Below, in pieces: positions 1 to 64,000 of a DNA stretch of 64,000 bases. The stretch is from assembly GCF_000172975.1 (NCBI RefSeq), contig NZ_ABTR02000001.1, positions 1,588,501 to 1,652,500 on the forward strand, in the 5' to 3' direction. The position numbers were made by a program, and so were the translations under genes. The number at the start of each line of letters is the position of its first letter. Position 1 is the stretch's first letter. The DNA comes from Dethiosulfovibrio peptidovorans DSM 11002 (GTDB lineage Bacteria; Synergistota; Synergistia; Synergistales; Dethiosulfovibrionaceae). The notes under the pieces are model-generated. The model saw nothing but the letters and a program-made list of their open reading frames with translations. It was not told where the DNA came from and searched no databases.

Positions 1-460
1 CCGCTACCGAGTGACGGGAAAAGAGTTCCTTGAACTCCGGTTCTTCAAGAATCCTATAGTCTCGGTCTATCTCGAGTTTTCCCGATCTCAGAGCGATGGC
101 CTCCGCGAGGGCGAGTATCTCGTGGATTCCGCCTCTGGCCTTTATGGAGCCTGCCACAGGCAGGTCGTTGTCTTTCTTCAGCAGCAGTCTCGGGAGGGTG
201 GTCCCGTAGGATTTTTCCAAGGTTTTTTTCAGTTTTCCCGCCTCGGATAGAGGCGATTCGATGATCCCGTCCGCCGTTTCTGGAAAACGGGAGGCCAGAT
301 AGGGTGCGAAGCGATGAAGTCTTCCGTCGGCGTCGGCTACGTCCGACATGGTCAAAGGGAGCTCTCTCAATACGTCCTCGGCGGGAGATTTTCTGTCGTT
401 TTCCCAGAACATGGGCTTTTTGTCTTTCAACAATCTAAGAGCATCGTCTTTCTTAACCAT
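1..460 (-). CDS. dsdA: D-serine ammonia-lyase (D-serine dehydratase), C-terminal part outside the window
   Basis: Pyridoxal-phosphate enzyme that converts D-serine to pyruvate and ammonia in the cytoplasm. Only the first 153 or so codons are present; the gene runs off the left edge. Translation from the ATG at 460 gives the DsdA N-terminal region, with RFAPYLASRFPET, GIIESPL, LLLKKDNDLPVAGSIKARGG and an EFKELFSRYSG segment. The lysine in SIKARGG is the PLP-binding lysine of the family. An AGGGAGGT ribosome site lies about 6 bases upstream. It starts 28 bases after the SHMT-like gene on the same strand, so the two are probably one operon handling serine and glycine. Family call is firm; completeness cannot be judged. 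Confidence 0.9.
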   Translation of the reverse strand, partial: MVKKDDALRLLKDKKPMFWENDRKSPAEDVLRELPLTMSDVADADGRLHRFAPYLASRFPETADGIIESPLSEAGKLKKTLEKSYGTTLPRLLLKKDNDLPVAGSIKARGGIHEILALAEAIALRSGKLEIDRDYRILEEPEFKELFSRHSVA

Positions 461-488
461 AAAATCGACCTCCCTGAGTGCTATAGTT

Positions 489-1706
489 TCACAGAACGGA
501 GGAGGGGAATCGGCGACATAATTCGGCGGTCTCCTCCGATACGTTTTCTCCCGAGAGGGCCCTGGATATGAGGGCGGCGACGGTCTCCATCTCCGATGGA
601 CCCATCCCCCTCATGGCAGCTACCGTGGTGCCTATCCTTACACCGCTGGCTATCCAGGGCTGGAGGGGGTCGAAGGGGATCCCATTTCTGTTGACCGTGA
701 TTCCCGAACTCTCCAGAAGCCCTTCGCCCTCCTTGCCGGTGATGTTAAGGTTCCTCAGGTCCAACAGGACTATGTGACTGTCGGTTCCTCCTGTCACTGT
801 CCGGAGCCCCCGTCTCGTCAGCCCCGAGGCCAGGGCCCTCGCGTCGTCCACGATGCGTCCGGCCAATACCTTGAATTCCTTGGTCGCAGCTATGGCGAAG
901 CAGGCCGCCTTTGCCGCTACCAGAGAGGTTATCATCGATCCCTGATGGCCCGGGAATATGGCCAGGTCGATCTCCTTGGCGTATTTTTCACGGCAGAGGA
1001 TGCAGCCACCTCTGGGACCCGGCAGAGTTTTGTAGAGAGAGAAGGTCACGAAGTCGCAAAAAGGAACGGGGTTTACGTGAATTCCCGCGGCGATCAGGCC
1101 TGCCGTATGGGCAACGTCGGCCAGTAGCATCGCCCCCGATTCGTCCGCTATTTCCCTGAAGGCTTTCCAGTCGATCTCTCTGGGATAGCTGCTGCCTCCC
1201 CCCACTATCAGTTTGGGCCTATGTATCATAGCCATATCTCGGAGCTGTTCCATGTCTATGAGCTCGTCGTCCTTTCTCACCCCGTAATGCACGAATCGGT
1301 AAAGTCTGCTGGCGATGTTTCTTTTGTGACCGTGAGATAGATGTCCTCCCGACGACATGTCCATGGATAGCACAGTGTCCCCTGGTTCCAGCACCGCCTG
1401 ATACACCGCCAGGTTGGTGTTTGTACCGCAATGAGGTTGGACGTTTACGTGTTCCGCTCCGAACAGGGCTTTCGCCCTCTCTATAGCCAAGGTCTCTATC
1501 TCGTCCAGATAGATTCCCCCGGCGTAGTACCTCCTGCCGGGATATCCCTCTATGGTCCGGTTGGAGAGACAGCTGCCCGAGACTTCCAGGATGGCCCGAG
1601 GGGCTATACTCTGAGATGCGACCATGTCGAGGTGGTCTCTCTGTCTGTTCTCTTCAGCCTCTATGAGCTCTGCCAGCCGTTTGTCGTCTTTTAAGTTGAA
1701 TGCCAT
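489..1706 (-). CDS. Divergent serine hydroxymethyltransferase paralogue
   Basis: 405-residue fold-type I PLP enzyme of the SHMT family, which interconverts serine and glycine using tetrahydrofolate. Recognisable SHMT blocks are HVNVQPH (86-92), GGHLSHG (120-126), LLADVAHTAGLIAAG (194-208) and the PLP lysine K226 followed by TLPGPRGG. Canonical SHMT has four threonines and a histidine before this lysine; here the stretch is TFSLYK, and QPHSG has become QPHCG, so the active site is altered. The start was set at 1706 because GGGAGGG sits about 8 bases upstream, although the frame stays open to 1766. It precedes dsdA, suggesting a role in D-serine, glycine or alpha-methylserine metabolism. Canonical SHMT activity is possible but not assured. 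Confidence 0.82.
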   Translation of the reverse strand: MAFNLKDDKRLAELIEAEENRQRDHLDMVASQSIAPRAILEVSGSCLSNRTIEGYPGRRYYAGGIYLDEIETLAIERAKALFGAEHVNVQPHCGTNTNLAVYQAVLEPGDTVLSMDMSSGGHLSHGHKRNIASRLYRFVHYGVRKDDELIDMEQLRDMAMIHRPKLIVGGGSSYPREIDWKAFREIADESGAMLLADVAHTAGLIAAGIHVNPVPFCDFVTFSLYKTLPGPRGGCILCREKYAKEIDLAIFPGHQGSMITSLVAAKAACFAIAATKEFKVLAGRIVDDARALASGLTRRGLRTVTGGTDSHIVLLDLRNLNITGKEGEGLLESSGITVNRNGIPFDPLQPWIASGVRIGTTVAAMRGMGPSEMETVAALISRALSGENVSEETAELCRRFPSSVL

Positions 1707-1754
1707 TGTGACTATCCCTCCCGAAGTCGTTTTGTTTAGACTAGAGGGAAAAAC

Positions 1755-1811
1755 ACAAAAAGGCAATCGGTATTTTCCCGATCTTTTTACGGGAAATTCC
1801 GATCGCCTTCC
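1755..1811 (-). terminator. Rho-independent terminator after the FmdE-type gene
   Basis: A long stem with arms near 1760-1780 and 1790-1809, loop around 1781-1789, is followed on the minus strand by a T-rich run. It lies 13 bases past the fmdE-type stop codon and just before the SHMT-like gene, so the latter should have its own promoter. Confidence 0.7.
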
Positions 1812-1823
1812 CAGATTTCTAAG

Positions 1824-2360
1824 TCATCTTTCTCCGTGTCTCTCTCTGTAGCAGGGAAGGCAATAGACCTCTCCATCCATGTTTCTGGTCATGGATTCCA
1901 TGGTTCCCTCGCCGCATCCGGCACAGATAAGGGTGTTCTCTCTGAAGGCCTTTGGGGGAAGTTCCTCCCTCGGTGCCCCTAATTCAAAGAGTTCTTCCAA
2001 CGGAGCCTTTAGCAGATAAAGCCTGTATTCTTCCCTATCCATCTCCATGTTTAGGTTCGGTCTCAGGACCATTCTGACTCCCTTGCCGTCCCTACGTCGG
2101 TAGAAGGTGAAGGCCACCTTCCCGTAGTGGTGTAGTACGAGGTTCCCCTTTCCCAAAGTACAGTTGGTCATGTATTGGATTGCGTCGACACCGCACATAT
2201 CGGTCTCGGATATGCACACCAATTCCTCGTCTCCGTCGCCCTCTCCCAACTCCCTCAAAGCCAGCTCCGAAGCCCTTATCCCTATGGCCAGTCCTGGACA
2301 TTGATGGCCGTGAAACCTCTCCACCTCGTCGTATTTGTTCGCTTTCTTGTCCCGATTCAA
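1824..2360 (-). CDS. FmdE family protein with C-terminal zinc ribbon
   Basis: 178-residue protein of the FmdE family, named after subunit E of molybdenum formylmethanofuran dehydrogenase. Outside methanogens the function is not established; such proteins are often found near molybdenum or formate enzymes. The family signature HGHQCPGLAIGIRA is near the N-terminus, ETDMCGVDAIQ follows, and the C-terminus holds a four-cysteine ribbon, CAGCGEG then YCLPCY. I chose the TTG at 2360 because GGAGAGGGG lies 8 bases upstream; a GTG at 2393 in frame is the alternative and has a poorer ribosome site. It is a single gene between terminators. No formylmethanofuran or formate dehydrogenase gene is seen in the window. 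Confidence 0.82.
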   Translation of the reverse strand: MNRDKKANKYDEVERFHGHQCPGLAIGIRASELALRELGEGDGDEELVCISETDMCGVDAIQYMTNCTLGKGNLVLHHYGKVAFTFYRRRDGKGVRMVLRPNLNMEMDREEYRLYLLKAPLEELFELGAPREELPPKAFRENTLICAGCGEGTMESMTRNMDGEVYCLPCYRERHGER

Positions 2361-2496
2361 AGCTATTTCCCCTCTCCGTTTAGTCCAAAACACTTCTCGT
2401 ATTTTGTTCCATAGTCGCTAAAAGGGCAAGACTTTTTGTATACCTGCGCTTGACCGTAGCGGTGGAATAGGTGTATCGAATCGTCGATTCGACGGG

Positions 2497-3336
2497 GTGT
2501 TCCGTCCCGAGGATATCTCTGTTGAGACCGGTTGGAACACCGATGGTCCTATAGAGTTCTGGGTGGATCAGATGGGTATGAGTGCCGACGATGTCGTGAT
2601 CTCCGGTTCCGCTACATCGGGAGATCGCTTGTCTCTTTCCGACAGTTGGTGCAACCGGAGAGATATCTCTTCCGAGGAAATTCGGATCTCTACGTCTCGG
2701 ATTTTCTCGATCTTGAAGAAGGCGACGGCGACTCAGACGAAAAGGATGAAGGAGCTTAGGGCCAAGACGGTGAGCAATGTCTGTAGCTCTCCCTTCGTCG
2801 GCAGGATCTCGGTGGATGAGCCGGAGTCGGCCGAGGCGGATTCTCTTCCGACTCTCCAGGTAGGGAATAAAAGGGTAACTCCTAAGAAGACCTCCGAGGA
2901 GGAGCTCGAGAAAATATCCAGTATGAAGGGAATGGGTAAGTGCAGAAGAGGTCTTCTCTATGAACCCAGCACCTCCGGGACTGTGTTGAAGGGTACGGTT
3001 TCGGTGAAGCCTTCCGGAACTCTCGATACTTTCTTCGTGACGGAGAAATCCGATGGTGAACTCGATATGCTTTCCACCACCGAAGTAGCCGGGAGCTCCT
3101 TCGTAAGATCGAAAGAAAACGATGGTTTCTCCTTCGAGATTAAGAACGGAGATGATTTCGATCTCGATTCCGGAGACGGCATCAGGGCCAAGGTTTACGT
3201 AATCCAGTCGGTCAAGGATAGCGGTGAATCCGATTCTGACGAAAACGGAGACGGAGGTTCCGGTGGTTGTTCCGTTTCATTCTTTTCCGTCGCTTCCTTG
3301 CTTCTTCTGATTCCTTTGATGGTACTTCGCAGATAG
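2497..3336 (+). CDS. Synergist-CTERM-type surface protein, probably 5'-truncated
   Basis: 279-residue reading frame whose last 40 residues show the layout of a sorting tail: an acidic serine/glycine-rich linker, GGSGGCSVSF, a hydrophobic helix (ASLLLLIPLMV) and a terminal LRR. This matches the Synergist-CTERM tail known from Synergistota exported proteins. The body is rich in Ser, Thr, Asp and Glu and I recognise no domain. Exported proteins of this type should begin with a signal peptide, but none is visible: the frame opens after a stop at 2419-2421, and the only start is a GTG at 2497 with no clear ribosome site. It is either a 5'-truncated remnant of a larger surface protein or a decayed copy. 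Function unknown. Confidence 0.5.
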   Translation: MFRPEDISVETGWNTDGPIEFWVDQMGMSADDVVISGSATSGDRLSLSDSWCNRRDISSEEIRISTSRIFSILKKATATQTKRMKELRAKTVSNVCSSPFVGRISVDEPESAEADSLPTLQVGNKRVTPKKTSEEELEKISSMKGMGKCRRGLLYEPSTSGTVLKGTVSVKPSGTLDTFFVTEKSDGELDMLSTTEVAGSSFVRSKENDGFSFEIKNGDDFDLDSGDGIRAKVYVIQSVKDSGESDSDENGDGGSGGCSVSFFSVASLLLLIPLMVLRR

Positions 3337-3349
3337 GCATAAACGATAC

Positions 3350-3393
3350 GATATCGAAAAGGCCGCTCTATCAAAAGCGGCCTTTTCGATATC
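3350..3393. terminator. Bidirectional terminator, perfect 17-bp stem
   Basis: Perfect inverted repeat with arms 3350-3366 and 3377-3393, GC-rich core and A/T-rich flanks. It sits between the convergent stop codons at 3336 (plus) and 3395 (minus) and can serve both genes. Confidence 0.88.
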
Positions 3394-3394
3394 C

Positions 3395-4327
3395 CTATAT
3401 TGTTTTAACCATTTTTTCTATATCGATCTTATGGGGCAACATTCCGTTGTCGAACAGAAAATCCTGGGTTCTATTCAGTTCCTCCACGTCGGAAGGTCGA
3501 ATCGTCGAGTCGAAGTCGTAGAGTGGAAGCATGGTCTTTACGTCGTCGATCGAGAGGCCCGTTTCCTCCGCCGTTATCTCTATGGCTCTTGCCCTGTCGT
3601 CCTCCAGCAGCTTGACGCTCTCCTCGTCCACCTTCATAAAACGTCGAACCAGATCGGGGTCGTCCCTGAGAAGCTCTCCTCTGACAGCGATAACGGTGGT
3701 GGCGTCTACAAAACCTTCCCCCGTCGTTATTATCCTAGCACCCCGTTCGGTTGACCTCAGTACAGCGGGGCCAGCGGCCAGACACGCGTCGACGCTCCCG
3801 TTCATCATCGCCGTTACTCCGTCGGCTAGCCCCATTCCCAGGAACTGGACGTCGCTTATCGATAACCCCTCTCTATTCAGGGCCGCTACCAGCAGTTGAT
3901 GGAGTATGGTGCCCTTGGGACCGGCGATTTTCTTTCCCTTGAGATCGGCGATGGCCTCTATGTTCTCGTCTTTAGCCAGTATGGTAAAGGCCCTGGGCGA
4001 GCGGGCGAATATGCCGATCACCTTCAGGTCGACCCCGTTGGCGTAGGCTAGAATCGCCGATGTTCCACCGAGACAGTTGGCCACGTCTACCGATCCAGAG
4101 GCCAGACCGGCGGTCTGCTTGGGTCCGGCGGTCAATTCGGGGTGCGACACGGTGAAGCCCGGAAAGGCTTTTTCTATGAGTTTCAGTCTCTTCTGTAGGA
4201 TAGACGGTACGTTGAGTGGGGCCTTTACGTACGTCACGGTCAAATCCCTCTTTCCCGCAGCCTCGGAGCCCACGGTAACGGATGCCAAAAGGGTCGCAGT
4301 CATCAACACTAAAATCAGTCTTCTCAT
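3395..4327 (-). CDS. ABC transporter substrate-binding protein, TauA/SsuA (NMT1-like) family
   Basis: 310-residue periplasmic binding protein of the nitrate/sulfonate/taurine class, the solute receptor of the adjacent transporter. Residues 1-23 form a Sec signal peptide (MRRL, hydrophobic core, SEAAGKR cleavage region). The mature part shows the two-lobe pattern of the class: TAGLASGSVDVANCLGG near 70-88, IADLKGKKIAGPKGT around 125-140 and a GLADGVTAMMNGSVDA segment around 167-182. There is no lipobox cysteine, so the protein is probably soluble in the periplasm. It lies 34 bases after the ATPase gene and is last in the three-gene operon. The substrate cannot be read from sequence; sulfonates, aromatic sulfur compounds and pyrimidines are all used by relatives. 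Confidence 0.82.
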   Translation of the reverse strand: MRRLILVLMTATLLASVTVGSEAAGKRDLTVTYVKAPLNVPSILQKRLKLIEKAFPGFTVSHPELTAGPKQTAGLASGSVDVANCLGGTSAILAYANGVDLKVIGIFARSPRAFTILAKDENIEAIADLKGKKIAGPKGTILHQLLVAALNREGLSISDVQFLGMGLADGVTAMMNGSVDACLAAGPAVLRSTERGARIITTGEGFVDATTVIAVRGELLRDDPDLVRRFMKVDEESVKLLEDDRARAIEITAEETGLSIDDVKTMLPLYDFDSTIRPSDVEELNRTQDFLFDNGMLPHKIDIEKMVKTI

Positions 4328-4361
4328 TTGAATAAATCTCCTTTCGACGGAGTAGGGTCGG

Positions 4362-5069
4362 TCATCCCCCGTTTTCTATCGAGGCCAGTATGGACTCTCG
4401 AAGTCGATCTCTTTCCTCGAAACTCATGGACTCCGAATCGATCTCTTCCGTCACGGACAGAATCCTGCCGTTTCCCATCACCGCAATCCTGGAGGCTAGA
4501 AAGATGGCCTCGTCCACGTCGTGGGTTACCAGGACGGCAGTCAGTCCTCTGGCCTTTACCAGCGAGGAGAGCTCCCCCTGGAGCTCTCTCCTGGTGAAAT
4601 AATCCAGCGCACCGAAGGGTTCGTCCATGAGAAGCATCTCCGGTTCATACGCTAGGGCCCTGGCCAGAGCTACCCTTTGAGCCATTCCTCCGGATAGCTG
4701 GTTCGGCATGGCCTTTTCGAAACGGGATAACCCCACCTGAGTCAGAACTCTTCCTGCCTTTTTCGCCCGATCGAGATCTCCCTCCAGCACCATCTCGACG
4801 TTCTTTCTCACCGACAGCCAGGGCATAAGCCTCGGTTCCTGGAAGACCACCCCTATGGAGCCCCCGTCTCTTCCCAGAACCTCTCCTGTCGAGGGACGCT
4901 CAAGCCCCGCCATTATCCTGAGCAGAGTAGTCTTGCCGCAGCCGCTTTTGCCCAGGATCACGGTGAAGGATCTTTCCGGGATCCTAAAGGACAGGTCCTT
5001 CAGTGCTTTCATAGTCGTTCCGTCAGCCATCGAGTAGCATTTGCAGACCGACTTTAGTTCAGCCCTCAT
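4362..5069 (-). CDS. ABC transporter ATP-binding protein, TauB/SsuB type
   Basis: 235-residue ATPase that powers import by the permease encoded just upstream. The ABC domain is complete: Walker A GKSGCGKTTLL, the Q-loop region VVFQEPRLMPWLSV, signature LSGGMAQRVALARAL, Walker B LLMDEPFGALD and the switch histidine in VTHDVDEA. These spellings are typical of the nitrate/sulfonate/taurine branch. Its start overlaps the end of the permease gene by 11 bases, which suggests translational coupling. The binding-protein gene follows 34 bases later. Family and role are firm; substrate unknown. Confidence 0.9.
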   Translation of the reverse strand: MRAELKSVCKCYSMADGTTMKALKDLSFRIPERSFTVILGKSGCGKTTLLRIMAGLERPSTGEVLGRDGGSIGVVFQEPRLMPWLSVRKNVEMVLEGDLDRAKKAGRVLTQVGLSRFEKAMPNQLSGGMAQRVALARALAYEPEMLLMDEPFGALDYFTRRELQGELSSLVKARGLTAVLVTHDVDEAIFLASRIAVMGNGRILSVTEEIDSESMSFEERDRLRESILASIENGG

Positions 5070-5832
5070 CGTCGAACGTTCCTTCCCAGGGAGTCAATTT
5101 GAGAGATAATCTCAGGAAAGCGTGGTCGGACAGGCTTCCGACGATCCCCATCAGTATGACCCATAGGACTATGACGTCCGATCGCGAAAGCTGTTCCGCA
5201 TCGTGTATCGCGTATCCTATGCCCGAAGACGCGGCTATAAGCTCAGCACCTATTAGAGAACGCCAGCTGTAACTTAGCCCCACCCTCATCCCTACCAGGA
5301 CGGAGGGGAGGGCCGAGGGAAGAAGGATCTCCATGAAGCGCCTTTTTCGGGACATCCCGAAGACTTTTCCGACCTCGAGCAATCCCTTATCGCAGGAGTC
5401 GACCCCTTTTCTGGTATTTAGAAGAAGGGGAAAAAACGTGGCCATGATTATCACTACTATCTTGGACGGTTCCCCTATGCCGAACCACAATATCAGCATG
5501 GGCATCACGGCCAGAGGAGGGATGTGTCTCAGAAAATCCAGCGTCGGATCGGTCAGCCGTCTAGCCTCGGGCGACAGCCCAAGGACGAAACCGAGAGGAA
5601 CCGCCGTGGCAGTAGATATGGCGAATCCGGTCAGTACTCTGAAACAACTGGCTCCCGTATGCCTTGCCAGACTACCGTCGGCTACGGCGTCTTGCAGTGC
5701 CTGGAGCACTCTCCCGGGGTTAGGAATAACGTAACCGTTCCACATTTCCGTGGAGGATCCGAGCCACCATATGGATAGCACGACTGCCGGGAAGAGAGCC
5801 CCCCTCGCTAAGCTGACACGCGTTTTTCTCAT
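5059..5832 (-). CDS. ABC transporter permease, TauC/SsuC type
   Basis: 257-residue inner-membrane permease of the BPD_transp_1 class. It has an N-terminal membrane helix (ALFPAVVLSIWWLG), several further hydrophobic segments, and the cytoplasmic coupling motif region around EVGKVFGMSRKRRFMEILLPSALPS, where the EAA-loop residues contact the ATPase. The start at 5832 has GGAGGTAG about 9 bases upstream. It is the first gene of the operon permease-ATPase-binding protein and is separated from the FKBP gene by a terminator, so it should carry its own promoter within the 80-base gap. Substrate unknown. Confidence 0.87.
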   Translation of the reverse strand: MRKTRVSLARGALFPAVVLSIWWLGSSTEMWNGYVIPNPGRVLQALQDAVADGSLARHTGASCFRVLTGFAISTATAVPLGFVLGLSPEARRLTDPTLDFLRHIPPLAVMPMLILWFGIGEPSKIVVIIMATFFPLLLNTRKGVDSCDKGLLEVGKVFGMSRKRRFMEILLPSALPSVLVGMRVGLSYSWRSLIGAELIAASSGIGYAIHDAEQLSRSDVIVLWVILMGIVGSLSDHAFLRLSLKLTPWEGTFDDEG

Positions 5833-5851
5833 GTCGTCTCTACCTCCGTCG

Positions 5852-5892
5852 GAAAAAGAAGGAGAGGCCCGCCTATAACAGGGGGCCTCTCC
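5852..5892 (-). terminator. Terminator after the FKBP gene
   Basis: Stem arms 5861-5870 and 5883-5892 (GGAGAGGCCC against GGGCCTCTCC) followed on the minus strand by a T-rich tract at 5852-5860. It ends the coiled-coil / ABC-F / FKBP transcript. Confidence 0.8.
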
Positions 5893-5912
5893 AAACTGAG
5901 TCTATTCGGCCT

Positions 5913-6353
5913 CTACCCCTCGGCGGGGACGACCTCGACCATGGTTATCTTGAAGGTCAGTTCCTCTCCGGCCAGACGATGGTTGCCGTCCAGCGTTACG
6001 ACATCCTCGTCCAGTCCCGCTATGGTGACGGGGAAGACTCCTCCCTCTGCGGAGGTAACCGAAAGCTGATCTCCTATCGAGGGCTCGTATCCCTCGGGAA
6101 GCTGCTCTCGTCCGACGGCGAAGAGGAGCTCCTCGTTCCTCGGGCCGTAGGCCTTCTCGGGAGGAAGAACTATTGTCTTTTCCTCTCCCTCGGACATTCC
6201 CAGGACTCCCTCATCGAAACCCGCTATCATCTGTCCGGCTCCTACCGTGAAGGCCAGGGGATCCCTCTCGAGGGAGGAATCGAAAACGGTTCCGTCCTTC
6301 GTCGTTCCGGTGTAGTGGACTTTGACGTGGCATCCTGCGGTTGTCTTTGTCAT
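5913..6353 (-). CDS. FKBP-type peptidyl-prolyl cis-trans isomerase, SlyD-like
   Basis: 146-residue cytoplasmic prolyl isomerase and chaperone. The FKBP domain is split by an inserted flap domain as in SlyD: VHYTGTTKDGTVFDSS and MIAGFDEGVLGMSEGE at the N-terminal side, the YGPRNEELLFAV junction near 70-82, the flap (about 83-130), and a final ELTFKITMVEVV strand. It lacks the histidine-rich metal-binding tail of E. coli SlyD. The ATG at 6353 was chosen over the TTG at 6359 because AGGAAAGGA is placed correctly for it. It follows the ABC-F gene by 27 bases and precedes a terminator. Confidence 0.9.
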   Translation of the reverse strand: MTKTTAGCHVKVHYTGTTKDGTVFDSSLERDPLAFTVGAGQMIAGFDEGVLGMSEGEEKTIVLPPEKAYGPRNEELLFAVGREQLPEGYEPSIGDQLSVTSAEGGVFPVTIAGLDEDVVTLDGNHRLAGEELTFKITMVEVVPAEG

Positions 6354-6380
6354 TGGCAAAAATCCTTTCCTATCTTTTCG

Positions 6381-8318
6381 TCAGGCCTGAGCCTCGACGC
6401 TCTCTATTGCCTCCATGAGCTCTTCCCACCGGGCCATAGCCCGGTCGAGCTCGTCCTCGACGTTCTTCAGGTCCACCATGAGGTCCCGTACCCTGGAGGA
6501 GTCCTCGAGGGTCTTCGGGTCGCATAGATCCTCGTGTATGGTCTCTTTCTTCGTCTCCAGGTCGGATATGGTCTTTTCCAGAGGAGCAAGTTCCTCCACG
6601 AATCTTCTCTTCTCACGGTAGATCCTGTTACGCAGCTCCGCCTCCGCTCGTTTTCTGTCCTTCAGCGAAGGGACTTCGTCGTTTTTCCCGGGGATTGACT
6701 CCGCCTCTTCCATAATGGTCTGATCTCTTTTTTCGATAAAATAGCTGTAATTTCCGGGGTAATCGTACAGTTTTCCGCCCCGAATTTCAAGTACCCTTTC
6801 GACCAGATTGTCCAGAAAATAGCGATCGTGGGATACGATTATCATTGTTCCGTCGTATTCCAGCAAAGCCCTTTGAAACAGCTCCTTGGTGGACATGTCC
6901 AGATGGTTGGTCGGTTCGTCCAGCACCAGAAAATTCGTCTCCTGGAGCAGAAGCTTGACCAGGGCGACCCTGGACTTTTCTCCGCCGGACAGGACCGATA
7001 TCCTCTTGTGTATGTCCTCTCCGGAAAAGAGGAACGCTCCCAGCAGGGTCCTCTTCCCCTCGGGGGAAAGCCTGTCGGAGGATCGGTCTATCTCCTCCCA
7101 GATGGTGTTGTCGTAGTCCAGGTTCTGGCTGCTCTCCTGGGAGAAGAAACCCATGGATACGTTATGCCCCAGCTCGACGAAACCCTCGTCGGGCAACTCC
7201 CTTCCTGCGATCAGCCTCGAGAGGGTCGATTTACCGGCACCGTTGACACCCACCAGGGCCACCTTTTCACCTCTGGTGATCTGGAACTCCAGTTCGTCGA
7301 ACACGGAGAGGTCCCCGTAGGATTTGGACAGTTTCGCCGTCTTCAGCACCGAATGGCCGCTTCTTGGGCATTTGGGGAATCGGATGGACACGGTCTTACC
7401 CGGCCCGTCTATCCTTACCTCTTCCATTCGCTCCAGTTTCCTTATCCTGCTTTGAACCTGGGCGGCTTTCGTGGCCTTGTATCGGAAGCGGTCTATGAAC
7501 TGACGGGTTTTCTCTATCTCCTCCTGTTGTTTAAGCCGCTCCTTCTCCAGCTGTTCCAGTCTTCTGGCGCTTTCCTCCATATACTGGGAGAAGTTGCCTT
7601 TGTACTCGCATATTCTGCGGTTGGACAGCTCCGCTATGGACCCCATGATCCTGTCCATGAAGCGCCTGTCGTGAGATATGGCCACCACCGTTCCGGGATA
7701 GCTCATCAGCCATCCCTCGAGCCACTCCATGCTTTCGGTGTCCAGGTGGTTCGTCGGCTCGTCCAGTAGAAGCACGTCCGGTTTGGACATCAGGGCCGCC
7801 GCCAGGGAAATCCTCATCTTCCAGCCGCCGGAGAACTCGGACGTAGGTCTGTCACCGTCGGCTGGGGAAAAGCCCAATCCCTTTATGGCTTTCTTCGCCA
7901 TGGCGTCGAAAGAGTATCCGCCAGCTCTCTCGAAGGCCTCCATGGCCCTCTCGTATCTCTCCAGGGCTCTCCTCTGCTCCGGGCTGTCCGGGATGGTCCT
8001 TCCGAGCTCGTCCTCTGCTTTTCTGAGAGAGCTTTCCAGCTCGTCTATGCCGGCGCTTTCCTTTATATAAGACATGACGGATACATTCGGTAACTCGTGC
8101 AGGTCCTGAGGCAGGTAGCCCACCTTGGCCTTCGATGGCATGGCCACTGTCCCGCCGTCGGGCTCTATAAGCCCCATCAAGACCTTGAGCAGGGTGGTCT
8201 TGCCCGATCCGTTGGCTCCCACCAGGCCGACCTTGCTCCCGTCCAGTATCCGCCATGAAAGGTCGTCGTATAGAAGCTTCCCTCCCAGGGTGAGCCTGAG
8301 ATTACCTATGTCGATCAT
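6381..8318 (-). CDS. ABC-F family ATPase (ribosome-associated, Uup/YdiF type)
   Basis: 645-residue soluble protein with two ABC domains and no membrane helices. ABC1 has Walker A GANGSGKTTLL (about 34-44), signature FSGGWKMRISLA and Walker B LLLDEPTNHLD; ABC2 has GVNGAGKSTLS, LSGGEKSRVAL and LVLDEPTNHLD. Between them lies the charged linker (about 240-310) typical of ABC-F proteins, and the C-terminal 90 residues are a coiled coil, as in Uup and YdiF. Such proteins act on the ribosome or in translation quality control. It overlaps the upstream coiled-coil gene by 4 bases (ATGA). Whether it gives antibiotic protection cannot be told from sequence. Confidence 0.92.
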   Translation of the reverse strand: MIDIGNLRLTLGGKLLYDDLSWRILDGSKVGLVGANGSGKTTLLKVLMGLIEPDGGTVAMPSKAKVGYLPQDLHELPNVSVMSYIKESAGIDELESSLRKAEDELGRTIPDSPEQRRALERYERAMEAFERAGGYSFDAMAKKAIKGLGFSPADGDRPTSEFSGGWKMRISLAAALMSKPDVLLLDEPTNHLDTESMEWLEGWLMSYPGTVVAISHDRRFMDRIMGSIAELSNRRICEYKGNFSQYMEESARRLEQLEKERLKQQEEIEKTRQFIDRFRYKATKAAQVQSRIRKLERMEEVRIDGPGKTVSIRFPKCPRSGHSVLKTAKLSKSYGDLSVFDELEFQITRGEKVALVGVNGAGKSTLSRLIAGRELPDEGFVELGHNVSMGFFSQESSQNLDYDNTIWEEIDRSSDRLSPEGKRTLLGAFLFSGEDIHKRISVLSGGEKSRVALVKLLLQETNFLVLDEPTNHLDMSTKELFQRALLEYDGTMIIVSHDRYFLDNLVERVLEIRGGKLYDYPGNYSYFIEKRDQTIMEEAESIPGKNDEVPSLKDRKRAEAELRNRIYREKRRFVEELAPLEKTISDLETKKETIHEDLCDPKTLEDSSRVRDLMVDLKNVEDELDRAMARWEELMEAIESVEAQA

Positions 8319-9334
8319 GAGTCCTTTTCTTCTCCGTCGCTCCAGCGTCCGCTGCTTCTAGCCTTCTCCAGCTCGAGATAGTACTTTCGTTTCATCTCGT
8401 CCAGCTCCAGGGCCATGCGGCTCTCGAACTCTTTCTTGGCGAGCTCCAGTTTTCTGGCGTGCTCCGATTCCAGTTGGGCTAACCTGTGGTCCTTCAGAGA
8501 CATCTCCCTTTGTTTCTGCCCTAGTTCCTTCTCGAGGGCGGTGATCCGGGAGCTTTTTTCCCTCTCCAGATCCATCAGTTCTTTTCGGGCTCTTTGCTCC
8601 AGATCCCTAAGGTCGTCCTGGGCCCTTCTCTCCATGACCTTCAGCTGGTCCTTCAGGGAGGCTATCTGTCTGACGAATTGCTCCCGGATCTCCTTTTTCT
8701 CCGAATTGACCCGGTCCATCTCCTCGACTATGGCCCTCTTTTCTCTGTTAAGCCGTTCTCTTGCCACCGATTCCTCCGCGTTGAGGTCGGTAAGGTTACG
8801 AATCCTGTCCTCTAGGGAGCATTGGATGTCCTGTAGTTTGTTCTTCTCCTGCTGGAACTGGTTGTTCATATCCTCGATCTTGCCTGCGTGGAGTCCTTCG
8901 ATTTTCTTTATTTCGCTTCGAAGCGACTCTATCTCCTGGAGCAGGACGTATCTCTCGCCCTTGAGCGACTCGTTTTCCTTTCTCTGTACCTCCATGGCTC
9001 TCAGAGAGTTATTGGTGCGGTCCAGCTCTTCCCTGAGGTCCCTGCACTCCTGTTCGGAGCGCTGAAGCTTTTTCTCACAGTTTTCCTTGCCCGTCTCGAG
9101 GGAGTCTTTGTCCTGTTGGACCATCTCGAGCCTCTGGTTCGTGTCTCGGAACTCCCTCTCCAGGGATAAAAGATTGTCCTTTAAGGTCTCTATGCTTTTG
9201 TCCCTGGTTTCAAGTTCGTCGTGTATCTTCTGCCTGAAAAGATGGATCGAGCTATAAAGGGTCTCCATCGTCTCGCAGACCTTTTTCTCCTCCTCGCTTT
9301 CCGTGAAGGAGACTATTCTGTCTCTATCGTCCAT
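8315..9334 (-). CDS. Coiled-coil protein of unknown function
   Basis: 339-residue protein made almost entirely of charged heptad-like repeats: long runs of Glu, Lys, Arg, Gln and Leu from about residue 35 to 330. There is no signal peptide, membrane segment or catalytic motif that I recognise. The short C-terminus (SSGRWSDGEEKDS) is probably disordered. The ATG at 9334 has GAGGTGAT upstream. It overlaps the ABC-F ATPase by 4 bases and heads the three-gene operon with the FKBP chaperone, so a link to translation or folding is possible, but this is only context. The homology content of coiled coils is low, so no name is offered. Confidence 0.72.
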   Translation of the reverse strand: MDDRDRIVSFTESEEEKKVCETMETLYSSIHLFRQKIHDELETRDKSIETLKDNLLSLEREFRDTNQRLEMVQQDKDSLETGKENCEKKLQRSEQECRDLREELDRTNNSLRAMEVQRKENESLKGERYVLLQEIESLRSEIKKIEGLHAGKIEDMNNQFQQEKNKLQDIQCSLEDRIRNLTDLNAEESVARERLNREKRAIVEEMDRVNSEKKEIREQFVRQIASLKDQLKVMERRAQDDLRDLEQRARKELMDLEREKSSRITALEKELGQKQREMSLKDHRLAQLESEHARKLELAKKEFESRMALELDEMKRKYYLELEKARSSGRWSDGEEKDS

Positions 9335-9371
9335 GTCATATCACCTCGTTCGATGCGACCTTCAGGGACCC

Positions 9372-9399
9372 ATTATAACAACGGCCCTCCCTTTTGTAA
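9372..9399 (-). promoter_or_regulatory. Candidate sigma-70 promoter for the coiled-coil/ABC-F/FKBP operon
   Basis: On the minus strand, TTACAA (9399-9394) and a perfect TATAAT (9377-9372) are separated by 16 bases, about 30 bases upstream of the start codon region. Found by eye only. Confidence 0.45.
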
Positions 9400-9456
9400 G
9401 ATGTCGGGTATAATTCCCGGAGAGAATCTTCTTGAAAAGCCGGAGGTGAGTCGATT

Positions 9457-11361
9457 TTGGATTCCTCTAAAAAGTCGGTGGAAGAGGCGGTATACCGTTT
9501 TTTCGACCGATACAGCGTCAGAGATCTGGAGGGTACATTGGAATGCTTTATCCCCGATGAAGGGCTTTATGTAGGAACGGGAGTCGACGAGGGTGGAGCA
9601 GGTATAGAGGGAATCCGAGCCATGATGGAACGTGATTTTAACAGTACGTCTTCCATTAAAATAGTCATCGAGGACCTCTGGAGCAGGGTATCCAGAGACG
9701 GAAAGAGCGCCTGCGCTTTCGTTCGAGGTAGAATGCACGCCTGCCTTGTGGATGGACATCTACTGGTCCCTCGTTTCAGAAAAACGATGTTTCTCGAACT
9801 TCATGACGATAGATGGCTCCAGTCTCATTCGCACATGTCTTTTCCCTGCATGGAGCAGGACGAAAAGAGCTCCTTCCCTGCGGTTAATCTCAAGGGGCGA
9901 TACGATCTTCTTTTCAGTAGAACCATAGACTCCATTCTCTTCCTGTCGCCACATACGTTGGATGTAATAGAGGCGAACCATGCGGCCCGTTCTCTGTGGG
10001 GCTTTTCCAAGGTAGAGTTGGAGGATCTTTCTCTGAAAGATCTTACGGGTGAAGAGACTTTCTTGAGGGTGAGGCAATTGTTCCTCGAAGAGGGCAGCTC
10101 TATGTTTTCGCTCGAAGGACTCGCGCTGAGAGAAGATGGAAGTGAGTTGGAGGTGGAGATCTCCTTGGAGAGGGTCTCAGTCGCCGGGTTGAGCTCCTGT
10201 CTTTGTATTGTAAGGGACATCTCCGATAGAAAAAAACAGGAGCGGGCTCTGCTTCGCTGTCTGGAGTTCGAGAAATTGATCTCCAGTCTGTCGTCCAAGG
10301 TGCTGTTGAAGGATGATTTGGACGAAGCTATCGAATTTGCCTTGGCCGCTTTGGGAAATTTTTCCGGTGCGCGATCCTGCTACATATTCCAGTTTTTCGA
10401 TCGAGGATCCATACGTTGTATGACTCACTGCTGGGAGAAGTTGAAAGGAACTGTGGAGCGATCCAATTTTCAGGATTTCCCGAGCGATAAATTCGAATAT
10501 TTTGTGGCCCGTCTCGAGGCAGGCGATCCTATCGTCATAGACGATGTACCGGCGATGGGAGACGAATGGGGCCTCCAGAGGGAGCTTCTGCAGAGACAGG
10601 GGCTGAAGTCATTCGTGGTGGTTCCCTTCTTCGTCTCGGGTCATCTGAAAGGTTATCTGGGGTTCGACGATGTCTGGGATTCCCGAAATTGGACTCCGGA
10701 GGATCTCGTGTTGCTGCAGGCCTTCTGCGATGTCTTGAGCCAGGCCATGGTCAAGAGAGAAGGGGAGGCCCGGCTCAGAAAAACCATGAACAGCAGCATA
10801 GAGGTGCTCTCCCGGGCGGTGGAGCAGAGGGATTTGTTTACCTCGGGACATCAGAAAAGGGTGTCCTCCCTGGCGGAAGCCATAGGGGTTAAACTAGGCT
10901 TCGACCCCTATCGGGCCGAGGGGATCAGGATTGCCGGGTTGCTCCACGATATAGGCAAGATAAACGTGCCTGCCGAGATACTGAACAAGCCCGGCCCTCT
11001 CTCGGCTCTGGAGTATCAGCTGGTCCAGAGGCACCCGGAGATAGGAAGGGACATCCTTGGCGACGTACACTTTCCGTGGCCCATAGCCGAGGCGGTGCTT
11101 CAGCATCATGAAAGGTTGGACGGGTCCGGCTATCCTCATGGACTGGTCGGCGACGCCATATCCCTGGATGCCAGGATACTTGGCGTCGCCGACGTGATGG
11201 AGGCTATGTGCTCCCATCGTCCCTACAGGCCCAGCCTAGGGTTGGACATCGCCTTAAACGAATTGAGGAAAAACAGAGACGTCCTTTACGATTCGGACGT
11301 CGTGGACGCCTGTTTTCAGCTGGCAGAGGAGGGATTCTTCTCCGAGCCGCCCTTCGCATAG
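9457..11361 (+). CDS. SnoaL-like / PAS / GAF / HD-GYP signalling protein
   Basis: 634-residue cytoplasmic sensor ending in an HD-GYP domain, the class that hydrolyses cyclic di-GMP. Domain order: a SnoaL/NTF2-like fold (about 1-135), a PAS domain (about 155-265, ending IVRDISDRKKQE), a GAF domain (about 270-430), then HD-GYP (about 440-625) with GLLHDIGK and HHERLDGSGYPHG, all metal-ligand residues present. There is no GGDEF or membrane segment. The TTG start has GGAGGTGAG 8 bases upstream. The 3' end overlaps the convergent flavoprotein gene by 46 bases. A second HD-GYP protein is encoded at 38286. The ligand of the N-terminal pocket is unknown. Confidence 0.88.
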   Translation: MDSSKKSVEEAVYRFFDRYSVRDLEGTLECFIPDEGLYVGTGVDEGGAGIEGIRAMMERDFNSTSSIKIVIEDLWSRVSRDGKSACAFVRGRMHACLVDGHLLVPRFRKTMFLELHDDRWLQSHSHMSFPCMEQDEKSSFPAVNLKGRYDLLFSRTIDSILFLSPHTLDVIEANHAARSLWGFSKVELEDLSLKDLTGEETFLRVRQLFLEEGSSMFSLEGLALREDGSELEVEISLERVSVAGLSSCLCIVRDISDRKKQERALLRCLEFEKLISSLSSKVLLKDDLDEAIEFALAALGNFSGARSCYIFQFFDRGSIRCMTHCWEKLKGTVERSNFQDFPSDKFEYFVARLEAGDPIVIDDVPAMGDEWGLQRELLQRQGLKSFVVVPFFVSGHLKGYLGFDDVWDSRNWTPEDLVLLQAFCDVLSQAMVKREGEARLRKTMNSSIEVLSRAVEQRDLFTSGHQKRVSSLAEAIGVKLGFDPYRAEGIRIAGLLHDIGKINVPAEILNKPGPLSALEYQLVQRHPEIGRDILGDVHFPWPIAEAVLQHHERLDGSGYPHGLVGDAISLDARILGVADVMEAMCSHRPYRPSLGLDIALNELRKNRDVLYDSDVVDACFQLAEEGFFSEPPFA

Positions 11362-12605
11362 AGGCCCGCCTCGTTCCCGGCCACGTAGCCGGTGGACCAG
11401 CATACCTGTAGATTGTAGCCCCCGGTGGGGCCGTCCAGATCCAGAATCTCCCCGGCGAAGAAAAGCCCGGCGGTCTTTTTCGATGCCATAGTCTTGGGAT
11501 CCACGTCCTTCAACGAGACTCCTCCAGAGGTTATGACGGACCATCGATATCCTAAAAAACCTGTAGGGGTTATGGGAAGGGATTTTACCGCCTCTATGAG
11601 ATCCTTTCTTTGCTCCTTGGTGACCTCGTCCACCCTGGTTTCCGCCGGGATCCCAGCGGCCTCCATTATCACCGGGATTATGGCCCGGGGCAGCAGATCC
11701 TTCAGGCCGTTCTTCAACAGCTCTCTCCTGTGGGCCTCCAGGTCCCTAAGGATCCTGGCGTTCAGCTTACCCTTGTCCAATGCTGGTTTTAGATCCAAAA
11801 ACAAGGTGGAGGGGCCCTTGGTCAAGGACGCCCCTATCTCCTTGGCCATATCCATCACGATAGGTCCGCTTATGCCGAAATGGGTGAACAGCATCTCTCC
11901 GAAACGGTCGGATACCCTCTTCCCTCCCCTCCACAGGGAGAGAGACACGTTTCTCAATGTTAGTCCCTGTAGCTCGGAGCACCACGTCTCCTCGGTCTTC
12001 ACCGGGCATATGGCTGGCTCTGGCCCTACTATGCGGTGTCCCGTATCCTTCGCCCAGCTATAGCCGTCGCCGGTGGACCCGGTGCCGGGATAGGACATTC
12101 CTCCGGTGGTCACTATCACCGAAGAAGCCGACATGGTTCCTCTATCGGTAACTATCCCGGTGATCTTGCCGTCGGAGACGGTCAACCCTCGGGCGGTGGT
12201 CGCGGTGAATATCTTGACCTTCCCCTCGAACATGAAGTCGCTCAGGGCGTTTACGACGTCCTCGCTGTTCAGTCCGGTCTCGGGGAACACCCTGGATCCT
12301 CTCTCGACCTTGGTTGCCACCCCTCTGGATCGGAAGAACTCCAGGGTATCCTCCACTCCGAAACGACTGAGAGATGAAAGCAGAAACCGGCCGTTTCTGC
12401 CGAAAGGGTCCACCAGCTTCAGAGGATCTTTCTCCATGTGGGTCAGGTTGCATCGTCCCTTGCCGGTTATTGCAAGCTTGACTCCGAGCCTGTCGTTCTT
12501 CTCCACCAACGCCACTGAGGCGCCGGTCTCGGCGGCCTTCCCAGCTGCCATCATTCCAGCCGGTCCGCCTCCTACGACTATGACGTCGAACTTCTCTAAT
12601 TGCAC
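11316..12605 (-). CDS. HI0933/YhiN-like flavoprotein (NAD(P)/FAD-dependent oxidoreductase)
   Basis: 429-residue FAD-binding protein of the HI0933 family, conserved but of uncertain substrate. The Rossmann motif VVGGGPAGMMAAGKAAE begins near residue 10, followed by the family block KLAITGKGRCNLTH (about 47-60). The middle part has TTGGMSYPGTGSTGDGYSWA, and the C-terminus has ITSGGVSLKDVDPKTM and GLFFAGEILDLDGPTGGYNLQ, which close the FAD site. Length is normal. Its 3' end overlaps the HD-GYP gene on the other strand by 46 bases. No partner gene nearby helps assign a reaction. Confidence 0.9.
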   Translation of the reverse strand: MQLEKFDVIVVGGGPAGMMAAGKAAETGASVALVEKNDRLGVKLAITGKGRCNLTHMEKDPLKLVDPFGRNGRFLLSSLSRFGVEDTLEFFRSRGVATKVERGSRVFPETGLNSEDVVNALSDFMFEGKVKIFTATTARGLTVSDGKITGIVTDRGTMSASSVIVTTGGMSYPGTGSTGDGYSWAKDTGHRIVGPEPAICPVKTEETWCSELQGLTLRNVSLSLWRGGKRVSDRFGEMLFTHFGISGPIVMDMAKEIGASLTKGPSTLFLDLKPALDKGKLNARILRDLEAHRRELLKNGLKDLLPRAIIPVIMEAAGIPAETRVDEVTKEQRKDLIEAVKSLPITPTGFLGYRWSVITSGGVSLKDVDPKTMASKKTAGLFFAGEILDLDGPTGGYNLQVCWSTGYVAGNEAGLYAKGGSEKNPSSAS

Positions 12606-12794
12606 TTTAAAAACCCCTCCCGATAACTTCGTGAGGTTATCATACCATCACCCCGAGGGAATCCAGTGGTTAAACAATATGTTCTTTTTCTTCTTCTCGT
12701 TAGGCCCCTTGACCTGTATAATGTATATTGCTAATCTTGTCACAAAGTAGAACCGAGGCCGAATTCGGTCCATAGAGAAGAGGAGGAATGACCT

Positions 12795-14015
12795 ATGTGG
12801 GATGCCAAGATGCCTATTCACGAGATACGAGAGATAAGGGCCAAGACCACAGTCTACCTTGGAGTAGGAGCCATCGCCAAGATAGACGACATCGTGGGGG
12901 ATCTTAAGGGAAAGGGAATCGAGAAGGTGCTCTGCGTTACTGGGAGAGGGTCCTATAAGAAGACCGGTGCCTGGGATCACGTCACCGCTGCCTTCGAGAA
13001 ACACGGAGTCGAGCACGTTCTGTTCGACAAGATTCGTCCCAATCCCGAGGCCGACGACGTCGACGCAGCCGCGAAGATGGGCCGCGACTTTGGCGCACAG
13101 GCGGTGGTAGCCATAGGTGGAGGAAGTCCCATAGACGCTGGAAAGAGCGCCGCCATCCTCATGGAGTACAAGGACCAGGATGCCAGGAGCCTCTACGAGT
13201 TCAAGTTCACCCCGGAGAAGGCCGCTCCCATCGTGGCCATAAACCTGACCCACGGAACCGGAACAGAGGCGGACCGTTTTGCCGTCGTGACCATACCGGA
13301 GAAGGAATACAAGCCGGCCATCGCCTACGATTGCATCTATCCCGCCTACGCGATAGACGATCCGGCACTCATGACCGGTCTGTCCGCCGCTCAGACCCGC
13401 TTTACCGCCATAGACGCGATCAACCACGTCACGGAGGCGGCCACGACCAAGGTCGCCACTCCCTACACCGTCCTTCTGGCCAAGGAGGTGGTGCGTCTGG
13501 TGGCTAAATACCTGCCTCAGGCTCTTCAGAATCCCGATGATCTCACCGCCCGCTACTATCTGCTTTACGCCTCCCTTATAGCGGGGATATGCTTCGACAA
13601 CGGCCTGCTTCACTTCACACACGCTCTGGAGCATCCCCTGAGCGGCGTGAAGCCCGATCTGGCCCACGGTCTGGGGCTCGCCATGATCCTTCCTGCCGTG
13701 CTGCGCCAGATATACGTGGCTCAGCCCGAGGTCCTGGCGGAGCTCTACGCCCCCATAGTATCGGACCTCAAGGGAATTCCCGCCGAGGCCGACATGATGG
13801 CCCGCAAGGTCGAACGCTGGCTTTACGACATGGGAGTCACCTCCAAGCTTTCCGACGAGGGCTACACCGATGCGGACATCCCCAAGTTGGTCAAACTGAC
13901 TCAGACCACCCCGTCGCTGGACGGACTGCTCTCCATGGCTCCCGTTCCCGCCGGAGCGGACGTCATAGAGAGGATCTACAGGGACTCGATGAACCCCTAC
14001 GTGTGCTGCTGCTGA
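12795..14015 (+). CDS. Iron-containing alcohol dehydrogenase
   Basis: 406-residue group III NAD(P)-dependent dehydrogenase. The dinucleotide-binding signature GGGSPIDAGK is at 108-117; the metal ligands D207, H211, H276 and H291 are present in DAINH, HFTHALEH and AHGLGLA. Family members reduce aldehydes or oxidise alcohols in fermentation. The ATG at 12795 follows a GAGGAGG ribosome site. The protein ends in Tyr-Val-Cys-Cys-Cys, which is unusual for the family. It is monocistronic and followed by a strong terminator. Codons are strongly biased to C-ending forms, as in highly expressed genes, so an abundant fermentative role is likely. The substrate is not known. Confidence 0.9.
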   Translation: MWDAKMPIHEIREIRAKTTVYLGVGAIAKIDDIVGDLKGKGIEKVLCVTGRGSYKKTGAWDHVTAAFEKHGVEHVLFDKIRPNPEADDVDAAAKMGRDFGAQAVVAIGGGSPIDAGKSAAILMEYKDQDARSLYEFKFTPEKAAPIVAINLTHGTGTEADRFAVVTIPEKEYKPAIAYDCIYPAYAIDDPALMTGLSAAQTRFTAIDAINHVTEAATTKVATPYTVLLAKEVVRLVAKYLPQALQNPDDLTARYYLLYASLIAGICFDNGLLHFTHALEHPLSGVKPDLAHGLGLAMILPAVLRQIYVAQPEVLAELYAPIVSDLKGIPAEADMMARKVERWLYDMGVTSKLSDEGYTDADIPKLVKLTQTTPSLDGLLSMAPVPAGADVIERIYRDSMNPYVCCC

Positions 14016-14029
14016 TCTTTAAATCAAAA

Positions 14030-14070
14030 GAGGAGAGGCGATCCAGCTGGGTCGCCTCTCCTCCTTTTTA
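14030..14070. terminator. Terminator between the alcohol dehydrogenase and tex
   Basis: Arms 14030-14041 and 14052-14063 (GAGGAGAGGCGA against TCGCCTCTCCTC) followed by CTTTTTATTTTT on the plus strand. It lies between convergent genes and may act in both directions. Confidence 0.88.
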
Positions 14071-16221
14071 TTTTTCGTCCGTTTTGGGAAAGTCCTTCTT
14101 CTTCATCGATAGGGATAGCCGCTTTCTCTTCAGGTCTACGTCCAACACCGCTACCTCCACCGTCTGTCCCGGCTTGGCCGCCTGATGGGGGTCCTTTACG
14201 AAACGATCGGACAGGCGACTGACGTGGACCAGGCCGTCCTGGTGAACTCCGACGTCCACAAAGGCTCCGAAATCCGTGACGTTGGTCACTATTCCCGGCA
14301 GAACCATACCGGCCCTAAGGTCCGACAGCTCGGACACGGAGGGATCGAAGGAGAAGGGCTGAAGCCTTTCCCTAGGGTCCCTGCCGGGCTTAGCCAGCTC
14401 TGACAGTATGTCGTTCACCGTAGGCAGTCCCACGTCTCCTCCGACGTAGCGACCGGGATCTATGGATTTTCGCAGTTCCCCGTCCTCCAGAAGGTCCGAG
14501 ATGGACCTGCCCAGATCTTCGGCCATGGAGTTGACCAGGTCGTATCTCTCGGGGTGGACGGCGCTGTTGTCAAGCGGATGGGAACCTCCCCTGATCCTGA
14601 GAAATCCCGCCGCCTGCTGGTAGGTCTTTGGTCCCAGGCCGGATACCTTCAGTAGATCCTTTCTGGTCTTGAAGGGGCCTTCCTTTCGTCTTCTCTCGAC
14701 CACAGACTTGGCCAGTTTGAGGCTCAGTCCGGAGACGAAGGAAAGAAGCTGAGGACTGGCGGTGTTGACCTCCACCCCTACGGAGTTGACGCAGGACGCC
14801 ACGACGTCGTCCAGGGCCTTCTTCAGTTCCTTCTGGTCCACGTCGTGCTGATACTGACCGACCCCGATGGATTTCGGGTCCACCTTCACCAGCTCCGCCA
14901 GAGGATCCATCAGCCGTCTGCCGATGGAGACCGCCCCCCGGTAGGACACGTCGAGGTCGGGAAACTCCTCTCTAGCCAGGGCGGAAGCCGAATATATGGA
15001 GGCTCCGCTCTCGTTGACCGAGTATATCTCGGCTCCCTCGGGCAGACAGTCCTTCAGGAACGCCTCCGTCTCCCTTCCGGCCGTTCCGTTGCCCACCGCG
15101 ACCGCCTCTATGCCGTATTGGCCGAATAGCTTGGCCACGCTTTCCATAGCCTGCTCTCGTCTCGCCTGAGAAGTGTGGGGGAAGACCGTTTCGTGATGGA
15201 GCATCTCTCCGGTCTCGTCCAGACAGACTAGCTTGCATCCCGTCCTGAACCCTGGATCCAGGGCCATCACCCTCTTCTGTCCAAGAGGAGGGGCCATCAG
15301 TACCTCCCTGACGTTCTTGACGAAAACGGAAATAGCCTCTCTGTCGGCCTTGCTCTTCAGGGCCTTTCTGGCCTCTGTCTCCATAGAGGACTCCAGCAGT
15401 CTCTTGTAGCCGTCCTCCACCGCCTCTTTCACCTGATTAGAGTCGGCCTTTTCGCCCTTGACGAATCGGCTCTCCAGTCTGTGGATGGCCGCCTCCTGAG
15501 GAGGACGGACCGACACGGAGAGAACTCCCTCGGACTCGCCTCTGAACATCGCCAATATCCGGTGGGAGGGGGCCTTCGCCATGGGCTCCTCCCAGTCGCT
15601 CCAGTCGGCGAAACGAGACCCTTCCTCCTCCTTGCCCGGTTTCATCTTGGCCTTCAGAGTTCCTCGGCGGACGAAAAGGGCCCTCATCTCCATCCTGGCC
15701 TCTCCGTTCTCGCTTATCTCCTCGGAGATGATGTTTCTCGCTCCTTCGAGAGCCTCCTGGATCGAGTTCACCCCCTGTTCCTCGTCCAGAAAGCGGGACG
15801 CCTCCGCCTCGAGGTCGGCACCCTCCTGAGACATTATGATCCGAGCCAGAGGCTCCAGCCCCTTCTCCCTGGCTACCGTCGCCTTCGTCCGCCTCTTGGG
15901 TCGGAAGGGCAGGTATATGTCCTCCAGGGCGGTCATGGTAGCCGCCTTGTCCAGCTTGGCCTTAAGCTCCTCTGTCAGAAGGCCTCTCTCCTCCAGAGAG
16001 CTCACCATGGATGCCCGACGTTTGTCCGTCTCGGCGAGCCTCTCCAGACCGTCCCTTATTCCCGCTATGGCGACCTCGTCCAGGCTTCCAGTCGCCTCCT
16101 TGCGATAACGGGCTATGAAGGGAACGGTGCATCCTTCCTCCAACAAGGCCGCCGTGGCCTCGACGTTCTTTCGGGGTATGCGGAGCTCCTTGGCCAGGAT
16201 CTCCTGGTGAGATAGTTCCAT
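14068..16221 (-). CDS. tex: Tex family RNA-binding transcription accessory protein
   Basis: 717-residue cytoplasmic nucleic-acid-binding protein. It shows the Tex order: an N-terminal helical region beginning ELSHQEILAKELRI, a YqgF-like nuclease fold (ALDPGFRTGCKLVCLDETG near 320-338), helix-hairpin-helix motifs (KVSGLGPKTYQQAAGFLRIRGG region, about 525-550), and a C-terminal S1 domain (about 635-705: GMVLPGIVTNVTDFGAFVDVG, then DLKRKRLSLSMK). Length and domain content are normal. It is a single gene with a terminator on one side and the divergent thi operon on the other. Members affect transcription elongation and RNA-linked stress; the exact role here is not shown. Confidence 0.94.
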   Translation of the reverse strand: MELSHQEILAKELRIPRKNVEATAALLEEGCTVPFIARYRKEATGSLDEVAIAGIRDGLERLAETDKRRASMVSSLEERGLLTEELKAKLDKAATMTALEDIYLPFRPKRRTKATVAREKGLEPLARIIMSQEGADLEAEASRFLDEEQGVNSIQEALEGARNIISEEISENGEARMEMRALFVRRGTLKAKMKPGKEEEGSRFADWSDWEEPMAKAPSHRILAMFRGESEGVLSVSVRPPQEAAIHRLESRFVKGEKADSNQVKEAVEDGYKRLLESSMETEARKALKSKADREAISVFVKNVREVLMAPPLGQKRVMALDPGFRTGCKLVCLDETGEMLHHETVFPHTSQARREQAMESVAKLFGQYGIEAVAVGNGTAGRETEAFLKDCLPEGAEIYSVNESGASIYSASALAREEFPDLDVSYRGAVSIGRRLMDPLAELVKVDPKSIGVGQYQHDVDQKELKKALDDVVASCVNSVGVEVNTASPQLLSFVSGLSLKLAKSVVERRRKEGPFKTRKDLLKVSGLGPKTYQQAAGFLRIRGGSHPLDNSAVHPERYDLVNSMAEDLGRSISDLLEDGELRKSIDPGRYVGGDVGLPTVNDILSELAKPGRDPRERLQPFSFDPSVSELSDLRAGMVLPGIVTNVTDFGAFVDVGVHQDGLVHVSRLSDRFVKDPHQAAKPGQTVEVAVLDVDLKRKRLSLSMKKKDFPKTDEK

Positions 16222-16345
16222 ATTTTAAAATCGCCTCCGTATTAGTCGATCCGTATCGATCTTACATAATACAGCAAAGGTCTGGAAAAATGGGGTAGAA
16301 AGGGTTATCTTGTCTATGGTAGCGATACTTCAGGAGGTGTATTTA

Positions 16346-17161
16346 TTGTCCATTTACAGAGGGCTCGCCATGACCGTGGCGGGCAGCGATTCGGGAGGTG
16401 GAGCTGGGATACAGGCGGACCTCAAGACCTTTGCGGCCCTGAGGGTCTTCGGAACCTCCGCCTTGACCGCCGTTACGGCTCAAAACAGCCTGGGAGTTCA
16501 GGCCATACACGATATACCGCCTGAAATTATATACGAGCAGATGAAATCGGTCTTGTCCGACTTCTCCATAGGGGCGGTCAAGACCGGCATGTTGGGAAAA
16601 ACTGACGCCATAGGAGTGGTCTGTCGGGCGGTAAGGGATTTCTCCGTCCATAAGCTGGTGGTGGACCCGGTGATGATAGCCCAGAGCGGCGACTCTCTCA
16701 TCCAGGACGACGCTGTATCGGCCATAAAGGAGGAACTGTTGCCTCTGGCTACCTTGGTGACGCCCAACGTCCCGGAGGCGGAGAGACTAAGCGGGCTGGA
16801 GGTATCCGACGTGGAGGGCATGATCGCAGCGGCCTCCGCCATAGCAGGAATGGGACCTCAGGCCGTGTTGGTAAAGGGAGGGCATCTGGAGGGCGAGAAG
16901 GTGGTCGACGTACTGTGGAGCTCGGGTAAACCGATCAAGTTCGAGTCTCCCAGGATAGACACGGAAAACAACCACGGCACCGGCTGTACCCTCAGCGCAG
17001 CCATAGCCTCCGAACTTGCCGCCGGATGCGAGCTGGACCTGGCGGTGGAAAGAGGTCGGGCCTATCTCATGATGGCCCTGGAGAGGGGCTTCAAGCCAGG
17101 CAAGGGATACGGCCCCACCGGTCACGCCGTGACCCCCGATTGGGTTAAGAAAGGAGAGTAG
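16346..17161 (+). CDS. thiD: Hydroxymethylpyrimidine/phosphomethylpyrimidine kinase
   Basis: 271-residue ribokinase-fold enzyme that phosphorylates 4-amino-5-hydroxymethyl-2-methylpyrimidine (HMP) twice to give HMP-PP for thiamine phosphate assembly. Motifs: [19 protein letters not shown] at the N-terminus (substrate loop), VKGGH near 195 and [14 protein letters not shown] near 225-238 (anion hole and catalytic region). The TTG at 16346 was chosen because AGGAGGTG lies 7 bases upstream; the upstream in-frame start at 16310 has no ribosome site. First gene of thiD-thiM-thiE, with gaps of 2-3 bases. No thiC is present in the window, consistent with salvage. Confidence 0.94.
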
Positions 17162-17164
17162 AGC

Positions 17165-17977
17165 ATGAACGTACCGGAAAGACTGAACCATTGCTGGAGC
17201 AAGGTAGCCCAGAGAAAGCCCCTGGTTTACCACGTCACGAACTTCGTGGCCGCTCCCTACCAAGCCGATCTGTGCCTGGCTATAGGGGCATCTCCCATAA
17301 TGGCCCCCTCCGAGGAGGAGGCCAGCGAGATGGTACAGGCCGCCGACGTGGTCCTGGTGAACATAGGAACCCCCACTGCCCAGTCGATGGAGACGATTCG
17401 AACAGCCATGAAAACCGCCGCCGACACCGGAACTCCGGTCGTTCTCGATCCGGTGGGCTACGGAGCCACCGCCAGAAGGATAGCCCTGGTGGACGAGATC
17501 CTCCAGCGTTATCCGGTGGCCATAGTCAAGGGAAACTCGGCGGAGATAGCCCTGATGGCCGGATGTCACGGTGGACTCAGAGGAGTGGACGCCACCGGAA
17601 TGTGCCGTTCCGACAACGCCGTGTTCCGACTGGCTAGAAAATACGGCACGGTCGTGGCAGCCACGGGAAAGGTGGACTACGTCAGCGATGGGAACAAGGT
17701 TCTGGAGGTCCACGGAGGCAGTGATATGATGGAAAAGATCACCGCAGGCGGCTGCGCCGTCGGCTCTCTTTTGGCGGCAATACTCGGAGCCAGCGGAGAC
17801 GCCTTGGCTGCCGCCATAGCCGGACTGATCGCCATGGGAGTCGCCTCCGAGAGGGCCATGGAACCCGGTCCGGGAAGCTTCAAAACCTCCATAATAGATC
17901 AGCTATACGGAATGTCCAGGACCGGCCTCGGCGAGATAGAGGGACGGCTCAGGCTTCAGGACAGGATTGCCGGTTAG
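17165..17977 (+). CDS. thiM: Hydroxyethylthiazole kinase
   Basis: 270-residue kinase that phosphorylates 4-methyl-5-(2-hydroxyethyl)thiazole, salvaging the thiazole half of thiamine. Recognised by VTNFVAAPYQADLCLAIGASP (near 22-42), NIGTPTAQ, LDPVGYGATARR (about 94-105), VKGNSAEIALMAG and the glycine-rich ITAGGCAVGSLLAA near 193-206, where the family has an active-site cysteine. One oddity: the usual second motif residue N in VTN is kept but the following VVxxFTAN is VAAPYQAD, a common variant. Third base spacing and tight gaps place it between thiD and thiE in one operon. Its substrate could be supplied by the ThiW-type importer at 33.1 kb. Confidence 0.94.
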   Translation: MNVPERLNHCWSKVAQRKPLVYHVTNFVAAPYQADLCLAIGASPIMAPSEEEASEMVQAADVVLVNIGTPTAQSMETIRTAMKTAADTGTPVVLDPVGYGATARRIALVDEILQRYPVAIVKGNSAEIALMAGCHGGLRGVDATGMCRSDNAVFRLARKYGTVVAATGKVDYVSDGNKVLEVHGGSDMMEKITAGGCAVGSLLAAILGASGDALAAAIAGLIAMGVASERAMEPGPGSFKTSIIDQLYGMSRTGLGEIEGRLRLQDRIAG

Positions 17978-17979
17978 CC

Positions 17980-18606
17980 ATGGATCCTAAAATCCTCACT
18001 CTTTACGTGATTCCCGACAGGCGGCAGGGAGCCCCTCGTTCCATATTGGAGCAGACCGCCGCAGCTCTAGAAGGGGGAGCCACAGCCATACAGCTTAGAG
18101 ACAAGGAGCTGAGCGCTCGGGAACTGACCGATCTGGCCTCCCGGATGACCGAGATGTGCCGGAAAAAAGGGGCCAAACTCTTCGTGAACGACCGCTTGGA
18201 CGTGGCCTTGGCGGCCGGGGCGGACGGATGCCACCTGGGGCAGTCCGATCTGCCTTTGGCCGCCGCCAGAAAACTGGCCCCGAGACCCTTTCTTCTCGGC
18301 CGATCTGCCAGGACCGTCGAACAGGCTCGCGTAGCCCTGGAGGAAGGGGCGGACTATCTTGGAGTGGGGGCGGTCTATCCGACCGGAACCAAGGACGACG
18401 CCTCTGTCATAGGTGTAGAGGGGCTGAAAGCCGTGGTGGAGTTTACCTCTTTGCCGGTGGTGGCGATAGGCGGAATAGGCTCCTCCTCGGTGCGGGAGGT
18501 AATGGCGACCGGGGCGTCTGGCGTAGCGGTGGTATCCGCCGTTGTTGGAACCCCCGACCCTACTGCATCGGCGGTGGAGCTTCTGAAACTGATGATAAAA
18601 CCGTGA
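17980..18606 (+). CDS. thiE: Thiamine phosphate synthase
   Basis: 208-residue TIM-barrel enzyme that joins HMP-PP and thiazole phosphate to make thiamine phosphate. Motifs in order: YVIPDR (start strand), IQLRDKELSARE (near 39-50), LFVNDRLDVALAAGADGCHLGQSDLP (substrate and Mg2+ region, about 68-93), GVGAVYPTGTKDDA, and VAIGGIGSSSVREVMATGASGVAVVSA near the phosphate-binding end. Complete length. It starts 2 bases after thiM. Downstream lies a short GGDEF-like remnant that is read from within the thiE stop region, so the operon end may have been rearranged. No terminator is evident right after it. Confidence 0.95.
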   Translation: MDPKILTLYVIPDRRQGAPRSILEQTAAALEGGATAIQLRDKELSARELTDLASRMTEMCRKKGAKLFVNDRLDVALAAGADGCHLGQSDLPLAAARKLAPRPFLLGRSARTVEQARVALEEGADYLGVGAVYPTGTKDDASVIGVEGLKAVVEFTSLPVVAIGGIGSSSVREVMATGASGVAVVSAVVGTPDPTASAVELLKLMIKP

Positions 18607-18743
18607 CAGAGAGAATTGCAAAAAACGCCGATCATGCCATGTACATGGTGAAAAAGGCGGGAGGCTACGGAGTAGGGGTGTTCGGACAGACGACTTTTGA
18701 CGGCGAATTGAGACGGAAGGGAGAGCGAGATAGATGGTTTTAG
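18603..18743 (+). pseudogene. Remnant of a GGDEF (diguanylate cyclase) domain C-terminus
   Basis: In the gap between thiE and the macrodomain gene one frame reads RIAKNADHAMYMVKKAGG then YGVGVFG. This matches the last helix and strand of GGDEF domains, where ADxAMYxAKxxGxNxVxxF is the common pattern. No GGxEF motif, start or upstream part exists: the frame upstream is the coding region of thiE in another phase. I take it as the surviving 3' end of a lost diguanylate cyclase gene. It overlaps the first bases of the macrodomain gene and stops at 18741-18743. Confidence 0.55.
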
Positions 18744-19243
18744 ATCGTATCGCCCTGGTGAGGGGCGACATAACCGAAATGGACGTTGACGCCGTAGTGA
18801 ACGCCGCCAATACGTCGCTTCTGGGCGGAGGCGGGGTGGACGGGGCCATCCACAGGGCGGCCGGACCGGAGCTGCTCAAGGCCTGTCGACCTTTGGGAGG
18901 CTGCGCCACCGGGGATGCCAAGATAACCATGGGCTACGGGCTCCCTGCTAGATATGTCATACACACCCCCGGCCCGGTGTGGCAGGGGGGGAATTCCGGC
19001 GAGGCGGAGCTGCTGGCCTCCTGCTACAGAAGGAGCCTGGAGCTTGCGAGAGACCACGACTGCAAGACCGTGGCCTTCCCCGCCATAAGCTGTGGTGTCT
19101 ACGGCTACCCCATAAAAGAGGCCTGCACCGTGGCGATTGAGACGATTAGGGCATTCCTGGAGACCGATGAGAACCTGGAGAAGGTGTATCTGGTGGCCTT
19201 TGGGGATGAGGTGGCGGAGGAGTATCGGAGGCTGTTGGGGTAA
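18734..19243 (+). CDS. Macrodomain protein (O-acetyl-ADP-ribose deacetylase, YmdB/MacroD type)
   Basis: 169-residue single-domain protein that binds ADP-ribose and in relatives removes O-acetyl or protein-linked ADP-ribose. Signature pieces: [37 protein letters not shown] (positions 8-44, cited by parts), [22 protein letters not shown], and [16 protein letters not shown] near 118-133. Both the NAAN and GGGGVDGAI loops that contact the distal ribose are intact. The start at 18734 overlaps the end of the GGDEF remnant. A terminator-like hairpin follows about 95 bases after the stop. No ADP-ribosyltransferase is seen nearby. Confidence 0.93.
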
Positions 19244-19337
19244 CCGGGTTGTCGAGATATCGTTTGTCTCGGATCTTCTCAAAATGGTTGGATTTTTTCG
19301 ATGGTATATCCGAATTGAGATCACATAGAGATTAGAC

Positions 19338-19382
19338 GTAAAAGTCAGTTGTCCGGAATTTCCGGATAGCTGACTCTTTTGA
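19338..19382. terminator. Terminator between the macrodomain gene and the DUF262 gene
   Basis: Arms near 19340-19357 and 19362-19380 pair as AAAAGTCAG-TCCGG with CCGGA-CTGACTCTTTT, with a couple of mismatches, and end in TTTT on the plus strand and a T run on the minus strand. Confidence 0.65.
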
Positions 19383-19474
19383 GGTCGATATCCTTAAGGG
19401 AGCTCTCGGTATTGATTTTATTTGGCTGAAGGGTGTGATATATTGAGAGACAAAAAAGATATCGGGAGGTTGTC

Positions 19475-21618
19475 ATGAGAGCCAATGAAGCCAGCATTCT
19501 GCAACTCATAAAGAATGCCTCGCAGTTTTCCATTCCCATATATCAGAGGACCTACTCCTGGACGACGAAGGAATGTTTGCAGCTCTGGGACGACGTCGTC
19601 AACGCCGGGGCAAAAGACGACGTTCCGTCCCATTTCATGGGTTCGATAGTGTATATAGCCCCGGGTCGTGGAGGAACGGTGACGGCTCCCTCGCCGCGGA
19701 TGGTGATAGACGGCCAGCAGCGGCTGACGACCTTGACCCTCTTGATCGCCGCTTTAGTGGGATTCCTTAAGTCCCTTCCGGACGATCAGGCCGAGCCAGT
19801 GGAGGGTTTTCCCCCAATAAACTGCTCTATTATTACCTTCTGAACAGGGAGGAGGAGGGCGAAAAACGGTACAAGCTGATCCTTACCCAGACGGACAAGG
19901 AATCTCTGATGTCCATCGTTTCCGAGGACGCTCTGCCTGAAAATCATTCGGTGCGTGTTGCGGATAATTTCAAGTTTTTCAGTGACCGGATTTTTGGGAA
20001 TCCCGATGTTGTAGTGCCTCTCTGCAAAGGACTGTCCAAGCTTATGGTTGTGGATGTAGAGCTGGATAGAAACTACGATAACCCTCAGCTTATATTCGAG
20101 AGCATGAACTCTACCGGAAAAGAGCTGAGTCAGGCCGATCTGATAAGGAATTTCGTCCTTATGGGCTTGGATAATGGAATTCAGACGGAGCTTTACAGGA
20201 AATATTGGCGTCCTATGGAGCTTTCCTTCGGACAGGAGGCTTATTCTCAATCTTTCGATGATTTTATGCGTCACTATTTGACATTGATCGCTGGAGAGAT
20301 TCCCAATAAAAACGCGGTATACGAGGCATTTAAAAAATACTCCAGAAACACGAAAACGGTAGAAGCTGGGATAGACTCTTTGCTGTCGGACATAAGGCGT
20401 TATTCTCGTTATTTCTGCGCAATGGCGTTGGGGTTGGAGCCTGATCCGAGCTTGAAAGAGGCCTTTTACGATCTTAGAAGCTTGAAGGTGGACGTTGCAT
20501 ATCCCTTTTTGTTGGGGCTTTATGATCGCTACGATAATGATTTACTTGAAAAAGAGGAGTTCCTCTCTATAGTTCGCATGGTAGAGTCCTACGTCTTCCG
20601 AAGGGTGATTTGTTCTATCCCGACGAACTCCCTCAACAAGACCTTTGCCGATTTTGCCCTACATGTGAGAGATTTCAACGGAGAGAATCTGATGGATTCC
20701 TTGGCTGTCCGATTTTGCACGTTTTCTTCCTATAAAAGATTTCCCGATGACGAAGAGTTCGGTAAAAATCTGCTTTCCGTCGATCTGTACAGCAAGGTTC
20801 GTACCCGTAGCTACTGTCTTAGAAAGTTGGAAAATCACAGGCGGAAGGAGAAAATCGGACCGAACGAGTACTCTATAGAACACATAATGCCTCAGAACAA
20901 GGACCTGTCCGGTTCATGGAAGGACGATCTGGGGCCCGATTGGGAAAGGATTCATGGAACCTGGCTGCATACCATCGGGAACCTCACCTTGACGGGCTAT
21001 AACTCGGAGTACAGCGACAGGCCTTTTTGCGAGAAGAGGGATATGGAGGGTGGTTTCCGGTCCAGCCCGCTTAAGCTTAACGATGGCCTAGGCCAGGTTG
21101 AGCGGTGGAACGAGGACGCCATAAAAACTCGCGGCGAGGCTTTAAGCTCATTGGCCTTGAAGGTCTGGCCATCTCTGGAGGTTCCTCCTGAATTTGCCGA
21201 GATCAACGAAAAAACATCGTCTATAAATGGAAACGGTTACGGGATAGAGGGTCATCCCTATCTTTATGTCGAAAGCGGGGATTATGTCCCGGGGATAAAG
21301 GAGCTTTTCGATTCTTTAAGGACCGAGATACTGGCCATAGACCCCTGTGTCACGGAGCATTTTTTAAAGCTTTACGTCGCCTACAAGGCCGATACGAATT
21401 TCGTGGATATAGTTCCCCAGAAGAGAGGACTTCGTTTGTCCTTAAACATGAAGTTCAGAGATTTGGTTGACGTTAAGGGAGTTTGTAGAGACATCACCGA
21501 TGTCGGACGATGGGGAAACGGTGACGTGGAATTGACCCTTTCGTCGAAGGAAGAGATCCCCTACGTCATGGGGTTGATAAGGCAGTCTTTTGAGATTCAG
21601 ATGAGTAACGGTGCTTAG
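19475..21618 (+). pseudogene. DUF262/DUF1524 (GmrSD-like) restriction gene with a frameshift
   Basis: Two frames together make one protein of about 710 residues. The first (19475-19843) has the DUF262 start IPIYQRTYSW and the nucleotide-binding DGQQRLTTLTL. The second is open from about 19815 and carries on with LLYYYLLNREEEG, QLIFESMNSTGKELSQADLIRN, the DUF1524 His-Me nuclease motif IEHIMPQ plus HTIGNLTLTGYNSEYSDRPF, and a C-terminal DUF5655-like part. The break lies at a T4-C5 run near 19808-19816; one extra base there restores the frame. GmrSD relatives cut modified phage DNA. It may be a real loss of function or an assembly error in the homopolymer. RBS GGGAGG precedes the ATG. Confidence 0.85.
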
Positions 21619-21647
21619 AGGTTTTTGGATTCGAAGGGGGCGAGAAG

Positions 21648-22427
21648 ATGAGACAGTACGTAGTAGATGCCTTTACAGACAGGGTTTTCGGGGGAAACCC
21701 CGCCGCCGTGTGCGTTATGGAGCGGTGGTTGTCGGAGGAGCTCATGATGAACATCACCCGGGAAAACAACCTATCCGAGACGGCCTTCGCCGTGCCGGAT
21801 AGGGATGGTTTTCAACTTCGTTGGTTCACCCCGGGAGGGGAGATAGACCTTTGTGGACACGCTACCCTGGCAACCGCCTACGTCGTATCCCACTACGTCC
21901 GACCGGAATCTTCAACCATCGATTTCGAGACTTTAAGCGGCACCCTGACCGTTGAGAGAAAGGGCGACCTTTTCGAGATGGATTTTCCCGCCTACGATCT
22001 TAAGCCCGTGGCTGTCACGGACCGGATGGCCGACGCCATAGGAGTTATGCCTAAAGAGGCCTATATGGGAAGAGACCTGCTATGCGTTTTGGACTCCGAA
22101 GCTGCGGTCAGGGAGCTTGTTCCGGACATGGCTAAGCTGCTGAACCTGGAGGGTCTGCTTCTGCACGTAACGGCAGTGGGAGCGGATTACGACTGCGTGT
22201 CCCGTTCCTTCGCCCCGAAGCTGAACGTACCGGAAGATCCTGTCTGCGGTTCGGGACACTGTCACATACTTCCCTATTGGGCGAAGGTTACGGGAAAGAC
22301 GGATTTCGTGGCCTATCAGGCATCAAGGCGGGGCGGCGTTCTCTACGGAAAGCTTGTCGATCGACGGGTTAGACTGGCCGGAAAGGCCGTCCTCTATTCC
22401 GAAGCTGTCATACACGTGGAAGAGTGA
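21648..22427 (+). CDS. PhzF family isomerase/epimerase-like protein
   Basis: 259-residue protein of the PhzF family (diaminopimelate-epimerase fold). Markers: VVDAFTDRVFGGNPAAVC at the N-terminus, NLSETAF with the conserved catalytic glutamate near 45, GGEIDLCGHATLATAYV (about 64-80) and EDPVCGSGHCHILPYWA near 200-216. Most bacterial members, such as YddE and YHI9, have no known reaction. The ATG follows GGGGGCGAG at a suitable distance. It lies 29 bases after the broken DUF262 gene and has no phenazine genes around it, so phenazine synthesis is not suggested. Confidence 0.92.
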   Translation: MRQYVVDAFTDRVFGGNPAAVCVMERWLSEELMMNITRENNLSETAFAVPDRDGFQLRWFTPGGEIDLCGHATLATAYVVSHYVRPESSTIDFETLSGTLTVERKGDLFEMDFPAYDLKPVAVTDRMADAIGVMPKEAYMGRDLLCVLDSEAAVRELVPDMAKLLNLEGLLLHVTAVGADYDCVSRSFAPKLNVPEDPVCGSGHCHILPYWAKVTGKTDFVAYQASRRGGVLYGKLVDRRVRLAGKAVLYSEAVIHVEE

Positions 22428-22646
22428 TCTTACTTGGCAGGTGCCGGCCGTCATGGCTTTCCTACGAGGAATGGCCGACGGCCAGCGTCTGTATGGGGTC
22501 TAATTCTGGCTTACGTCCAATACTTCCAGTGCAGGCTTTAACAGGTCGACCACGGTGAATTTAGGGGCGAAGACGACCTCCCGCTTTACCAGATCCGTTA
22601 TCCTGGTCATGACGGTCTAGTCGAAGTGGGTAGTATCGGCAGTGTC

Positions 22647-23651
22647 CTATCCAGAAAGGTTCCCATCGTTTTTCTCTCGTCTTTTCTTTGAGGTTTCGTT
22701 GACCACGTTCAGTATCTCTCTGCCGTCCCTCTGTCGAGAGAGGTTTTCCTTTATTCCCGCAATAGCCCCTTTGTAGAATTCGTCGGTGACCCCTCCTGTG
22801 TGGGGGGATAGGGACAGCCTGGGGTCCTTGAACAGTGGGTCGTCCGGGTCGGCCGGTTCTCCCCATATGACGTCCAGACCTGCCCCGGCTAGCTGGTTCT
22901 CGTCCAGCGCCTTGAGGAATGCCTCTCGATCCACCAGGTTGGGCCGGGCAACGTTTATCAGCCAGCTGTCGGGGTCCATCGCCTGAAGGATCTTTTCGTT
23001 TATTATGCCGTCGGTTTCGGGATTGCTCGGCAGTGCCAGCACGACGAATCGGCATCCTCTGACCGCTTCGTCCAGCCGGGAGAGGGGAAATACTTCCTTC
23101 AATCCCCATTGAGAGAATTGAGGACGTATGGTCCTGTTGGCTCCTACGACCTCCATTCCCAGGCCTGTCAGTCTTTCGACGATGGCGTGTCCTACGCCGC
23201 CGAGTCCCACGACGAGTACTCTCTTTTTCCAGAGGGCGGTGCTGAAGGGGGCGAATATCCTTCTGGCCCTGAATGTCTCCTCGAATAGATGGGTCCTCTT
23301 CGCCAGTATCAGCATATGCATTATGGCCGTTTCCGCCACGCTTTCGGCGTTTCCCGACCTCCAGGACGGTACGTTGGCCACCTTTACGTCAAATTCGGAG
23401 CAGGCCTCCAGATCCGCACTGTCGTATCCCGCCCCTACGAACTGGACGAGCCTCAACTTGCCGGCAATTTCCAGATCTTCTCTTGATATCCCCCTGCTGG
23501 AGGTCAAAAGAACCTCCGCATCCGGCAGGTTTTTTCTTATTTCCTCCTCGGAGTGGCAGAAAACGAAGTCGCATCCTTCCAGTTCGGGCTTTATCTCTTC
23601 GTCGATGAGCTCCTGTAGCTTGTGGTTGTTTTCGGTGAGAACTATCTTCAT
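22647..23651 (-). CDS. D-isomer-specific 2-hydroxyacid dehydrogenase
   Basis: 334-residue NAD-dependent dehydrogenase of the phosphoglycerate/glyoxylate reductase type. The Rossmann motif VLVVGLGGVGHAIVERL is near 143-160. The catalytic Arg (NVARPNLVD), Glu (GLDVIWGEPADPDD) and His (SPHTGG) are all present. The N-terminal half shows LVQFVGAGYDSADLE and NVPSWRSGNAESVAETA. Function on a specific 2-oxo acid is unknown; in an amino-acid fermenter, reduction of a transamination product is likely. It is divergent from the jet operon with about 123 bases between starts. The 219 bases on its 3' side hold only a weak stem and no clear gene. Confidence 0.9.
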   Translation of the reverse strand: MKIVLTENNHKLQELIDEEIKPELEGCDFVFCHSEEEIRKNLPDAEVLLTSSRGISREDLEIAGKLRLVQFVGAGYDSADLEACSEFDVKVANVPSWRSGNAESVAETAIMHMLILAKRTHLFEETFRARRIFAPFSTALWKKRVLVVGLGGVGHAIVERLTGLGMEVVGANRTIRPQFSQWGLKEVFPLSRLDEAVRGCRFVVLALPSNPETDGIINEKILQAMDPDSWLINVARPNLVDREAFLKALDENQLAGAGLDVIWGEPADPDDPLFKDPRLSLSPHTGGVTDEFYKGAIAGIKENLSRQRDGREILNVVNETSKKRREKNDGNLSG

Positions 23652-23702
23652 GGCTGCTCCTTTTCATCCTGTAGTTCATGATATCGTATTCGATGGAGGC
23701 TC

Positions 23703-23749
23703 TATGTTACTATGCAATTGGAGTGTAGTTACATCCATAGTCTAACATA
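23703..23749. promoter_or_regulatory. Nested inverted repeat in the jet operon leader
   Basis: TATGTTACTATG (23703-23714) is mirrored by CATAGTCTAACATA (23736-23749) with a 2-base bulge, and between them GGAGTGTA faces TACATCC. The layout resembles an operator or an RNA hairpin. It lies 25 bases before the jetA start codon and on the divergent side of the dehydrogenase gene. Confidence 0.4.
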
Positions 23750-23774
23750 CAGGAACTTCTGGAAGGGGATCTTG

Positions 23775-25223
23775 ATGGATCTTGACTACCGAACTTTAGA
23801 GTATCTTCGGCAAAACCATCCGGCCTGGCGCTTGCTTCGGGCACAGAACGCTCCTTTGATCGCCAGCTTTCTCTACAGGGTGTTCGTAGCCCCCAATATT
23901 AGGGTTATCTCTCAGAGCGATCTAGCGGAGATGCTGGAGGACGATCTTTTTGTACTACGACAAAACGCTGGAACCGATCGTTTCCCAGGTACGGCTTTGG
24001 GGTATCTTAACGACTGGTCCGACAACGATAAGGGGTGGTTGCGGAAGTTCTATCCCTCCGGAACCGACGAGCCTCATTTCGACCTGACTCCTGCGACTGA
24101 AAAGGCCTTGGTCTGGCTTGAAAGTTTGATCGAGAGGGTTTTCGTAGGTACCGAATCCCGACTTTTAACCCTTTTCGAGCTGTTGCGTCAGATGAGCGAG
24201 GGAACAGAGGCTGATCCGGATATAAGGGTGGCGGAGCTTAGAAAGCGCAGAGATGAGATAGACGATGAGATAGGTCGTGTTCTTTCCGGAGAGGTTTCCC
24301 TTCTGGACGACACTGCCTTGAAGGATCGGTTCCAGCAGTTCGTCCAGATAGCCCGGGCTCTTTTGTCAGATTTTCGAGAGGTTGAACATAATTTTCGATC
24401 CCTCGATAGACGGGTTAGAGAGCGTATTGCCCTCTGGGATGGCTCGAAGGGGGCTTTACTGGAGGAGATAATGGGAGAAAGGGACGCCATCTCGAGCTCC
24501 GACCAGGGGAGGAGCTTTCAGGCTTTCTGGGATTTTCTCATGTCTCAGTCCAGGCAAGAAGAGCTTACCTCCTATCTGGATCACGTGTTGTCTCTGGATC
24601 CCATAGCTGAGATGGAGCCGGAACCGAGGTTGCGAAGGGTTCACTACGATTGGCTCGAGGCGGGAGAGCATGCCCAGAGGACGGTGGCTAGGCTTTCGGA
24701 ACAGCTCCGGCGTTTTCTTGACGATCAGGCCTGGTTGGAGAATCGCCGTATCATGGATATATTGCACAGTGTGGAGAGCCACGCTGTGGCGTTAAGGGAC
24801 GAACACCCCTCGGGGGGTTTTACCTATATGGACGAAACCTCTCCTACTGTAGATCTTCCAATGGAGAAACCGCTCTATAAGGCGCCGTTTAAACCTCTTT
24901 TAGATCAGGTGATACTGGAGGAAGGGCATTCCGATTTGGATATGGATGAACTGTACTCCCAGGTGATTATCGACAGGGATGCTTTGTCTCGAAATATTCG
25001 AAGAGAGCTTCAGACTAGGGGGCAGATCAGTCTGGGGGAGGTTATCGCCCTCAATCCCCTTCGTCAGGGGCTGACCGAACTGGTGGCCTATCTCGATCTG
25101 TCTTCCCTGTGGCCCTACGTGGTGGTGGACGAGGAAGAGAAGGAGAAGGTGTGTTGGCGGAACGAGGATGGAGCTTTCCGAAGCGCTATCATGCCTCGGA
25201 TTATACTTGCGAGGAGCAGATGA
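23775..25223 (+). CDS. jetA: Wadjet protein JetA (DUF3375, kleisin-like MukF-type subunit)
   Basis: 482-residue first subunit of the Wadjet plasmid-defence complex, an SMC-type DNA loop extruder that recognises and cuts circular plasmids. The N-terminus YRTLEYLRQNHPAWRLLRAQNAPLIASFL (cited by parts, residues 5-33) is typical of DUF3375, with the later helical region SSSDQGRSFQAFWDFLMSQSRQEEL. In the known complex, JetA bridges the JetC heads. The ATG at 23775 was preferred because GGAAGGGGAT lies just upstream. Its stop overlaps the jetB start. DUF3375 at this position marks the type I arrangement. Confidence 0.92.
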   Translation: MDLDYRTLEYLRQNHPAWRLLRAQNAPLIASFLYRVFVAPNIRVISQSDLAEMLEDDLFVLRQNAGTDRFPGTALGYLNDWSDNDKGWLRKFYPSGTDEPHFDLTPATEKALVWLESLIERVFVGTESRLLTLFELLRQMSEGTEADPDIRVAELRKRRDEIDDEIGRVLSGEVSLLDDTALKDRFQQFVQIARALLSDFREVEHNFRSLDRRVRERIALWDGSKGALLEEIMGERDAISSSDQGRSFQAFWDFLMSQSRQEELTSYLDHVLSLDPIAEMEPEPRLRRVHYDWLEAGEHAQRTVARLSEQLRRFLDDQAWLENRRIMDILHSVESHAVALRDEHPSGGFTYMDETSPTVDLPMEKPLYKAPFKPLLDQVILEEGHSDLDMDELYSQVIIDRDALSRNIRRELQTRGQISLGEVIALNPLRQGLTELVAYLDLSSLWPYVVVDEEEKEKVCWRNEDGAFRSAIMPRIILARSR

Positions 25224-25807
25224 TGAACTGTGCCGAAACGGAGTCTCTTTCCAGCGTTGTGATTCCCCTGTTGAAGGGGGTGGTTTATCGAGACGAGAAG
25301 CCCAAGATCTGGGAGGATCTTCTCAGGCTTCAGGGTTTTGTCCGAGATTATGTAAAGGTCCTCGGGCTGGAGCTGAACCTGGACGAGTCGGAAGGCTACG
25401 CTTTTTTGGGCTCTGTCGAGGAGGAAGAGGGGGCAGATCGTCCCAGGCTGGTGGCGAGACGACAGCTTTCCTATCCAGTAAGCCTGGTTTTGGCGTTGCT
25501 AAGGAAAAAGTTGGCCGAGTTCGACGCTGGAGGCGGCGATGTCCGTCTTATACTGTCTCGGGACGACGTGGTGGAGATGGTCCGTATTTTCTTTCCCGAA
25601 GGAAGCGACGATGTCCGTCTGATCGACAAGATGGACTCGACGCTGAACAGGATAGCCGATATGGGTTTTATCCGTCGACTAAAGGGCGAGGAGGAGATGA
25701 TAGAGGTGCGTCGGATTATCAAGGCTTTCGTCGACGCCCAGTGGCTTTCCGAGTTTGATCGACGATTGGACGAGTATCGTCAGAGGCTGGTGGAAGACGA
25801 TGAGTGA
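25220..25807 (+). CDS. jetB: Wadjet protein JetB (DUF4194, KITE/MukE-like subunit)
   Basis: 195-residue protein of family DUF4194, the MukE-like winged-helix subunit of the complex. Diagnostic stretch: RLQGFVRDYVKVLGLELNLDESEGYAFL (residues about 33-60) followed by RPRLVARRQLSYPVSLVLALLRK and a C-terminal LIDKMDSTLNRIADMGFIRRL. The start overlaps the jetA stop; GAGGAG lies 3 bases before the ATG at 25220 and 6 bases before the next ATG at 25223, so the true start could be either. It overlaps jetC by 8 bases, consistent with coupled translation of complex subunits. Confidence 0.92.
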   Translation: MMNCAETESLSSVVIPLLKGVVYRDEKPKIWEDLLRLQGFVRDYVKVLGLELNLDESEGYAFLGSVEEEEGADRPRLVARRQLSYPVSLVLALLRKKLAEFDAGGGDVRLILSRDDVVEMVRIFFPEGSDDVRLIDKMDSTLNRIADMGFIRRLKGEEEMIEVRRIIKAFVDAQWLSEFDRRLDEYRQRLVEDDE

Positions 25808-28800
25808 GCCTTTGAATCTGGAGTTCATGGCCGACGATAGTCTTGCCGGGTTCAGACTTCAGCGTTTCGAGGCCTTTAATTGGGGAACCTTCGACGGCAA
25901 GGTCTGGACGCTCCGGCTGGACGGAAAAAACTGCCTCCTTACGGGAGGCAATGGGTCGGGAAAGTCGACCCTGGTTGACGGGGTGACCACATTGTTGGTT
26001 CCCAGCCATAGGGTGGCCTACAACAAGGCTGCGGGAGGGGACGCTCGAGAACGCACTCTTCGATCCTACGTCCGTGGTTATTTCAAGTCGGAGAGGCAGG
26101 AAAGCCTGGGCAGCGTCAAGCCTGTGGCTCTCAGAGACGATAAGAGCTATTCGGTCATACTAGGGGTTTTTCGTAACTCCGGCTACGAGAAGACCGTGAC
26201 CTTGGCTCAGGTGTTCTGGACGAAGGATCCCTCGGCGCAACCCGCCAGGCTTTACGTCGCCTGTGAGGAAGATCTGTCTATTCTCGGTGATTTTTCCGGT
26301 TTCGGAAAGGATATATCGGATCTTAAAAAGCGTCTACGCCGGGCAGGAGTGACCACCTTCGACAGTTTTCCCAATTATGGAGGCTGGTTCAAGCGTCGTT
26401 TCGGCATAAAGGACGACCAGGCCCTCGATCTGTTTCATCAGACAGTGTCTCTCAAGTCGGTGGGGAATCTGACCGATTTTGTCCGGAGCCATATGATAGA
26501 GCCTTTCGACGTGGTTTCCCGGATAGACGCACTGATAGGCCATTTCGAGAGTTTGAACAGCGCTCACGAGGCGGTTTTGAAGGCGAAGCGCCAGTTGGAC
26601 CAGCTGGAGCCTCTAGTGGACGATTGGAAACGTCACGGCAAGCTTGCCGATTCCGTCAGGGAGCTGAGGGAATGTCGAGAGGCTTTGCAACCCTGGTTTG
26701 CCAGCCTGAAAGTGGATTTATTGGAGAGGCGACTTGCCACACTTCGAAGCGAGCTGAATAGGCATGGCGCCGCCGTGGTGGATCTGGAGGAGAGGCGACG
26801 TTTCCAGAAGAAGCAGGAGATCGAGCTTCGTCGCAGTATCGCCGAAAACGGTGGCGATCGTCTGGAGAGGATAGGTCAGGAAATAGCCAGGGATCGAGAG
26901 GAGATGGAGCGCCGTAAGATCCGGGAGTCTCGATACAGGGAGTTGATTGAGGTCCTGGAGGAATCTCCTGCCACAGATATGGAGGCTTTTGTAAGGCAGA
27001 GGCAAGGTCTGTCCGAATTGAGAGAGGAATACGATCGGACCGATGTGGAGACACAGAACGAGTTGAACGAGTTTGGAGTGGCTCTTTCTCGGGAGAGGGA
27101 CGAGTTCCGTCGATTGACTTCCGAGATAGATGGTCTGAAGGCTCGCCGAAGCAATATAGACGAGAGGCAGATAGCCATAAGGAAGACTATCTGCGATGCT
27201 CTTTCTCTGTCCGAGGAGGATATGCCCTTCGTAGGGGAGCTTGTTCAGGTTCGGGAGGATCAGAGAGACTGGGAAGGAGCGGCGGAGCGCCTCCTCCGTA
27301 ATTTCGGACTCTCCCTTCTCGTCCCCGACCGGCATTATGCTTCGGTGGAGGAGTTCGTCGACAGGACGTCTTTGAAAGGCCGTCTGGTATATTTTCACGT
27401 CAGGGATGGTGGCAGTTCCGGTGTAACCTCTCTCAAGCCCGATTCTCTGGTGCATAAACTTCAGGTTAAGCCCGATTCTCCCTTTTACGATTGGCTTGAG
27501 AGAGAGTTCTCGCGAAGGTTTAACCTGATATGTTGTACCTCGTCGGAACGGTTTCGCCGGGAGATCTCGGCTATTACCCGTTCAGGTCAGATAAAGACCC
27601 CGGGAGGTAGACACGAAAAAGACGACCGTTTCGATTTGAACGACAGGAGTCGCTACGTCCTAGGCTGGAGCAATCGGGAAAAGATCGCCGCCCTGGAGGA
27701 TAAAGCGCGAGCCCGTTCTCGTCGTATGTCCGAGTTTTCCGCTGAAATGAAGGTCTTGAGCGATAGACGGGAGGTTCTGAAGGTTCGGCTCCAGGCCCTG
27801 TCGGGGCTTTTCGAGTATCGGGATTTCAGGGAGATCGACTGGCGTTCTGTTAGCCTGTCCATCTCCAAGCTGGAGGACGAGAGAAAGGTTCTTGAGGCTT
27901 CGTCGGACAGGCTTCGGGTTCTGTCCTCCCAGCTGGTGACCCTTGAGGCGGAGATATCTAAAATCGAAGATCTGTTGAAGGACAAGTACGATAAAAAATC
28001 CAGAACGGAGGAGAGAATCACCTCGGTGGGGGAGTCTTTGGAGGCGGTTCATCAGATTATGGAACAGGCCGACGAGGATTTGGTTCGGCGTTTTCCCTCT
28101 CTGGAGAGGATGAGAGACGATGCGATAGGAAATAAACCTATCACGTTGGATTCCTGTATTGCGAGAGAACAGGAGATGAGAGCCTGGCTTCAGGCCAAGA
28201 TAGACGGAGAGGACGGTAAGATCGCGCGGCTTAGGGAGAAAATAGTTAAAGCCATGACGGAATACAGGAGAGAGTGGCCCCTGGATACCAAGGATGTCGA
28301 CGCCGACGTTGGTTCCGGAGGGGATTTTTCGTCCATGCTGGACAGCCTTAGATCCGACGATTTACCTCGTTTCGAGGAGCGCTTTAAGGAGTTGTTGAAC
28401 GAAAACACCATTCGAGAGGTAGCCAACTTTCAGTCTCAGCTGAGCATGCAGAGGGAGACTATCAAGGAGAGGATCGATCTTATCAATGGCTCTCTTTTTC
28501 AGATCGATTACGATCAAGGTCGTTATATACGTCTAGAGGCTCAGATGACTCAGGATGCCGATATCCGAGATTTTCAAGGCGAGCTCAGGGCCTGTACCGA
28601 AGGGGCTCTCACCGGATCGGAGGAATCTCAGTATTCGGAGTCCAAGTTTCTTCAGGTGAAGCGGATTATCGAGCGGTTTCAAGGCAGGGAAAACTACTCC
28701 GATATGGATCGCAGGTGGACTTCCAAGGTCACGGATGTCCGTAATTGGTTCGTTTTCGCCGCCAGCGAAAGATGGCGACAGGACGATAGCGAATACGAAC

Positions 28801-29168
28801 ATTACGCCGATTCGGGGGGAAAGTCGGGGGGACAAAAGGAGAAGCTGGCCTACACGGTCTTGGCTGCCAGTCTGGCCTATCAGTTTGGTCTGGAGTGGGG
28901 GGCCGTGCGGTCCAAGTCTTTCCGTTTCGTCGTTATCGACGAGGCTTTCGGAAGGGGGTCTGACGAGTCTGCCCGGTTCGGGCTCGAGCTTTTTAAAAAA
29001 CTGAATCTCCAGCTTCTCGTGGTGACTCCGCTACAGAAGATTCACGTGATAGAGCCTTTCGTATCCGCCGTCGGGTTTGTCCACTGCGAGGATGGAAAGC
29101 GGTCTGTTTTGAGGAACCTATCCATTCAGGAGTATCACGATGGCCTGGACGACTCCGGAAGAGCTTAG
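25800..29168 (+). CDS. jetC: Wadjet protein JetC (SMC/MukB-like ATPase)
   Basis: 1122-residue SMC-like motor of the Wadjet system. The N-terminal half-head has Walker A GGNGSGKSTL (49-58); the C-terminal half-head has the signature SGGKSGGQKEKLAYT (from about 1005) and Walker B VVIDEAFGRGSD (about 1040-1051). Between them are two long coiled-coil arms, separated near 430-610 by a less coiled hinge-like region containing EEFVDRTSLKGRLVYFHV. The ATG at 25800 overlaps jetB; the frame stays open to 25755 but lacks a better start. All ATPase motifs are intact, so the motor should be active. Confidence 0.94.
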   Translation: MSEPLNLEFMADDSLAGFRLQRFEAFNWGTFDGKVWTLRLDGKNCLLTGGNGSGKSTLVDGVTTLLVPSHRVAYNKAAGGDARERTLRSYVRGYFKSERQESLGSVKPVALRDDKSYSVILGVFRNSGYEKTVTLAQVFWTKDPSAQPARLYVACEEDLSILGDFSGFGKDISDLKKRLRRAGVTTFDSFPNYGGWFKRRFGIKDDQALDLFHQTVSLKSVGNLTDFVRSHMIEPFDVVSRIDALIGHFESLNSAHEAVLKAKRQLDQLEPLVDDWKRHGKLADSVRELRECREALQPWFASLKVDLLERRLATLRSELNRHGAAVVDLEERRRFQKKQEIELRRSIAENGGDRLERIGQEIARDREEMERRKIRESRYRELIEVLEESPATDMEAFVRQRQGLSELREEYDRTDVETQNELNEFGVALSRERDEFRRLTSEIDGLKARRSNIDERQIAIRKTICDALSLSEEDMPFVGELVQVREDQRDWEGAAERLLRNFGLSLLVPDRHYASVEEFVDRTSLKGRLVYFHVRDGGSSGVTSLKPDSLVHKLQVKPDSPFYDWLEREFSRRFNLICCTSSERFRREISAITRSGQIKTPGGRHEKDDRFDLNDRSRYVLGWSNREKIAALEDKARARSRRMSEFSAEMKVLSDRREVLKVRLQALSGLFEYRDFREIDWRSVSLSISKLEDERKVLEASSDRLRVLSSQLVTLEAEISKIEDLLKDKYDKKSRTEERITSVGESLEAVHQIMEQADEDLVRRFPSLERMRDDAIGNKPITLDSCIAREQEMRAWLQAKIDGEDGKIARLREKIVKAMTEYRREWPLDTKDVDADVGSGGDFSSMLDSLRSDDLPRFEERFKELLNENTIREVANFQSQLSMQRETIKERIDLINGSLFQIDYDQGRYIRLEAQMTQDADIRDFQGELRACTEGALTGSEESQYSESKFLQVKRIIERFQGRENYSDMDRRWTSKVTDVRNWFVFAASERWRQDDSEYEHYADSGGKSGGQKEKLAYTVLAASLAYQFGLEWGAVRSKSFRFVVIDEAFGRGSDESARFGLELFKKLNLQLLVVTPLQKIHVIEPFVSAVGFVHCEDGKRSVLRNLSIQEYHDGLDDSGRA

Positions 29169-30321
29169 GTCCTATGTCCAGCGGCTCTGGGATAGAGGTG
29201 TCATCTTAGGGGCTACCGTCGTGGGAGAGTCTCTCTTCCCTAGGCGATTACCTCTAAAAAAGCCTACCTCCGGTGAACTCAGTGGCAGCTTCGATTCCGT
29301 CCGTCGCTGGATATCCCTTTTATCCGAGGGGGAGGGGGATTACAGGGTGGAATGGCGTACCGTCAACCACAGGATTCTCGGGGAAAACAGAGTTCCCTTT
29401 TGTGTATGGGTGGATTCTTTGGAAGATGCATTGTCCATGATAGGGAAGAAACGTGCTTTCCGCGATTTTTCCCGTCTTGTAGATTCCACGGAAGAACGAT
29501 GTCCTCAGCTTATATCTTGGATTGCCAGAAGACCGTTACAGGCTTTGGCTCTTTACAAAGATTGGTCTCTTCTATTGGATTTAGTGGAGTGGATGATAGA
29601 CCACCCCAGGCCCTCGATTTACGTTCGACAGGTGGATTTGCCGGGAGTTCACAGTAAGTTTATAGAGGGGCATCGTTCCGTCTTATCTGAGCTTTTCGAT
29701 CTGGTCCTTTCCAGGGGCGTTATTGACCAAACGGCTACAGGTGCCAGCGGTTTCTGTCACCGATACGGTTTTCGGGAGAAGCCTCGGATGGTGCGTTTCA
29801 GGGTTCTTGATTCGGCGTTGTCTCTTCCCTACGCCGGGCCGGATCAGGATGTTACCCTCACGAAAGAAGCATTTGCCCGTTTGGATCTAGACGTTTCTAA
29901 GGTGTTCATTACGGAAAACGAGGTCAACTTTTTGGCTTTTCCGAGGGTCCCCGGCGGTATGGTGATTTTCGGTGCCGGATACGGTTTCGACAATTTATCC
30001 TCGGCAGTTTGGCTCCGGAACAGGCAGGTTTTTTACTGGGGAGATCTGGATACCCACGGATTTGCGATCTTAAACCAGTTTCGATCTGTTTTCCCAAGAG
30101 CGAGCTCTTTCCTCATGGATCAGGAAACCCTTTTGAGGCATCGTGCCTTCTGGGGTTTGGAGACCCGACCGGAGATCTGCGACCTCCCTCGTCTCACGGA
30201 AGAAGAGAATGCTCTATATCGACGATTAGTGGAGAACGAATGGGGAGATAGGATCCGTCTAGAGCAAGAACACATAGGGTTCGGCTTTCTTATCGACGGG
30301 CTACGGCGGTTAGGTTCATAG
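29140..30321 (+). CDS. jetD: Wadjet protein JetD (DUF3322/DUF2220, Toprim-type nuclease)
   Basis: 393-residue nuclease subunit that cuts plasmid DNA once the loop extruder has tested its size and shape. The N-terminal DUF3322 arm (about 1-180) is followed by a Toprim-like DUF2220 domain: ITENEVNF with the metal-binding glutamate E259, YWGDLDTHGF with D302 and D304, and RLEQEHIG near 373-380. All these acidic residues are present, so the nuclease is probably active. The gene overlaps jetC by 29 bases, and its 3' end overlaps the convergent hepT gene by 6 bases. Confidence 0.93.
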   Translation: MAWTTPEELRSYVQRLWDRGVILGATVVGESLFPRRLPLKKPTSGELSGSFDSVRRWISLLSEGEGDYRVEWRTVNHRILGENRVPFCVWVDSLEDALSMIGKKRAFRDFSRLVDSTEERCPQLISWIARRPLQALALYKDWSLLLDLVEWMIDHPRPSIYVRQVDLPGVHSKFIEGHRSVLSELFDLVLSRGVIDQTATGASGFCHRYGFREKPRMVRFRVLDSALSLPYAGPDQDVTLTKEAFARLDLDVSKVFITENEVNFLAFPRVPGGMVIFGAGYGFDNLSSAVWLRNRQVFYWGDLDTHGFAILNQFRSVFPRASSFLMDQETLLRHRAFWGLETRPEICDLPRLTEEENALYRRLVENEWGDRIRLEQEHIGFGFLIDGLRRLGS

Positions 30322-30720
30322 ATTCAGACAGTAAGAGCCCCACTTAAGGAGGTCGTCAAGATGGTTGGAGACCACCGACTTGAGGATATCGATGTCCATC
30401 CTCTGATAATCGTGAATAGCGATGTTTCTGAACCCAACCATACTCTGAAGCCTTTTTGACAGATCCCGGTCCAGCCCCTCAGACTGCTGAATCATGACAA
30501 AGTTTTCCCTGCTCTCCCTGGGAAGCCCCAGTCCCTTTATAGCCACCACGTGGGCCGCCATATCTATGGCGGCCTGTATGGCCCTTTGGAGGTTTAATAT
30601 CACTATATCCTGGACGTCCCATTCATCGATCCGATCCATATCCCCCTCGGTAACTTGGTGAATCCTGTCGATACATCGTTTTATGGTAGCGGCCTTAGCC
30701 AGTAAAACGTCGTCTTTCAC
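30316..30720 (-). CDS. hepT: HepT-like HEPN toxin (DUF86)
   Basis: 134-residue HEPN-domain ribonuclease toxin of the MntA-HepT system. The active-site motif Rx4H is R98-H103 within FRNIAIHDYQ; tyrosine Y105 is the residue that the partner MNT enzyme modifies with AMP in characterised pairs. The N-terminal helices carry the DUF86 pattern DVQDIVILNLQRAIQAAIDMA. It starts inside the last codons of mntA (ATGA overlap). It is the last gene of an operon that begins with lspA. Toxin and antitoxin both look intact. Confidence 0.92.
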   Translation of the reverse strand: MKDDVLLAKAATIKRCIDRIHQVTEGDMDRIDEWDVQDIVILNLQRAIQAAIDMAAHVVAIKGLGLPRESRENFVMIQQSEGLDRDLSKRLQSMVGFRNIAIHDYQRMDIDILKSVVSNHLDDLLKWGSYCLNL

Positions 30721-31091
30721 GAGAAAAACCCCACCAACTTTTCCTCCGCCTCTTTGCGGATTATTTTTATATCCTCGTACATAGATACGGTTTTTGCGAA
30801 AAAAGCTCGATATGTCTTGTCGTCCATCTTTACCGGAATTCCATTTTGAAGCACTTCCATGGAAATTATAGGGTCGATATCGTTCAAGACGACGAGATCG
30901 ACCATTTTTCCGCTTAAGTTCTCCAATTTATCTTTGATCGATTTGTCCGCACCGCAGATCGGATATTTCATATATACAGCCACGTCTAGATCGCTATCCT
31001 CCCTGGCTCTCCCTGATGCGTAAGATCCGAAAACAAAGGCGAGCAAAACATCGTCTCTATGGTCTAGATAGGTTCTTACCTTGTCTATCAT
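30717..31091 (-). CDS. mntA: MntA-like nucleotidyltransferase antitoxin
   Basis: 124-residue minimal nucleotidyltransferase. The core motif GSx10DxD is present as G22-S23 and D34-x-D36 in FGSYASGRAREDSDLDVAVY. In characterised systems the enzyme adds AMP groups to a tyrosine of HepT and so blocks the toxin. Later LVVLNDIDP provides the third acidic position. The ATG overlaps the stop codon of the threonine-synthase-like gene (ATGA), and its own stop overlaps hepT. This joins the toxin-antitoxin pair to the housekeeping operon. Confidence 0.92.
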   Translation of the reverse strand: MIDKVRTYLDHRDDVLLAFVFGSYASGRAREDSDLDVAVYMKYPICGADKSIKDKLENLSGKMVDLVVLNDIDPIISMEVLQNGIPVKMDDKTYRAFFAKTVSMYEDIKIIRKEAEEKLVGFFS

Positions 31092-32224
31092 TTTATCTTC
31101 CTCCTCAGCTCCAGGATCTTGTCTGTGGCCTTCAGACCTGATCCGCTGAGAAACACCACCGTCGTCTCTCCCTTTGATATAGCGCCGGACTCCATCAGTT
31201 TTGAGATCCCTGGAACCACCACCGCGCTGGTTGGTTCCACGTAGATTCCCCTTGAGGCCAGGGCGAAGATTCCTTCAACTATGGGTTTCTCGTCCACAGC
31301 CACTATGGATCCCCTCGACCGTTTTACCGCCTCCAGGACCTCGGCGCCTCTGAGAGGGGTGGCCGAGCTGATGCCCTCCGCCACTGTCTCCGCCTTGGTT
31401 ATGTTTTCCGGCACGTCCAGCCCAGACTCGTAGGCCCGGGCCAGAGGGGCGCAGTTGGCCGATTGGACGCCGTGAATTTTAGGTATATGGTCTATCAGTC
31501 CCATATCACGGAGTTCAGAAAGTGCCCTGTAGGCTCCCAGAACGAGACTTCCCTGTCCCAGAGGCAGGACCAGGTGGTCCGGGGCGGTCCAGCCCAGCTG
31601 TTCCCATATCTCGTAGGCGAAGGTCTTGACGCCCTCTACGAACCATGGGCTCCAGTTGTGGCTGCCGTAGTAGGTTTCTCGTGCCGCCGCCATGGCGGCA
31701 TCGGTGGTGTCCTCTCTGGTTCCGGGAACCCTGATCAGCTCGGCGCCGTAGGCCTCTATCTGAACGCATTTTCCCGCCGAGGTGTAGTCCGGCACGTAGA
31801 CCGAGCAGTTCAGTCCTCCTGCGGTGCAGTATGCGGCCATGGCTGCTCCTGCGTTGCCCGACGAGTCCTCTATAAGGGAGGTTATTCCCAGTTCTCTGAG
31901 TCGACTTACCAATACCGATATTCCTCTGTCCTTGTAGGAGCCTGTGGGGCAGAGGAAGTCCATCTTGACCAGGGGCTTGACCCCGTCCAGTTCCACCGGG
32001 ATCAAGGGGGTGAGACCCTCTCCCATAGTCACGGCCTTTTCCGGCGATCTCACCGGCATGGTTTTGCTGTATCTCCACATGGAGAGTGGGCCTCGTTTTA
32101 TCTCCTCCGGCGATATGGATAGGAGTTTTTCCGTTATGTGGTCAAGATGGCCTCCGCAATCGGGGCATCTCCAGATCGGTTCATCGTCCCCGCAGGAGGC
32201 CCCGCACCTTAAGCATTTAAGCAT
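31088..32224 (-). CDS. thrC: Threonine synthase-like PLP enzyme with N-terminal zinc ribbon
   Basis: 378-residue fold-type II PLP enzyme. Residues 1-25 form a rubredoxin-like zinc ribbon (C4, C7, C20, C23), as in many bacterial and archaeal threonine synthases. The PLP lysine is K98 in CPTGSYKDRG; EDSSGNAGAAMAAY binds the cofactor phosphate region, and VVFLSGSGLK closes the site. It would convert O-phosphohomoserine to threonine, though a few homologues act on other substrates. The ATG at 32224 overlaps the ridA stop by one base; the frame extends upstream through ridA but this part is a shadow. The next gene is mntA. Confidence 0.85.
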   Translation of the reverse strand: MLKCLRCGASCGDDEPIWRCPDCGGHLDHITEKLLSISPEEIKRGPLSMWRYSKTMPVRSPEKAVTMGEGLTPLIPVELDGVKPLVKMDFLCPTGSYKDRGISVLVSRLRELGITSLIEDSSGNAGAAMAAYCTAGGLNCSVYVPDYTSAGKCVQIEAYGAELIRVPGTREDTTDAAMAAARETYYGSHNWSPWFVEGVKTFAYEIWEQLGWTAPDHLVLPLGQGSLVLGAYRALSELRDMGLIDHIPKIHGVQSANCAPLARAYESGLDVPENITKAETVAEGISSATPLRGAEVLEAVKRSRGSIVAVDEKPIVEGIFALASRGIYVEPTSAVVVPGISKLMESGAISKGETTVVFLSGSGLKATDKILELRRKIK

Positions 32225-32616
32225 CAGCTGTCTCCGACCTCGGCTATCACGTCTATCTCCACATCCAGACCGTTGTGGATGTCTATTCCGCTTGCTACGG
32301 TTCTGGCCGGGGGAACCGGGCCGGTGAAGAACTCGGAGTATGCCTTGTTCACCTCGTCCCACAGTGTGACGTCCCTGATGAGGACCGTGGCTTTGGCGAC
32401 CTTTTCCAGCGAGGATCCGTTTTCCTCCAACAACGCCGCTATGTTCTTCAGTATCCTCCTGGTCTGTTCCGCAGGAGATGCCCCCTTGAGGGCTTTTCCC
32501 GTCGTAGGGTCCACCGGTAGCTGCCCCGCCGTGAAGATGAAATTTCCCACCCTTGTTGCCTGGGAGTAGCATCCCGCCGGTTTCGGTGCGTTTTCGCTTT
32601 CTATGCGACGGATCAT
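32224..32616 (-). CDS. ridA: RidA family enamine/imine deaminase
   Basis: 130-residue Rid-superfamily protein that hydrolyses reactive 2-aminoacrylate and other enamines released by PLP enzymes such as serine/threonine dehydratases. The key arginine is R105 in PPARTVA, with GCYSQA near 15-20, FTAGQLPVDP and the terminal VEIDVIAE. Its gene lies between lspA and the threonine-synthase-like gene, with ATGA-type overlaps at both ends. Pairing with a PLP enzyme fits its role of removing damaging intermediates. Confidence 0.93.
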   Translation of the reverse strand: MIRRIESENAPKPAGCYSQATRVGNFIFTAGQLPVDPTTGKALKGASPAEQTRRILKNIAALLEENGSSLEKVAKATVLIRDVTLWDEVNKAYSEFFTGPVPPARTVASGIDIHNGLDVEIDVIAEVGDS

Positions 32617-33035
32617 GGTTTCCCCTCCTTTTGTGTTTTTTCCTGGTTTTTTATTTTAAACGTTCCCCACAATATCGACAGAGCGCCTCCGATCAGGGCC
32701 AGATCGGCAACGTTCAGATAGAGCCCTCCGGGCCAAAACGGCACCGGTATATAGTCCATGACCGCTCCGTAGAGCAAGCGGTCTATCATGTTCCCCATGG
32801 CACCTCCCCATAGGAAGATCAGTCCGTTTCTCGTGGGGGCTGGTTTTTTGTCTGCCATCGCCGTGACCGCCAGAAGAACGGCGAAGCCGACCATGGAGGC
32901 CCATTTCGAGCCGTTCTCCAGCGACGAGAAGGCGACCCCTTTGTTCCAGACGGCCGGAAGGCCAATACGGCGTACGGCGACGGAGCAGCCGTAGGTTCCT
33001 ATCGCAACGAAAGAAGCTAAAGATGCCGGTTTCAA
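32613..33035 (-). CDS. lspA: Lipoprotein signal peptidase (signal peptidase II)
   Basis: 140-residue membrane aspartyl protease that removes signal peptides from prolipoproteins. The catalytic aspartates are D85 in GGAMGNMIDR and D111 in NVADLALIGG; NKGVAFS (31-37) is the other conserved block. Four hydrophobic segments fit the family, though the first is weak. The TTG at 33035 was chosen because AGGAGG is 6 bases upstream; the longer reading frame to 33095 runs into the terminator after thiW. It overlaps ridA by 4 bases and heads the operon ending in hepT. Confidence 0.9.
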   Translation of the reverse strand: MKPASLASFVAIGTYGCSVAVRRIGLPAVWNKGVAFSSLENGSKWASMVGFAVLLAVTAMADKKPAPTRNGLIFLWGGAMGNMIDRLLYGAVMDYIPVPFWPGGLYLNVADLALIGGALSILWGTFKIKNQEKTQKEGKP

Positions 33036-33064
33036 GAAAGTCCTCCTGTCTATTATGGTCTTGG

Positions 33065-33093
33065 AATAAAAGAGGCGGCCGAAAGGCCGCCTC
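33065..33093 (-). terminator. Terminator between thiW and lspA
   Basis: Perfect 9-bp stem GAGGCGGCC / GGCCGCCTC with a GAAA loop (33072-33093 on the plus strand), followed on the minus strand by TTTTATT. It closes the thiamine uptake operon and leaves lspA as a new transcript. Confidence 0.9.
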
Positions 33094-33098
33094 ACTTG

Positions 33099-33605
33099 TT
33101 ATTCTATCCTTATGCCCGATTTCCTCAGGCCCAATATGACGGCATATCCTATGATACACCCCGGAATGGCGCTTGTCAGGAACGCTCCCTGGAGAGCCCA
33201 CATTCCGACCGATTTCCCCATGGCGGGAGCTATCAGCAGTGCCGATAGGGTCGCTCCTATCGGGCCGGTGCCTAGGGGTTCCGCCAGGGCGCACCAGTCT
33301 TTGCGGATGAATCGGTAGGCCAGTCCCACCGCCAGAGCTCCTGGTATGCTGCCAGGGAAGGCGAAGATGGTTCCGGTTCCCATGGCAACTCGCAGTATGC
33401 TGGTCACCAGAGCCGCCCCCGCAGCCCACCAGGGTCCCAGCAGAACTCCGGCTATGGCGTTTACCGCGTGCTGAAAGGGAAAACATTTGGTTGGGCCGAA
33501 GGGTACCGATACTCCCGAAAGCAGCAGTGCGGTGGCGGTGAGCAGTCCAGCGACGGTGAGCCGTCTTAGGGCGATTGAACTGGTCGAGGTGTTTTCGTGG
33601 GTCAT
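33099..33605 (-). CDS. thiW: ThiW family ECF transporter substrate-binding component (thiazole)
   Basis: 168-residue membrane protein with about five hydrophobic helices. The family block PFGPTKCFPFQHAVNAIAGVLLGPWWA (around 35-61, cited by parts) and FPGSIPGALAVGLAYR are typical of ThiW, the predicted importer of hydroxyethylthiazole. It needs an ECF energising module, which is not encoded here. The gene is last in the TPP-riboswitch operon and precedes a strong terminator. The imported thiazole would be the substrate of ThiM. Confidence 0.88.
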   Translation of the reverse strand: MTHENTSTSSIALRRLTVAGLLTATALLLSGVSVPFGPTKCFPFQHAVNAIAGVLLGPWWAAGAALVTSILRVAMGTGTIFAFPGSIPGALAVGLAYRFIRKDWCALAEPLGTGPIGATLSALLIAPAMGKSVGMWALQGAFLTSAIPGCIIGYAVILGLRKSGIRIE

Positions 33606-33623
33606 TTTTAGGTCCTCCCCTTT

Positions 33624-34559
33624 TTATCTGGTCAGCAGTGGCGAAATGTCTACCGCTTTTTCTATGAGCCCCGCCTCCAATGCGAAATCGGCGAAGGTTT
33701 CCCACCGTGATCGGTCGTTTTCCTGGTTTTTCGCGAAGTAGGGCAGGGTTGCCTCGAAAGCGTCGGTCTCCATCCTCCTGTCGGCCTCGGGCAGGGCCTT
33801 GAAGTATAGCTCCAGCGCCTCTTCCGGGTTTGCCCTGGCGAAGTCTATGCCTTTTTGAACTGCATCGGAGAAGGCCGTGATCGCTCTTTCGCGTTTTTCA
33901 ACGGTCTGTGGGGATGCCAGGAAGATCAGCTCGTCGTAGTCCGGTATTCCGTATTTTTCCAGCTCGAAGTACTCGGCCTCGATCCCCTGATGTTCCATTT
34001 CCACCACCTCGTAGGTCTTGAAGGGGCCCATGACGGCGCTCACCTTCCCTGATACCAGTGCTGGTATTATGGTGAAGCCGACGTTGATCGCCTCGTAGCT
34101 TTCTATGCCGTTTCTCTTCGCGAAGGCGGCCATCAGGAGATCCATCATTCCCGGGACGGTGTAGCCGATTTTCTTGCCCTCTAGGTCTTTCGGAGAGGAT
34201 ATGTCCTTGTCCTTCATGTAGAGCAGGGTGGTGAGAGGGTGTTCTACCAGCCGTCCTACCACCCTGGGATTCAGACCTTCCGCTGCTGCCATGATGGTCT
34301 GAGGTTGGTATCCTACCGCCAGGTCGACCGTCTGGGCCATGGCCAGCTTCAGGGAGTCGGAGGTGTCGGAGGGGCTCATTATCTTCACATCCAACCCGGC
34401 TTTTTCGAAGTATTCTTTCTCTCGTGCCACGTAGATCGGCAGGTGGTCCACGTTGGGGAACCAGTCGAGCATCAAGGTCAGTTTCTCCGCCGCCCCGGCC
34501 TGAAGCACCGCCGTCATGACCGTTATGCAGGCAATCGTCGATATCAGAGTTTTTTTCAT
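33624..34559 (-). CDS. thiY: ABC transporter substrate-binding protein, ThiY type (HMP precursor)
   Basis: 311-residue exported binding protein of the NMT1/THI5-like family. Residues 1-23 are a signal peptide (MKKT, hydrophobic core, QAGAAEK). The mature protein begins LTLMLDWFPNVDHLPIYVAREKEYFEKAGLDV, the pattern shared with ThiY proteins that bind formylaminopyrimidine, an HMP precursor. SDSLKLAMAQTVDLAVGYQPQTI and GKKIGYTVPGMMD follow. The substrate call rests on family resemblance plus location in the TPP-riboswitch operon. Confidence 0.87.
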   Translation of the reverse strand: MKKTLISTIACITVMTAVLQAGAAEKLTLMLDWFPNVDHLPIYVAREKEYFEKAGLDVKIMSPSDTSDSLKLAMAQTVDLAVGYQPQTIMAAAEGLNPRVVGRLVEHPLTTLLYMKDKDISSPKDLEGKKIGYTVPGMMDLLMAAFAKRNGIESYEAINVGFTIIPALVSGKVSAVMGPFKTYEVVEMEHQGIEAEYFELEKYGIPDYDELIFLASPQTVEKRERAITAFSDAVQKGIDFARANPEEALELYFKALPEADRRMETDAFEATLPYFAKNQENDRSRWETFADFALEAGLIEKAVDISPLLTR

Positions 34560-34581
34560 ATCTTATTTCTCCTTTTTAAGT

Positions 34582-35331
34582 TCAGATTTTTTCGTCCCCG
34601 TCGCTCCACGGAGCGTATCTTTCGGCCAGTTTCCCCACGAGCCACCAGAGGGCCAGTCCCATCACTGAGAGCCAGAGTATCGCCGCGAATACCATGTCGG
34701 TTTTGAGCCTGGCGTTGGACTGTATCATCAGATAGCCCAGCCCGCTCTGGGCTCCCACCCATTCGCCTATCACGGCTCCTATCGTGGCGACCGATACGGC
34801 AACCTTGAGCCCTGCGAAGAAGTAGGGCAGGGCCCAGGGCCAGTAGAGCTTTACCATGGTGTCTCGGAAGGGGTATCCCATGAGCCTGAACATCTGACGA
34901 TATCTTCTGTCGCAGCTCTTGAATCCCTCCAGCAGGTTCACCGTGACGGGAAAGAATATGATTACCGTGGCCATCACCACCTTGCTGGTTATGCCGTAGC
35001 CGAACCAGACCACCAGTACCGGGGCCAGAGCGAAGACAGGTATGGCTTGGGAGGCGATCAGAAAGGGGGACAGGGCTCTCTCAAGGTAGGGTTTGGCGAA
35101 CATGGCGGTGGAAAGAGGTACTGCCAATGCCAATGCCAGGGTCAACCCCAGGATTATCTCCAATGCCGTGACCGCTCCGTGTCGAGCCAGTATCGGAGCC
35201 TGAACTACCGCCGTCAGTACGACCGAGCTGGGACGGGGAAGTATGTAGCTAGGCACTTCGGAGATCACGCAACCCACCTCCCATAGCAGAACCAGGGCTG
35301 CCCCGGCCAGGAGGGAGCTCCATCGGTTCAT
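34582..35331 (-). CDS. thiX: ABC transporter permease, ThiX type
   Basis: 249-residue permease of the BPD_transp_1 class with an N-terminal helix and about five more. The coupling loop is around RRYRQMFRLMGYPFRDTMVKLYWPWALP (about 132-160). GEWVGAQSGLGYLMIQSNARLKTDMVFAAI is typical of the pyrimidine-precursor branch. It overlaps the ATPase gene by 4 bases and precedes the binding-protein gene by 22 bases. Assigned to HMP-precursor uptake by its operon and by the riboswitch. Confidence 0.87.
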   Translation of the reverse strand: MNRWSSLLAGAALVLLWEVGCVISEVPSYILPRPSSVVLTAVVQAPILARHGAVTALEIILGLTLALALAVPLSTAMFAKPYLERALSPFLIASQAIPVFALAPVLVVWFGYGITSKVVMATVIIFFPVTVNLLEGFKSCDRRYRQMFRLMGYPFRDTMVKLYWPWALPYFFAGLKVAVSVATIGAVIGEWVGAQSGLGYLMIQSNARLKTDMVFAAILWLSVMGLALWWLVGKLAERYAPWSDGDEKI

Positions 35332-36059
35332 GACGCCCTCCCCTGTAGGACGTCCATGATGGCTCCTCGAAGTTTCACCACGTAGGGATCGTCTCTGTGT
35401 CTGGGCTTACACCCTTGGAGACTATAGTTGCCGGTAATCTTCATAGGCGCTTGAGACAGTGTGACCAGTCTGTCCGAGGTGATCAATGCCTCCTCTACGT
35501 CGTGGGTAATCATGACTATGGTCTTGCCGAACTCTTTCTGTAGGGTAACCAGCATTCCCTGAAGTCCCTGTCTGGTAAGGGCGTCCAGAGCGGACAGAGG
35601 TTCGTCTAAAAGTATCAGTTCTCTGTCGAAGAGTATGGTCCTGGCCAAGGCGCATCTTTGTCTCATTCCCCCCGATACTTTCCCCGGAAGGTAGTTTTCG
35701 AAACCTCGGAGTCCGAGTCTTATCAGCAGGGAGTCTCCCCTTTTTTTGTCTTTTCCCGTGGGGTGCCGGATCGGGAGCATGGCGTTTTCTCTCAGGGTCA
35801 GCCAGGGGAGCAGGAGGTCCGATTGAGACATCCAGGCCGCCAGAGAAGACAGGTCTTCGACCGGAGCTCCCTTCCATGCGATCGCTCCCTCGTCGGGTGA
35901 CACCGATCCGGTCAGGAGGTCGAAAAGGGTGCTTTTGCCGCAGCCGGATGGCCCTATCAGGGAAACGAACTCTCCAGGTTCTACCTCGAGGTCCAGATCG
36001 GAAAGCACCAACAGTCCCTCGAAGCTTTTTCTCAGTTTCGAGACGGAGAGCAAAGTCAT
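35328..36059 (-). CDS. thiZ: ABC transporter ATP-binding protein, ThiZ type
   Basis: 243-residue ATPase of the thiamine-precursor importer. Walker A is GPSGCGKSTLF (about 36-46), the signature is VSGGMRQRCALARTI, Walker B is LILLDEPLSALD and the switch region is MITHDVEEAL. It overlaps both neighbours by 4 bases (ATGA), so translation of thiT, thiZ and thiX is probably coupled. Closest by pattern to the TauB/SsuB branch, as expected for ThiZ. Substrate inferred from the operon. Confidence 0.88.
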   Translation of the reverse strand: MTLLSVSKLRKSFEGLLVLSDLDLEVEPGEFVSLIGPSGCGKSTLFDLLTGSVSPDEGAIAWKGAPVEDLSSLAAWMSQSDLLLPWLTLRENAMLPIRHPTGKDKKRGDSLLIRLGLRGFENYLPGKVSGGMRQRCALARTILFDRELILLDEPLSALDALTRQGLQGMLVTLQKEFGKTIVMITHDVEEALITSDRLVTLSQAPMKITGNYSLQGCKPRHRDDPYVVKLRGAIMDVLQGRAS

Positions 36060-36562
36060 CGTCCGACGGGAGATGGGAGCCTCTTCCAGAGGACCTCTAT
36101 GAGCAGTATGGATATCAGGAGGTTAGGAACCATATAGCTGCCGTTGTAGACCAGTGAGTATAGGAGAGGGTTTTGTCCTTCCGGTGCGTAGCTGGCGAAG
36201 AAGACCACTCCGGAGGCGACGTGGCAGGCCAGTCTGGCCAAGGTTCCGGCGGTTATGCCGATCCAGTGTCGTCTGGGAGTCGCTCCGGCCAGAGCCAGGG
36301 CACCGAAGGCGATTGGGTAGTCCAGCAGAGCCTGTATTGGGTGGGCTACGTAGCCTCCCAATATGAGCTGAAGAAGGCCGGCCACAGCTCCGGCTCCGAA
36401 ACCGGCTTTGACGCCGTATCGCAGGGCGAAGATCAGCAGAGGAACGTTCTCGAGGGTAATGGAGCCTCCTTGAGGCATTCGGAAGAGCTTCACGTAGGAT
36501 AAAGCCAGGGCCAAAGACGCCGCCAGGGCTCCTTCTACGAGTATTCGGGTGTTGCCTTTCAT
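36056..36562 (-). CDS. thiT: Thiamine ECF transporter substrate component, ThiT type
   Basis: 168-residue membrane protein with about six helices. The N-terminal block LSYVKLFRMPQGGSITLENVPLL (positions about 22-44, cited by parts) is the thiamine-binding loop L1 pattern of ThiT; later SGVVFFASYAPEG and LVYNGSYMVPN also match, the latter with the conserved Tyr/Asn of the site. The ATG at 36562 has GAGGAGG 8 bases upstream; the longer frame to 36736 lies inside the riboswitch. First gene of the operon, directly under the TPP riboswitch. Confidence 0.9.
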   Translation of the reverse strand: MKGNTRILVEGALAASLALALSYVKLFRMPQGGSITLENVPLLIFALRYGVKAGFGAGAVAGLLQLILGGYVAHPIQALLDYPIAFGALALAGATPRRHWIGITAGTLARLACHVASGVVFFASYAPEGQNPLLYSLVYNGSYMVPNLLISILLIEVLWKRLPSPVGR

Positions 36563-36639
36563 GGGTGAGTCCTCCTCTAGATTATGTTGCCGGAGGAGGG
36601 AAGGTCCGCCTTTTGAGAGGGGGTGTGATAGGAAAAGGA

Positions 36640-36733
36640 GCAACTTCCCTGCGCCGGCATGATCCGGATCAGGTTCCAGGGGTCGAGGCTTAACGCCTCC
36701 TCTCAGCCGGGACACCGACTCCCCCAGTTCCAA
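36640..36733 (-). promoter_or_regulatory. TPP riboswitch (THI element)
   Basis: Read on the minus strand: GGGGGAGTCGG, then the conserved GGCTGAGA turn, a variable P3 stem (GGAGGCGTTAAGCCTC-like), ACCCCTGGAACCTGATCCGG and ATCATGCCGGCGCAGGGA. These are the pyrimidine and pyrophosphate sensor helices of the THI box. It lies about 80 bases before the thiT start. A pyrimidine-rich stretch (CCTCCTCC near 36590) downstream could pair with the thiT ribosome site GAGGAGG, suggesting control of translation initiation; no clear intrinsic terminator is seen. Confidence 0.95.
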
Positions 36734-36795
36734 CACAACTTGTACACCTGTAAGGTCCGTATGTCAACTCGAGATCATCGTCAGGAGGTGTTTTT

Positions 36796-37017
36796 ATGCT
36801 TGCAAGTTTATGCAACCGATTGTATAATGCACTCGGATGCAATAACTTCCTGGAGGTGGCCTGCATGTGGGAAAAAGACAGCTGTGGAAATTGGTATATG
36901 GACGGTTCAAAGGTCTTTTCGACTTATCGGTCCGAAGTTTCTTTTGTGTGGGATAAGGATGAATCTGGGCGATGGGTCCGAGTGCCCTCGTCTCGGGGGG
37001 TTCCGGTCACTTTATAG
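36796..37017 (+). CDS. Small hypothetical protein
   Basis: 73-residue frame with a perfect AGGAGGTG 5 bases before the ATG at 36796. A second AGGAGGTGG-type site (GGAGGTGG) sits before an in-frame ATG at 36865, which would give a 50-residue product beginning MWEKDSCGNWYMDG. The protein is rich in Trp, Tyr, Arg and Asp; WEKDSCGNWYMDGSKVF and FVWDKDESGRWVRVP look like two short WxKDxxGxW repeats. No signal peptide. It lies in front of the HDOD gene with 84 bases between. Function unknown; the ribosome sites are the main reason to believe it. Confidence 0.5.
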   Translation: MLASLCNRLYNALGCNNFLEVACMWEKDSCGNWYMDGSKVFSTYRSEVSFVWDKDESGRWVRVPSSRGVPVTL

Positions 37018-37101
37018 CTAGGGCTCCCAAGCTAGTGAAGAGAACGCCTATGTGGTAAACTTTTCCATGGGGAGTAGGATTTTTCACATGGAGGGGTGTC
37101 A

Positions 37102-38289
37102 ATGGCGATTATCGGTATAGACGCCCTTGAAGGGCGTATCCTGAAAAGAGATCTCTTTGCCCCTAACGGTCGATTCATCCTCGCCAAGGGGACGATCGTG
37201 AGCGATAGATGTCTGGATATACTCCGATCCTGGGGGGTTGTCGAGGCCGATGTTTGCGACGACCATATTCCTCCGGGCGAGGTGCCTTCCGTTCGTTCAG
37301 TGGAGGGCGGAGGTCTTGAGAATTCTTTTCGCTATATGTCACCCGGGGTTTTGAGAAACTGGTTCGTCGATCTGGCCGGTGAACGAAATGTAATTTCCAG
37401 TCCGAAAAACTCGCCTCCTATAGATATGGAAGGGGAGTCGGATATCTTGTCTCTGGAGTCCCTTATCTCTCAGGAGCCCGGTTTGGTTTCTTATTCTCCT
37501 GTCCTGGGACAGATAATAGACGTCATAGAATCTCCCCGGAGTTCCGCATCCCACGTGGCCTACGTGGTGGAGCAGGATTCCGCCCTTTCCGCAAAATTGC
37601 TTCGTCTCGTCAACAGCCCTCTCTACGGATTCCCGAGAACAATAACGTCGATAGAACAGGCGGTCGCTATAGTAGGCAGCGGCGACCTCATGTCTTTGGC
37701 CATACAGGTGGCCTCCATAACTCATTTTAGGGGGATAGACTATCCCATTTTGGACATGGCCCATTTTTGGGAGCATTCGATTTGCTGTGCCATCTTCGCC
37801 AGGCTGCTCGCCAGCCGTCGGTTCAGAGGAGACGATTCCCGCTATTTCATCGGCGGTATGTTGATGAACCTGGGGCGAATGGTGATGATGGAACGGATGC
37901 CTAGGGCTTTTTGCGGAGCTTTGTCCTCCGCTTATGGTGGCAGGACGACCGTAGATGCGGAGAAGCAGGTTTTCGGTTACAGCTCTCCTCAGGTGACTGC
38001 CGTTCTCCTGTCCAGATGGTGCTTGCCTCCCGAGCTGGCCTGGTCGGTGACCGAGTCGCGGCTTTTTCACGACTGCTGCGAGTCGGAGAGCACGGTCTTT
38101 CGTCTTGCCGAGGCCATGGCCTGTGCTTTCGGTTCCGGTTTCGCCGGTGATTATTTCGTACCCGTCCTCGACGATGGTGTGGTGGAGTCTCTCGGACTGT
38201 CCTACAACGAGCTCGTTTTTGTGCTGAAGCAGTTCGACAGGCAGAGATCCGAGATAGTGGACGTTTTTCTAGGGGGAATCGGAGGATGA
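37102..38289 (+). CDS. HDOD domain signalling protein
   Basis: 395-residue protein with an HDOD domain, a catalytically dead relative of HD phosphohydrolases used in signalling. N-terminal part (1-110) has RILKRDLFAPNGRFILAKGTIVSDRCLDIL, a pattern also found before HD-GYP domains. The HDOD core (about 145-330) shows VVEQDSALSAKLLRLVNSPLYGFPRTITSIEQAVAIVG, typical of the family. GAGGGG precedes the ATG at 37102, with a GTG at 37096 as an alternative. It overlaps the next gene, a GAF-HD-GYP protein, by 4 bases, so the two likely work as a unit in c-di-GMP signalling. Confidence 0.88.
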   Translation: MAIIGIDALEGRILKRDLFAPNGRFILAKGTIVSDRCLDILRSWGVVEADVCDDHIPPGEVPSVRSVEGGGLENSFRYMSPGVLRNWFVDLAGERNVISSPKNSPPIDMEGESDILSLESLISQEPGLVSYSPVLGQIIDVIESPRSSASHVAYVVEQDSALSAKLLRLVNSPLYGFPRTITSIEQAVAIVGSGDLMSLAIQVASITHFRGIDYPILDMAHFWEHSICCAIFARLLASRRFRGDDSRYFIGGMLMNLGRMVMMERMPRAFCGALSSAYGGRTTVDAEKQVFGYSSPQVTAVLLSRWCLPPELAWSVTESRLFHDCCESESTVFRLAEAMACAFGSGFAGDYFVPVLDDGVVESLGLSYNELVFVLKQFDRQRSEIVDVFLGGIGG

Positions 38290-39542
38290 GGTATAGAGGC
38301 GTTTCCGACGATCTTGAGTATCAACTGGCCTCGTTAAAGGAACGTCATCGTTTCGTCGATAAGGTGCTCGACATAGTTTTGAGGCTCAACGATTTTTCTT
38401 TTGTGTCGGGATCTACCGTTTCCAGAGAGGTAGTCCTGGGAGAGACTTTGCGTAGAGTGAAGAGGCTTTTCGAGTGTTCTTCCGCCGGGTTCTATCTGGT
38501 GGACGACGAGGCGGCTTTTTCTTTGGCTCGGTTCGAGGGAGACGGAGGAAGGCTGGAGGCGGAGAGGGAGATACTGTTAAAGGATGGCAGTTTCGCCTGG
38601 GCCCTTAACCGCAATAAACCGGTTTTACTGAAGGCATCCGACGGAGATAGTACCGTTTTGCTTCACGCTATGTCGACTTCCACCAGGACCATGGGGATGT
38701 TTTTGGGAATCATGAACTCCGACAGGGGGGCTCTTCTGGATTCCCATCTTTATTTCGTTACGGTCGTGTTGAATTCCGCCGCCAGCGTTCTTCAATATCT
38801 GGAGCTTTTCTCCATGGTCAGAGGTCTAAATGAAGATCTGGAATTAAAGGTAGAGGAGCTGACCAAGTCGGAGAGAGAGCTTACCCTCTACAAGGAAGAT
38901 CTGGAACGTTTGGTTCAGCTTCGAACCTCCGAACTGGCTGATGCCAACGCTCGTTTAGGGGATACGGTGATCGGTGTCGTCGACGCCATGGGAAAGATAG
39001 TAGAGTCTAGAGATCCCTATACGGCGGGACATCAGAGACGGGTTGCCTCCGTCGCCTCCACTTTGGCCGGGATGGTCGGAATGTCGGAGGACGAGGCCGA
39101 GGGTGTCCGGATAGCCGGGTTGGTCCACGATATAGGCAAGATCGCCATTCCTGCGGAGATCCTTACAAAACCGGCCAAGTTGAACAAACTTGAGTTCAAG
39201 ATGGTTCAAACCCATCCCGAGGCAGGTTTCGAGATGCTTCGATCAATAGTCTTCCCTTGGCCGGTTGCCGACATGGTGAGGCAGCATCACGAGAGATTGG
39301 ACGGTTCGGGATATCCCAAGGGGTTGTCTGGAGACGAGATATTCATGGGGGCCCGGTGTCTTGCCGTCGCAGACGTTGTGGAGGCGATATCCTCTCATCG
39401 TCCCTACAGGCCGGGCCTAGGCATAGAGGAGGCCGTTCTGGAATTGAAGCTCAACAGAGGGTCCTGCTACGATTCAAAGGTCGTGGATGCCTGTTTAGAG
39501 CTCATTGAGGATCCCTCATTTATGGAGCGATATCTTTCTTAG
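38286..39542 (+). CDS. GAF / HD-GYP cyclic di-GMP phosphodiesterase
   Basis: 418-residue cytoplasmic protein. Residues about 45-195 form a GAF-like sensor, 195-240 a coiled coil (GLNEDLELKVEELTKSERELTLYKEDLERL) and 240-410 the HD-GYP domain with GLVHDIGK and HHERLDGSGYPKG. Ligand residues for two or three metals are all present, so it should be active on c-di-GMP. It overlaps the HDOD gene (ATGA). Its HD-GYP domain is close in sequence to that of the 9.5 kb protein, including FPWP, DGSGYP and SSHRPYRP blocks, suggesting a common origin. A strong palindromic terminator follows. Confidence 0.92.
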   Translation: MRYRGVSDDLEYQLASLKERHRFVDKVLDIVLRLNDFSFVSGSTVSREVVLGETLRRVKRLFECSSAGFYLVDDEAAFSLARFEGDGGRLEAEREILLKDGSFAWALNRNKPVLLKASDGDSTVLLHAMSTSTRTMGMFLGIMNSDRGALLDSHLYFVTVVLNSAASVLQYLELFSMVRGLNEDLELKVEELTKSERELTLYKEDLERLVQLRTSELADANARLGDTVIGVVDAMGKIVESRDPYTAGHQRRVASVASTLAGMVGMSEDEAEGVRIAGLVHDIGKIAIPAEILTKPAKLNKLEFKMVQTHPEAGFEMLRSIVFPWPVADMVRQHHERLDGSGYPKGLSGDEIFMGARCLAVADVVEAISSHRPYRPGLGIEEAVLELKLNRGSCYDSKVVDACLELIEDPSFMERYLS

Positions 39543-39553
39543 AGAGTCTTTAG

Positions 39554-39605
39554 TTCAATAAACGCCGAGGCGTCCCATTAATGGGACGCCTCGGCGTTTA
39601 TTGAA
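39554..39605 (+). terminator. 52-bp perfect palindrome acting as terminator
   Basis: Two 26-base arms with no unpaired loop bases (centre CATTAATG) around 39579/39580. The core is GC-rich and the outer part is A/T-rich (CAATAAACG / CGTTTATTG). It starts 11 bases after the HD-GYP stop. No long T run follows; the arm itself supplies A-rich and T-rich tracts. Confidence 0.8.
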
Positions 39606-39629
39606 GAAGAGTGGCTATGTCTCTATAAT
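39601..39629 (+). promoter_or_regulatory. Candidate promoter of the liv operon
   Basis: TTGAAG (39601-39606) and a perfect TATAAT (39624-39629) are 17 bases apart, 65 bases before the livH start. The -35 box lies on the last bases of the upstream palindrome, so termination and the start of the next transcript share DNA. Confidence 0.6.
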
Positions 39630-39693
39630 ATGTTTTATTGGGGTTTTGCGGCTTGTCAAAATATTGGGGTTTGTGAGCTTGAGGAGGGGGATA

Positions 39694-40560
39694 ATGTATC
39701 TTTTCGCGGAGCAATTATTGAACGGCCTGGCTACGGGGGCGACTTACGCCTTGATTTCACTGGGCCTGGCTTTGGTCTACGGCGTTTTGGGGGTCCTTCA
39801 CGTGGCTCACGCCGGGGTCTATATGGCTGGAGCCTATATCGGAATAGGGGTCTATTCCGTCACGGGCAACATATGGCTGGCGATAATCGTCAGCATGATA
39901 GTATGCGGTTTCATAGGTGTCGCTATAGAGCGGTTGGTTTATTTTCCTCTTTTGAAATACCCGCCTTATGTTCCTCTCATCAGCAGTATTGCCATATTTA
40001 CCGGTATGGAGGAGCTCGTCCGTCTGGTAGCCGGTCCATCGGTGCAGACCTTCTCTCTGGAGCTTCCCTTCCCGAGTTTCGATTTGGGAGGAATTCACGT
40101 TTCGTCCAACCTTATGGGGATATATGTCATAACCGCGGTAGTCTTCTTTATTTTGTGGTTTATCACCACCAAGACCGAGACCGGTCTGGCCATGAGGGCC
40201 GCCTCTCAGGATATGCCTATAGCCGGTGCGATGGGTATAGACAGTCGTTTCATGGTCGATTTCAGTTTCTTCGTCAGTTCGGCCGTGGCCGCACTGGCAG
40301 GGATTTTGGTTGGGATATACTACAATACCGTCTCTCCTGATATGGGAGCCATACCGGCATACAAGGCTTTGGCCCTCATCGTAGTCGGTGGTCTCGGGTC
40401 CGTTCCAGGGGCGGTGGTGGCCTCCCTCTCCCTGGGAGTGGCGGAGACCCTTCTAATAGGCTACGCCGGTATTCCCCTTCCAAGAGATGCCCTTGCCTTC
40501 ATAGCCATGATAGTCGTACTTATGTGGCGTCCTCAGGGTTTGTTGGGAAAACGGGGTTAG
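39694..40560 (+). CDS. livH: Branched-chain amino acid ABC transporter permease LivH
   Basis: 288-residue inner-membrane permease with about eight hydrophobic helices. Typical LivH features: QLLNGLATGATYALISLGLALVYGVLGVLHVAHAG at the N-terminus, GLAMRAASQDMPIAGAMGID near 165-184 (coupling loop), and ALIVVGGLGSVPGAVVASLSLGVAETL near the C-terminus. The ATG at 39694 follows GAGGAGGGGG; the longer frame from 39601 runs through the promoter and is rejected. First of five liv genes. Import of leucine, isoleucine or valine fits amino-acid fermentation, though relatives import amides or urea too. Confidence 0.92.
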   Translation: MYLFAEQLLNGLATGATYALISLGLALVYGVLGVLHVAHAGVYMAGAYIGIGVYSVTGNIWLAIIVSMIVCGFIGVAIERLVYFPLLKYPPYVPLISSIAIFTGMEELVRLVAGPSVQTFSLELPFPSFDLGGIHVSSNLMGIYVITAVVFFILWFITTKTETGLAMRAASQDMPIAGAMGIDSRFMVDFSFFVSSAVAALAGILVGIYYNTVSPDMGAIPAYKALALIVVGGLGSVPGAVVASLSLGVAETLLIGYAGIPLPRDALAFIAMIVVLMWRPQGLLGKRG

Positions 40561-40572
40561 GGGGGTGTCGTC

Positions 40573-41454
40573 ATGAGTTATATAATTACCGTCGCCACTT
40601 TCATCTCCATTCAGGCCATAGTGGCCTATGGATTGAACATAATAGTAGGATACGCCGGACAGATATCTCTGGGACACGCTGCCTTTTTCGGAATAGGTGC
40701 CTACAGCGCCGGATTGTTGGCCACGAAGGCCGGTCTGTCTTTTTGGGCCGCTTTGCCTCTGGTGGTAGCCATATGTGCGGTCATAGGGATAATCTGCGGT
40801 CTTCCCAGTCTTCGTCTAAAGGCGGACTTTTTAGCCATAACCACCATAGGTATAAACTTTATCGTCGAGTCGTTGTTTCTCTACGTGCCCTTTTTCGGGG
40901 GAGCTCTCGGTTTGGGAGGGATTCCCAGAGTGGTCTTTCTGGGCAATAAGCTCAAGGGAGGCGAGTTCCTTACCCTTTGTCTGCTTTTCCTGGCTTTGGT
41001 TATGTTCCTGTCCTGGTGGTTTTCCAGAAGCTGGATGGGGCTGGCCTGCATTTCCCTGAGGGAGGAGGAGACCGCCGCTTCCAGCATGGGGGTCTCTCCC
41101 GTGAAGTTCAAACTGGTGGCCTTCGTCTTGGGGTCGGTGATAGCCGGCATAGGAGGGGCTCTCTACGCTCATCAGATGAGGTTTATCGCTCCCTCCGATT
41201 TCGGTTTCCCCGTTTCCGTCATGCTTTTGTCTCTCATCGTCTTAGGAGGTATGGGTACTTTTTGGGGACCTTTGGTAGGGGCGATCATACTGGGATCCTT
41301 GCCGGAGTTGGCCCGTCCTCTGATGGAGTACAGGATGTTGATTTACAGTCTGTTGCTTTTGGGGATGATCCGCTTTCAGCCCCAGGGATTGCTCGGCGAG
41401 GAGAGCGTGGTCTCCAGGATAATCGGCAGACATGTCGGAGGTGACAGATCATGA
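40573..41454 (+). CDS. livM: Branched-chain amino acid ABC transporter permease LivM
   Basis: 293-residue permease, partner of LivH. It has about nine helices and the blocks YGLNIIVGYAGQISLGHAAFFGIGAYSAGL (residues 22-51, in parts), GLACISLREEETAASSMGVSP, and AGIGGALYAHQMRFIAPSDFGFPVSV, all characteristic. The ATG follows GGGGGTGTC. It starts 12 bases after livH and its stop overlaps the livG start (ATGA). No oddities seen. Confidence 0.93.
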   Translation: MSYIITVATFISIQAIVAYGLNIIVGYAGQISLGHAAFFGIGAYSAGLLATKAGLSFWAALPLVVAICAVIGIICGLPSLRLKADFLAITTIGINFIVESLFLYVPFFGGALGLGGIPRVVFLGNKLKGGEFLTLCLLFLALVMFLSWWFSRSWMGLACISLREEETAASSMGVSPVKFKLVAFVLGSVIAGIGGALYAHQMRFIAPSDFGFPVSVMLLSLIVLGGMGTFWGPLVGAIILGSLPELARPLMEYRMLIYSLLLLGMIRFQPQGLLGEESVVSRIIGRHVGGDRS

Positions 41455-42224
41455 ACGATGTCCTTCTATCCGTGTCCGATCTTTCCAAGCATTTCGGAGG
41501 GTTGAAGGCGGTGGATCGGGTTTCCTTCGAGCTTGAAAAAGGGGAGATCCTAGGGCTGCTGGGGCCCAACGGGGCGGGAAAGACCACTTGTTTCAACATG
41601 ATTTCCGGGGTGTACACTCCCACCGGAGGAAGTATTACCTTCGACGGAGAGCGTACCGACGGAAAGGCCCCTCACGATATGGCAGGTCTGGGAATAGGCC
41701 GGACCTTTCAGATAGTTAAGCCCTTTTCCGGCCTTACAGTGCTGGAAAACGTAGTAGTGGCCTTGGGTATGAGACGTTATCGTAGCCTGTCCAAGACCTT
41801 GGGTCTCTGGGGCAGCCGGTCGGTGAGAGATAGAGCGATGGAGATTCTGGAGAGGGTCAACCTGGGAGGTCATGCCGATAGAAAGGCCTCCGTTCTGCCT
41901 CTTGGAGACCATCGTAGACTGGAGATAGCCAGAGCTCTGGCCCTGGAGCCCCGGTTGCTTCTCTTGGACGAGTCTTTTTCCGGACTTCGACACGAACAGA
42001 TCGGGCGGATGGAGGATCTAGTTATGGATCTCGCCTCCGACGGTATTTCTATACTCTTGATAGAGCACAACATGAAGGTGGCCATGAAACTAAGTCGACG
42101 GATCGTTATCCTCGATCACGGCAGAAAGTTGGCCGAGGGAGAGCCTCAGGAAGTGGTCAAAGATCCCAAGGTCATAGAGGCCTATCTGGGAAAGGGGGGA
42201 TCCGGCGATGTTGCTTCGAATTGA
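41451..42224 (+). CDS. livG: Branched-chain amino acid ABC transporter ATPase LivG
   Basis: 257-residue ATPase of the liv system. Walker A GPNGAGKTTCFN (about 37-48), the LivG-type loop GIGRTFQIVKPFSGLTVLENVVVALG, and Walker B LLLLDESFSGL, where the usual DEP is DES. The signature segment is PLGDHRRLEIARALA instead of LSYGQQRRLEIARAL, lacking the usual SGGQ-like spelling. These two changes are unusual and could affect ATP hydrolysis by this half of the heterodimer. It overlaps livM by 4 and livF by 17 bases. Confidence 0.9.
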   Translation: MNDVLLSVSDLSKHFGGLKAVDRVSFELEKGEILGLLGPNGAGKTTCFNMISGVYTPTGGSITFDGERTDGKAPHDMAGLGIGRTFQIVKPFSGLTVLENVVVALGMRRYRSLSKTLGLWGSRSVRDRAMEILERVNLGGHADRKASVLPLGDHRRLEIARALALEPRLLLLDESFSGLRHEQIGRMEDLVMDLASDGISILLIEHNMKVAMKLSRRIVILDHGRKLAEGEPQEVVKDPKVIEAYLGKGGSGDVASN

Positions 42225-42918
42225 GGATCTTCACATATCCTACGGTCAGGTCCGGGCGGTTCACGGAGTTTCCTTTCACGTGGAGGAGGGAGAACTTGTC
42301 TCCATAATAGGGGCCAACGGTGCTGGCAAGACGTCCATCCTGAACGCAGTGATGGGTATGGTACCCAGTTCGTCCGGTGCGGTGTTCTTGGAGGATCGGG
42401 ATCTTTCGTCCATGCCCTCCCACATGAGGGCCAGAGAGGGCATAAGGATCGTTCCTGAGAGGGCGAGGGTTTTCCCTTGGCTTTCGGTCTACGAGAATCT
42501 TCAGACCGGCATATACGGCATGAGGGATAAGATAGACCTGGAGGAAAAGCTGAGTTGGATATACAGTTTCTTCCCCGTTCTGGAGGAACGGAGGGATCAG
42601 GCAGCTGTGACCCTGTCCGGAGGAGAGCAGCAGCAGCTTTCCATCGCTAGGGCGCTGGTCTCGGAGCCTCGTATATTGCTTGTGGACGAGGTGTCCATGG
42701 GATTGATGCCTATATTGGTGGACAAGGTTTTCGAGGTTTTACAACATCTGAACCGCGAATACGGCCTCACCATCCTGATAGTTGAACAGAACGCCCTGGC
42801 CTCTTTGGAGATATCCCACAGAGGCTACGTGCTGGAGGCGGGGAACCTGGTTATGGAGGGATCCGCCGAGGATCTGATGGAGGATTCCGGGGTTCGAGAG
42901 GCCTATCTGGGTCTCTGA
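42208..42918 (+). CDS. livF: Branched-chain amino acid ABC transporter ATPase LivF
   Basis: 236-residue ATPase of the liv system. Walker A GANGAGKTSIL (34-44), GIRIVPERARVFPWLSVYENL, signature LSGGEQQQLSIARAL with the complete LSGGEQQ sequence, Walker B ILLVDEVSMGLMP (DEV in place of the common DEP). The C-terminal helix and GSAEDLMEDSGVREAYLG are typical. It overlaps livG by 17 bases. Unlike LivG it keeps a full signature motif. Confidence 0.93.
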   Translation: MLLRIEDLHISYGQVRAVHGVSFHVEEGELVSIIGANGAGKTSILNAVMGMVPSSSGAVFLEDRDLSSMPSHMRAREGIRIVPERARVFPWLSVYENLQTGIYGMRDKIDLEEKLSWIYSFFPVLEERRDQAAVTLSGGEQQQLSIARALVSEPRILLVDEVSMGLMPILVDKVFEVLQHLNREYGLTILIVEQNALASLEISHRGYVLEAGNLVMEGSAEDLMEDSGVREAYLGL

Positions 42919-42981
42919 TACCTATAAAGCGTCAGGCTGCTCCTGGGAGCGGTCATATCTACCTTGGAGGTGGTGCGTACC

Positions 42982-44130
42982 ATGAATAAGCTGTTGAAAT
43001 TGGGGTTGTCGATCGTATTTGTCCTTTCCCTGTTGGTGGGATCCGTCTTTGCGGAGGACACCATAAAGATAGGTCTTCTCGCTCCTTTGACCGGAAAAGG
43101 TGCCGATGACGGGATAAACGTCAAAAACTCCGTCGTTATGGCGGTGGAGGAACTGAACGCCTCCGGTGGACTTCTCGGCAAGAAGGTCGAGCTGGTCTAC
43201 TACGACGATCGCAACGAACCCAAAGAGGCTGTGGGATTGGCCTACAAACTGATTGAGAGAGACGAGGTCGTCGGCGTTGTCGGAGGTTCATATAGCTTCC
43301 CGACCAGAGCGGTGGCTCCCATTTTCCAGGAGGAGGAGATCCCCTTTGTCGCCGCCTATGCCCTTCATCCCGACGTTACCGCCGCCGGCGACTACTGCTT
43401 TCGGGTAGGATTCCTCGGAGAGCTCGAGGGCCGTGGATGCGCCTATCTTGCGGTGGAGAAGCTGGGAGCCAAGACGGTTTCTTTGATCCATGCCGACAAC
43501 GATTTCGGCAGGACCCTTTCCACCGGGACCATGGAGTATCTCGAGAAGTACGCTCCTGACGTGAAGGTGCTGTCCGACCAAGCATATCCCTTTGGAGAGA
43601 AGGACTACAAGGCCTATCTCTCCAAGATCAAGGAGGAGAACCCCGACGTAGTCATAGCCAGCGGATACTTCTTCCAGGCCGGACCCATGCTCAAACAGGC
43701 CAGGGAGATGGGCATCACCGCCCAGTTCGTTGGAGAGGAAGGCGCTGACTCGCCGGAAACTCCCAAGATCGCCGGAGACGCTGCTGAGGGCTTCATAATA
43801 GCCACCAATCTGAACAGAGACGATCCCCGTCCCTTCGTTCAGAAGTACCTCAAGGAGTACAAGGAGCGTTTCGAGGTGGATACCTGCATGGTCGGAGCCT
43901 CTGCCTACGATGCCTTCATGGTCCTGGTCAACGGTATAAAGACCGCCGGGACCACCGACGGAGACAAGGTCAAGGATGCCATAGCCAAGTCCGAGGTGGA
44001 AGGGCTTACGGGAACTGCAAAATTCACCGAGACCGGCGAGGTCATCAAGGCACCAGTCGCCCAGATAATCAAGGACGGTCAGTTCCGTTTCTACTGCGAT
44101 ATGGACGACCCCAGGGTGATCGGCCAGTAA
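42982..44130 (+). CDS. livJ: Branched-chain amino acid ABC transporter substrate-binding protein
   Basis: 382-residue periplasmic binding protein of the LivJ/LivK class (type I fold). A signal peptide spans residues 1-24 (MNKLLKLGL, hydrophobic core, VFAED). The mature protein begins TIKIGLLAPLTGKGADDGINVKNSVVMAVEELN and has VELVYYDDRNEPKEAVGLAYKLI and VGVVGGSYSFPTRAVAPIFQEEEIPFVA, all typical. The ATG at 42982 was chosen over an upstream frame because GGAGGTGG is 9 bases upstream. It is the last gene of the operon, with a terminator 20 bases after the stop. Codon use is strongly biased, so it is probably highly expressed. Confidence 0.93.
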   Translation: MNKLLKLGLSIVFVLSLLVGSVFAEDTIKIGLLAPLTGKGADDGINVKNSVVMAVEELNASGGLLGKKVELVYYDDRNEPKEAVGLAYKLIERDEVVGVVGGSYSFPTRAVAPIFQEEEIPFVAAYALHPDVTAAGDYCFRVGFLGELEGRGCAYLAVEKLGAKTVSLIHADNDFGRTLSTGTMEYLEKYAPDVKVLSDQAYPFGEKDYKAYLSKIKEENPDVVIASGYFFQAGPMLKQAREMGITAQFVGEEGADSPETPKIAGDAAEGFIIATNLNRDDPRPFVQKYLKEYKERFEVDTCMVGASAYDAFMVLVNGIKTAGTTDGDKVKDAIAKSEVEGLTGTAKFTETGEVIKAPVAQIIKDGQFRFYCDMDDPRVIGQ

Positions 44131-44149
44131 CTAGAATAGCTTTGTAAGA

Positions 44150-44197
44150 AAGGAGAGGGTCTCCCGTCTATTTTCGACGGGGCCTTCTCCTTTTTTT
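44150..44197 (+). terminator. Terminator of the liv operon
   Basis: Stem with arms GGAGAGGGTCTCCCGTC (44152-44168) and GACGGGGCCTTCTCC (44176-44190), followed by TTTTTTT. Confidence 0.85.
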
Positions 44198-44246
44198 GTA
44201 TCTTAAGTTAGTTCTATTTTCATGCGAGACGTGCTAAATGTTTTTC

Positions 44247-44275
44247 TTGATCTGTTAATACCTTAGGTGTAGTAT
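44247..44275 (+). promoter_or_regulatory. Candidate promoter cut off by the IS insertion
   Basis: TTGATC (44247-44252) and TAGTAT (44270-44275) are separated by 17 bases. The predicted start of transcription would be near 44282, only about 8 bases before the IS. It lies after the liv terminator and was probably the promoter of the cyclase operon now 1.4 kb away. Confidence 0.5.
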
Positions 44276-44289
44276 CGGAAAGAACATGA

Positions 44290-45587
44290 GGGCACCTCTA
44301 GCAACCCCATATTTAGCGGTCTAAGCAGACAAAAAAGCCACAGACCAGAAACAGCGACAAATTAGGCTAAATCAGCGTTAAGATGATTCTCTATTGTCGC
44401 TCCGGTGACCTGAACAACTCGGCTTTTACCGTCATTTGGGCACGGCAGATATCGCCCCTGACTTCATCATCAGGAACGAGAATCGAACGATGTTATAGGC
44501 CAGGTTTCTCAGTCCTATAGCGGTTGAAGCTCTGGCTTTCCCGATAGTTCGAACTATCAGGTTGCCGGCCTTCATGGTTTGGGCTCCAAAGACGTGCTCC
44601 ACTCGGCTTCGGACTTTGGATCTTGTTCTGTTACCCTGTTTTTCCCACCACGTGATGGGTTTGCCTCTGTATCCTTTTCGTTGGATCTTCGGTCTGTAGC
44701 CTTGTTCCTCAAGCCAAGAGATTTTCTCATGGCTTCTATAAGCTGAGTCGGCATAGACGTCTTTGCTGCTGTTACTGGGATCGATGAGTTCCTCGAATAC
44801 ATTGCTGTCGTGGACCGATGCCTCGGTTACGCTGTATTTACGGATGATCTTGTTCTGAGAGTCGATCTCTATGTGGTTCTTGTAGCCGAAGGAGCTTTTG
44901 CCGTTTTTCTTCGTCCACCTGGCATCGGTGTCTTTTTGAGATCTCTTGTTGTCGGGCCAGTCTTCCGGTGGTTCTCCATCCTTGATCTTGCGGTTTTCAT
45001 CCCGTTTGTTCCTCTGGATCGGGACCTTCACTATGGAGGCATCCACTATCTGCCCTTTTTTTGCCTCGAAGCCGCTTTTACGGATGTGACCGTCAAAAAG
45101 ATCGAACAGAGGCTTCATCAGTTCCGCCTTGGTCAGCTGCTCCCGAAAAAGCCATATAGTCTTGGCATCAGGGACTTTGGCTTCCAGGGAGAGGCCGAGA
45201 AAACGTCTGAAGGAAAGCCTGTCCCTTACCTGAAACTCCATTGCGTCGTCCGACAGGTTGTACAGTGCCTGAAGCACCAGGATCTTGAACATGAGAAGAG
45301 GAGGGAAGGGCTTTCTTCCTCCCAGAGAATCCTTCTGTCTGAGCCCTTCGCGGAAGTCCTTCAACGGCTGCTCGAAGATGGACCAGTCCACCGCTTTCTC
45401 TATTCGTACCAGTGGATCGTTCACCTTTTCAAGGCTATCGTAGGCTATTTCTTCCGCAAAGAGGCTCCGCTGTTTCAAGGGGATCCCATCCCTTCTCGAG
45501 AATTTTTGGTTACAACCGGTATTTTAACATCCCAGCCTAAACAGGGGTTTTTCTCCCTGCCAGTTAGGGGAGTTTTTAGAGATGCCC
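44290..45587 (-). mobile_element. IS5-family insertion sequence, intact
   Basis: About 1298 bp. Left end GGGCACCTCTAGCAACCCC (44290-44308) and right end, read inward, GGGCATCTCTAAAAACTCC (45587-45569) match at about 14 of 19 positions. The direct repeat ATGA flanks the element (44286-44289 and 45588-45591); it can be read as CATGAG if the ends are one base shorter. One transposase gene fills most of the element on the minus strand. It lies between the liv operon and the cyclase operon. Confidence 0.9.
44432..45478 (-). CDS. IS5-family DDE transposase
   Basis: 348-residue transposase that cuts and joins the element's ends. The N-terminal part MKQRSLFAEE and the helical region GGRKPFPPLLMFKILVLQALYNLSDDAMEFQ lead to the DDE core: GQIVDASIV (first D), KDVYADSAYRS (second D) and RSRVEHVFGAQ (catalytic E), with YGYKNH-like FGYKNHIEID between. 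No frameshift or stop is seen, so the gene looks intact and the element could be active. The insertion is probably recent, given intact ends and target repeat. Confidence 0.93.
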   Translation of the reverse strand: MKQRSLFAEEIAYDSLEKVNDPLVRIEKAVDWSIFEQPLKDFREGLRQKDSLGGRKPFPPLLMFKILVLQALYNLSDDAMEFQVRDRLSFRRFLGLSLEAKVPDAKTIWLFREQLTKAELMKPLFDLFDGHIRKSGFEAKKGQIVDASIVKVPIQRNKRDENRKIKDGEPPEDWPDNKRSQKDTDARWTKKNGKSSFGYKNHIEIDSQNKIIRKYSVTEASVHDSNVFEELIDPSNSSKDVYADSAYRSHEKISWLEEQGYRPKIQRKGYRGKPITWWEKQGNRTRSKVRSRVEHVFGAQTMKAGNLIVRTIGKARASTAIGLRNLAYNIVRFSFLMMKSGAISAVPK

Positions 45588-45655
45588 ATGAGACTTTTGA
45601 GAGAAAAGATGGGTTACGACTTTTTATAATAAGTGATGTTATTGGAGTGATCGTT

Positions 45656-46291
45656 TTGAATGTCGTGGATCTTACTCAGGTCATAAGAGAAGGTATGCCG
45701 GTCTATCCCGGCACCGAACCGCCAAAGATAGTTCAGGCTACAACTGTGGAAAAGGAGGGTTTCGCTGAGAAACTCATAACCATGTTCAGCCATACCGGAA
45801 CCCACATGGACGCTCCCGCCCACATACTGAAGGATGGGCCGACCCTGGACCAGATCTCGGCGGATCGCTTCGTCGGAAGGGCCGTGGTGGCGGATCTTTC
45901 GGACCTGTCGGGGGTCATAGGGCTTTCCGATCTGGAGCGCTACGGCGATGACCTGAAGGGTTGCGACTTCTTTCTTTATCGTACCGGATGGTCCGATATG
46001 TGGGGGGACGCGGGGTACTTCGAGGGATTTCCTGTTTTGTCCACTGAGGCCTGTGAATGGATTGTGGATAAAGGGATAAAGGGTATAGGTGTAGACGCCA
46101 TATCGGTCGATCCCGTGGATTCGCTCGATCTTCCGAATCACAGGGTCTTTTTAGGGGCCGGAATGGTGATAGTGGAGAACCTCACGAGGCTGGAAGATCT
46201 TCCTTCTTCGGTGACCCTGTGCTGTCTTCCTCTGAAAATAGCCGATTCCGACGGTGCTCCCGTCCGGGCGGTAGCTCTGTTGGACTCTTAA
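45656..46291 (+). CDS. Cyclase/arylformamidase family hydrolase
   Basis: 211-residue metal-dependent hydrolase of the kynurenine formamidase-like cyclase family. The signature HTGTHMDAPAH is present near 41-51, with VDLTQVIREGMPVYPG at the N-terminus and VGVDAISVD-like GIGVDAISVDPVDS near 140-153 typical of the fold. Members open amide or lactam bonds such as formylkynurenine or isatin. The TTG at 45656 has GGAG 8 bases upstream. A longer frame back to 44810 passes antisense through the IS and is rejected. It heads a set with an ADC-like and an SDR gene. Substrate unknown. Confidence 0.85.
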   Translation: MNVVDLTQVIREGMPVYPGTEPPKIVQATTVEKEGFAEKLITMFSHTGTHMDAPAHILKDGPTLDQISADRFVGRAVVADLSDLSGVIGLSDLERYGDDLKGCDFFLYRTGWSDMWGDAGYFEGFPVLSTEACEWIVDKGIKGIGVDAISVDPVDSLDLPNHRVFLGAGMVIVENLTRLEDLPSSVTLCCLPLKIADSDGAPVRAVALLDS

Positions 46292-46327
46292 AGTCGTTCT
46301 ATTTTTTTTGCCGTATGGAGGTGAGTC

Positions 46328-47125
46328 ATGAGAGGTCAGTTTCATTTCAAGGATGATTTTGTGTATAAGATGCCGGTTCATTTCTCCGGCCATCCTTTCT
46401 ATCCAGTGAGGGTGGTCTATGGGGATATGACCTGTATCTCCGTGCCCTTCGAGACCGATCCGGAAAGCATCGCCCGGTTTGTTCCGGAGGATTTCGAGCT
46501 GTTGAAACCCAGGGTCGACGTCCAGTATTCAAATTGCCGCGACGTGGACTGGATGGCCGGAGGGGAGTACCGTTTGATCCAGGTCTCCGTTCCCGTTAGA
46601 TATATGGGAAACGGGGAGGGGCTCGTGGGCGATTACGTTTTGGTCATATGGGAGAACAAGGCCTGTCCCATCATAGGAGGCAGGGAGGAGGACGGTATGC
46701 CCAAGCTTTACGCCGATATCCCTTCGGAGCGACACAAGGAGGAGCATTGGTACACGGGAGCTTCCTACGAGGGCTGTACATTTCTCTCAATGGACTTCCA
46801 CAGGCAAGAAGAGGTGGAATTGAAGTCCGGTGCGGTCGAGAATCACCGGGAGATCAACTTCTTCGGCTGGCGATATATTCCCGATCTGGGAAAGGGAGGG
46901 GCTGCCCTCAGCCAGGCGACCCTCTATCCTCAGGAGATGGATGTGGTGCGTATGTGGACCGGAGAGGGAAGCCTTAGTTGGATCGACTTAGGAGCAGAAC
47001 GACATCCAGGGCAGTTTTCCATAATTCACGAACTTGCCCGATTGCCGGTGGTCCGATGGATGGAAGCCTCTATGTTTAAGGGATCCGCCAGGTTAAACGT
47101 GGCCGACTCGAGGGTACTGTCATGA
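46328..47125 (+). CDS. Acetoacetate decarboxylase (ADC) family protein
   Basis: 265-residue protein of the ADC superfamily. Pieces: MPVHFSGHPFYPVRVVYGDMTCISVPFETDPE (residues 17-48, in parts), DYVLVIWENKACPIIGGREEDGMPKLYADI near 103-132 with the position of the Schiff-base lysine (one Lys, PKL, whereas true acetoacetate decarboxylases have KK). Many homologues without the lysine pair act as aldolase-dehydratases or hydratases rather than decarboxylases. It starts 36 bases after the cyclase gene and overlaps the SDR gene by 4 bases. The reaction is not known. Confidence 0.85.
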   Translation: MRGQFHFKDDFVYKMPVHFSGHPFYPVRVVYGDMTCISVPFETDPESIARFVPEDFELLKPRVDVQYSNCRDVDWMAGGEYRLIQVSVPVRYMGNGEGLVGDYVLVIWENKACPIIGGREEDGMPKLYADIPSERHKEEHWYTGASYEGCTFLSMDFHRQEEVELKSGAVENHREINFFGWRYIPDLGKGGAALSQATLYPQEMDVVRMWTGEGSLSWIDLGAERHPGQFSIIHELARLPVVRWMEASMFKGSARLNVADSRVLS

Positions 47126-47928
47126 ACGGATATTACGAGGACAAGGTCGCGGTAGTTACGGGGGCTGCTTCCGGCATAGGACTCGGCCTGACGGAGGGGC
47201 TTCTTTCCAGAGGGGCGAGGGCGGTCTTCATGGCCGATTTTAACGAGGAGAACCTCAGCAGAGAGTCGGGAAAACTGGACGACAGATATCCGGGGCGGGT
47301 CTTCTCCGCCCTTACGAACGTCACGTCTCTAGATCAGGTGAGGCTCGTTCTGGAAAGGGCCAGGGATCTGGACGGACATCTGGACTTTCTGTTCAACAAC
47401 GCCGGTGTCGGCCTGACCTTGCCGGTGGAGAATGTTACCTTCGAGATGTGGCGGTCCGTCGTGGATCTGAACCTCATGGGGGTGGTGCACGGAACCTACA
47501 CTGCAATTCCTATCATGAGGTCTCAGGGCTTCGGACATATAGTCAACACGGGGTCCGTGGCCGGGAAGGTTCCGATACCGTATCAGGCGGTGTACGCCGC
47601 TACCAAGAGCGCGGTCATATCGATGACCGAGTGTCTACAGTACGAGCTGGAGTGCGAGGGGCTGAGTTTCAGCGTGTTCTGTCCAGGGAACGTTCGTACC
47701 GCTATTTTCGACGGTCTCGAGCCTCCGCCGGATTCCATCTCGGTGGACGAAGCGGTGGACTACGTTCTCAATGAGACGAAGGCTAAGTCGTTGAATATAG
47801 TCTTTCCCCAATCGATAAGAGATGTGGATCATCTTTATCGGGAGGACCGTGATCAGTTTGATAAACTGGCCAGAGAGTTGGCCTCGGTTCGTAGGGAGAA
47901 CTACAGGACGAAGGGAACCTATTTTTAG
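47122..47928 (+). CDS. Short-chain dehydrogenase/reductase
   Basis: 268-residue NAD(P)-dependent oxidoreductase. The cofactor loop TGAASGIG is at the N-terminus, NNAG near 91-94, and the catalytic Ser-Tyr-Lys: NTGSVAGKVPIPYQAVYAATKSA includes S, Y156-like tyrosine and the YxxxK lysine. FCPGNVRTAIF follows. DFNEEN after strand 2 favours NAD(H). It is coupled to the ADC-like gene (ATGA) and lies before the duplicated membrane protein. Substrate unknown; the operon hints at a ketone or hydroxy acid. Confidence 0.9.
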   Translation: MNGYYEDKVAVVTGAASGIGLGLTEGLLSRGARAVFMADFNEENLSRESGKLDDRYPGRVFSALTNVTSLDQVRLVLERARDLDGHLDFLFNNAGVGLTLPVENVTFEMWRSVVDLNLMGVVHGTYTAIPIMRSQGFGHIVNTGSVAGKVPIPYQAVYAATKSAVISMTECLQYELECEGLSFSVFCPGNVRTAIFDGLEPPPDSISVDEAVDYVLNETKAKSLNIVFPQSIRDVDHLYREDRDQFDKLARELASVRRENYRTKGTYF

Positions 47929-47946
47929 CATGGGTGGATTTTTTCG

Positions 47947-49116
47947 ATGGATATGAGAGATTTTTTACGGGCTGAGATGGCAGTCTCCACCGAGTCCGCG
48001 GTGCTCCTGACCGCTGGGGTCATTTCCCTGACCGCATCGGCCCTGCTGTTTCCTATATCGAGAGGGATTTTGCCCTACTACGAGAACGGTCTTCTGGGGT
48101 TGCTCATGTTCGTCATGGCGGTGCAGATCATTACTTTGGGGAAGGCCCCTTTTGGAGACGTGGGGCGCGGACCTCTATGGACCGTCCTGGGGGTAGTCCT
48201 GGCCGGGATAGGTGTTGTGACCTGCTTTATCCCCGGTCTGTTTCGCATCGTGCCCAGGTTGGTGCTTCTGGTCTCGATGGGGGTGGGAGGAGCGGCCATG
48301 TTCGTCCGTCTGTGTCTGGACGGTAGGAGGTTGGCGACTTGGTTGAGGCTGGGAGGTGTGTTCGTCCATCTGGCGGCGGCCTGCGGGGCCGCCTATCTGC
48401 TCTCCATGTCGATAGGTCTGTCCCTGTGGTCTCGGGAGTTGCTCTCCGCTCGGCAGTATTCGGTTTTTCTGACGGCCTACGGAGCTTCTCTTGTGTATCT
48501 GGCATTCGTGCTGGTGCCGGTCTATCGGGATCATCCCCCTGCTCGTACTGGAAATCTATCACCGGATAAATCCATGATCCTCCTGGTGGGGGTCTTCATG
48601 GTTTTGCTTGGGGTGCTGCTGATTCCGGTGAGCTTGGGGTTACTGCCCTTTTCCGCAGGAGCTCAGCTCGGTCTGCTGATGGTTATATTCGCCGTACAGA
48701 TGCTGGCTTTCGGCAACACTCCGGTGGGCTCTTTTTCCAGAACCCCGGCGGTTCTTCTCGTTGGGTTGCTCTTCACCGTGTTGGGAACGGCTTCCTGTAT
48801 GGTTCCCGAGCTTCTGGTGCCCTTCTTGACCGTGGCTGTGGGGGTCCTGAACGTGTTCGGCGGGGCGATAGGCATGTTCAAGCTGTGGTCTATAAGGGGA
48901 AGAGGCCCCGATTTTCCCATCTTAAAGAGGTTGGGTAGGGTCCAGGCGGCGGTGAACATGTTCGCGATACTGTTCGGAGCCTCTATGCTGATATCCCGGC
49001 TTCTGTCCGGAACGGTCATAGGGGCTATCTTGAGCCTTAACGGAGCTACCTTGCTCTATCTTCTACATCTGCTGGTGGAAATAGAAAAGATGAGCGGAGA
49101 CCGTCGATCTTCATAG
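47947..49116 (+). CDS. Polytopic membrane protein with an internal duplication
   Basis: 389-residue membrane protein with about ten to twelve hydrophobic helices and no signal peptide. It consists of two related halves: residues about 17-125 and about 205-320 share the order LxPxSxGxLP, a GLLMxxxAVQ helix, GxxPxGxxxRxP and a CxxPxL loop, then a GxxGxxMFxxL helix. The C-terminal half ends in LLHLLVEIEKMSGDRRSS. I recognise no transporter family. GGGTGG lies before the ATG. It follows the SDR gene by 18 bases, so it may move the substrate or product of that set. Confidence 0.7.
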   Translation: MDMRDFLRAEMAVSTESAVLLTAGVISLTASALLFPISRGILPYYENGLLGLLMFVMAVQIITLGKAPFGDVGRGPLWTVLGVVLAGIGVVTCFIPGLFRIVPRLVLLVSMGVGGAAMFVRLCLDGRRLATWLRLGGVFVHLAAACGAAYLLSMSIGLSLWSRELLSARQYSVFLTAYGASLVYLAFVLVPVYRDHPPARTGNLSPDKSMILLVGVFMVLLGVLLIPVSLGLLPFSAGAQLGLLMVIFAVQMLAFGNTPVGSFSRTPAVLLVGLLFTVLGTASCMVPELLVPFLTVAVGVLNVFGGAIGMFKLWSIRGRGPDFPILKRLGRVQAAVNMFAILFGASMLISRLLSGTVIGAILSLNGATLLYLLHLLVEIEKMSGDRRSS

Positions 49117-49134
49117 CGGTCTCCGCTTTTTTAT
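49094..49134. terminator. Terminator after the duplicated membrane protein
   Basis: Arms 49094-49103 and 49117-49126 (GCGGAGACCG / CGGTCTCCGC) followed by TTTTTTATT. The left arm is inside the coding region and the stop codon lies in the loop. Confidence 0.9.
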
Positions 49135-49138
49135 TGGG

Positions 49139-50407
49139 TCATTTGTTTTTGAGCCTTATCGATGCGGCTTTCCCATGAGCCTCAAGCCCTTCGGCCTTGG
49201 CCATGGCTTCGGCGACTGGAGCGAGCCGCGCTACTCCCTCCGGGGTCATCCTCTGAGATGTGCAGATCTTAGTGAATGTCCCGACCCAGACCCCGCCTGT
49301 GTAGCGAGACGCCCTGAGAGTGGGCAGGGTATGGTTGCTGCCGGATACGTAATCTCCGAACACCTCGGCGGACATCTCCCCGATGAACAGGGCTCCGTAG
49401 TTCGTCAGTGCCGGTATGAGGGTTTCCGGGTCTTGGACGACCAGTTCCAGATGTTCCGGGGCATAGCGGTTCGATATCTCACAGGCCTGTTCCAGCGAGT
49501 CTACTATGATGATCTCGCCGTTTTCTCGCCAGGCTCTTCCGGCCATCTCGGCGGTGGCGAGGTCCTTCAGCTGTCTTTCCACCGCCGAGGCCGTGGCCTT
49601 GGCGATGTCCTCGTCTGTACACAGAAGAATTCCCCTGGCGTTGAGGTCGTGCTCCGACTGTGCCAGTATGTCCGCCGCCAGTATCTCCGGATTGGCGCTT
49701 TCGTCGGCTATTATGAGCACCTCGCTGGGGCCCGCCACGAAGTCTATACCCACCTGGCCGTAGCACTGTCTTTTCGCTTCCGTGACGTAGCGGTTTCCGG
49801 GGCCGGCTATGACGTCCACCGGGGCTATCTGCTCGGTGCCGAACGCCATGGCGGCTATGGCCTGAGCTCCGCCTACCGCGTATATTTCGTCCACTCCCGC
49901 TATGGAAAGGGCAGACAGGGTCGCTGGGTGGATTTTATCGGTGCCCTTCATGACAGGAGAGCAGGCCACGATTCTCTTAACCCCTGCGACCGAGGCCGGT
50001 ATGGCCAGCATGAGGGCGGTGGAGAAGAGGGGATAACCCCCTCCCGGGACGTAGCAGCCGCAGGATTCAACCGGGATGGCCCTGTGTCCCAGAAAAACGC
50101 CGGGCGATAGTTCCTGCTCCGGTAGGTCCGTCAAGGTCTCCTTCTGCCTTTCGGCGAAAGCCCTTATGTTGTGTGCGGCGGTCTTTATGTGATCGAGCAG
50201 AGAGGTATCCACCTCTTCGATCGCCGCTTGGATTTCCTCGTCCGTAATCCTGAAGGACGATCTCGACGATAGATCAAAACGATGTCCGTATTCCAGAAGG
50301 GCCGAGTCGCCTCTCTCTCTGATAGTTTCTACGATGGCTGCAACGGAGGATGTCAGCTCCCCTTTTCCCTCCGGCCTTTTGGGCAGGGCCTCTTTAACAT
50401 GATACAT
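49139..50407 (-). CDS. hisD: Histidinol dehydrogenase family protein (stand-alone)
   Basis: 422-residue zinc-dependent NAD dehydrogenase. HisD oxidises L-histidinol to L-histidine in two steps. Zn ligands Q250, H253, D352 and H411 and the catalytic pair E318-H319 (YAPEHLEL) are present. The region around 368-388 (RYTGGVWVGTFTKICTSQRMT) differs from biosynthetic HisD and resembles stand-alone relatives, some of which oxidise sulfopropanediol or other alcohols. The ATG at 50407 follows GAGGAGGAC 6 bases away. It is beside hutG with no other his biosynthesis gene in sight, so a catabolic role is suggested, perhaps feeding histidinol to the hut pathway. Confidence 0.88.
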   Translation of the reverse strand: MYHVKEALPKRPEGKGELTSSVAAIVETIRERGDSALLEYGHRFDLSSRSSFRITDEEIQAAIEEVDTSLLDHIKTAAHNIRAFAERQKETLTDLPEQELSPGVFLGHRAIPVESCGCYVPGGGYPLFSTALMLAIPASVAGVKRIVACSPVMKGTDKIHPATLSALSIAGVDEIYAVGGAQAIAAMAFGTEQIAPVDVIAGPGNRYVTEAKRQCYGQVGIDFVAGPSEVLIIADESANPEILAADILAQSEHDLNARGILLCTDEDIAKATASAVERQLKDLATAEMAGRAWRENGEIIIVDSLEQACEISNRYAPEHLELVVQDPETLIPALTNYGALFIGEMSAEVFGDYVSGSNHTLPTLRASRYTGGVWVGTFTKICTSQRMTPEGVARLAPVAEAMAKAEGLEAHGKAASIRLKNK

Positions 50408-50479
50408 ATCCAGTCCTCCTCGTCGAGAATCTTTATCGTGGTAGTATAGCGCCACGTTCAAGTATGCTCAAGGAGAAGT

Positions 50480-51457
50480 TTAGCCTCTTTCTCTGAATCC
50501 CTTGCAGAACCAGAACAGAGTTGAGGCGCAGAGGGCGGCGGTTCTTCCTCCCTCGTCCAGGGGGGGGGACATCTCCATTATGTCCAGATATTTTATCCTG
50601 TCGGTCCTTCCTGCCAGGTAGGCCACTCTTTCCAGCTCCGGGGCCTTGAAACCTCTGGGGTTGCTGGCCGACGCTCCGGGGGCCTCGTGGCTGCGGACCG
50701 AGTCGATATCTATCGACAGGGCCACCGCTCTGGTACCGTCGCAGGCTACCCGACTGGCCTCCAGAAAGTATTCCATCGGTCTAGTCCCGACGGAGCTGAG
50801 GGTCAGCACGGTGGCTCCTTTGTCCTTAACCCACCTGTAGTAATGGGGCGAGTTGTATTGTTCCTGTATGCCGAACTCGACGAAGGATCGCCCAAGTAAG
50901 GCTCTGTCGGGCAGTTCCTCAAGAGCCCTGCGAAAGGGGGTTCCGCTGGTTATGCCGTGGCTCATATCCCTGACGTCCAGGTGGCTGTCCACGTTTATCA
51001 CTCCCAGCTGTCCTTCCCTAAGGCTCGATCCCTCCACCAGGCCGAGCAGCCCGGGGTAGGTGAGGTCGTGGCCTCCTCCTAAGACCACCGGGAAAACCCC
51101 GGTGGAGACGATCTTTCTTACCGTCTCAGTGAGGTTTATGTGGGTTTCGGCCAGGTCGTCTCCTATGGGGATATCTCCCAGATCCACCATGGAGACGTCG
51201 CTTACGTCAACCCCGAACCCCGGAGTCAGGCGATAGAAGGACCGGCGGATGGCCTCCGGGCCTAGAGCGGCTCCCTGTTTGCCTCCGTTGGCCTTTATTC
51301 CCCTGTCCTCCGGTACTCCTAACAGGGCTATCTGGGCCGATTTAAGGGCTTCGTCGATATCCCTTGAAACCGGTTTTACGAGGTCTCCCAGTCTAGGGTC
51401 CATGGGGTCGTCTCTGCTGTAGAAGAGTTCCGGTTCCGGCGGTATCATCGATAGCAT
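50480..51457 (-). CDS. hutG: Formimidoylglutamase / ureohydrolase family enzyme
   Basis: 325-residue arginase-fold enzyme with a two-manganese site: GGGHD (about 127-131), NVDSHLD (DSHLD for the usual DAHxD) and SIDIDSV. Beside the hut genes it most likely hydrolyses formiminoglutamate to glutamate and formamide, although the ftcD genes upstream give a folate route, so the two might overlap. The ATG at 51457 has GGAGGG 7 bases upstream. It is separated from hutU by a terminator and precedes hisD by 72 bases. Agmatinase or guanidinobutyrase activity is also possible. Confidence 0.82.
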   Translation of the reverse strand: MLSMIPPEPELFYSRDDPMDPRLGDLVKPVSRDIDEALKSAQIALLGVPEDRGIKANGGKQGAALGPEAIRRSFYRLTPGFGVDVSDVSMVDLGDIPIGDDLAETHINLTETVRKIVSTGVFPVVLGGGHDLTYPGLLGLVEGSSLREGQLGVINVDSHLDVRDMSHGITSGTPFRRALEELPDRALLGRSFVEFGIQEQYNSPHYYRWVKDKGATVLTLSSVGTRPMEYFLEASRVACDGTRAVALSIDIDSVRSHEAPGASASNPRGFKAPELERVAYLAGRTDRIKYLDIMEMSPPLDEGGRTAALCASTLFWFCKGFRERG

Positions 51458-51485
51458 GTTCTTTCCCTCCGATATTTTTTTGCCT

Positions 51486-51525
51486 TTAAAAAGGGAGAGG
51501 CACCCTCGGTCGGGTACCTCTCCTG
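51486..51525 (-). terminator. Terminator after hutU
   Basis: Arms 51493-51505 and 51512-51523 (GGGAGAGGCACCC against GGGTACCTCTCC) with a T-run on the minus strand (TTTTTAAAGG). It separates hutU from hutG. Confidence 0.85.
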
Positions 51526-51547
51526 CTATTTTCGTATGTCTTGGACT

Positions 51548-53578
51548 TTATTTCTTCTTCCAGGCGTCGTCCACCACCGAGCTTACTAGGTCGGTATCGG
51601 GGATGTAGGGCAGGGTTATGTGGTAGTCTCCACTGTATTTTTCGTTGACCTCTCCGCTGACCTCTATGGCGTGGTCGCAGCGGGCCCATGCTCTTCGGGC
51701 CACTCCGCCGAGGACGTCCCACATCATGGCGGACTTGAGGATCTCGTCGGTTCTCTCCGATCCGTCTAGGACCATTCCGAATCCTCCGTTGATGACCTTT
51801 CCTATTCCCACTCCTCCGCCGTTGTGAAGGGCGCAGAGGGTCATCCCTCTGGCGGCGTTTCCGGCGAAGCACTGGGTGGCCATGTCGGCGCAGATGTTGC
51901 TGCCGTCCTTTATGTTGGAGGTCTCCCTGTAGGGGGAGTCGGTTCCCGATACGTCGTGATGGTCTCTTCCGAGCATGACTGGACCTATCTCTCCCTTGCG
52001 TACCATCTCGTTGAACTTGAGGGCGATGTTAGTCCTTCCCTCGGCGTCCTGGTAGAGGATCCGGCACTGGGTTCCCACCACCAATTTGTTCTTCTCCGCA
52101 TCTCTGATCCAGATCCAGTTGTCGTAGTCCTGGGCCCTGCGGTTAGGGTCGATGCAGTCCATGGCGGCTTTGTCGGTCTTGCGAAGGTCTTCGGGGTTTC
52201 CGCTGAGGCAGCACCAACGGAAGGGGCCGTAGCCGTAGTCGAACAGGACCGGTCCCATGATGTCCTCGACGTAGGAGGGCCATATGAAGCCGTCGTGGGT
52301 GTCCTTGCCGTTTTTGCATATCTCCGTTACCCCGGCGTCGTAGACGGCTCTCATGAAGGAGTTGCCGTAGTCGAAGAAGTAGGTTCCCTTGGCCGTGAGC
52401 TTCTTTATGACCTGGTAATGTCTGCGCAGGGTCTCGTCCACCTTCTCGCGGAATTTTTCCGGAGCGTCGTGGAGCATGGCGGTGCGTTCCTCGAAGGTCA
52501 TGCCCGCGGGGCAGTAGCCTCCGTCGTAGGGAGCGTGGCAGGATGTCTGATCCGAGAGAAGGGGAATCTCTATGCCTTCTTTGTCCGCATACTCCAGCAG
52601 GTCCACTATGTTACCGTGATATGCGATGGAGAGAGGTTCCTTTTTCTCCATCGCCTCTTTGGCCATGGAGAAGGCCTCCTCGCAGGTCTTAGCGACTCGG
52701 CTGACCCAGCCCTGGCTGTGGCGGGTCTCTATGCGGGAGTAGTCCACCTCGGCGACGATTCCCACCCCTCCGGCGATCTCGATCGCCTTGGGCTGGGCTC
52801 CGCTCATGCCTCCCAGTCCGGAGGAGACGAACAGGATGCCGGCCAGGTTTTCCTTGGGGCCGACTCCCAGCCTCTGTCTGGCGGCGTTGAGGACGGTGTT
52901 GAAGGTTCCGTGGACGATTCCTTGGGGACCGATGTACATCCATCCGCCGGCGGTCATCTGGCCGTAGTTGGTAACTCCCAGCTGCATTCCCCTGTGCCAT
53001 TCGGCCTGGTTGTCGAATATGCCGATCAGGAGTCCGTTGGTGAGGATTACCCTGGGCGCATCGGGCTTGGATTTGAACAGTCCAAGAGGATGGCCGCTTT
53101 CCAGGACGAGGGTGGTGTCCTCGGTAAGCTCCTCAAGATATTTCTTTATGAGCCTGTACTGTAGCCAGTTTTGACATACCTGTCCGGTCTCTCCGTAGGT
53201 GACCAGCTCGTAGGGGTAGAGAGCTACGTCGAAGTCCAGGTTGTTGTCTATCATAACCTGGAAGGCCTTGCCGGCAGTGCACTTGCCCTTGTACTCGTCT
53301 ATGGGTTTGCCGTGGAGCTCTCCGGCCGGGCGATATCTGTAGGCGTATATCCGTCCCATGGTGCGAAGCTCCTCCATGAACTCGGGAGCCAGCTTTTCGT
53401 GAAGCTCCTTGGGGACGTAACGGAGGGCGTTTTTGAGAGCCAGCTCGGTCTCGGCCTTGCTGAGGTTCCAGCCCCTGTCGGGGGCACGGCGGATACCTTT
53501 GGCAAAATCGGGATACTCGGGAAGCTCGTTTCCAAGCTTTATGGTCATGGTTTTCTCTGTCATCTGGTTATAGTCCAT
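51548..53578 (-). CDS. hutU: Urocanate hydratase
   Basis: 676-residue enzyme that adds water to urocanate to give 4-imidazolone-5-propanoate. It uses tightly bound NAD. The NAD loop SSGLGGMSGAQPKAIEIAGG is near 222-242, and CPAGMTFEERTAMLHDAP and GRDHHDVSGTDSPYRETSNIKDGS are typical. The protein is longer than the roughly 555-residue form of Pseudomonas and Bacillus; its length matches the long form also found in animals. GGAGGTATTC precedes the ATG. It follows the cyclodeaminase gene by 72 bases. Confidence 0.96.
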   Translation of the reverse strand: MDYNQMTEKTMTIKLGNELPEYPDFAKGIRRAPDRGWNLSKAETELALKNALRYVPKELHEKLAPEFMEELRTMGRIYAYRYRPAGELHGKPIDEYKGKCTAGKAFQVMIDNNLDFDVALYPYELVTYGETGQVCQNWLQYRLIKKYLEELTEDTTLVLESGHPLGLFKSKPDAPRVILTNGLLIGIFDNQAEWHRGMQLGVTNYGQMTAGGWMYIGPQGIVHGTFNTVLNAARQRLGVGPKENLAGILFVSSGLGGMSGAQPKAIEIAGGVGIVAEVDYSRIETRHSQGWVSRVAKTCEEAFSMAKEAMEKKEPLSIAYHGNIVDLLEYADKEGIEIPLLSDQTSCHAPYDGGYCPAGMTFEERTAMLHDAPEKFREKVDETLRRHYQVIKKLTAKGTYFFDYGNSFMRAVYDAGVTEICKNGKDTHDGFIWPSYVEDIMGPVLFDYGYGPFRWCCLSGNPEDLRKTDKAAMDCIDPNRRAQDYDNWIWIRDAEKNKLVVGTQCRILYQDAEGRTNIALKFNEMVRKGEIGPVMLGRDHHDVSGTDSPYRETSNIKDGSNICADMATQCFAGNAARGMTLCALHNGGGVGIGKVINGGFGMVLDGSERTDEILKSAMMWDVLGGVARRAWARCDHAIEVSGEVNEKYSGDYHITLPYIPDTDLVSSVVDDAWKKK

Positions 53579-53650
53579 GTTAGAATACCTCCAAGTTCTT
53601 CAATGTCGTCGTCGGAGTTTCCTTGGTCGGGGCTCCGGCGATTTTTTTAT

Positions 53651-54280
53651 TTAGCTTATGGCGGCCTCGACTGCTTTCTCTATCGACGCAGACCCCTCCT
53701 CGATGAGCTTCAGGGTTTTCTCCATGTCGACTTTGGTCTTGTCGGCGAAGGCCTTGTCTTTGAGGCCCATCAGGTTGATCTTGACGTTGTAGGAGGCCGC
53801 TACCGCCGCGGCTCTGGCGAGGACGGCGGCGGATCCGGCGTCGGTGATCGCGTTGGAGTTGCCCTTTTCGCAGGCGATCTTGGCCAGCTCCATCATGTCC
53901 AGACACTTGGTCATGGTCTCGAAGGGAACCTCTATGGCCTTCTTCGTTGCCTGCTGTATGGCCTCGGAACGGGCTGCCTTCTCCTCGTCGGTTCCTTTGG
54001 GCATCTTGAGTGCCGCCATGAACAGGTTGAAGGCTTCCGTGTCTTTCTCCATCAGGTCCAGGAAGGTCCGGTGGAGCTCGTTGCCGTCGGAGCGGACCTT
54101 TTCCATCGCATCCCAGTTGTCCCTGTATTTTTCCTTGCCTACGGTCAGACTGGCGACCATGGAGCTGAGGGCGGCTCCCAGAGATGCGGCCAGAGCCGCT
54201 ACGCTGCCCCCTCCGGGAGCGGGAGAGTCGGAGGCTAGCTCCTCCACGAATCCTTTTACAGTAAGTTCGGAGAGTTTCAT
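53651..54280 (-). CDS. fchA: Formiminotetrahydrofolate cyclodeaminase / cyclohydrolase
   Basis: 209-residue helical enzyme of the FTCD_C family. It releases ammonia from 5-formimino-tetrahydrofolate to give 5,10-methenyl-THF; some homologues act as methenyl-THF cyclohydrolase. Markers: FVEELASDSPAPGGGSVAALAASLGAALSSMVASLT (residues 11-46, in parts), ATKKAIEVPFETMTKCLDMME and NSNAITDAGSAAVLARAA. It works with the separate formimidoyltransferase encoded upstream; in animals the two are fused. AAGGGG precedes the ATG. Confidence 0.9.
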   Translation of the reverse strand: MKLSELTVKGFVEELASDSPAPGGGSVAALAASLGAALSSMVASLTVGKEKYRDNWDAMEKVRSDGNELHRTFLDLMEKDTEAFNLFMAALKMPKGTDEEKAARSEAIQQATKKAIEVPFETMTKCLDMMELAKIACEKGNSNAITDAGSAAVLARAAAVAASYNVKINLMGLKDKAFADKTKVDMEKTLKLIEEGSASIEKAVEAAIS

Positions 54281-54305
54281 TTAAAAGACCCCTTTCTTTT
54301 CGTTT

Positions 54306-55550
54306 TTAGGCTACCTGTACGCCCTTTTTGTAGACCTCTACCACGGGAGATACCCCTGCGTGATAGGCTAGTATGGCGGGGCTTTCGCCGTCCAATAGAA
54401 GGAAGTCCGCCTGCTTGCCGACCTCCAGGCTTCCCACCTTGTCCTGTAGTCCCAGAGACCAGGCAGGGTTGAGGGTGGTGGCGACCAGAGCTTCCTCGAC
54501 GGTCATGTCCATGTTCATAACCCCGAGGCCGAACACGAAGGGTATGGACTCGGTGAAACAGGATCCGGGATTGCAATCGGTGGCGAGAGCCACCGGTACC
54601 CCCAGGTCGATCATCTTTCTTACAGGAGCGTAGGGCTTTTTGAGGCTGTAGGCGGTAGCGGGAAGGACGTCGGCTATGACTCCGTTTACCGCCATGGATC
54701 TCAAGTTTTTCTCGTTGGCTGCCAGCAGGTGTTCCGCCGATACCGTTCCGAGTTCCGCCGCAAGTCCGGCTCCTCCGGTGTCGTGGACCTCGTCGGCGTG
54801 GATCCTCAGCAGGAAGCCAAGGTCTCTGGCCTTCTCTAGGATCCTCCTGCTCTGGTCTACGGTGAAGACTCCTTCTTCGCAGAAGACGTCGCAGTATTTA
54901 GCTATTCCCTGTTCCTTTACTGCAGGAAGCATCTCCTCTACCATGATGTCCACGAACTTGTCCGGGTTTCCCTTGTACTCGGTGGGCACCGCATGGGCTC
55001 CCATGAAGGTGGGGGCTATGTCCAGAGGGGTTTCTCTGGCGATTCGACCTATCACCGAGAGCATCTTGAGCTCCGATTCGGTGGTGAGTCCGTAGCCGCT
55101 CTTTATCTCGAGGGTGGTGGTACCGAAGTTGAGGGCGGAGAGGACGTTGTCCAGGGTCGTCTCGAAGAGCTCGTCCTCGGTGGCCTCGTGGACCGATCTC
55201 ACCGAGGAGAGAATGCCTCCTCCTGCTTTGAGTATCTCCAGATAGGGAGTCCCGGCCAGCCTCATGGAAAACTCGTTCTCCCTGCGTTTTGCGAAACATA
55301 TGTGGGTGTGGGGGTCGACGAAACCCGGTATCATACAGGTTCCTTCACAGTCCACCTCCATGTCCACGTCCATCTCCTCCGCCTTGATCAGGATGTCTTT
55401 CTCGTCTCCTATGGCTGCGATGAGGCCGTTTTCGCAGAGCAGGGCGCCCTTTTCATAGGTCGCGACCCGGCCCTGATCGGATCCGGCCAGGGGCGCGTCG
55501 CCGCCGATGGGGGTGGTTATACGGGCGTTGCGGAAAAGGGTGGCCATCAT
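54306..55550 (-). CDS. hutI: Imidazolonepropionase
   Basis: 414-residue amidohydrolase that opens 4-imidazolone-5-propanoate to N-formimino-L-glutamate. Metal ligands: DPHTHICF near 78-85, the later HADEVHDTGG (zinc/iron His) and the aspartate in ATDCNPGS. Substrate-binding FAKRRENEFSMRLAGTPYLEI and SGYGLTTESELKML match the family. The frame extends to 55706 but the doublet ATG at 55550/55547 with GAGAGGAG upstream is the natural start. It begins 2 bases after the ftcD stop. Complete and normal in length. Confidence 0.95.
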   Translation of the reverse strand: MMATLFRNARITTPIGGDAPLAGSDQGRVATYEKGALLCENGLIAAIGDEKDILIKAEEMDVDMEVDCEGTCMIPGFVDPHTHICFAKRRENEFSMRLAGTPYLEILKAGGGILSSVRSVHEATEDELFETTLDNVLSALNFGTTTLEIKSGYGLTTESELKMLSVIGRIARETPLDIAPTFMGAHAVPTEYKGNPDKFVDIMVEEMLPAVKEQGIAKYCDVFCEEGVFTVDQSRRILEKARDLGFLLRIHADEVHDTGGAGLAAELGTVSAEHLLAANEKNLRSMAVNGVIADVLPATAYSLKKPYAPVRKMIDLGVPVALATDCNPGSCFTESIPFVFGLGVMNMDMTVEEALVATTLNPAWSLGLQDKVGSLEVGKQADFLLLDGESPAILAYHAGVSPVVEVYKKGVQVA

Positions 55551-55552
55551 CT

Positions 55553-56470
55553 TTAATTCTCCTCTCTCATAAGCTCCAGCAGCTTGAGCTCCAGTACCTG
55601 GTTGGGATCGAAGTCGTCTATCTGCATGTAGTAGGCCGCGCTGTCCAGCATGGCCGCTACCGGGATCATTCCGTATACCTCGGTGCCGTTTACGGTAACT
55701 CCCCAACGGGCCGCCTCCATACGGATGAACTCCAGGGCCCTGTATATGGCGGTTTTGTCGTAGTCGACTATGTTCATGCTGACCTGGACCATTCCCTTGT
55801 CCTCAAGGGCGAGGCCGATTCCCTTGACGGCGGTGAAGCCTCCGCCGGAGGCACGGACCCTCTTGCCAATGGTCTTGGCGATCTCGACGTCGGTGGTGTT
55901 CAGGTTGACGTTGAAGGCGACCAGGAACTTACGGGCCCCTATGACCGTGGCTCCTGCGGTGGGATGCAGCTTGGGCTCTCCCAGATCGGGATGGCGTTCG
56001 GGTTTTGTTATCTCTTCCTTGAGGCCCTCGTACTGTCCCTTGCGGATTACCTCCAGCCTGGTGCGGTCGGGGCGGATCGCCGCGTCCTCGTAGTAGTAGA
56101 CCGGGACGTTCAGCTCCTCGTAGAACCTTTTCCCGAAGGAGCGGGCCAGCTCGACGCATTCGTCCATGGAGATATCGCTGATGGGAGTGAAGGGGATGAC
56201 GTCGATGGCTCCCATGCGGGGATGGGCTCCTTTGTGTGTGTTCAGGTCTATGTTGTCCACCGCGACCTTGGATGCCGCCATCACGGCGTCGGAGATCGCC
56301 TGAGGCTCTCCGGCCAGGCTCACCACCAGACGGTTGTGGTCCTCGTCGGCTCTGTAATCGAAGAGGTAGCAGCCTTTCTGCTCTTTGAAGGGTTTCACTA
56401 TAGACTCGATAACGTCCTGTCTTCTGCCTTCGCTGAAATTGGGTACGCACTCGATCAACTGTTTAGCCAT
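55553..56470 (-). CDS. ftcD: Glutamate formimidoyltransferase
   Basis: 305-residue enzyme that moves the formimino group from formiminoglutamate to tetrahydrofolate, yielding glutamate. It begins IECVPNFSEGRRQDVIESIV, with RADEDHNRLVVSLAGE near 41-56 and NTHKGAHPRMGAIDVIPFTPI (77-97), typical of FTCD N- and middle domains. The cyclodeaminase is a separate protein here. GGAGGG lies before the ATG. It is placed 33 bases after the IclR gene. Confidence 0.94.
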   Translation of the reverse strand: MAKQLIECVPNFSEGRRQDVIESIVKPFKEQKGCYLFDYRADEDHNRLVVSLAGEPQAISDAVMAASKVAVDNIDLNTHKGAHPRMGAIDVIPFTPISDISMDECVELARSFGKRFYEELNVPVYYYEDAAIRPDRTRLEVIRKGQYEGLKEEITKPERHPDLGEPKLHPTAGATVIGARKFLVAFNVNLNTTDVEIAKTIGKRVRASGGGFTAVKGIGLALEDKGMVQVSMNIVDYDKTAIYRALEFIRMEAARWGVTVNGTEVYGMIPVAAMLDSAAYYMQIDDFDPNQVLELKLLELMREEN

Positions 56471-56503
56471 GGTTTTCCCTCCTGATATTTTAGGGCTAGA
56501 TCG

Positions 56504-57235
56504 CTATAAGGATTGCCCTATTTTTCTAGCCGCTTCCTGAAGATCCTCAAGCAGCTCTTCCTCTCGTCCGTCGAAACTGGTCGCCAGACCCGCTATGCCC
56601 AGTTGCGCTACGAAAGAACCTTTAGAGTCGAACAGAGGCACGCTGATGTCCCCTGCGTGTTCGATCCACTCCTCTTTGCTTATGGCGTAACCTCTAAGTC
56701 TGATCTCGTCGATATCTTTTCTGAGCTGGGCCGCTTTTTCATATCCTGATTTGTGCAGTATTTTCTCGCGAGCTTCCTTTCGACAATAGGCCAGAAGGAT
56801 TTTTCCGGTCGCTCCCGATTGAAGGGGGATCTTCATCCCCTTGTGGGCGACGAATTTAACCGACATAGTCGGTTCCACCGTGTGAATGCAGAGCCCCTCC
56901 TTTCCTTCCATGACGCTCATTATGGAGGTTTTGGAGGTTTTTTCCACCAAACTGCGCATTACAGGGTCGGAGATTCGGATAAGTTCGTCGTAGAAGGATA
57001 CGTTTCGGTGAAGAAGAAAAAACTTTATTCCCGGGCGATATTGATCGGTTTCTATGTCGCGGTAGATCCATTCCTGTTCCTCCAGGGAGGCCAGAAAGCG
57101 GTGAACGGTGCTTCTGGGGATATCGGTCTCCCTCTCTATGTCTCTTATGCTTAGGTTGTGTTGAGAGGAGCAGAGCAGGTTCATTATTCTCGCTACTTTC
57201 CCGACGGCGTCCAGCTTGTTTTTGCGTTCTGTCAT
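56504..57235 (-). CDS. IclR family transcriptional regulator, probable hut regulator
   Basis: 243-residue DNA-binding protein. The N-terminal winged helix-turn-helix (about 12-65, ending DIPRSTVHRFLASLEEQEWIYRD) is followed by a linker and the IclR ligand-binding domain with SGATGKILLAYC and SKEEWIEHAGDISVPLFD. The ATG at 57235 follows GGAGGTCC. It is the first gene of the operon with ftcD, hutI, fchA and hutU, so it probably controls histidine degradation in response to histidine or urocanate. This regulator type is less common for hut than HutC or HutP. Effector unknown. Confidence 0.9.
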   Translation of the reverse strand: MTERKNKLDAVGKVARIMNLLCSSQHNLSIRDIERETDIPRSTVHRFLASLEEQEWIYRDIETDQYRPGIKFFLLHRNVSFYDELIRISDPVMRSLVEKTSKTSIMSVMEGKEGLCIHTVEPTMSVKFVAHKGMKIPLQSGATGKILLAYCRKEAREKILHKSGYEKAAQLRKDIDEIRLRGYAISKEEWIEHAGDISVPLFDSKGSFVAQLGIAGLATSFDGREEELLEDLQEAARKIGQSL

Positions 57236-57327
57236 GCGGACCTCCAAAAATGGGACAGATTGTCTCAAATGTGACTACCCATAAATTAGCCCATTCCCGA
57301 TGTCTTGTCAATAAGGACGGTCGTGCC

Positions 57328-57362
57328 AAAAAGCCCGGACCTTTAAGGGCCCGGGCTTTTTC
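57328..57362 (-). terminator. Terminator after the YuiF-type permease
   Basis: AAAAAGCCCGG (57328-57338) faces CCGGGCTTTTT (57351-57361). It closes the hutH-permease transcript and insulates it from the IclR gene. Confidence 0.85.
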
Positions 57363-57401
57363 TTGGAGAGGTTCGTCTCGTTTGTACGTTTTTATCTCAA
57401 A

Positions 57402-58712
57402 TTAGAATATAACCAGCGATCCGATCATTGCGAAAACGATCAGTATGATGTTGTAGTGCAGAAAGGTCGGCACGCAGGTGTCCCATATGTGGTTGTGCTG
57501 TCCATCGGCGTTGAGCCCCGAGGTGGGCCCGAGGGTCGAGTCGGAGGCAGGAGACCCGGCGTCTCCAAGTGCCGCGGCCGCAGCTATGAGGCAGACCGTC
57601 GCGGCCGGAGAGAATCCCAGTTTTATGGCAAGAGGGCAGTAGATTGCGGCTATTACCGGAATGGTGCCGAAAGACGTTCCGATGCCCATCGTGACCAGAA
57701 GGCCGACTGTAAGCATGAGGAGGGCTCCGTAGGCTTTACTGCCTCCTACCATTCCCACGACGCTCTCGACCAGGAGATCGACCGCCTTGGTCTCCCTTAT
57801 TACTGAGCCATAACCGGCCGCTACGAGCATGATTATGGCTATCATGCCCATTATTCCGAGCCCTCCGGACATGACCTCGTCCAGGTTCTTCCACTTAATT
57901 GCGCCGGTCGCGACCATTATACCCAGTGCTGCTACGGCGCCCAGGGGCAGAGAGCTTGTCTTTAGCTGGATGACGAAGGCTACTACGACGGCGACAAGGG
58001 TCATCCAGTGGGAGGTGGTCATGTGTTCAGGTATTTCCTTGACGTCCTCCAGACCGGCTACAGGTCTGTCCTCGTAGTCCCTGTCCTTGTTGTAGGATAT
58101 AAATATGGCGACCAGAAGGCCTATGACCATTCCTGCTCCCAGGATCCAGGAGGAGTGCCATATGTCTCCGCTAGCCATGGTTATGCCGTTGGCGGTCATC
58201 TCCCTGGCGATGATTCCGTGGAAGATAAGTCCGAATCCTGCGGGAAGTGCGATGTAGGGAGCCTTGAGGCCGAAGGTCAAGGCACAGGCTACCGCCCTTC
58301 TGTCCTGCTTGAGTTTATTGAACAGTCCGAGCAGGGGCGGGATCAGTATGGGGATGAAGGCTATGTGGACCGGAATCAGGTTCTGAGAAAGACAGGCTAC
58401 GCCGGCGATGATGAGGAGCAGCATGTGCTTTTTATCCTTGACCACCTTGGTCAGCTTGACGCTGAGAAGCGAGGCCACTCCGGTCTTGCTGATTGCTACC
58501 GCCAGGGCTCCGAGGAGGACATAGCTCAACGCCGTCTCGGAGTTACCGCCCATTCCACCTATGAGGACGCTCATGGTCTCGCCTATAGGTATTCCTGCGG
58601 TTAGCCCTGCCACCAGGGCGGCGATTATAAGCGCTAATATTACGTTTAGATTGAGAAGACACAGGACTATCATGGTGCTGACTGAAAGTACCACGGGATT
58701 GAGCAATAGCAT
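57402..58712 (-). CDS. YuiF-type Na+/H+ antiporter family permease, likely histidine uptake
   Basis: 436-residue membrane protein with about twelve hydrophobic helices. It belongs to the NhaC-like/YuiF family; PVHIAFIPILIPPLLGLFNKLKQDRR (about 112-137, in parts), CALTFGLKAPYIALPAGFGLIFHGI and LGDAGSPASDSTLGPTSGLNADGQHNHIWDTC (about 388-419, in parts) are typical. YuiF is predicted in comparative genomics to import histidine in several Gram-positive hut operons, and this gene lies 103 bases after hutH, which supports that role. Transport of other amino acids cannot be excluded. Confidence 0.83.
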   Translation of the reverse strand: MLLLNPVVLSVSTMIVLCLLNLNVILALIIAALVAGLTAGIPIGETMSVLIGGMGGNSETALSYVLLGALAVAISKTGVASLLSVKLTKVVKDKKHMLLLIIAGVACLSQNLIPVHIAFIPILIPPLLGLFNKLKQDRRAVACALTFGLKAPYIALPAGFGLIFHGIIAREMTANGITMASGDIWHSSWILGAGMVIGLLVAIFISYNKDRDYEDRPVAGLEDVKEIPEHMTTSHWMTLVAVVVAFVIQLKTSSLPLGAVAALGIMVATGAIKWKNLDEVMSGGLGIMGMIAIIMLVAAGYGSVIRETKAVDLLVESVVGMVGGSKAYGALLMLTVGLLVTMGIGTSFGTIPVIAAIYCPLAIKLGFSPAATVCLIAAAAALGDAGSPASDSTLGPTSGLNADGQHNHIWDTCVPTFLHYNIILIVFAMIGSLVIF

Positions 58713-58815
58713 GGTGACGTCCCCCTTAGTCTTTTTTTCTTTTTGAGACGAACCGTATAAGAGTCACCTTTTAGGTGTCTCGTTCCAACGTCATCGTGCC
58801 GTTCTTGGGTCTGTA

Positions 58816-60348
58816 CTAGGCCAGTTCTCCCACTGCCTTCTCGACCGCTTCCACCAGGGCGCCGGATTTCACGACGGAGATGGCCTGGTCCATGAGGGGA
58901 TAGAGGAATACGTCCTTTTCTATGTAGGGAACTTCCTCTCGGAATCTATCGTAGGCCGCCTTGGTTCCCTTTCCAGGAGTCAAAGGCTTGGAGAAGTCTA
59001 TTCCCTGGCAGGCGGAGAGTATCTCTATTCCCAGGACCTTCTGGACGTTTTCCAGTATTCTGGTTCCCTTGAGGGAGGCCCAGTATCCCATTGATACGTG
59101 GTCTTCCTGGTTGGCCGAGGTGGGAATGGAGTCTACCGAAGCGGGATGGGCCAGTGTCTTGTTTTCCGACACCACCGCCGCCGCTGTGTACTGACTGATC
59201 ATGAAGCCGCTGTTCACACCGCTGTCGGCGATTATAAAGGGAGGCAATCCGTTGGAGAGGCTCTTGTCCACCATCCTGGAGACCCTGCGCTCGGAGATGC
59301 TTCCGAGCTCGGCCACCGCTATGCCGAAGAAGTCCATCGGAAGGGCTATAGGTTGACCGTGGAAGTTGCCTCCGCTGATGACGTCCTCCGAATCGGGGAA
59401 TATCAACGGGTTGTCCGTGACGGAGTTCATCTCCAGCTCGATGGTCTCCTTTATGAAGCGAAGGGCGTTTCTGCTGGCACCATGCACTATTGGGATACAG
59501 CGAAGCGAGTAGGCGTCCTGTACTCTCTCGTGTTTGAATTTCTCAATTATCTGGCTGTCCTGGATGAGTTTTCTGATGTTGGAGGCAACGTCGATCTGTC
59601 CCTGATGGGGTCGGATTGCGTGGGTTCTCTCGTCGAAAGCGTAGGGTACGCCGTGGAGGGCCTCCACCGAGAGGGCTCCTGCTATGTCGGCGGTCTTCGC
59701 TACTGTAAGGGCGTCCCAGAGGGCCAATGCTCCTAGACCGGTCAGGGCGGCGGTTCCGTTGTTGAGGGCCAGTCCCTCTTTAGGATGGAGGTGTATAGGC
59801 TTGAGTCCGGCCTTGCTCATAGCCTCCAGAGCGGACATGCGAACGCCTTTGTAGAAAACGTCTCCCTCTCCGAGCATCGAGACCGCTATGTGCGAGAGGG
59901 GGCAAAGGTCTCCACTGGCACCCACCGATCCCTGAGATGGAACGTGGGGGATGATGTCCAAGTTGAGGAAATTGACCATCTGGGTGAGAGTCTCCAAGGT
60001 GATGCCCGAATGTCCGGCGGTCAGTCCGTTGAGCCTGAGAAGCATGATGGCTCTGACGGTTTCAACTGGAAGAGGATCCCCTACTCCTACCGCATGGCTT
60101 CTCAGAAGGTTCTCCTGAAGAAGGGTGCATTTTTCTCTGTCGACGTTTACCGTAGCCAGATCTCCGAATCCGGTGGTGACACCGTATATTATCCTGTTGT
60201 CCTCCACCCATTTTTGGATCAGAGACGAGGCGTAGTTGACCTTTTTGATGGCCTCTTCCTCGATTTCTACGGCGTAACCGTTTCTTGCTACGTTGACAAG
60301 GTCCCTTAGGGTCAGGGAGTGACCGTTGATTTTAACGATATTGTTCAT
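58816..60348 (-). CDS. hutH: Histidine ammonia-lyase
   Basis: 510-residue enzyme that removes ammonia from L-histidine to give urocanate. The MIO cofactor is formed from A144-S145-G146 within GSVGASGDLCPLSH. YGVTTGFGDLATV (55-67) with the catalytic tyrosine Y55 and QDAYSLRCIPIVHG-like VQDAYSLRC are present. The ATG at 60348 has GGAGG about 10 bases upstream; an alternative ATG at 60357 is too close to it. A promoter with a long leader precedes it, and the permease follows 103 bases later. Complete. Confidence 0.95.
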   Translation of the reverse strand: MNNIVKINGHSLTLRDLVNVARNGYAVEIEEEAIKKVNYASSLIQKWVEDNRIIYGVTTGFGDLATVNVDREKCTLLQENLLRSHAVGVGDPLPVETVRAIMLLRLNGLTAGHSGITLETLTQMVNFLNLDIIPHVPSQGSVGASGDLCPLSHIAVSMLGEGDVFYKGVRMSALEAMSKAGLKPIHLHPKEGLALNNGTAALTGLGALALWDALTVAKTADIAGALSVEALHGVPYAFDERTHAIRPHQGQIDVASNIRKLIQDSQIIEKFKHERVQDAYSLRCIPIVHGASRNALRFIKETIELEMNSVTDNPLIFPDSEDVISGGNFHGQPIALPMDFFGIAVAELGSISERRVSRMVDKSLSNGLPPFIIADSGVNSGFMISQYTAAAVVSENKTLAHPASVDSIPTSANQEDHVSMGYWASLKGTRILENVQKVLGIEILSACQGIDFSKPLTPGKGTKAAYDRFREEVPYIEKDVFLYPLMDQAISVVKSGALVEAVEKAVGELA

Positions 60349-60428
60349 TTTGCTCATTGCCTCCCCCAAGTATTTGGTATAGTGGCCATTTTACAAAAAA
60401 CAACACAACGAAGTGATCCACTTGAACC

Positions 60429-60458
60429 ATTCTAGCATCTGTTTTTTCAAACTGTCAA
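60429..60458 (-). promoter_or_regulatory. Sigma-70 promoter of hutH
   Basis: On the minus strand TTGACA (60458-60453) and TAGAAT (60434-60429) with an 18-base spacer. The predicted leader is about 75 bases to the hutH start. Confidence 0.75.
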
Positions 60459-60562
60459 ACAAAACCTGAATTTACCCTACAATTTCATTGCATCGGTAGG
60501 TAGCTATCTAGATGTTGGGGTATCTCTCTACTGCGAGAGACGAATAGAGGGGCCGTTCTCCG

Positions 60563-60620
60563 TAGAGATATAAAGAGAGGGGCGATCGCAAATGCGATCG
60601 CCCCTCTCTTTATATCTCTA
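60563..60620. terminator. Terminator with a perfect 27-bp stem
   Basis: Arms 60563-60589 and 60594-60620, loop AAAT. GC-rich core with a GCGATCGC centre, and T/A-rich outer arms. It follows the DEAD-box gene and precedes the hutH promoter, so it insulates the two. Confidence 0.88.
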
Positions 60621-60624
60621 TTAG

Positions 60625-62349
60625 CTATCTTTCCCAACGTCTCCGGCCTTGCGAAGGTTTGGTATTTCTTTCCTGATTTTGCGAAGATCCGTCCATGAGG
60701 CCCCATTTGGAGAGTTTGTTGGCTCCGTTGCCGTTCATTCTGTCTGCGGCGAGAGGTCCTAGCTCTACCTCCGTATGGTTGTCTCTCATGCGGATGTTAC
60801 CGACCTCGTTTCTGTCCACGTCTAGGGCCTGACAAACGGTCGCGAGGATTCTTCCTACGGACCAATCCTGATCGATTCGTCCCTTCGACAGTTTTATGGA
60901 TTGGGCTCTCCCACGGAAAGAGCTTCTATTGCCTCTGTTTTCGTTCCGTCTCGGGGATCTATTTCGGTCCCTCCCGGAGAAGCGGTCCCCTCTGTCCCTG
61001 CCAGAGCGGCGGTTTTCGAGCTCGTTTTGAAGGGATTTTCTGAGGTCGTAGCCGTTAGGTAACCCGTTGACGTAACTTTCCAGCAATCTGGCTACTAGGT
61101 CTCTCGGGGCCATCATGTCCAGAAGCTCATCCGCCCAGGCCTGGATCTCCTGATCCGGCTCGTCTCCGCCCAGAAGTGCGCTTTCCCTGAGTCCTCTCTG
61201 CGCTTTGGCTATTTCGGCCACATCGGGTACGTTGGCCCATTTAAGATCCATCGACGAAGCCCGGAGCATAGCCTTGAAACGGCCTTTCTCCCTGGGGGTC
61301 AGCACGAGGATGTTTCTGCCTTCCTGACCGGCTCTTCCGGTTCGACCGCTTCTGTGGACGAAGGTCTCCAGGTTGTCCGGCAGACCTATCTGTATGACGT
61401 GAGATACTCCCTGTACGTCAAGTCCTCTGGCTGCGACGTTGGTGGCCACCAGGTAGGGGATTCTTCCCTGCCGAAAGGCGTTCATGACGCTGTTTCTCTC
61501 CAGCTGACTCATGTCTCCGTGAAGGGCCGAGGCGGCGAACCCCTCTTCCTGAAGCCGCTCCATTGTCTCAACCGTTCCAGCCTTGGTGTGGCAGAAGATC
61601 AAGCCCATCTCGGGGTTTTCCCAAAGGAGTACGTTCACGAGTCCCTCCAGTCTTTTTCCGGAAGGGACAAGGTAGGCTCTGTGGGTTATATCCTCATGCT
61701 GGTCCTCGTCGTGGCATAGGGTTATCCAGCTGGGTGAGTCCAGGTATCTTTTTGTAAGGGAGGCAACTTCGTCCGGCATAGTAGCGGAAAAAAGCCATGT
61801 CCTGTGGGGATCGGGCAGGGTGTTGAGGATAGCCTCTATGTCGTCCCTAAAGCCCATATCCAACATGGTATCTCCTTCGTCTAGGACGATGGTCTGGATT
61901 GTGTCGGTCTTGAGGGTCCTTCTCCGTATGTGGTCCATCGTTCTGCCCGGAGTTCCGACTACGAGGGCCGAGCCTCTGCGGAGATCTTTTATCTGGCGCT
62001 CCATGTCCATGCCCCCGACCAGAGAGGCGGTGGTTATTCCCATGTATTTGCCTATCCATTCGGCTTCTCCGGCTATTTGCTGGGCCAACTCCCTGGTAGG
62101 TGACAGAACCAGTATCCTAGGGGTAGCTGTCTCTCGGGGCAGTTCGTTCAGAAGGGGAAGTAGGAAACCGAGGGTTTTCCCGCTTCCCGTACGGGCCTGT
62201 ACGACCAGGTCTCCGTCTCTGTTTTCCGATTCCAGGACTTTTTCCTGTACCGGCATGGGCGAATCGAATCCCTTTGCGGCCAGTGCGTTCAGCAGTTCTT
62301 CTCTAAGTTCGTAGCGATCAAAAGCGGTTGCGGTTAAAGTGTTACCCAT
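60625..62349 (-). CDS. DEAD-box RNA helicase with a DbpA-like C-terminal domain
   Basis: 574-residue cytoplasmic RNA helicase. Motifs in order: Q-motif region, AxTGSGKT (I: QARTGSGKTLGFLLP), PTRELAQQI (Ia), TPGRTMD (Ib), DEGD in place of DEAD (II: VLDEGDTMLDMGF), SAT (III), HGDMSQLERN and HRSGRTGRAGQEG (VI). After an Arg-rich linker the C-terminus has a DbpA-type RNA-binding fold: GRILATVCQALDVDRNEVGNIRM and VELGPLAADRMNG. The ATG at 62349 follows GAGGAGG. Likely function: ribosome assembly or cold-shock RNA unwinding. The DEGD box is unusual. Confidence 0.92.
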   Translation of the reverse strand: MGNTLTATAFDRYELREELLNALAAKGFDSPMPVQEKVLESENRDGDLVVQARTGSGKTLGFLLPLLNELPRETATPRILVLSPTRELAQQIAGEAEWIGKYMGITTASLVGGMDMERQIKDLRRGSALVVGTPGRTMDHIRRRTLKTDTIQTIVLDEGDTMLDMGFRDDIEAILNTLPDPHRTWLFSATMPDEVASLTKRYLDSPSWITLCHDEDQHEDITHRAYLVPSGKRLEGLVNVLLWENPEMGLIFCHTKAGTVETMERLQEEGFAASALHGDMSQLERNSVMNAFRQGRIPYLVATNVAARGLDVQGVSHVIQIGLPDNLETFVHRSGRTGRAGQEGRNILVLTPREKGRFKAMLRASSMDLKWANVPDVAEIAKAQRGLRESALLGGDEPDQEIQAWADELLDMMAPRDLVARLLESYVNGLPNGYDLRKSLQNELENRRSGRDRGDRFSGRDRNRSPRRNENRGNRSSFRGRAQSIKLSKGRIDQDWSVGRILATVCQALDVDRNEVGNIRMRDNHTEVELGPLAADRMNGNGANKLSKWGLMDGSSQNQERNTKPSQGRRRWER

Positions 62350-62440
62350 ATCGTTCCTCCTCAGTGGGTCGATACGAAACGTCTTCGTCTTCACCACCGA
62401 TGACAACAACGTTTCGCTTCCTCTCGACACATAAGGAAGC

Positions 62441-62469
62441 ATTATCCTAGTGTGTCCTCCGATTGTCAA
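62441..62469 (-). promoter_or_regulatory. Sigma-70 promoter of the DEAD-box gene
   Basis: On the minus strand TTGACA (62469-62464), 17-base spacer, GATAAT (62446-62441). The predicted 5' leader is about 85 bases long. Confidence 0.75.
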
Positions 62470-62560
62470 GGCGATTTGTAGCGATAGGACGTGTCTTTTT
62501 GCATCTTTCATATTAAAATGAACGAGTATGCCTAGGTTTAGGTTCGAAAGAGGTGATTTC

Positions 62561-63178
62561 ATGAAGCGTTGGCTTGCAGGTGCCTGCAGGCTCCTGGGGA
62601 CGGTTTACGTTCCGGAGGAGGTTATGGATCGTCCAGGGGAGTTTTTGTTGCATATATCCGACACCCCCTCCTCCCTTTTCTCCGATCTCAGGAGGATCAT
62701 ATCCAAGATCAGGCCGGCCTGGGTGGTCCATACAGGAGACCTGGTGGACCAGATAAAACTGGAGGTCTATCCCGCCCGTATCGAATGCTATAGAAATAAG
62801 CTCAGGATTCTGTCTAAAATTTTAGATGGAGCTGTGGCCAGAGGTGATTTTCAGGCCATGATATGTATGGGGAATCACGACGATCTTTATTCGGTTAAGG
62901 AGATGTTCCCTCATTGCCATATAGCGGAAGGTACCGGTTTTTTCTCCGCTTCCGGATGGAATTTCGTCGTTAGCCACTATTCCTGGAGGATTCCCGATCT
63001 TCCCGATATGGTCGGGCTATGCGGACACGATCTGTCCTATCCTTCCGGGGAGATTCGCTGTTTCAACGGCATAGAGGATATACATTTGTTTTCGTTGAAG
63101 ACCGGAGGTGTTTACAGGATCCCCTATCCTGGATACATAGACGATCAGAGGCAACTTAAAAGAAGGATAGGTCTTTAG
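62561..63178 (+). CDS. Small metallophosphoesterase
   Basis: 205-residue calcineurin-like phosphoesterase. Motifs: LLHISDTP (D-x-H-type metal site as ISD), HTGDLVDQ (GDxxD), and MGNHDD (GNH[DE]) followed by FVVSHYSWR with a metal-binding His and GLCGHDLSY (GH[TD]H-like) towards the end. Complete metal site, but the substrate is unknown. The ATG at 62561 has AGAGGTG 6 bases upstream. Divergent from the DEAD-box gene and 34 bases before the unknown gene that runs out of the window. Confidence 0.82.
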   Translation: MKRWLAGACRLLGTVYVPEEVMDRPGEFLLHISDTPSSLFSDLRRIISKIRPAWVVHTGDLVDQIKLEVYPARIECYRNKLRILSKILDGAVARGDFQAMICMGNHDDLYSVKEMFPHCHIAEGTGFFSASGWNFVVSHYSWRIPDLPDMVGLCGHDLSYPSGEIRCFNGIEDIHLFSLKTGGVYRIPYPGYIDDQRQLKRRIGL

Positions 63179-63212
63179 TCTGTTTTTCTTGTCGATCGAA
63201 GGAGGTATAGCG

Positions 63213-64000
63213 ATGCTTTCCATAGTTAGAAGCGGTCCCAGGGTCGTGAGAATGGAGGGAAATGTCTCCGAGATACTTTGTTGGCTGGAAGGAGGGTTTT
63301 CCTTTTCGGAATCTCCCAAGGAGAGGGTGTTCGACGGTATCGGGGAGGACAGCACGGTCTTGGTCCTGGGAGAGAGAGGCTGCGAAAGGTATGTCGCGGT
63401 GGACAGCTTCCCCGACGTGATTTTGGCGGCCATGTTGACCGAAGGGGCCTGTTCGATGATCAAGTCGGTAAGACGGCTCCCTCGGTCGATCCTTTTCAGG
63501 GTTCACGGGGACTATCGACCGGTTATGGAGGAAATCGCCGAGGATTTCGGCGGACGGATATCGTCGTTGGAGTCGATATGGGATTGGGATTCCGACAGTG
63601 GGGTCATAATATCCTTTACGCCCAAGTCGCTTGCCAGACCCTTGACCATGGGCGACATGGAGAAGGACGTCGTCTTGGTCTCCATGCCTCACGAGACCCT
63701 TAGGACCAGGCTTCGTCGCAGGGCCATGTATCTTTTCAACAGGAGCATGGAAAAGGCCGAATGGAGACAGCTGGAGATAAGGATATACGACGCTTTCGGC
63801 AGGTACGGATTGCACGTGGAGCGTCTTACCAAAGCCTTGGACGATCTGGAGTTGGGGTTGCTTGTAGGCGAGGGATGGGGTAAGGATTACGCTCATATCC
63901 TTATGCCGGTGTCGGTCTATTGCATCAGACTTTTCTCCTTTTTCGACGCCAAGGTCGTGAAGAAGGCTCTGGTTGGTTTGGAATACGTCGAGGGAACCGA
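63213..64000 (+). CDS. Protein of unknown function, 3' end outside the window
   Basis: The first 262 codons of a gene with a GGAGGTAT ribosome site before the ATG at 63213. The product begins MLSIVRSGPRVVRM and lacks a signal peptide. It is mixed alpha/beta in character, with repeated acidic clusters (WDWDSDSG near 128-135) and a later basic segment, RTRLRRRAMYLFNRS. I recognise no family motif. It follows the metallophosphoesterase by 34 bases, so the two may be cotranscribed. Codon use fits the surrounding genes. Not named. Confidence 0.6.
   Translation, partial: MLSIVRSGPRVVRMEGNVSEILCWLEGGFSFSESPKERVFDGIGEDSTVLVLGERGCERYVAVDSFPDVILAAMLTEGACSMIKSVRRLPRSILFRVHGDYRPVMEEIAEDFGGRISSLESIWDWDSDSGVIISFTPKSLARPLTMGDMEKDVVLVSMPHETLRTRLRRRAMYLFNRSMEKAEWRQLEIRIYDAFGRYGLHVERLTKALDDLELGLLVGEGWGKDYAHILMPVSVYCIRLFSFFDAKVVKKALVGLEYVEGT

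Follow-up and report, generated by a model that had tools for sequence, protein, structure and literature searches.

The window analyzed here is a 64,000-nucleotide stretch of the Dethiosulfovibrio peptidovorans DSM 11002 genome. It contains four consecutive plus-strand genes encoding a cyclase-family metal hydrolase, an acetoacetate decarboxylase (ADC)-like enzyme, a short-chain dehydrogenase/reductase (SDR), and a membrane protein. The last three genes are referred to below as the triad. The features of the locus are as follows.

39601-44130, plus strand: branched-chain-amino-acid-type ABC transporter (permeases, two ATPases, and binding protein)
44162-44182, plus strand: terminator-like hairpin 3' of the ABC binding-protein gene, which sets the cyclase unit apart from the ABC genes (consensus match only)
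44291-45586, minus strand: IS5-family insertion between the ABC transporter and the cyclase gene, with its transposase at 44432-45478 on the minus strand
45656-46291, plus strand: cyclase-family metal hydrolase gene, TTG start with GGAG 8 bases upstream
46328-47125, plus strand: ADC-like Schiff-base enzyme gene (putative; triad gene 1)
47122-47928, plus strand: SDR gene (triad gene 2), with a 4-base ATGA overlap with the ADC-like gene
47947-49116, plus strand: gene for an internally duplicated membrane protein with 2 x 6 transmembrane helices (triad gene 3)
49115-49127, plus strand: terminator-like hairpin closing the transcription unit (consensus match only)

In this genus, successive genes from the cyclase to the membrane protein are spaced by 36, -4, and 18 bases and lie on the same strand. 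Comparison with two sister genomes gave dN/dS values of 0.088-0.183 for the four genes, indicating purifying selection on all of them, and they therefore look like working genes. All four open reading frames were confirmed as real. In this genus the cyclase gene and the triad are probably carried on one transcript. A sigma-70 promoter scan detected no site reaching threshold. A weak promoter-like sequence, TTGATC-17-TAGTAT at about 44249-44277, was spotted by eye only and is better in the sister region L061. The IS5 insertion is flanked by a 6-base target duplication, CATGAG, at 44285-44290 and 45587-45592, and is missing from L061.

Distribution of the triad and of the cyclase gene

Among 185 Synergistota genomes the membrane protein is carried by 46, the SDR by 40 (identity at least 63%), and the ADC-like protein by 34 (identity at least 53%); two genomes with a low-identity SDR (G121 and G165) and five with a low-identity ADC-like protein (G121, G163, G165, G167, and G168) were left out of the co-occurrence count. 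The membrane protein and SDR overlap in 39 genomes (Fisher p 1.2e-31), the SDR and ADC-like protein in 33 (p 1.7e-28), and the membrane protein and ADC-like protein in 32 (p 1.4e-22). The SDR and membrane protein occur without the ADC-like gene in 7 of 40 genomes, and 7 of the 46 genomes with the membrane protein lack a close SDR. Since it is sometimes found without the enzymes, the membrane protein may also serve a purpose independent of them.

Gene neighborhoods were compared in 38 regions, chosen at about one or two per genus; they come from 33 genomes, out of 52 in which either gene searched was present. The SDR gene adjoins the ADC-like gene on the same strand in all 27 regions with an ADC-like match, the ADC-like gene coming first in 25 and the SDR gene in 2. 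The SDR and membrane-protein genes are adjacent in 25 regions. In 9 of these, the membrane-protein gene and the two enzyme genes face each other, so it is not always co-transcribed with them. A scan of 30 proteins flanking the triad found none that recurs across genera and none that names a pathway.

Outside the Synergistota, ADC-like carriers were found in 9 of 103 Thermotogota and 10 of 50 Atribacterota genomes, and all 19 have the ADC-like, SDR, and membrane-protein genes in the same order on the same strand (L161, with an 87-residue ADC fragment, was excluded from the Atribacterota triads). Trees of the three proteins (35 rows, with L106 and L108 left out for a membrane-protein or SDR match that was too short) agree in their well-supported groups, and two Thermotogota rows are nested within the Atribacterota in all three. 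Judged from these trees, the triad appears to have moved between phyla as a block by horizontal exchange. The cassette was also seen on a Dehalococcoidia contig, L106. This contig is short, and the remaining 17 matching genomes among 400 Chloroflexota have distant ADC-like genes only, so it may be mis-binned.

The cyclase gene is found in 10 of the 46 carriers of the membrane protein, 8 of the 40 carriers of the SDR, and 4 of the 34 carriers of the ADC-like protein (Fisher p 0.83, 1.0, and 0.24, respectively) and is thus independent of the triad genes. All 7 genomes of the genus have it, including 4 without the triad; in 3 of these 4 an HD-domain gene immediately precedes it. Apart from the window, L061 and L062, both from sister genomes, are the only ones of the 38 regions in which it adjoins the triad. 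The cyclase is therefore an older resident of the locus that stands outside the conserved triad, the triad elsewhere does without it, and the locus in the window is a composite of the two. In other genomes the neighbors of the cyclase gene include PLP enzymes, an FAD oxidoreductase, a pilin-like protein, and a glycyl-radical enzyme, with no consistent partner.

The sequence-only reading of this DNA had counted the metal hydrolase as a member of the set and had proposed that a ring or amide compound is broken down. The first point is contradicted by these distributions. The second is without support as a function of the conserved genes, since the cyclase lies outside the set and its independence excludes a ring-opening step from what is conserved. 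The refuting condition named there, that the genes adjoin in no other genome, does not hold for the ADC-like, SDR, and membrane-protein genes, which the suggested search for conserved neighborhoods shows together elsewhere; the cyclase gene joins them only in the two sister genomes. A four-gene pathway, in which the cyclase would open the ring of a lactam, amide, or other cyclic compound, the acid would be degraded by the SDR and ADC-like enzyme, and the membrane protein would act as importer, is consistent with the close spacing and shared strand in the genus and with the terminator-like sites before and after the genes. It also fits the restriction of the branched-chain-type ABC importer to triad carriers within the family: close relatives of its binding protein occur only in three triad genomes among 14. 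However, a pathway that includes the cyclase was rejected on the co-occurrence and synteny data, and we regard this explanation as highly improbable. The ABC importer was likewise considered as a part of the triad and is unsupported as such outside the genus, all five transporter genes being near the triad only in L061, L062, and L074 (the last at 29-50% identity) among the 38 regions; a link inside the genus is possible.

Properties of the encoded proteins

The gene families named in the sequence-only reading are correct, with Pfam matches for the cyclase, ADC-like, and SDR proteins. The cyclase matches PF04199 (E 1.9e-34; 119.3 bits against a gathering score of 23.1), is of the kynurenine-formamidase fold type, and contains the metal motif HxGTHxDAPxH (HxGTHxDxPxH in the family) as HTGTHMDAPAH.

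The ADC-like protein matches PF06314 (E 7.5e-40; 137.4 bits against a gathering score of 29.8), and all 24 of its Foldseek matches at E 0.001 or better belong to the ADC superfamily. Lys126, in the motif GGREEDG-x-PK, is invariant in two alignments of 28 and 27 rows and aligns with the lysine of 3C8W; it is the predicted Schiff-base lysine. The enzyme had been described as having a single lysine, and indeed the active-site lysine is followed by Leu, Ile, or Val in all 27 rows of alignment A5. True acetoacetate decarboxylase has the catalytic residues Glu61 and Glu76 and a second, neighboring lysine, Lys116. In profile alignments the two glutamates fall opposite Gln66 and Leu83, and the place of Lys116 is taken by Leu/Ile/Val127. 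The equivalent of Arg29 could not be placed with certainty, and no Arg is conserved there. The protein scores 49.8 bits against the 150-bit cut-off of the acetoacetate decarboxylase model NF002614. Because Glu61 and Glu76 are absent, decarboxylation by this enzyme is not assured.

The SDR matches adh_short (PF00106, E 4e-45) and has the features of a classical SDR, namely the glycine-rich sequence TGAASGIG in the window protein and Asn117, Ser145, Tyr158, and Lys162, which are invariant in alignment A4. Asp39 is also invariant in this alignment; by the established rule for SDRs an Asp at such a position favors NAD, and NAD is therefore the favored cofactor. A C-terminal tail, ENYRTKGTY, is nearly invariant. 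The protein scores 132.6 bits against 258 (NF009093) and 129.5 against 307 (TIGR01963), below the cut-offs for 3-hydroxybutyrate dehydrogenase.

The third triad protein had been read as a duplicated membrane protein of ten to twelve helices. Its halves are 31% identical over 187 columns (two-sequence comparison, E 4e-24), showing an internal duplication, and its structure model has 12 long helices arranged as 2 x 6 (mean pLDDT 85). A Pfam scan of the window protein returned no family, and no Pfam or NCBIfam model covers it. Of 262 matches in a fold search, none reached E 0.001 and no solved transporter was matched significantly, and a PDB sequence search found no relative at E 1. Uptake by this 12-helix protein, as suggested earlier, is possible. 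Alternatively, it could be an HdeD-like stress or membrane-associated protein rather than a carrier, with the enzymes making or removing a membrane-soluble ketone or alcohol. Weak matches to DUF308 in 9 of 26 relatives (best E 0.00044), universal-stress genes 3' of the triad in one genus, and retention of the membrane protein without the enzymes in some genomes agree with this explanation. However, the window protein itself has no DUF308 match, and the hhalign comparison with Escherichia coli HdeD was not significant (probability 0.2%). The HdeD/DUF308 identity was accordingly rejected as weak and unconfirmed, and we consider this alternative improbable.

Proposed function and relationship to known systems

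Our preferred reading, held with moderate confidence, is that the triad is a conserved, horizontally exchanged cassette for an oxidation followed by a Schiff-base step, with the membrane protein as carrier. The triad probably breaks down one hydroxy or keto acid. The NAD-linked SDR would oxidize a hydroxy acid, probably a beta-hydroxy acid, to a keto acid, and Lys126 of the ADC-like enzyme would form a Schiff base with the keto group. The ADC-like enzyme would then release CO2, or cleave a C-C bond by a retro-aldol reaction, giving a ketone or a smaller keto compound. The duplicated 12-helix protein would carry the substrate or product. The hydroxy or keto chemistry anticipated earlier is thus plausible, and the statement that the set matches no known pathway still holds. 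A literature search, mostly outside subscription journals, turned up no paper describing these genes as a set, which is a weak negative.

Related arrangements occur in other lineages. A different SDR gene (25-30% identical) lies directly upstream of an ADC-like gene (25-31% identical) in 11 of 12 Chloroflexota genomes examined, and 4 of 7 larger regions have a gene of one MFS-type cluster downstream of the pair. An Agrobacterium ADC-like gene is located behind genes for ABC permeases, and it overlaps a gene of the hydroxyacyl-CoA-dehydrogenase type. A study of Saccharolobus (PMC7820114) describes ADC-like proteins strongly induced with a phenol-degradation cluster and proposes a retro-aldol role for them.

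Such a role would suit an aldolase-type enzyme, which would join or split a keto acid and an aldehyde via Lys126, like MppR or the Streptomyces and Swit_4259 aldolase-dehydratases, with the SDR reducing or oxidizing the product; the direction may then be synthetic rather than catabolic. The missing decarboxylase glutamates point the same way, as do Foldseek matches to MppR and the aldolase-dehydratases (E about 1e-13 to 3e-15) that are nearly as close as those to true decarboxylases (1.8e-16). However, a profile search recovered the true decarboxylases 3c8w, 3bgt, and 3bh2, and neither MppR nor Swit_4259, at E 0.1 or better, and the association with dehydrogenases and transporters seen in other phyla suggests catabolism. 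We therefore judge the aldolase-type explanation rather unlikely.

Returning to the oxidation and Schiff-base cassette, we tentatively suggest that it is an undescribed catabolic module exchanged as a block among anaerobic Synergistota, Atribacterota, and Thermotogota. It would combine a new ADC-fold subfamily, whose lysine chemistry is other than acetoacetate decarboxylation, with a dedicated NAD-dependent SDR and a new carrier family of 2 x six helices. If the module handles one compound, this would provide a substrate for a branch of the ADC superfamily with a solved structure (3CMB) and a role for a membrane-protein family in which the window protein is covered by neither Pfam nor NCBIfam, and would account for a trait apparently exchanged by anaerobes between phyla. 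The nested occurrence of the genes (membrane protein more widespread than SDR, and SDR than ADC-like protein) makes the order of steps testable.

The window cyclase shares its metal motif and sequence family with the kynurenine formamidase/isatin hydrolase cyclase family (1R61, 4CZ1, and 5NMP). It differs from arylformamidase (KynB, TIGR03035) in scoring 104.3 bits, below the curated 223-bit cut-off. The closest solved relative of the SDR is D-3-hydroxybutyrate dehydrogenase (2YZ7; 33% identity over about 230 residues). The substrate-binding residues of that enzyme, Gln94, His144, and Lys152, are Gly97, Ala147, and Gln155 in the window SDR.

The closest solved relative of the ADC-like protein is 3CMB from Methanoculleus marisnigri, named "acetoacetate decarboxylase" and described by its structure only (42% identity, Foldseek E 3.8e-29). 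It has the same lysine and likewise has Leu in place of Glu76. MppR, the Streptomyces bingchenggensis aldolase-dehydratase, and Swit_4259 share the superfamily fold at 14-16% identity. The true acetoacetate decarboxylases (3BH2, 3BGT, and 3C8W) share both the fold and a GRE-x(4)-PK-type motif containing the Schiff-base lysine, but they are only about 18-22% identical to the window protein and have Glu61 and Glu76 where it has Gln66 and Leu83.

Gene set and surroundings in the window

Four open reading frames lie in a row on the plus strand of the window (45656-49116), as the sequence-only reading had described.

45656-46291, plus strand: cyclase, a metal hydrolase (Pfam Cyclase)
46328-47125, plus strand: ADC-like protein (Pfam ADC)
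47122-47928, plus strand: SDR (Pfam adh_short)
47947-49116, plus strand: membrane protein (no Pfam match)

Successive genes are separated by 36, -4 and 18 bases. Terminator-like hairpins were found 3' of the upstream ABC-transporter binding-protein gene and 3' of the membrane-protein gene; these are weak evidence alone because 11 terminator-like sites were detected against 7.2 expected. For the four genes NCBIfam gave only sub-threshold matches: the cyclase to arylformamidase (104 bits, cut-off 223), the ADC-like protein to acetoacetate decarboxylase (49.8 bits, cut-off 150) and the SDR to 3-hydroxybutyrate dehydrogenase (132.6 bits, cut-off 258). Relative to two sister genomes, dN/dS was 0.095-0.096 for the cyclase, 0.088-0.144 for the ADC-like gene, 0.180-0.183 for the SDR and 0.126-0.145 for the membrane protein, compared with 0.019-0.092 for two transporter genes.

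A histidine-degradation cluster lies directly downstream.

49139-60369, minus strand: histidinol-dehydrogenase (HisD) homologue, arginase-family enzyme, urocanase, FTCD C-domain, amidohydrolase, FTCD N-domain, IclR regulator, Na+/H+-antiporter-type protein and aromatic-amino-acid-lyase (histidine ammonia-lyase type)

The presence of a HisD homologue within such a cluster seems unusual. Its matches in genomes G109 and G111 each contain one in-frame TAG.

Distribution and gene order of the three-gene cassette

The ADC-like, SDR and membrane-protein genes are inherited together. At E 1e-60 they were detected in 39, 42 and 46, respectively, of 185 Synergistota genomes. After removal of low-identity matches (ADC-like below 53%, SDR below 63%) the counts were 34, 40 and 46, with overlaps far greater than chance. 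An enzyme gene occurred without the membrane protein in two genomes (G028 and G038), and the contigs of both stop at the cassette. Occurrence is nested, with seven genomes containing the SDR and membrane protein without the ADC-like gene. Seven genomes have the membrane protein without a close SDR, although in one of these (G019) a 39% identical SDR adjoins it.

Neighborhoods were viewed in 38 regions from 33 genomes. The SDR adjoins the ADC-like gene on the same strand in every region with an ADC-like match (27/27). The SDR and membrane-protein genes are adjacent in 25 of the 38, being in line in 15 and facing each other in 9; in the remaining one the membrane protein precedes an SDR of 39% identity. 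In G025 and G029 the ADC-like/SDR pair and the membrane protein are on separate contigs. Scanning 84,980 species genomes gave 38 loci, many from the same genomes as the 38 regions. In 35 of these loci the SDR comes after the ADC-like gene and in one (L136) before it; it was not seen in L134 or in L131, whose contig ends there. The membrane protein was seen in 31.

The triad was found in 9 of 103 Thermotogota genomes and 10 of 50 Atribacterota genomes, the latter count leaving aside an eleventh match, a fragment at a contig end. In all 19 genomes the ADC-like gene comes first, followed by the SDR and then the membrane protein, with the three genes on the same strand. Trees of 35 rows for each triad protein contained well-supported groups that were concordant across the three proteins, and two Thermotogota rows (L129 and L130) fell inside one Atribacterota group in all three trees. 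The genes flanking the cassette vary between genera. The simplest account of the agreement among the trees is transfer of the whole cassette between phyla.

L073 and L074 have nearly identical triads in genomes placed in separate families (f10 and f3), pointing to a recent transfer or to mis-binning of a contig. The region L080 of genome G138 appears to be a decaying cassette: its SDR gene (L080:12027-12827) adjoins the membrane protein and contains an in-frame TGA, and no ADC-like match was found in the region. Four loci of one genus (L078, L079, L172 and L173) have an aldo-keto reductase upstream of the cassette, and three of the four have universal-stress genes and a 2-hydroxyacid dehydrogenase downstream. 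Of the four, only L079 has the ADC-like gene.

Cyclase, transporter and IS5 element

The cyclase was found in 38 of the 185 genomes at E 1e-20, and its occurrence is independent of the triad genes (p 0.83, 1.0 and 0.24). It is a neighbor of the triad and not a member, and the proposal that the four genes form one pathway degrading a ring or amide compound gives way to a three-gene cassette. Within the window's genus the cyclase is present in all seven genomes and the triad in three. In three of the four genomes without the triad (G109, G110 and G111) the cyclase lies 21-34 bases after an HD-domain gene. The same gene is at 38286-39539 in the window, where it is set apart from the cyclase by the intervening ABC transporter and IS5 element. 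The adjacency in relatives indicates either that the cyclase is older at the locus or that the transporter and triad were lost jointly there. Of the family's 14 genomes, only the three with the triad have the transporter binding protein (98-99% identical); the next-best match is 32%. The three carriers are closely related, so this co-occurrence counts as one event and not three.

Comparison with the corresponding region of one sister genome (L061) delimited the IS5 element.

44291-45586: IS5 insertion, 1296 bases

The element has imperfect ends (GGCACCTCTA/GGCATCTCTA) and a 6-base duplication, CATGAG. This strain-specific insertion between the binding-protein gene and the cyclase may interrupt the link between the four genes and their promoter. 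The transporter/cyclase gap of the other sister region (L062) contains a flagellin-like gene (5119-7077) encoding a 653-residue protein.

Protein anatomy and proposed function

The predicted Schiff-base lysine of the ADC-like protein, Lys126, is invariant in the motif GGREEDG-x-PK, and the next residue is Leu, Ile or Val in 27/27 rows. The closest solved structure is 3CMB (42%). The structural model is of moderate confidence (mean pLDDT 80.7), with residues 114-119, just N-terminal of the lysine, below 50. Alignment with 3BH2, the Clostridium acetobutylicum enzyme, and with the Legionella enzyme 3C8W places Gln66 opposite Glu61 and Leu83 opposite Glu76, two glutamates with catalytic roles in acetoacetate decarboxylase. 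Placement of the Arg29 equivalent is uncertain. Asn117, Ser145, Tyr158, Lys162 and Asp39 of the SDR are invariant. The closest solved enzyme to the SDR is 3-hydroxybutyrate dehydrogenase (33%), but residues at the substrate-binding positions of that enzyme are altered in the window's SDR. The membrane protein has 12 long helices arranged in two similar halves; a PDB sequence search found no relative and a fold search no significant match.

Dehydrogenases and transporters recur beside ADC-like genes elsewhere. The 400 Chloroflexota genomes searched yielded 17 distant ADC-like genes in addition to the cassette contig of G187. In 11 of the 12 viewed, the gene immediately upstream, in the same orientation, encodes an SDR, and a gene of one cluster lies downstream in four of seven larger regions, the tested copy being MFS-type. 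These SDRs are just 25-30% identical to that of the window, which suggests that the dehydrogenase/ADC-like pairing arose more than once. Plasmid-borne ADC-like genes adjoin ABC, TRAP or tripartite-tricarboxylate transport genes and, in Agrobacterium, a hydroxyacyl-CoA-dehydrogenase-type gene; in two further plasmid regions the neighbor is a fumarylacetoacetate-hydrolase-type gene in one and a 'transporter' in the other.

These neighbors are the chief evidence for an oxidation followed by action on the keto group. The gene set, its joint inheritance and the conservation of catalytic residues are observed; the reaction, its direction and transport are inferred. Most likely, the SDR would yield a keto acid, which the ADC-like enzyme would decarboxylate or cleave via Lys126, and the membrane protein would carry substrate or product. 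Action of the ADC-like enzyme as an aldolase is a serious rival, since the glutamates of the decarboxylase are absent and members of the ADC superfamily such as MppR use the lysine for chemistry other than decarboxylation (PMC10367076; PMC7820114). A literature search on the gene set, with thin coverage of subscription journals, found nothing. The cassette combines known enzyme superfamilies with an unassigned membrane protein.
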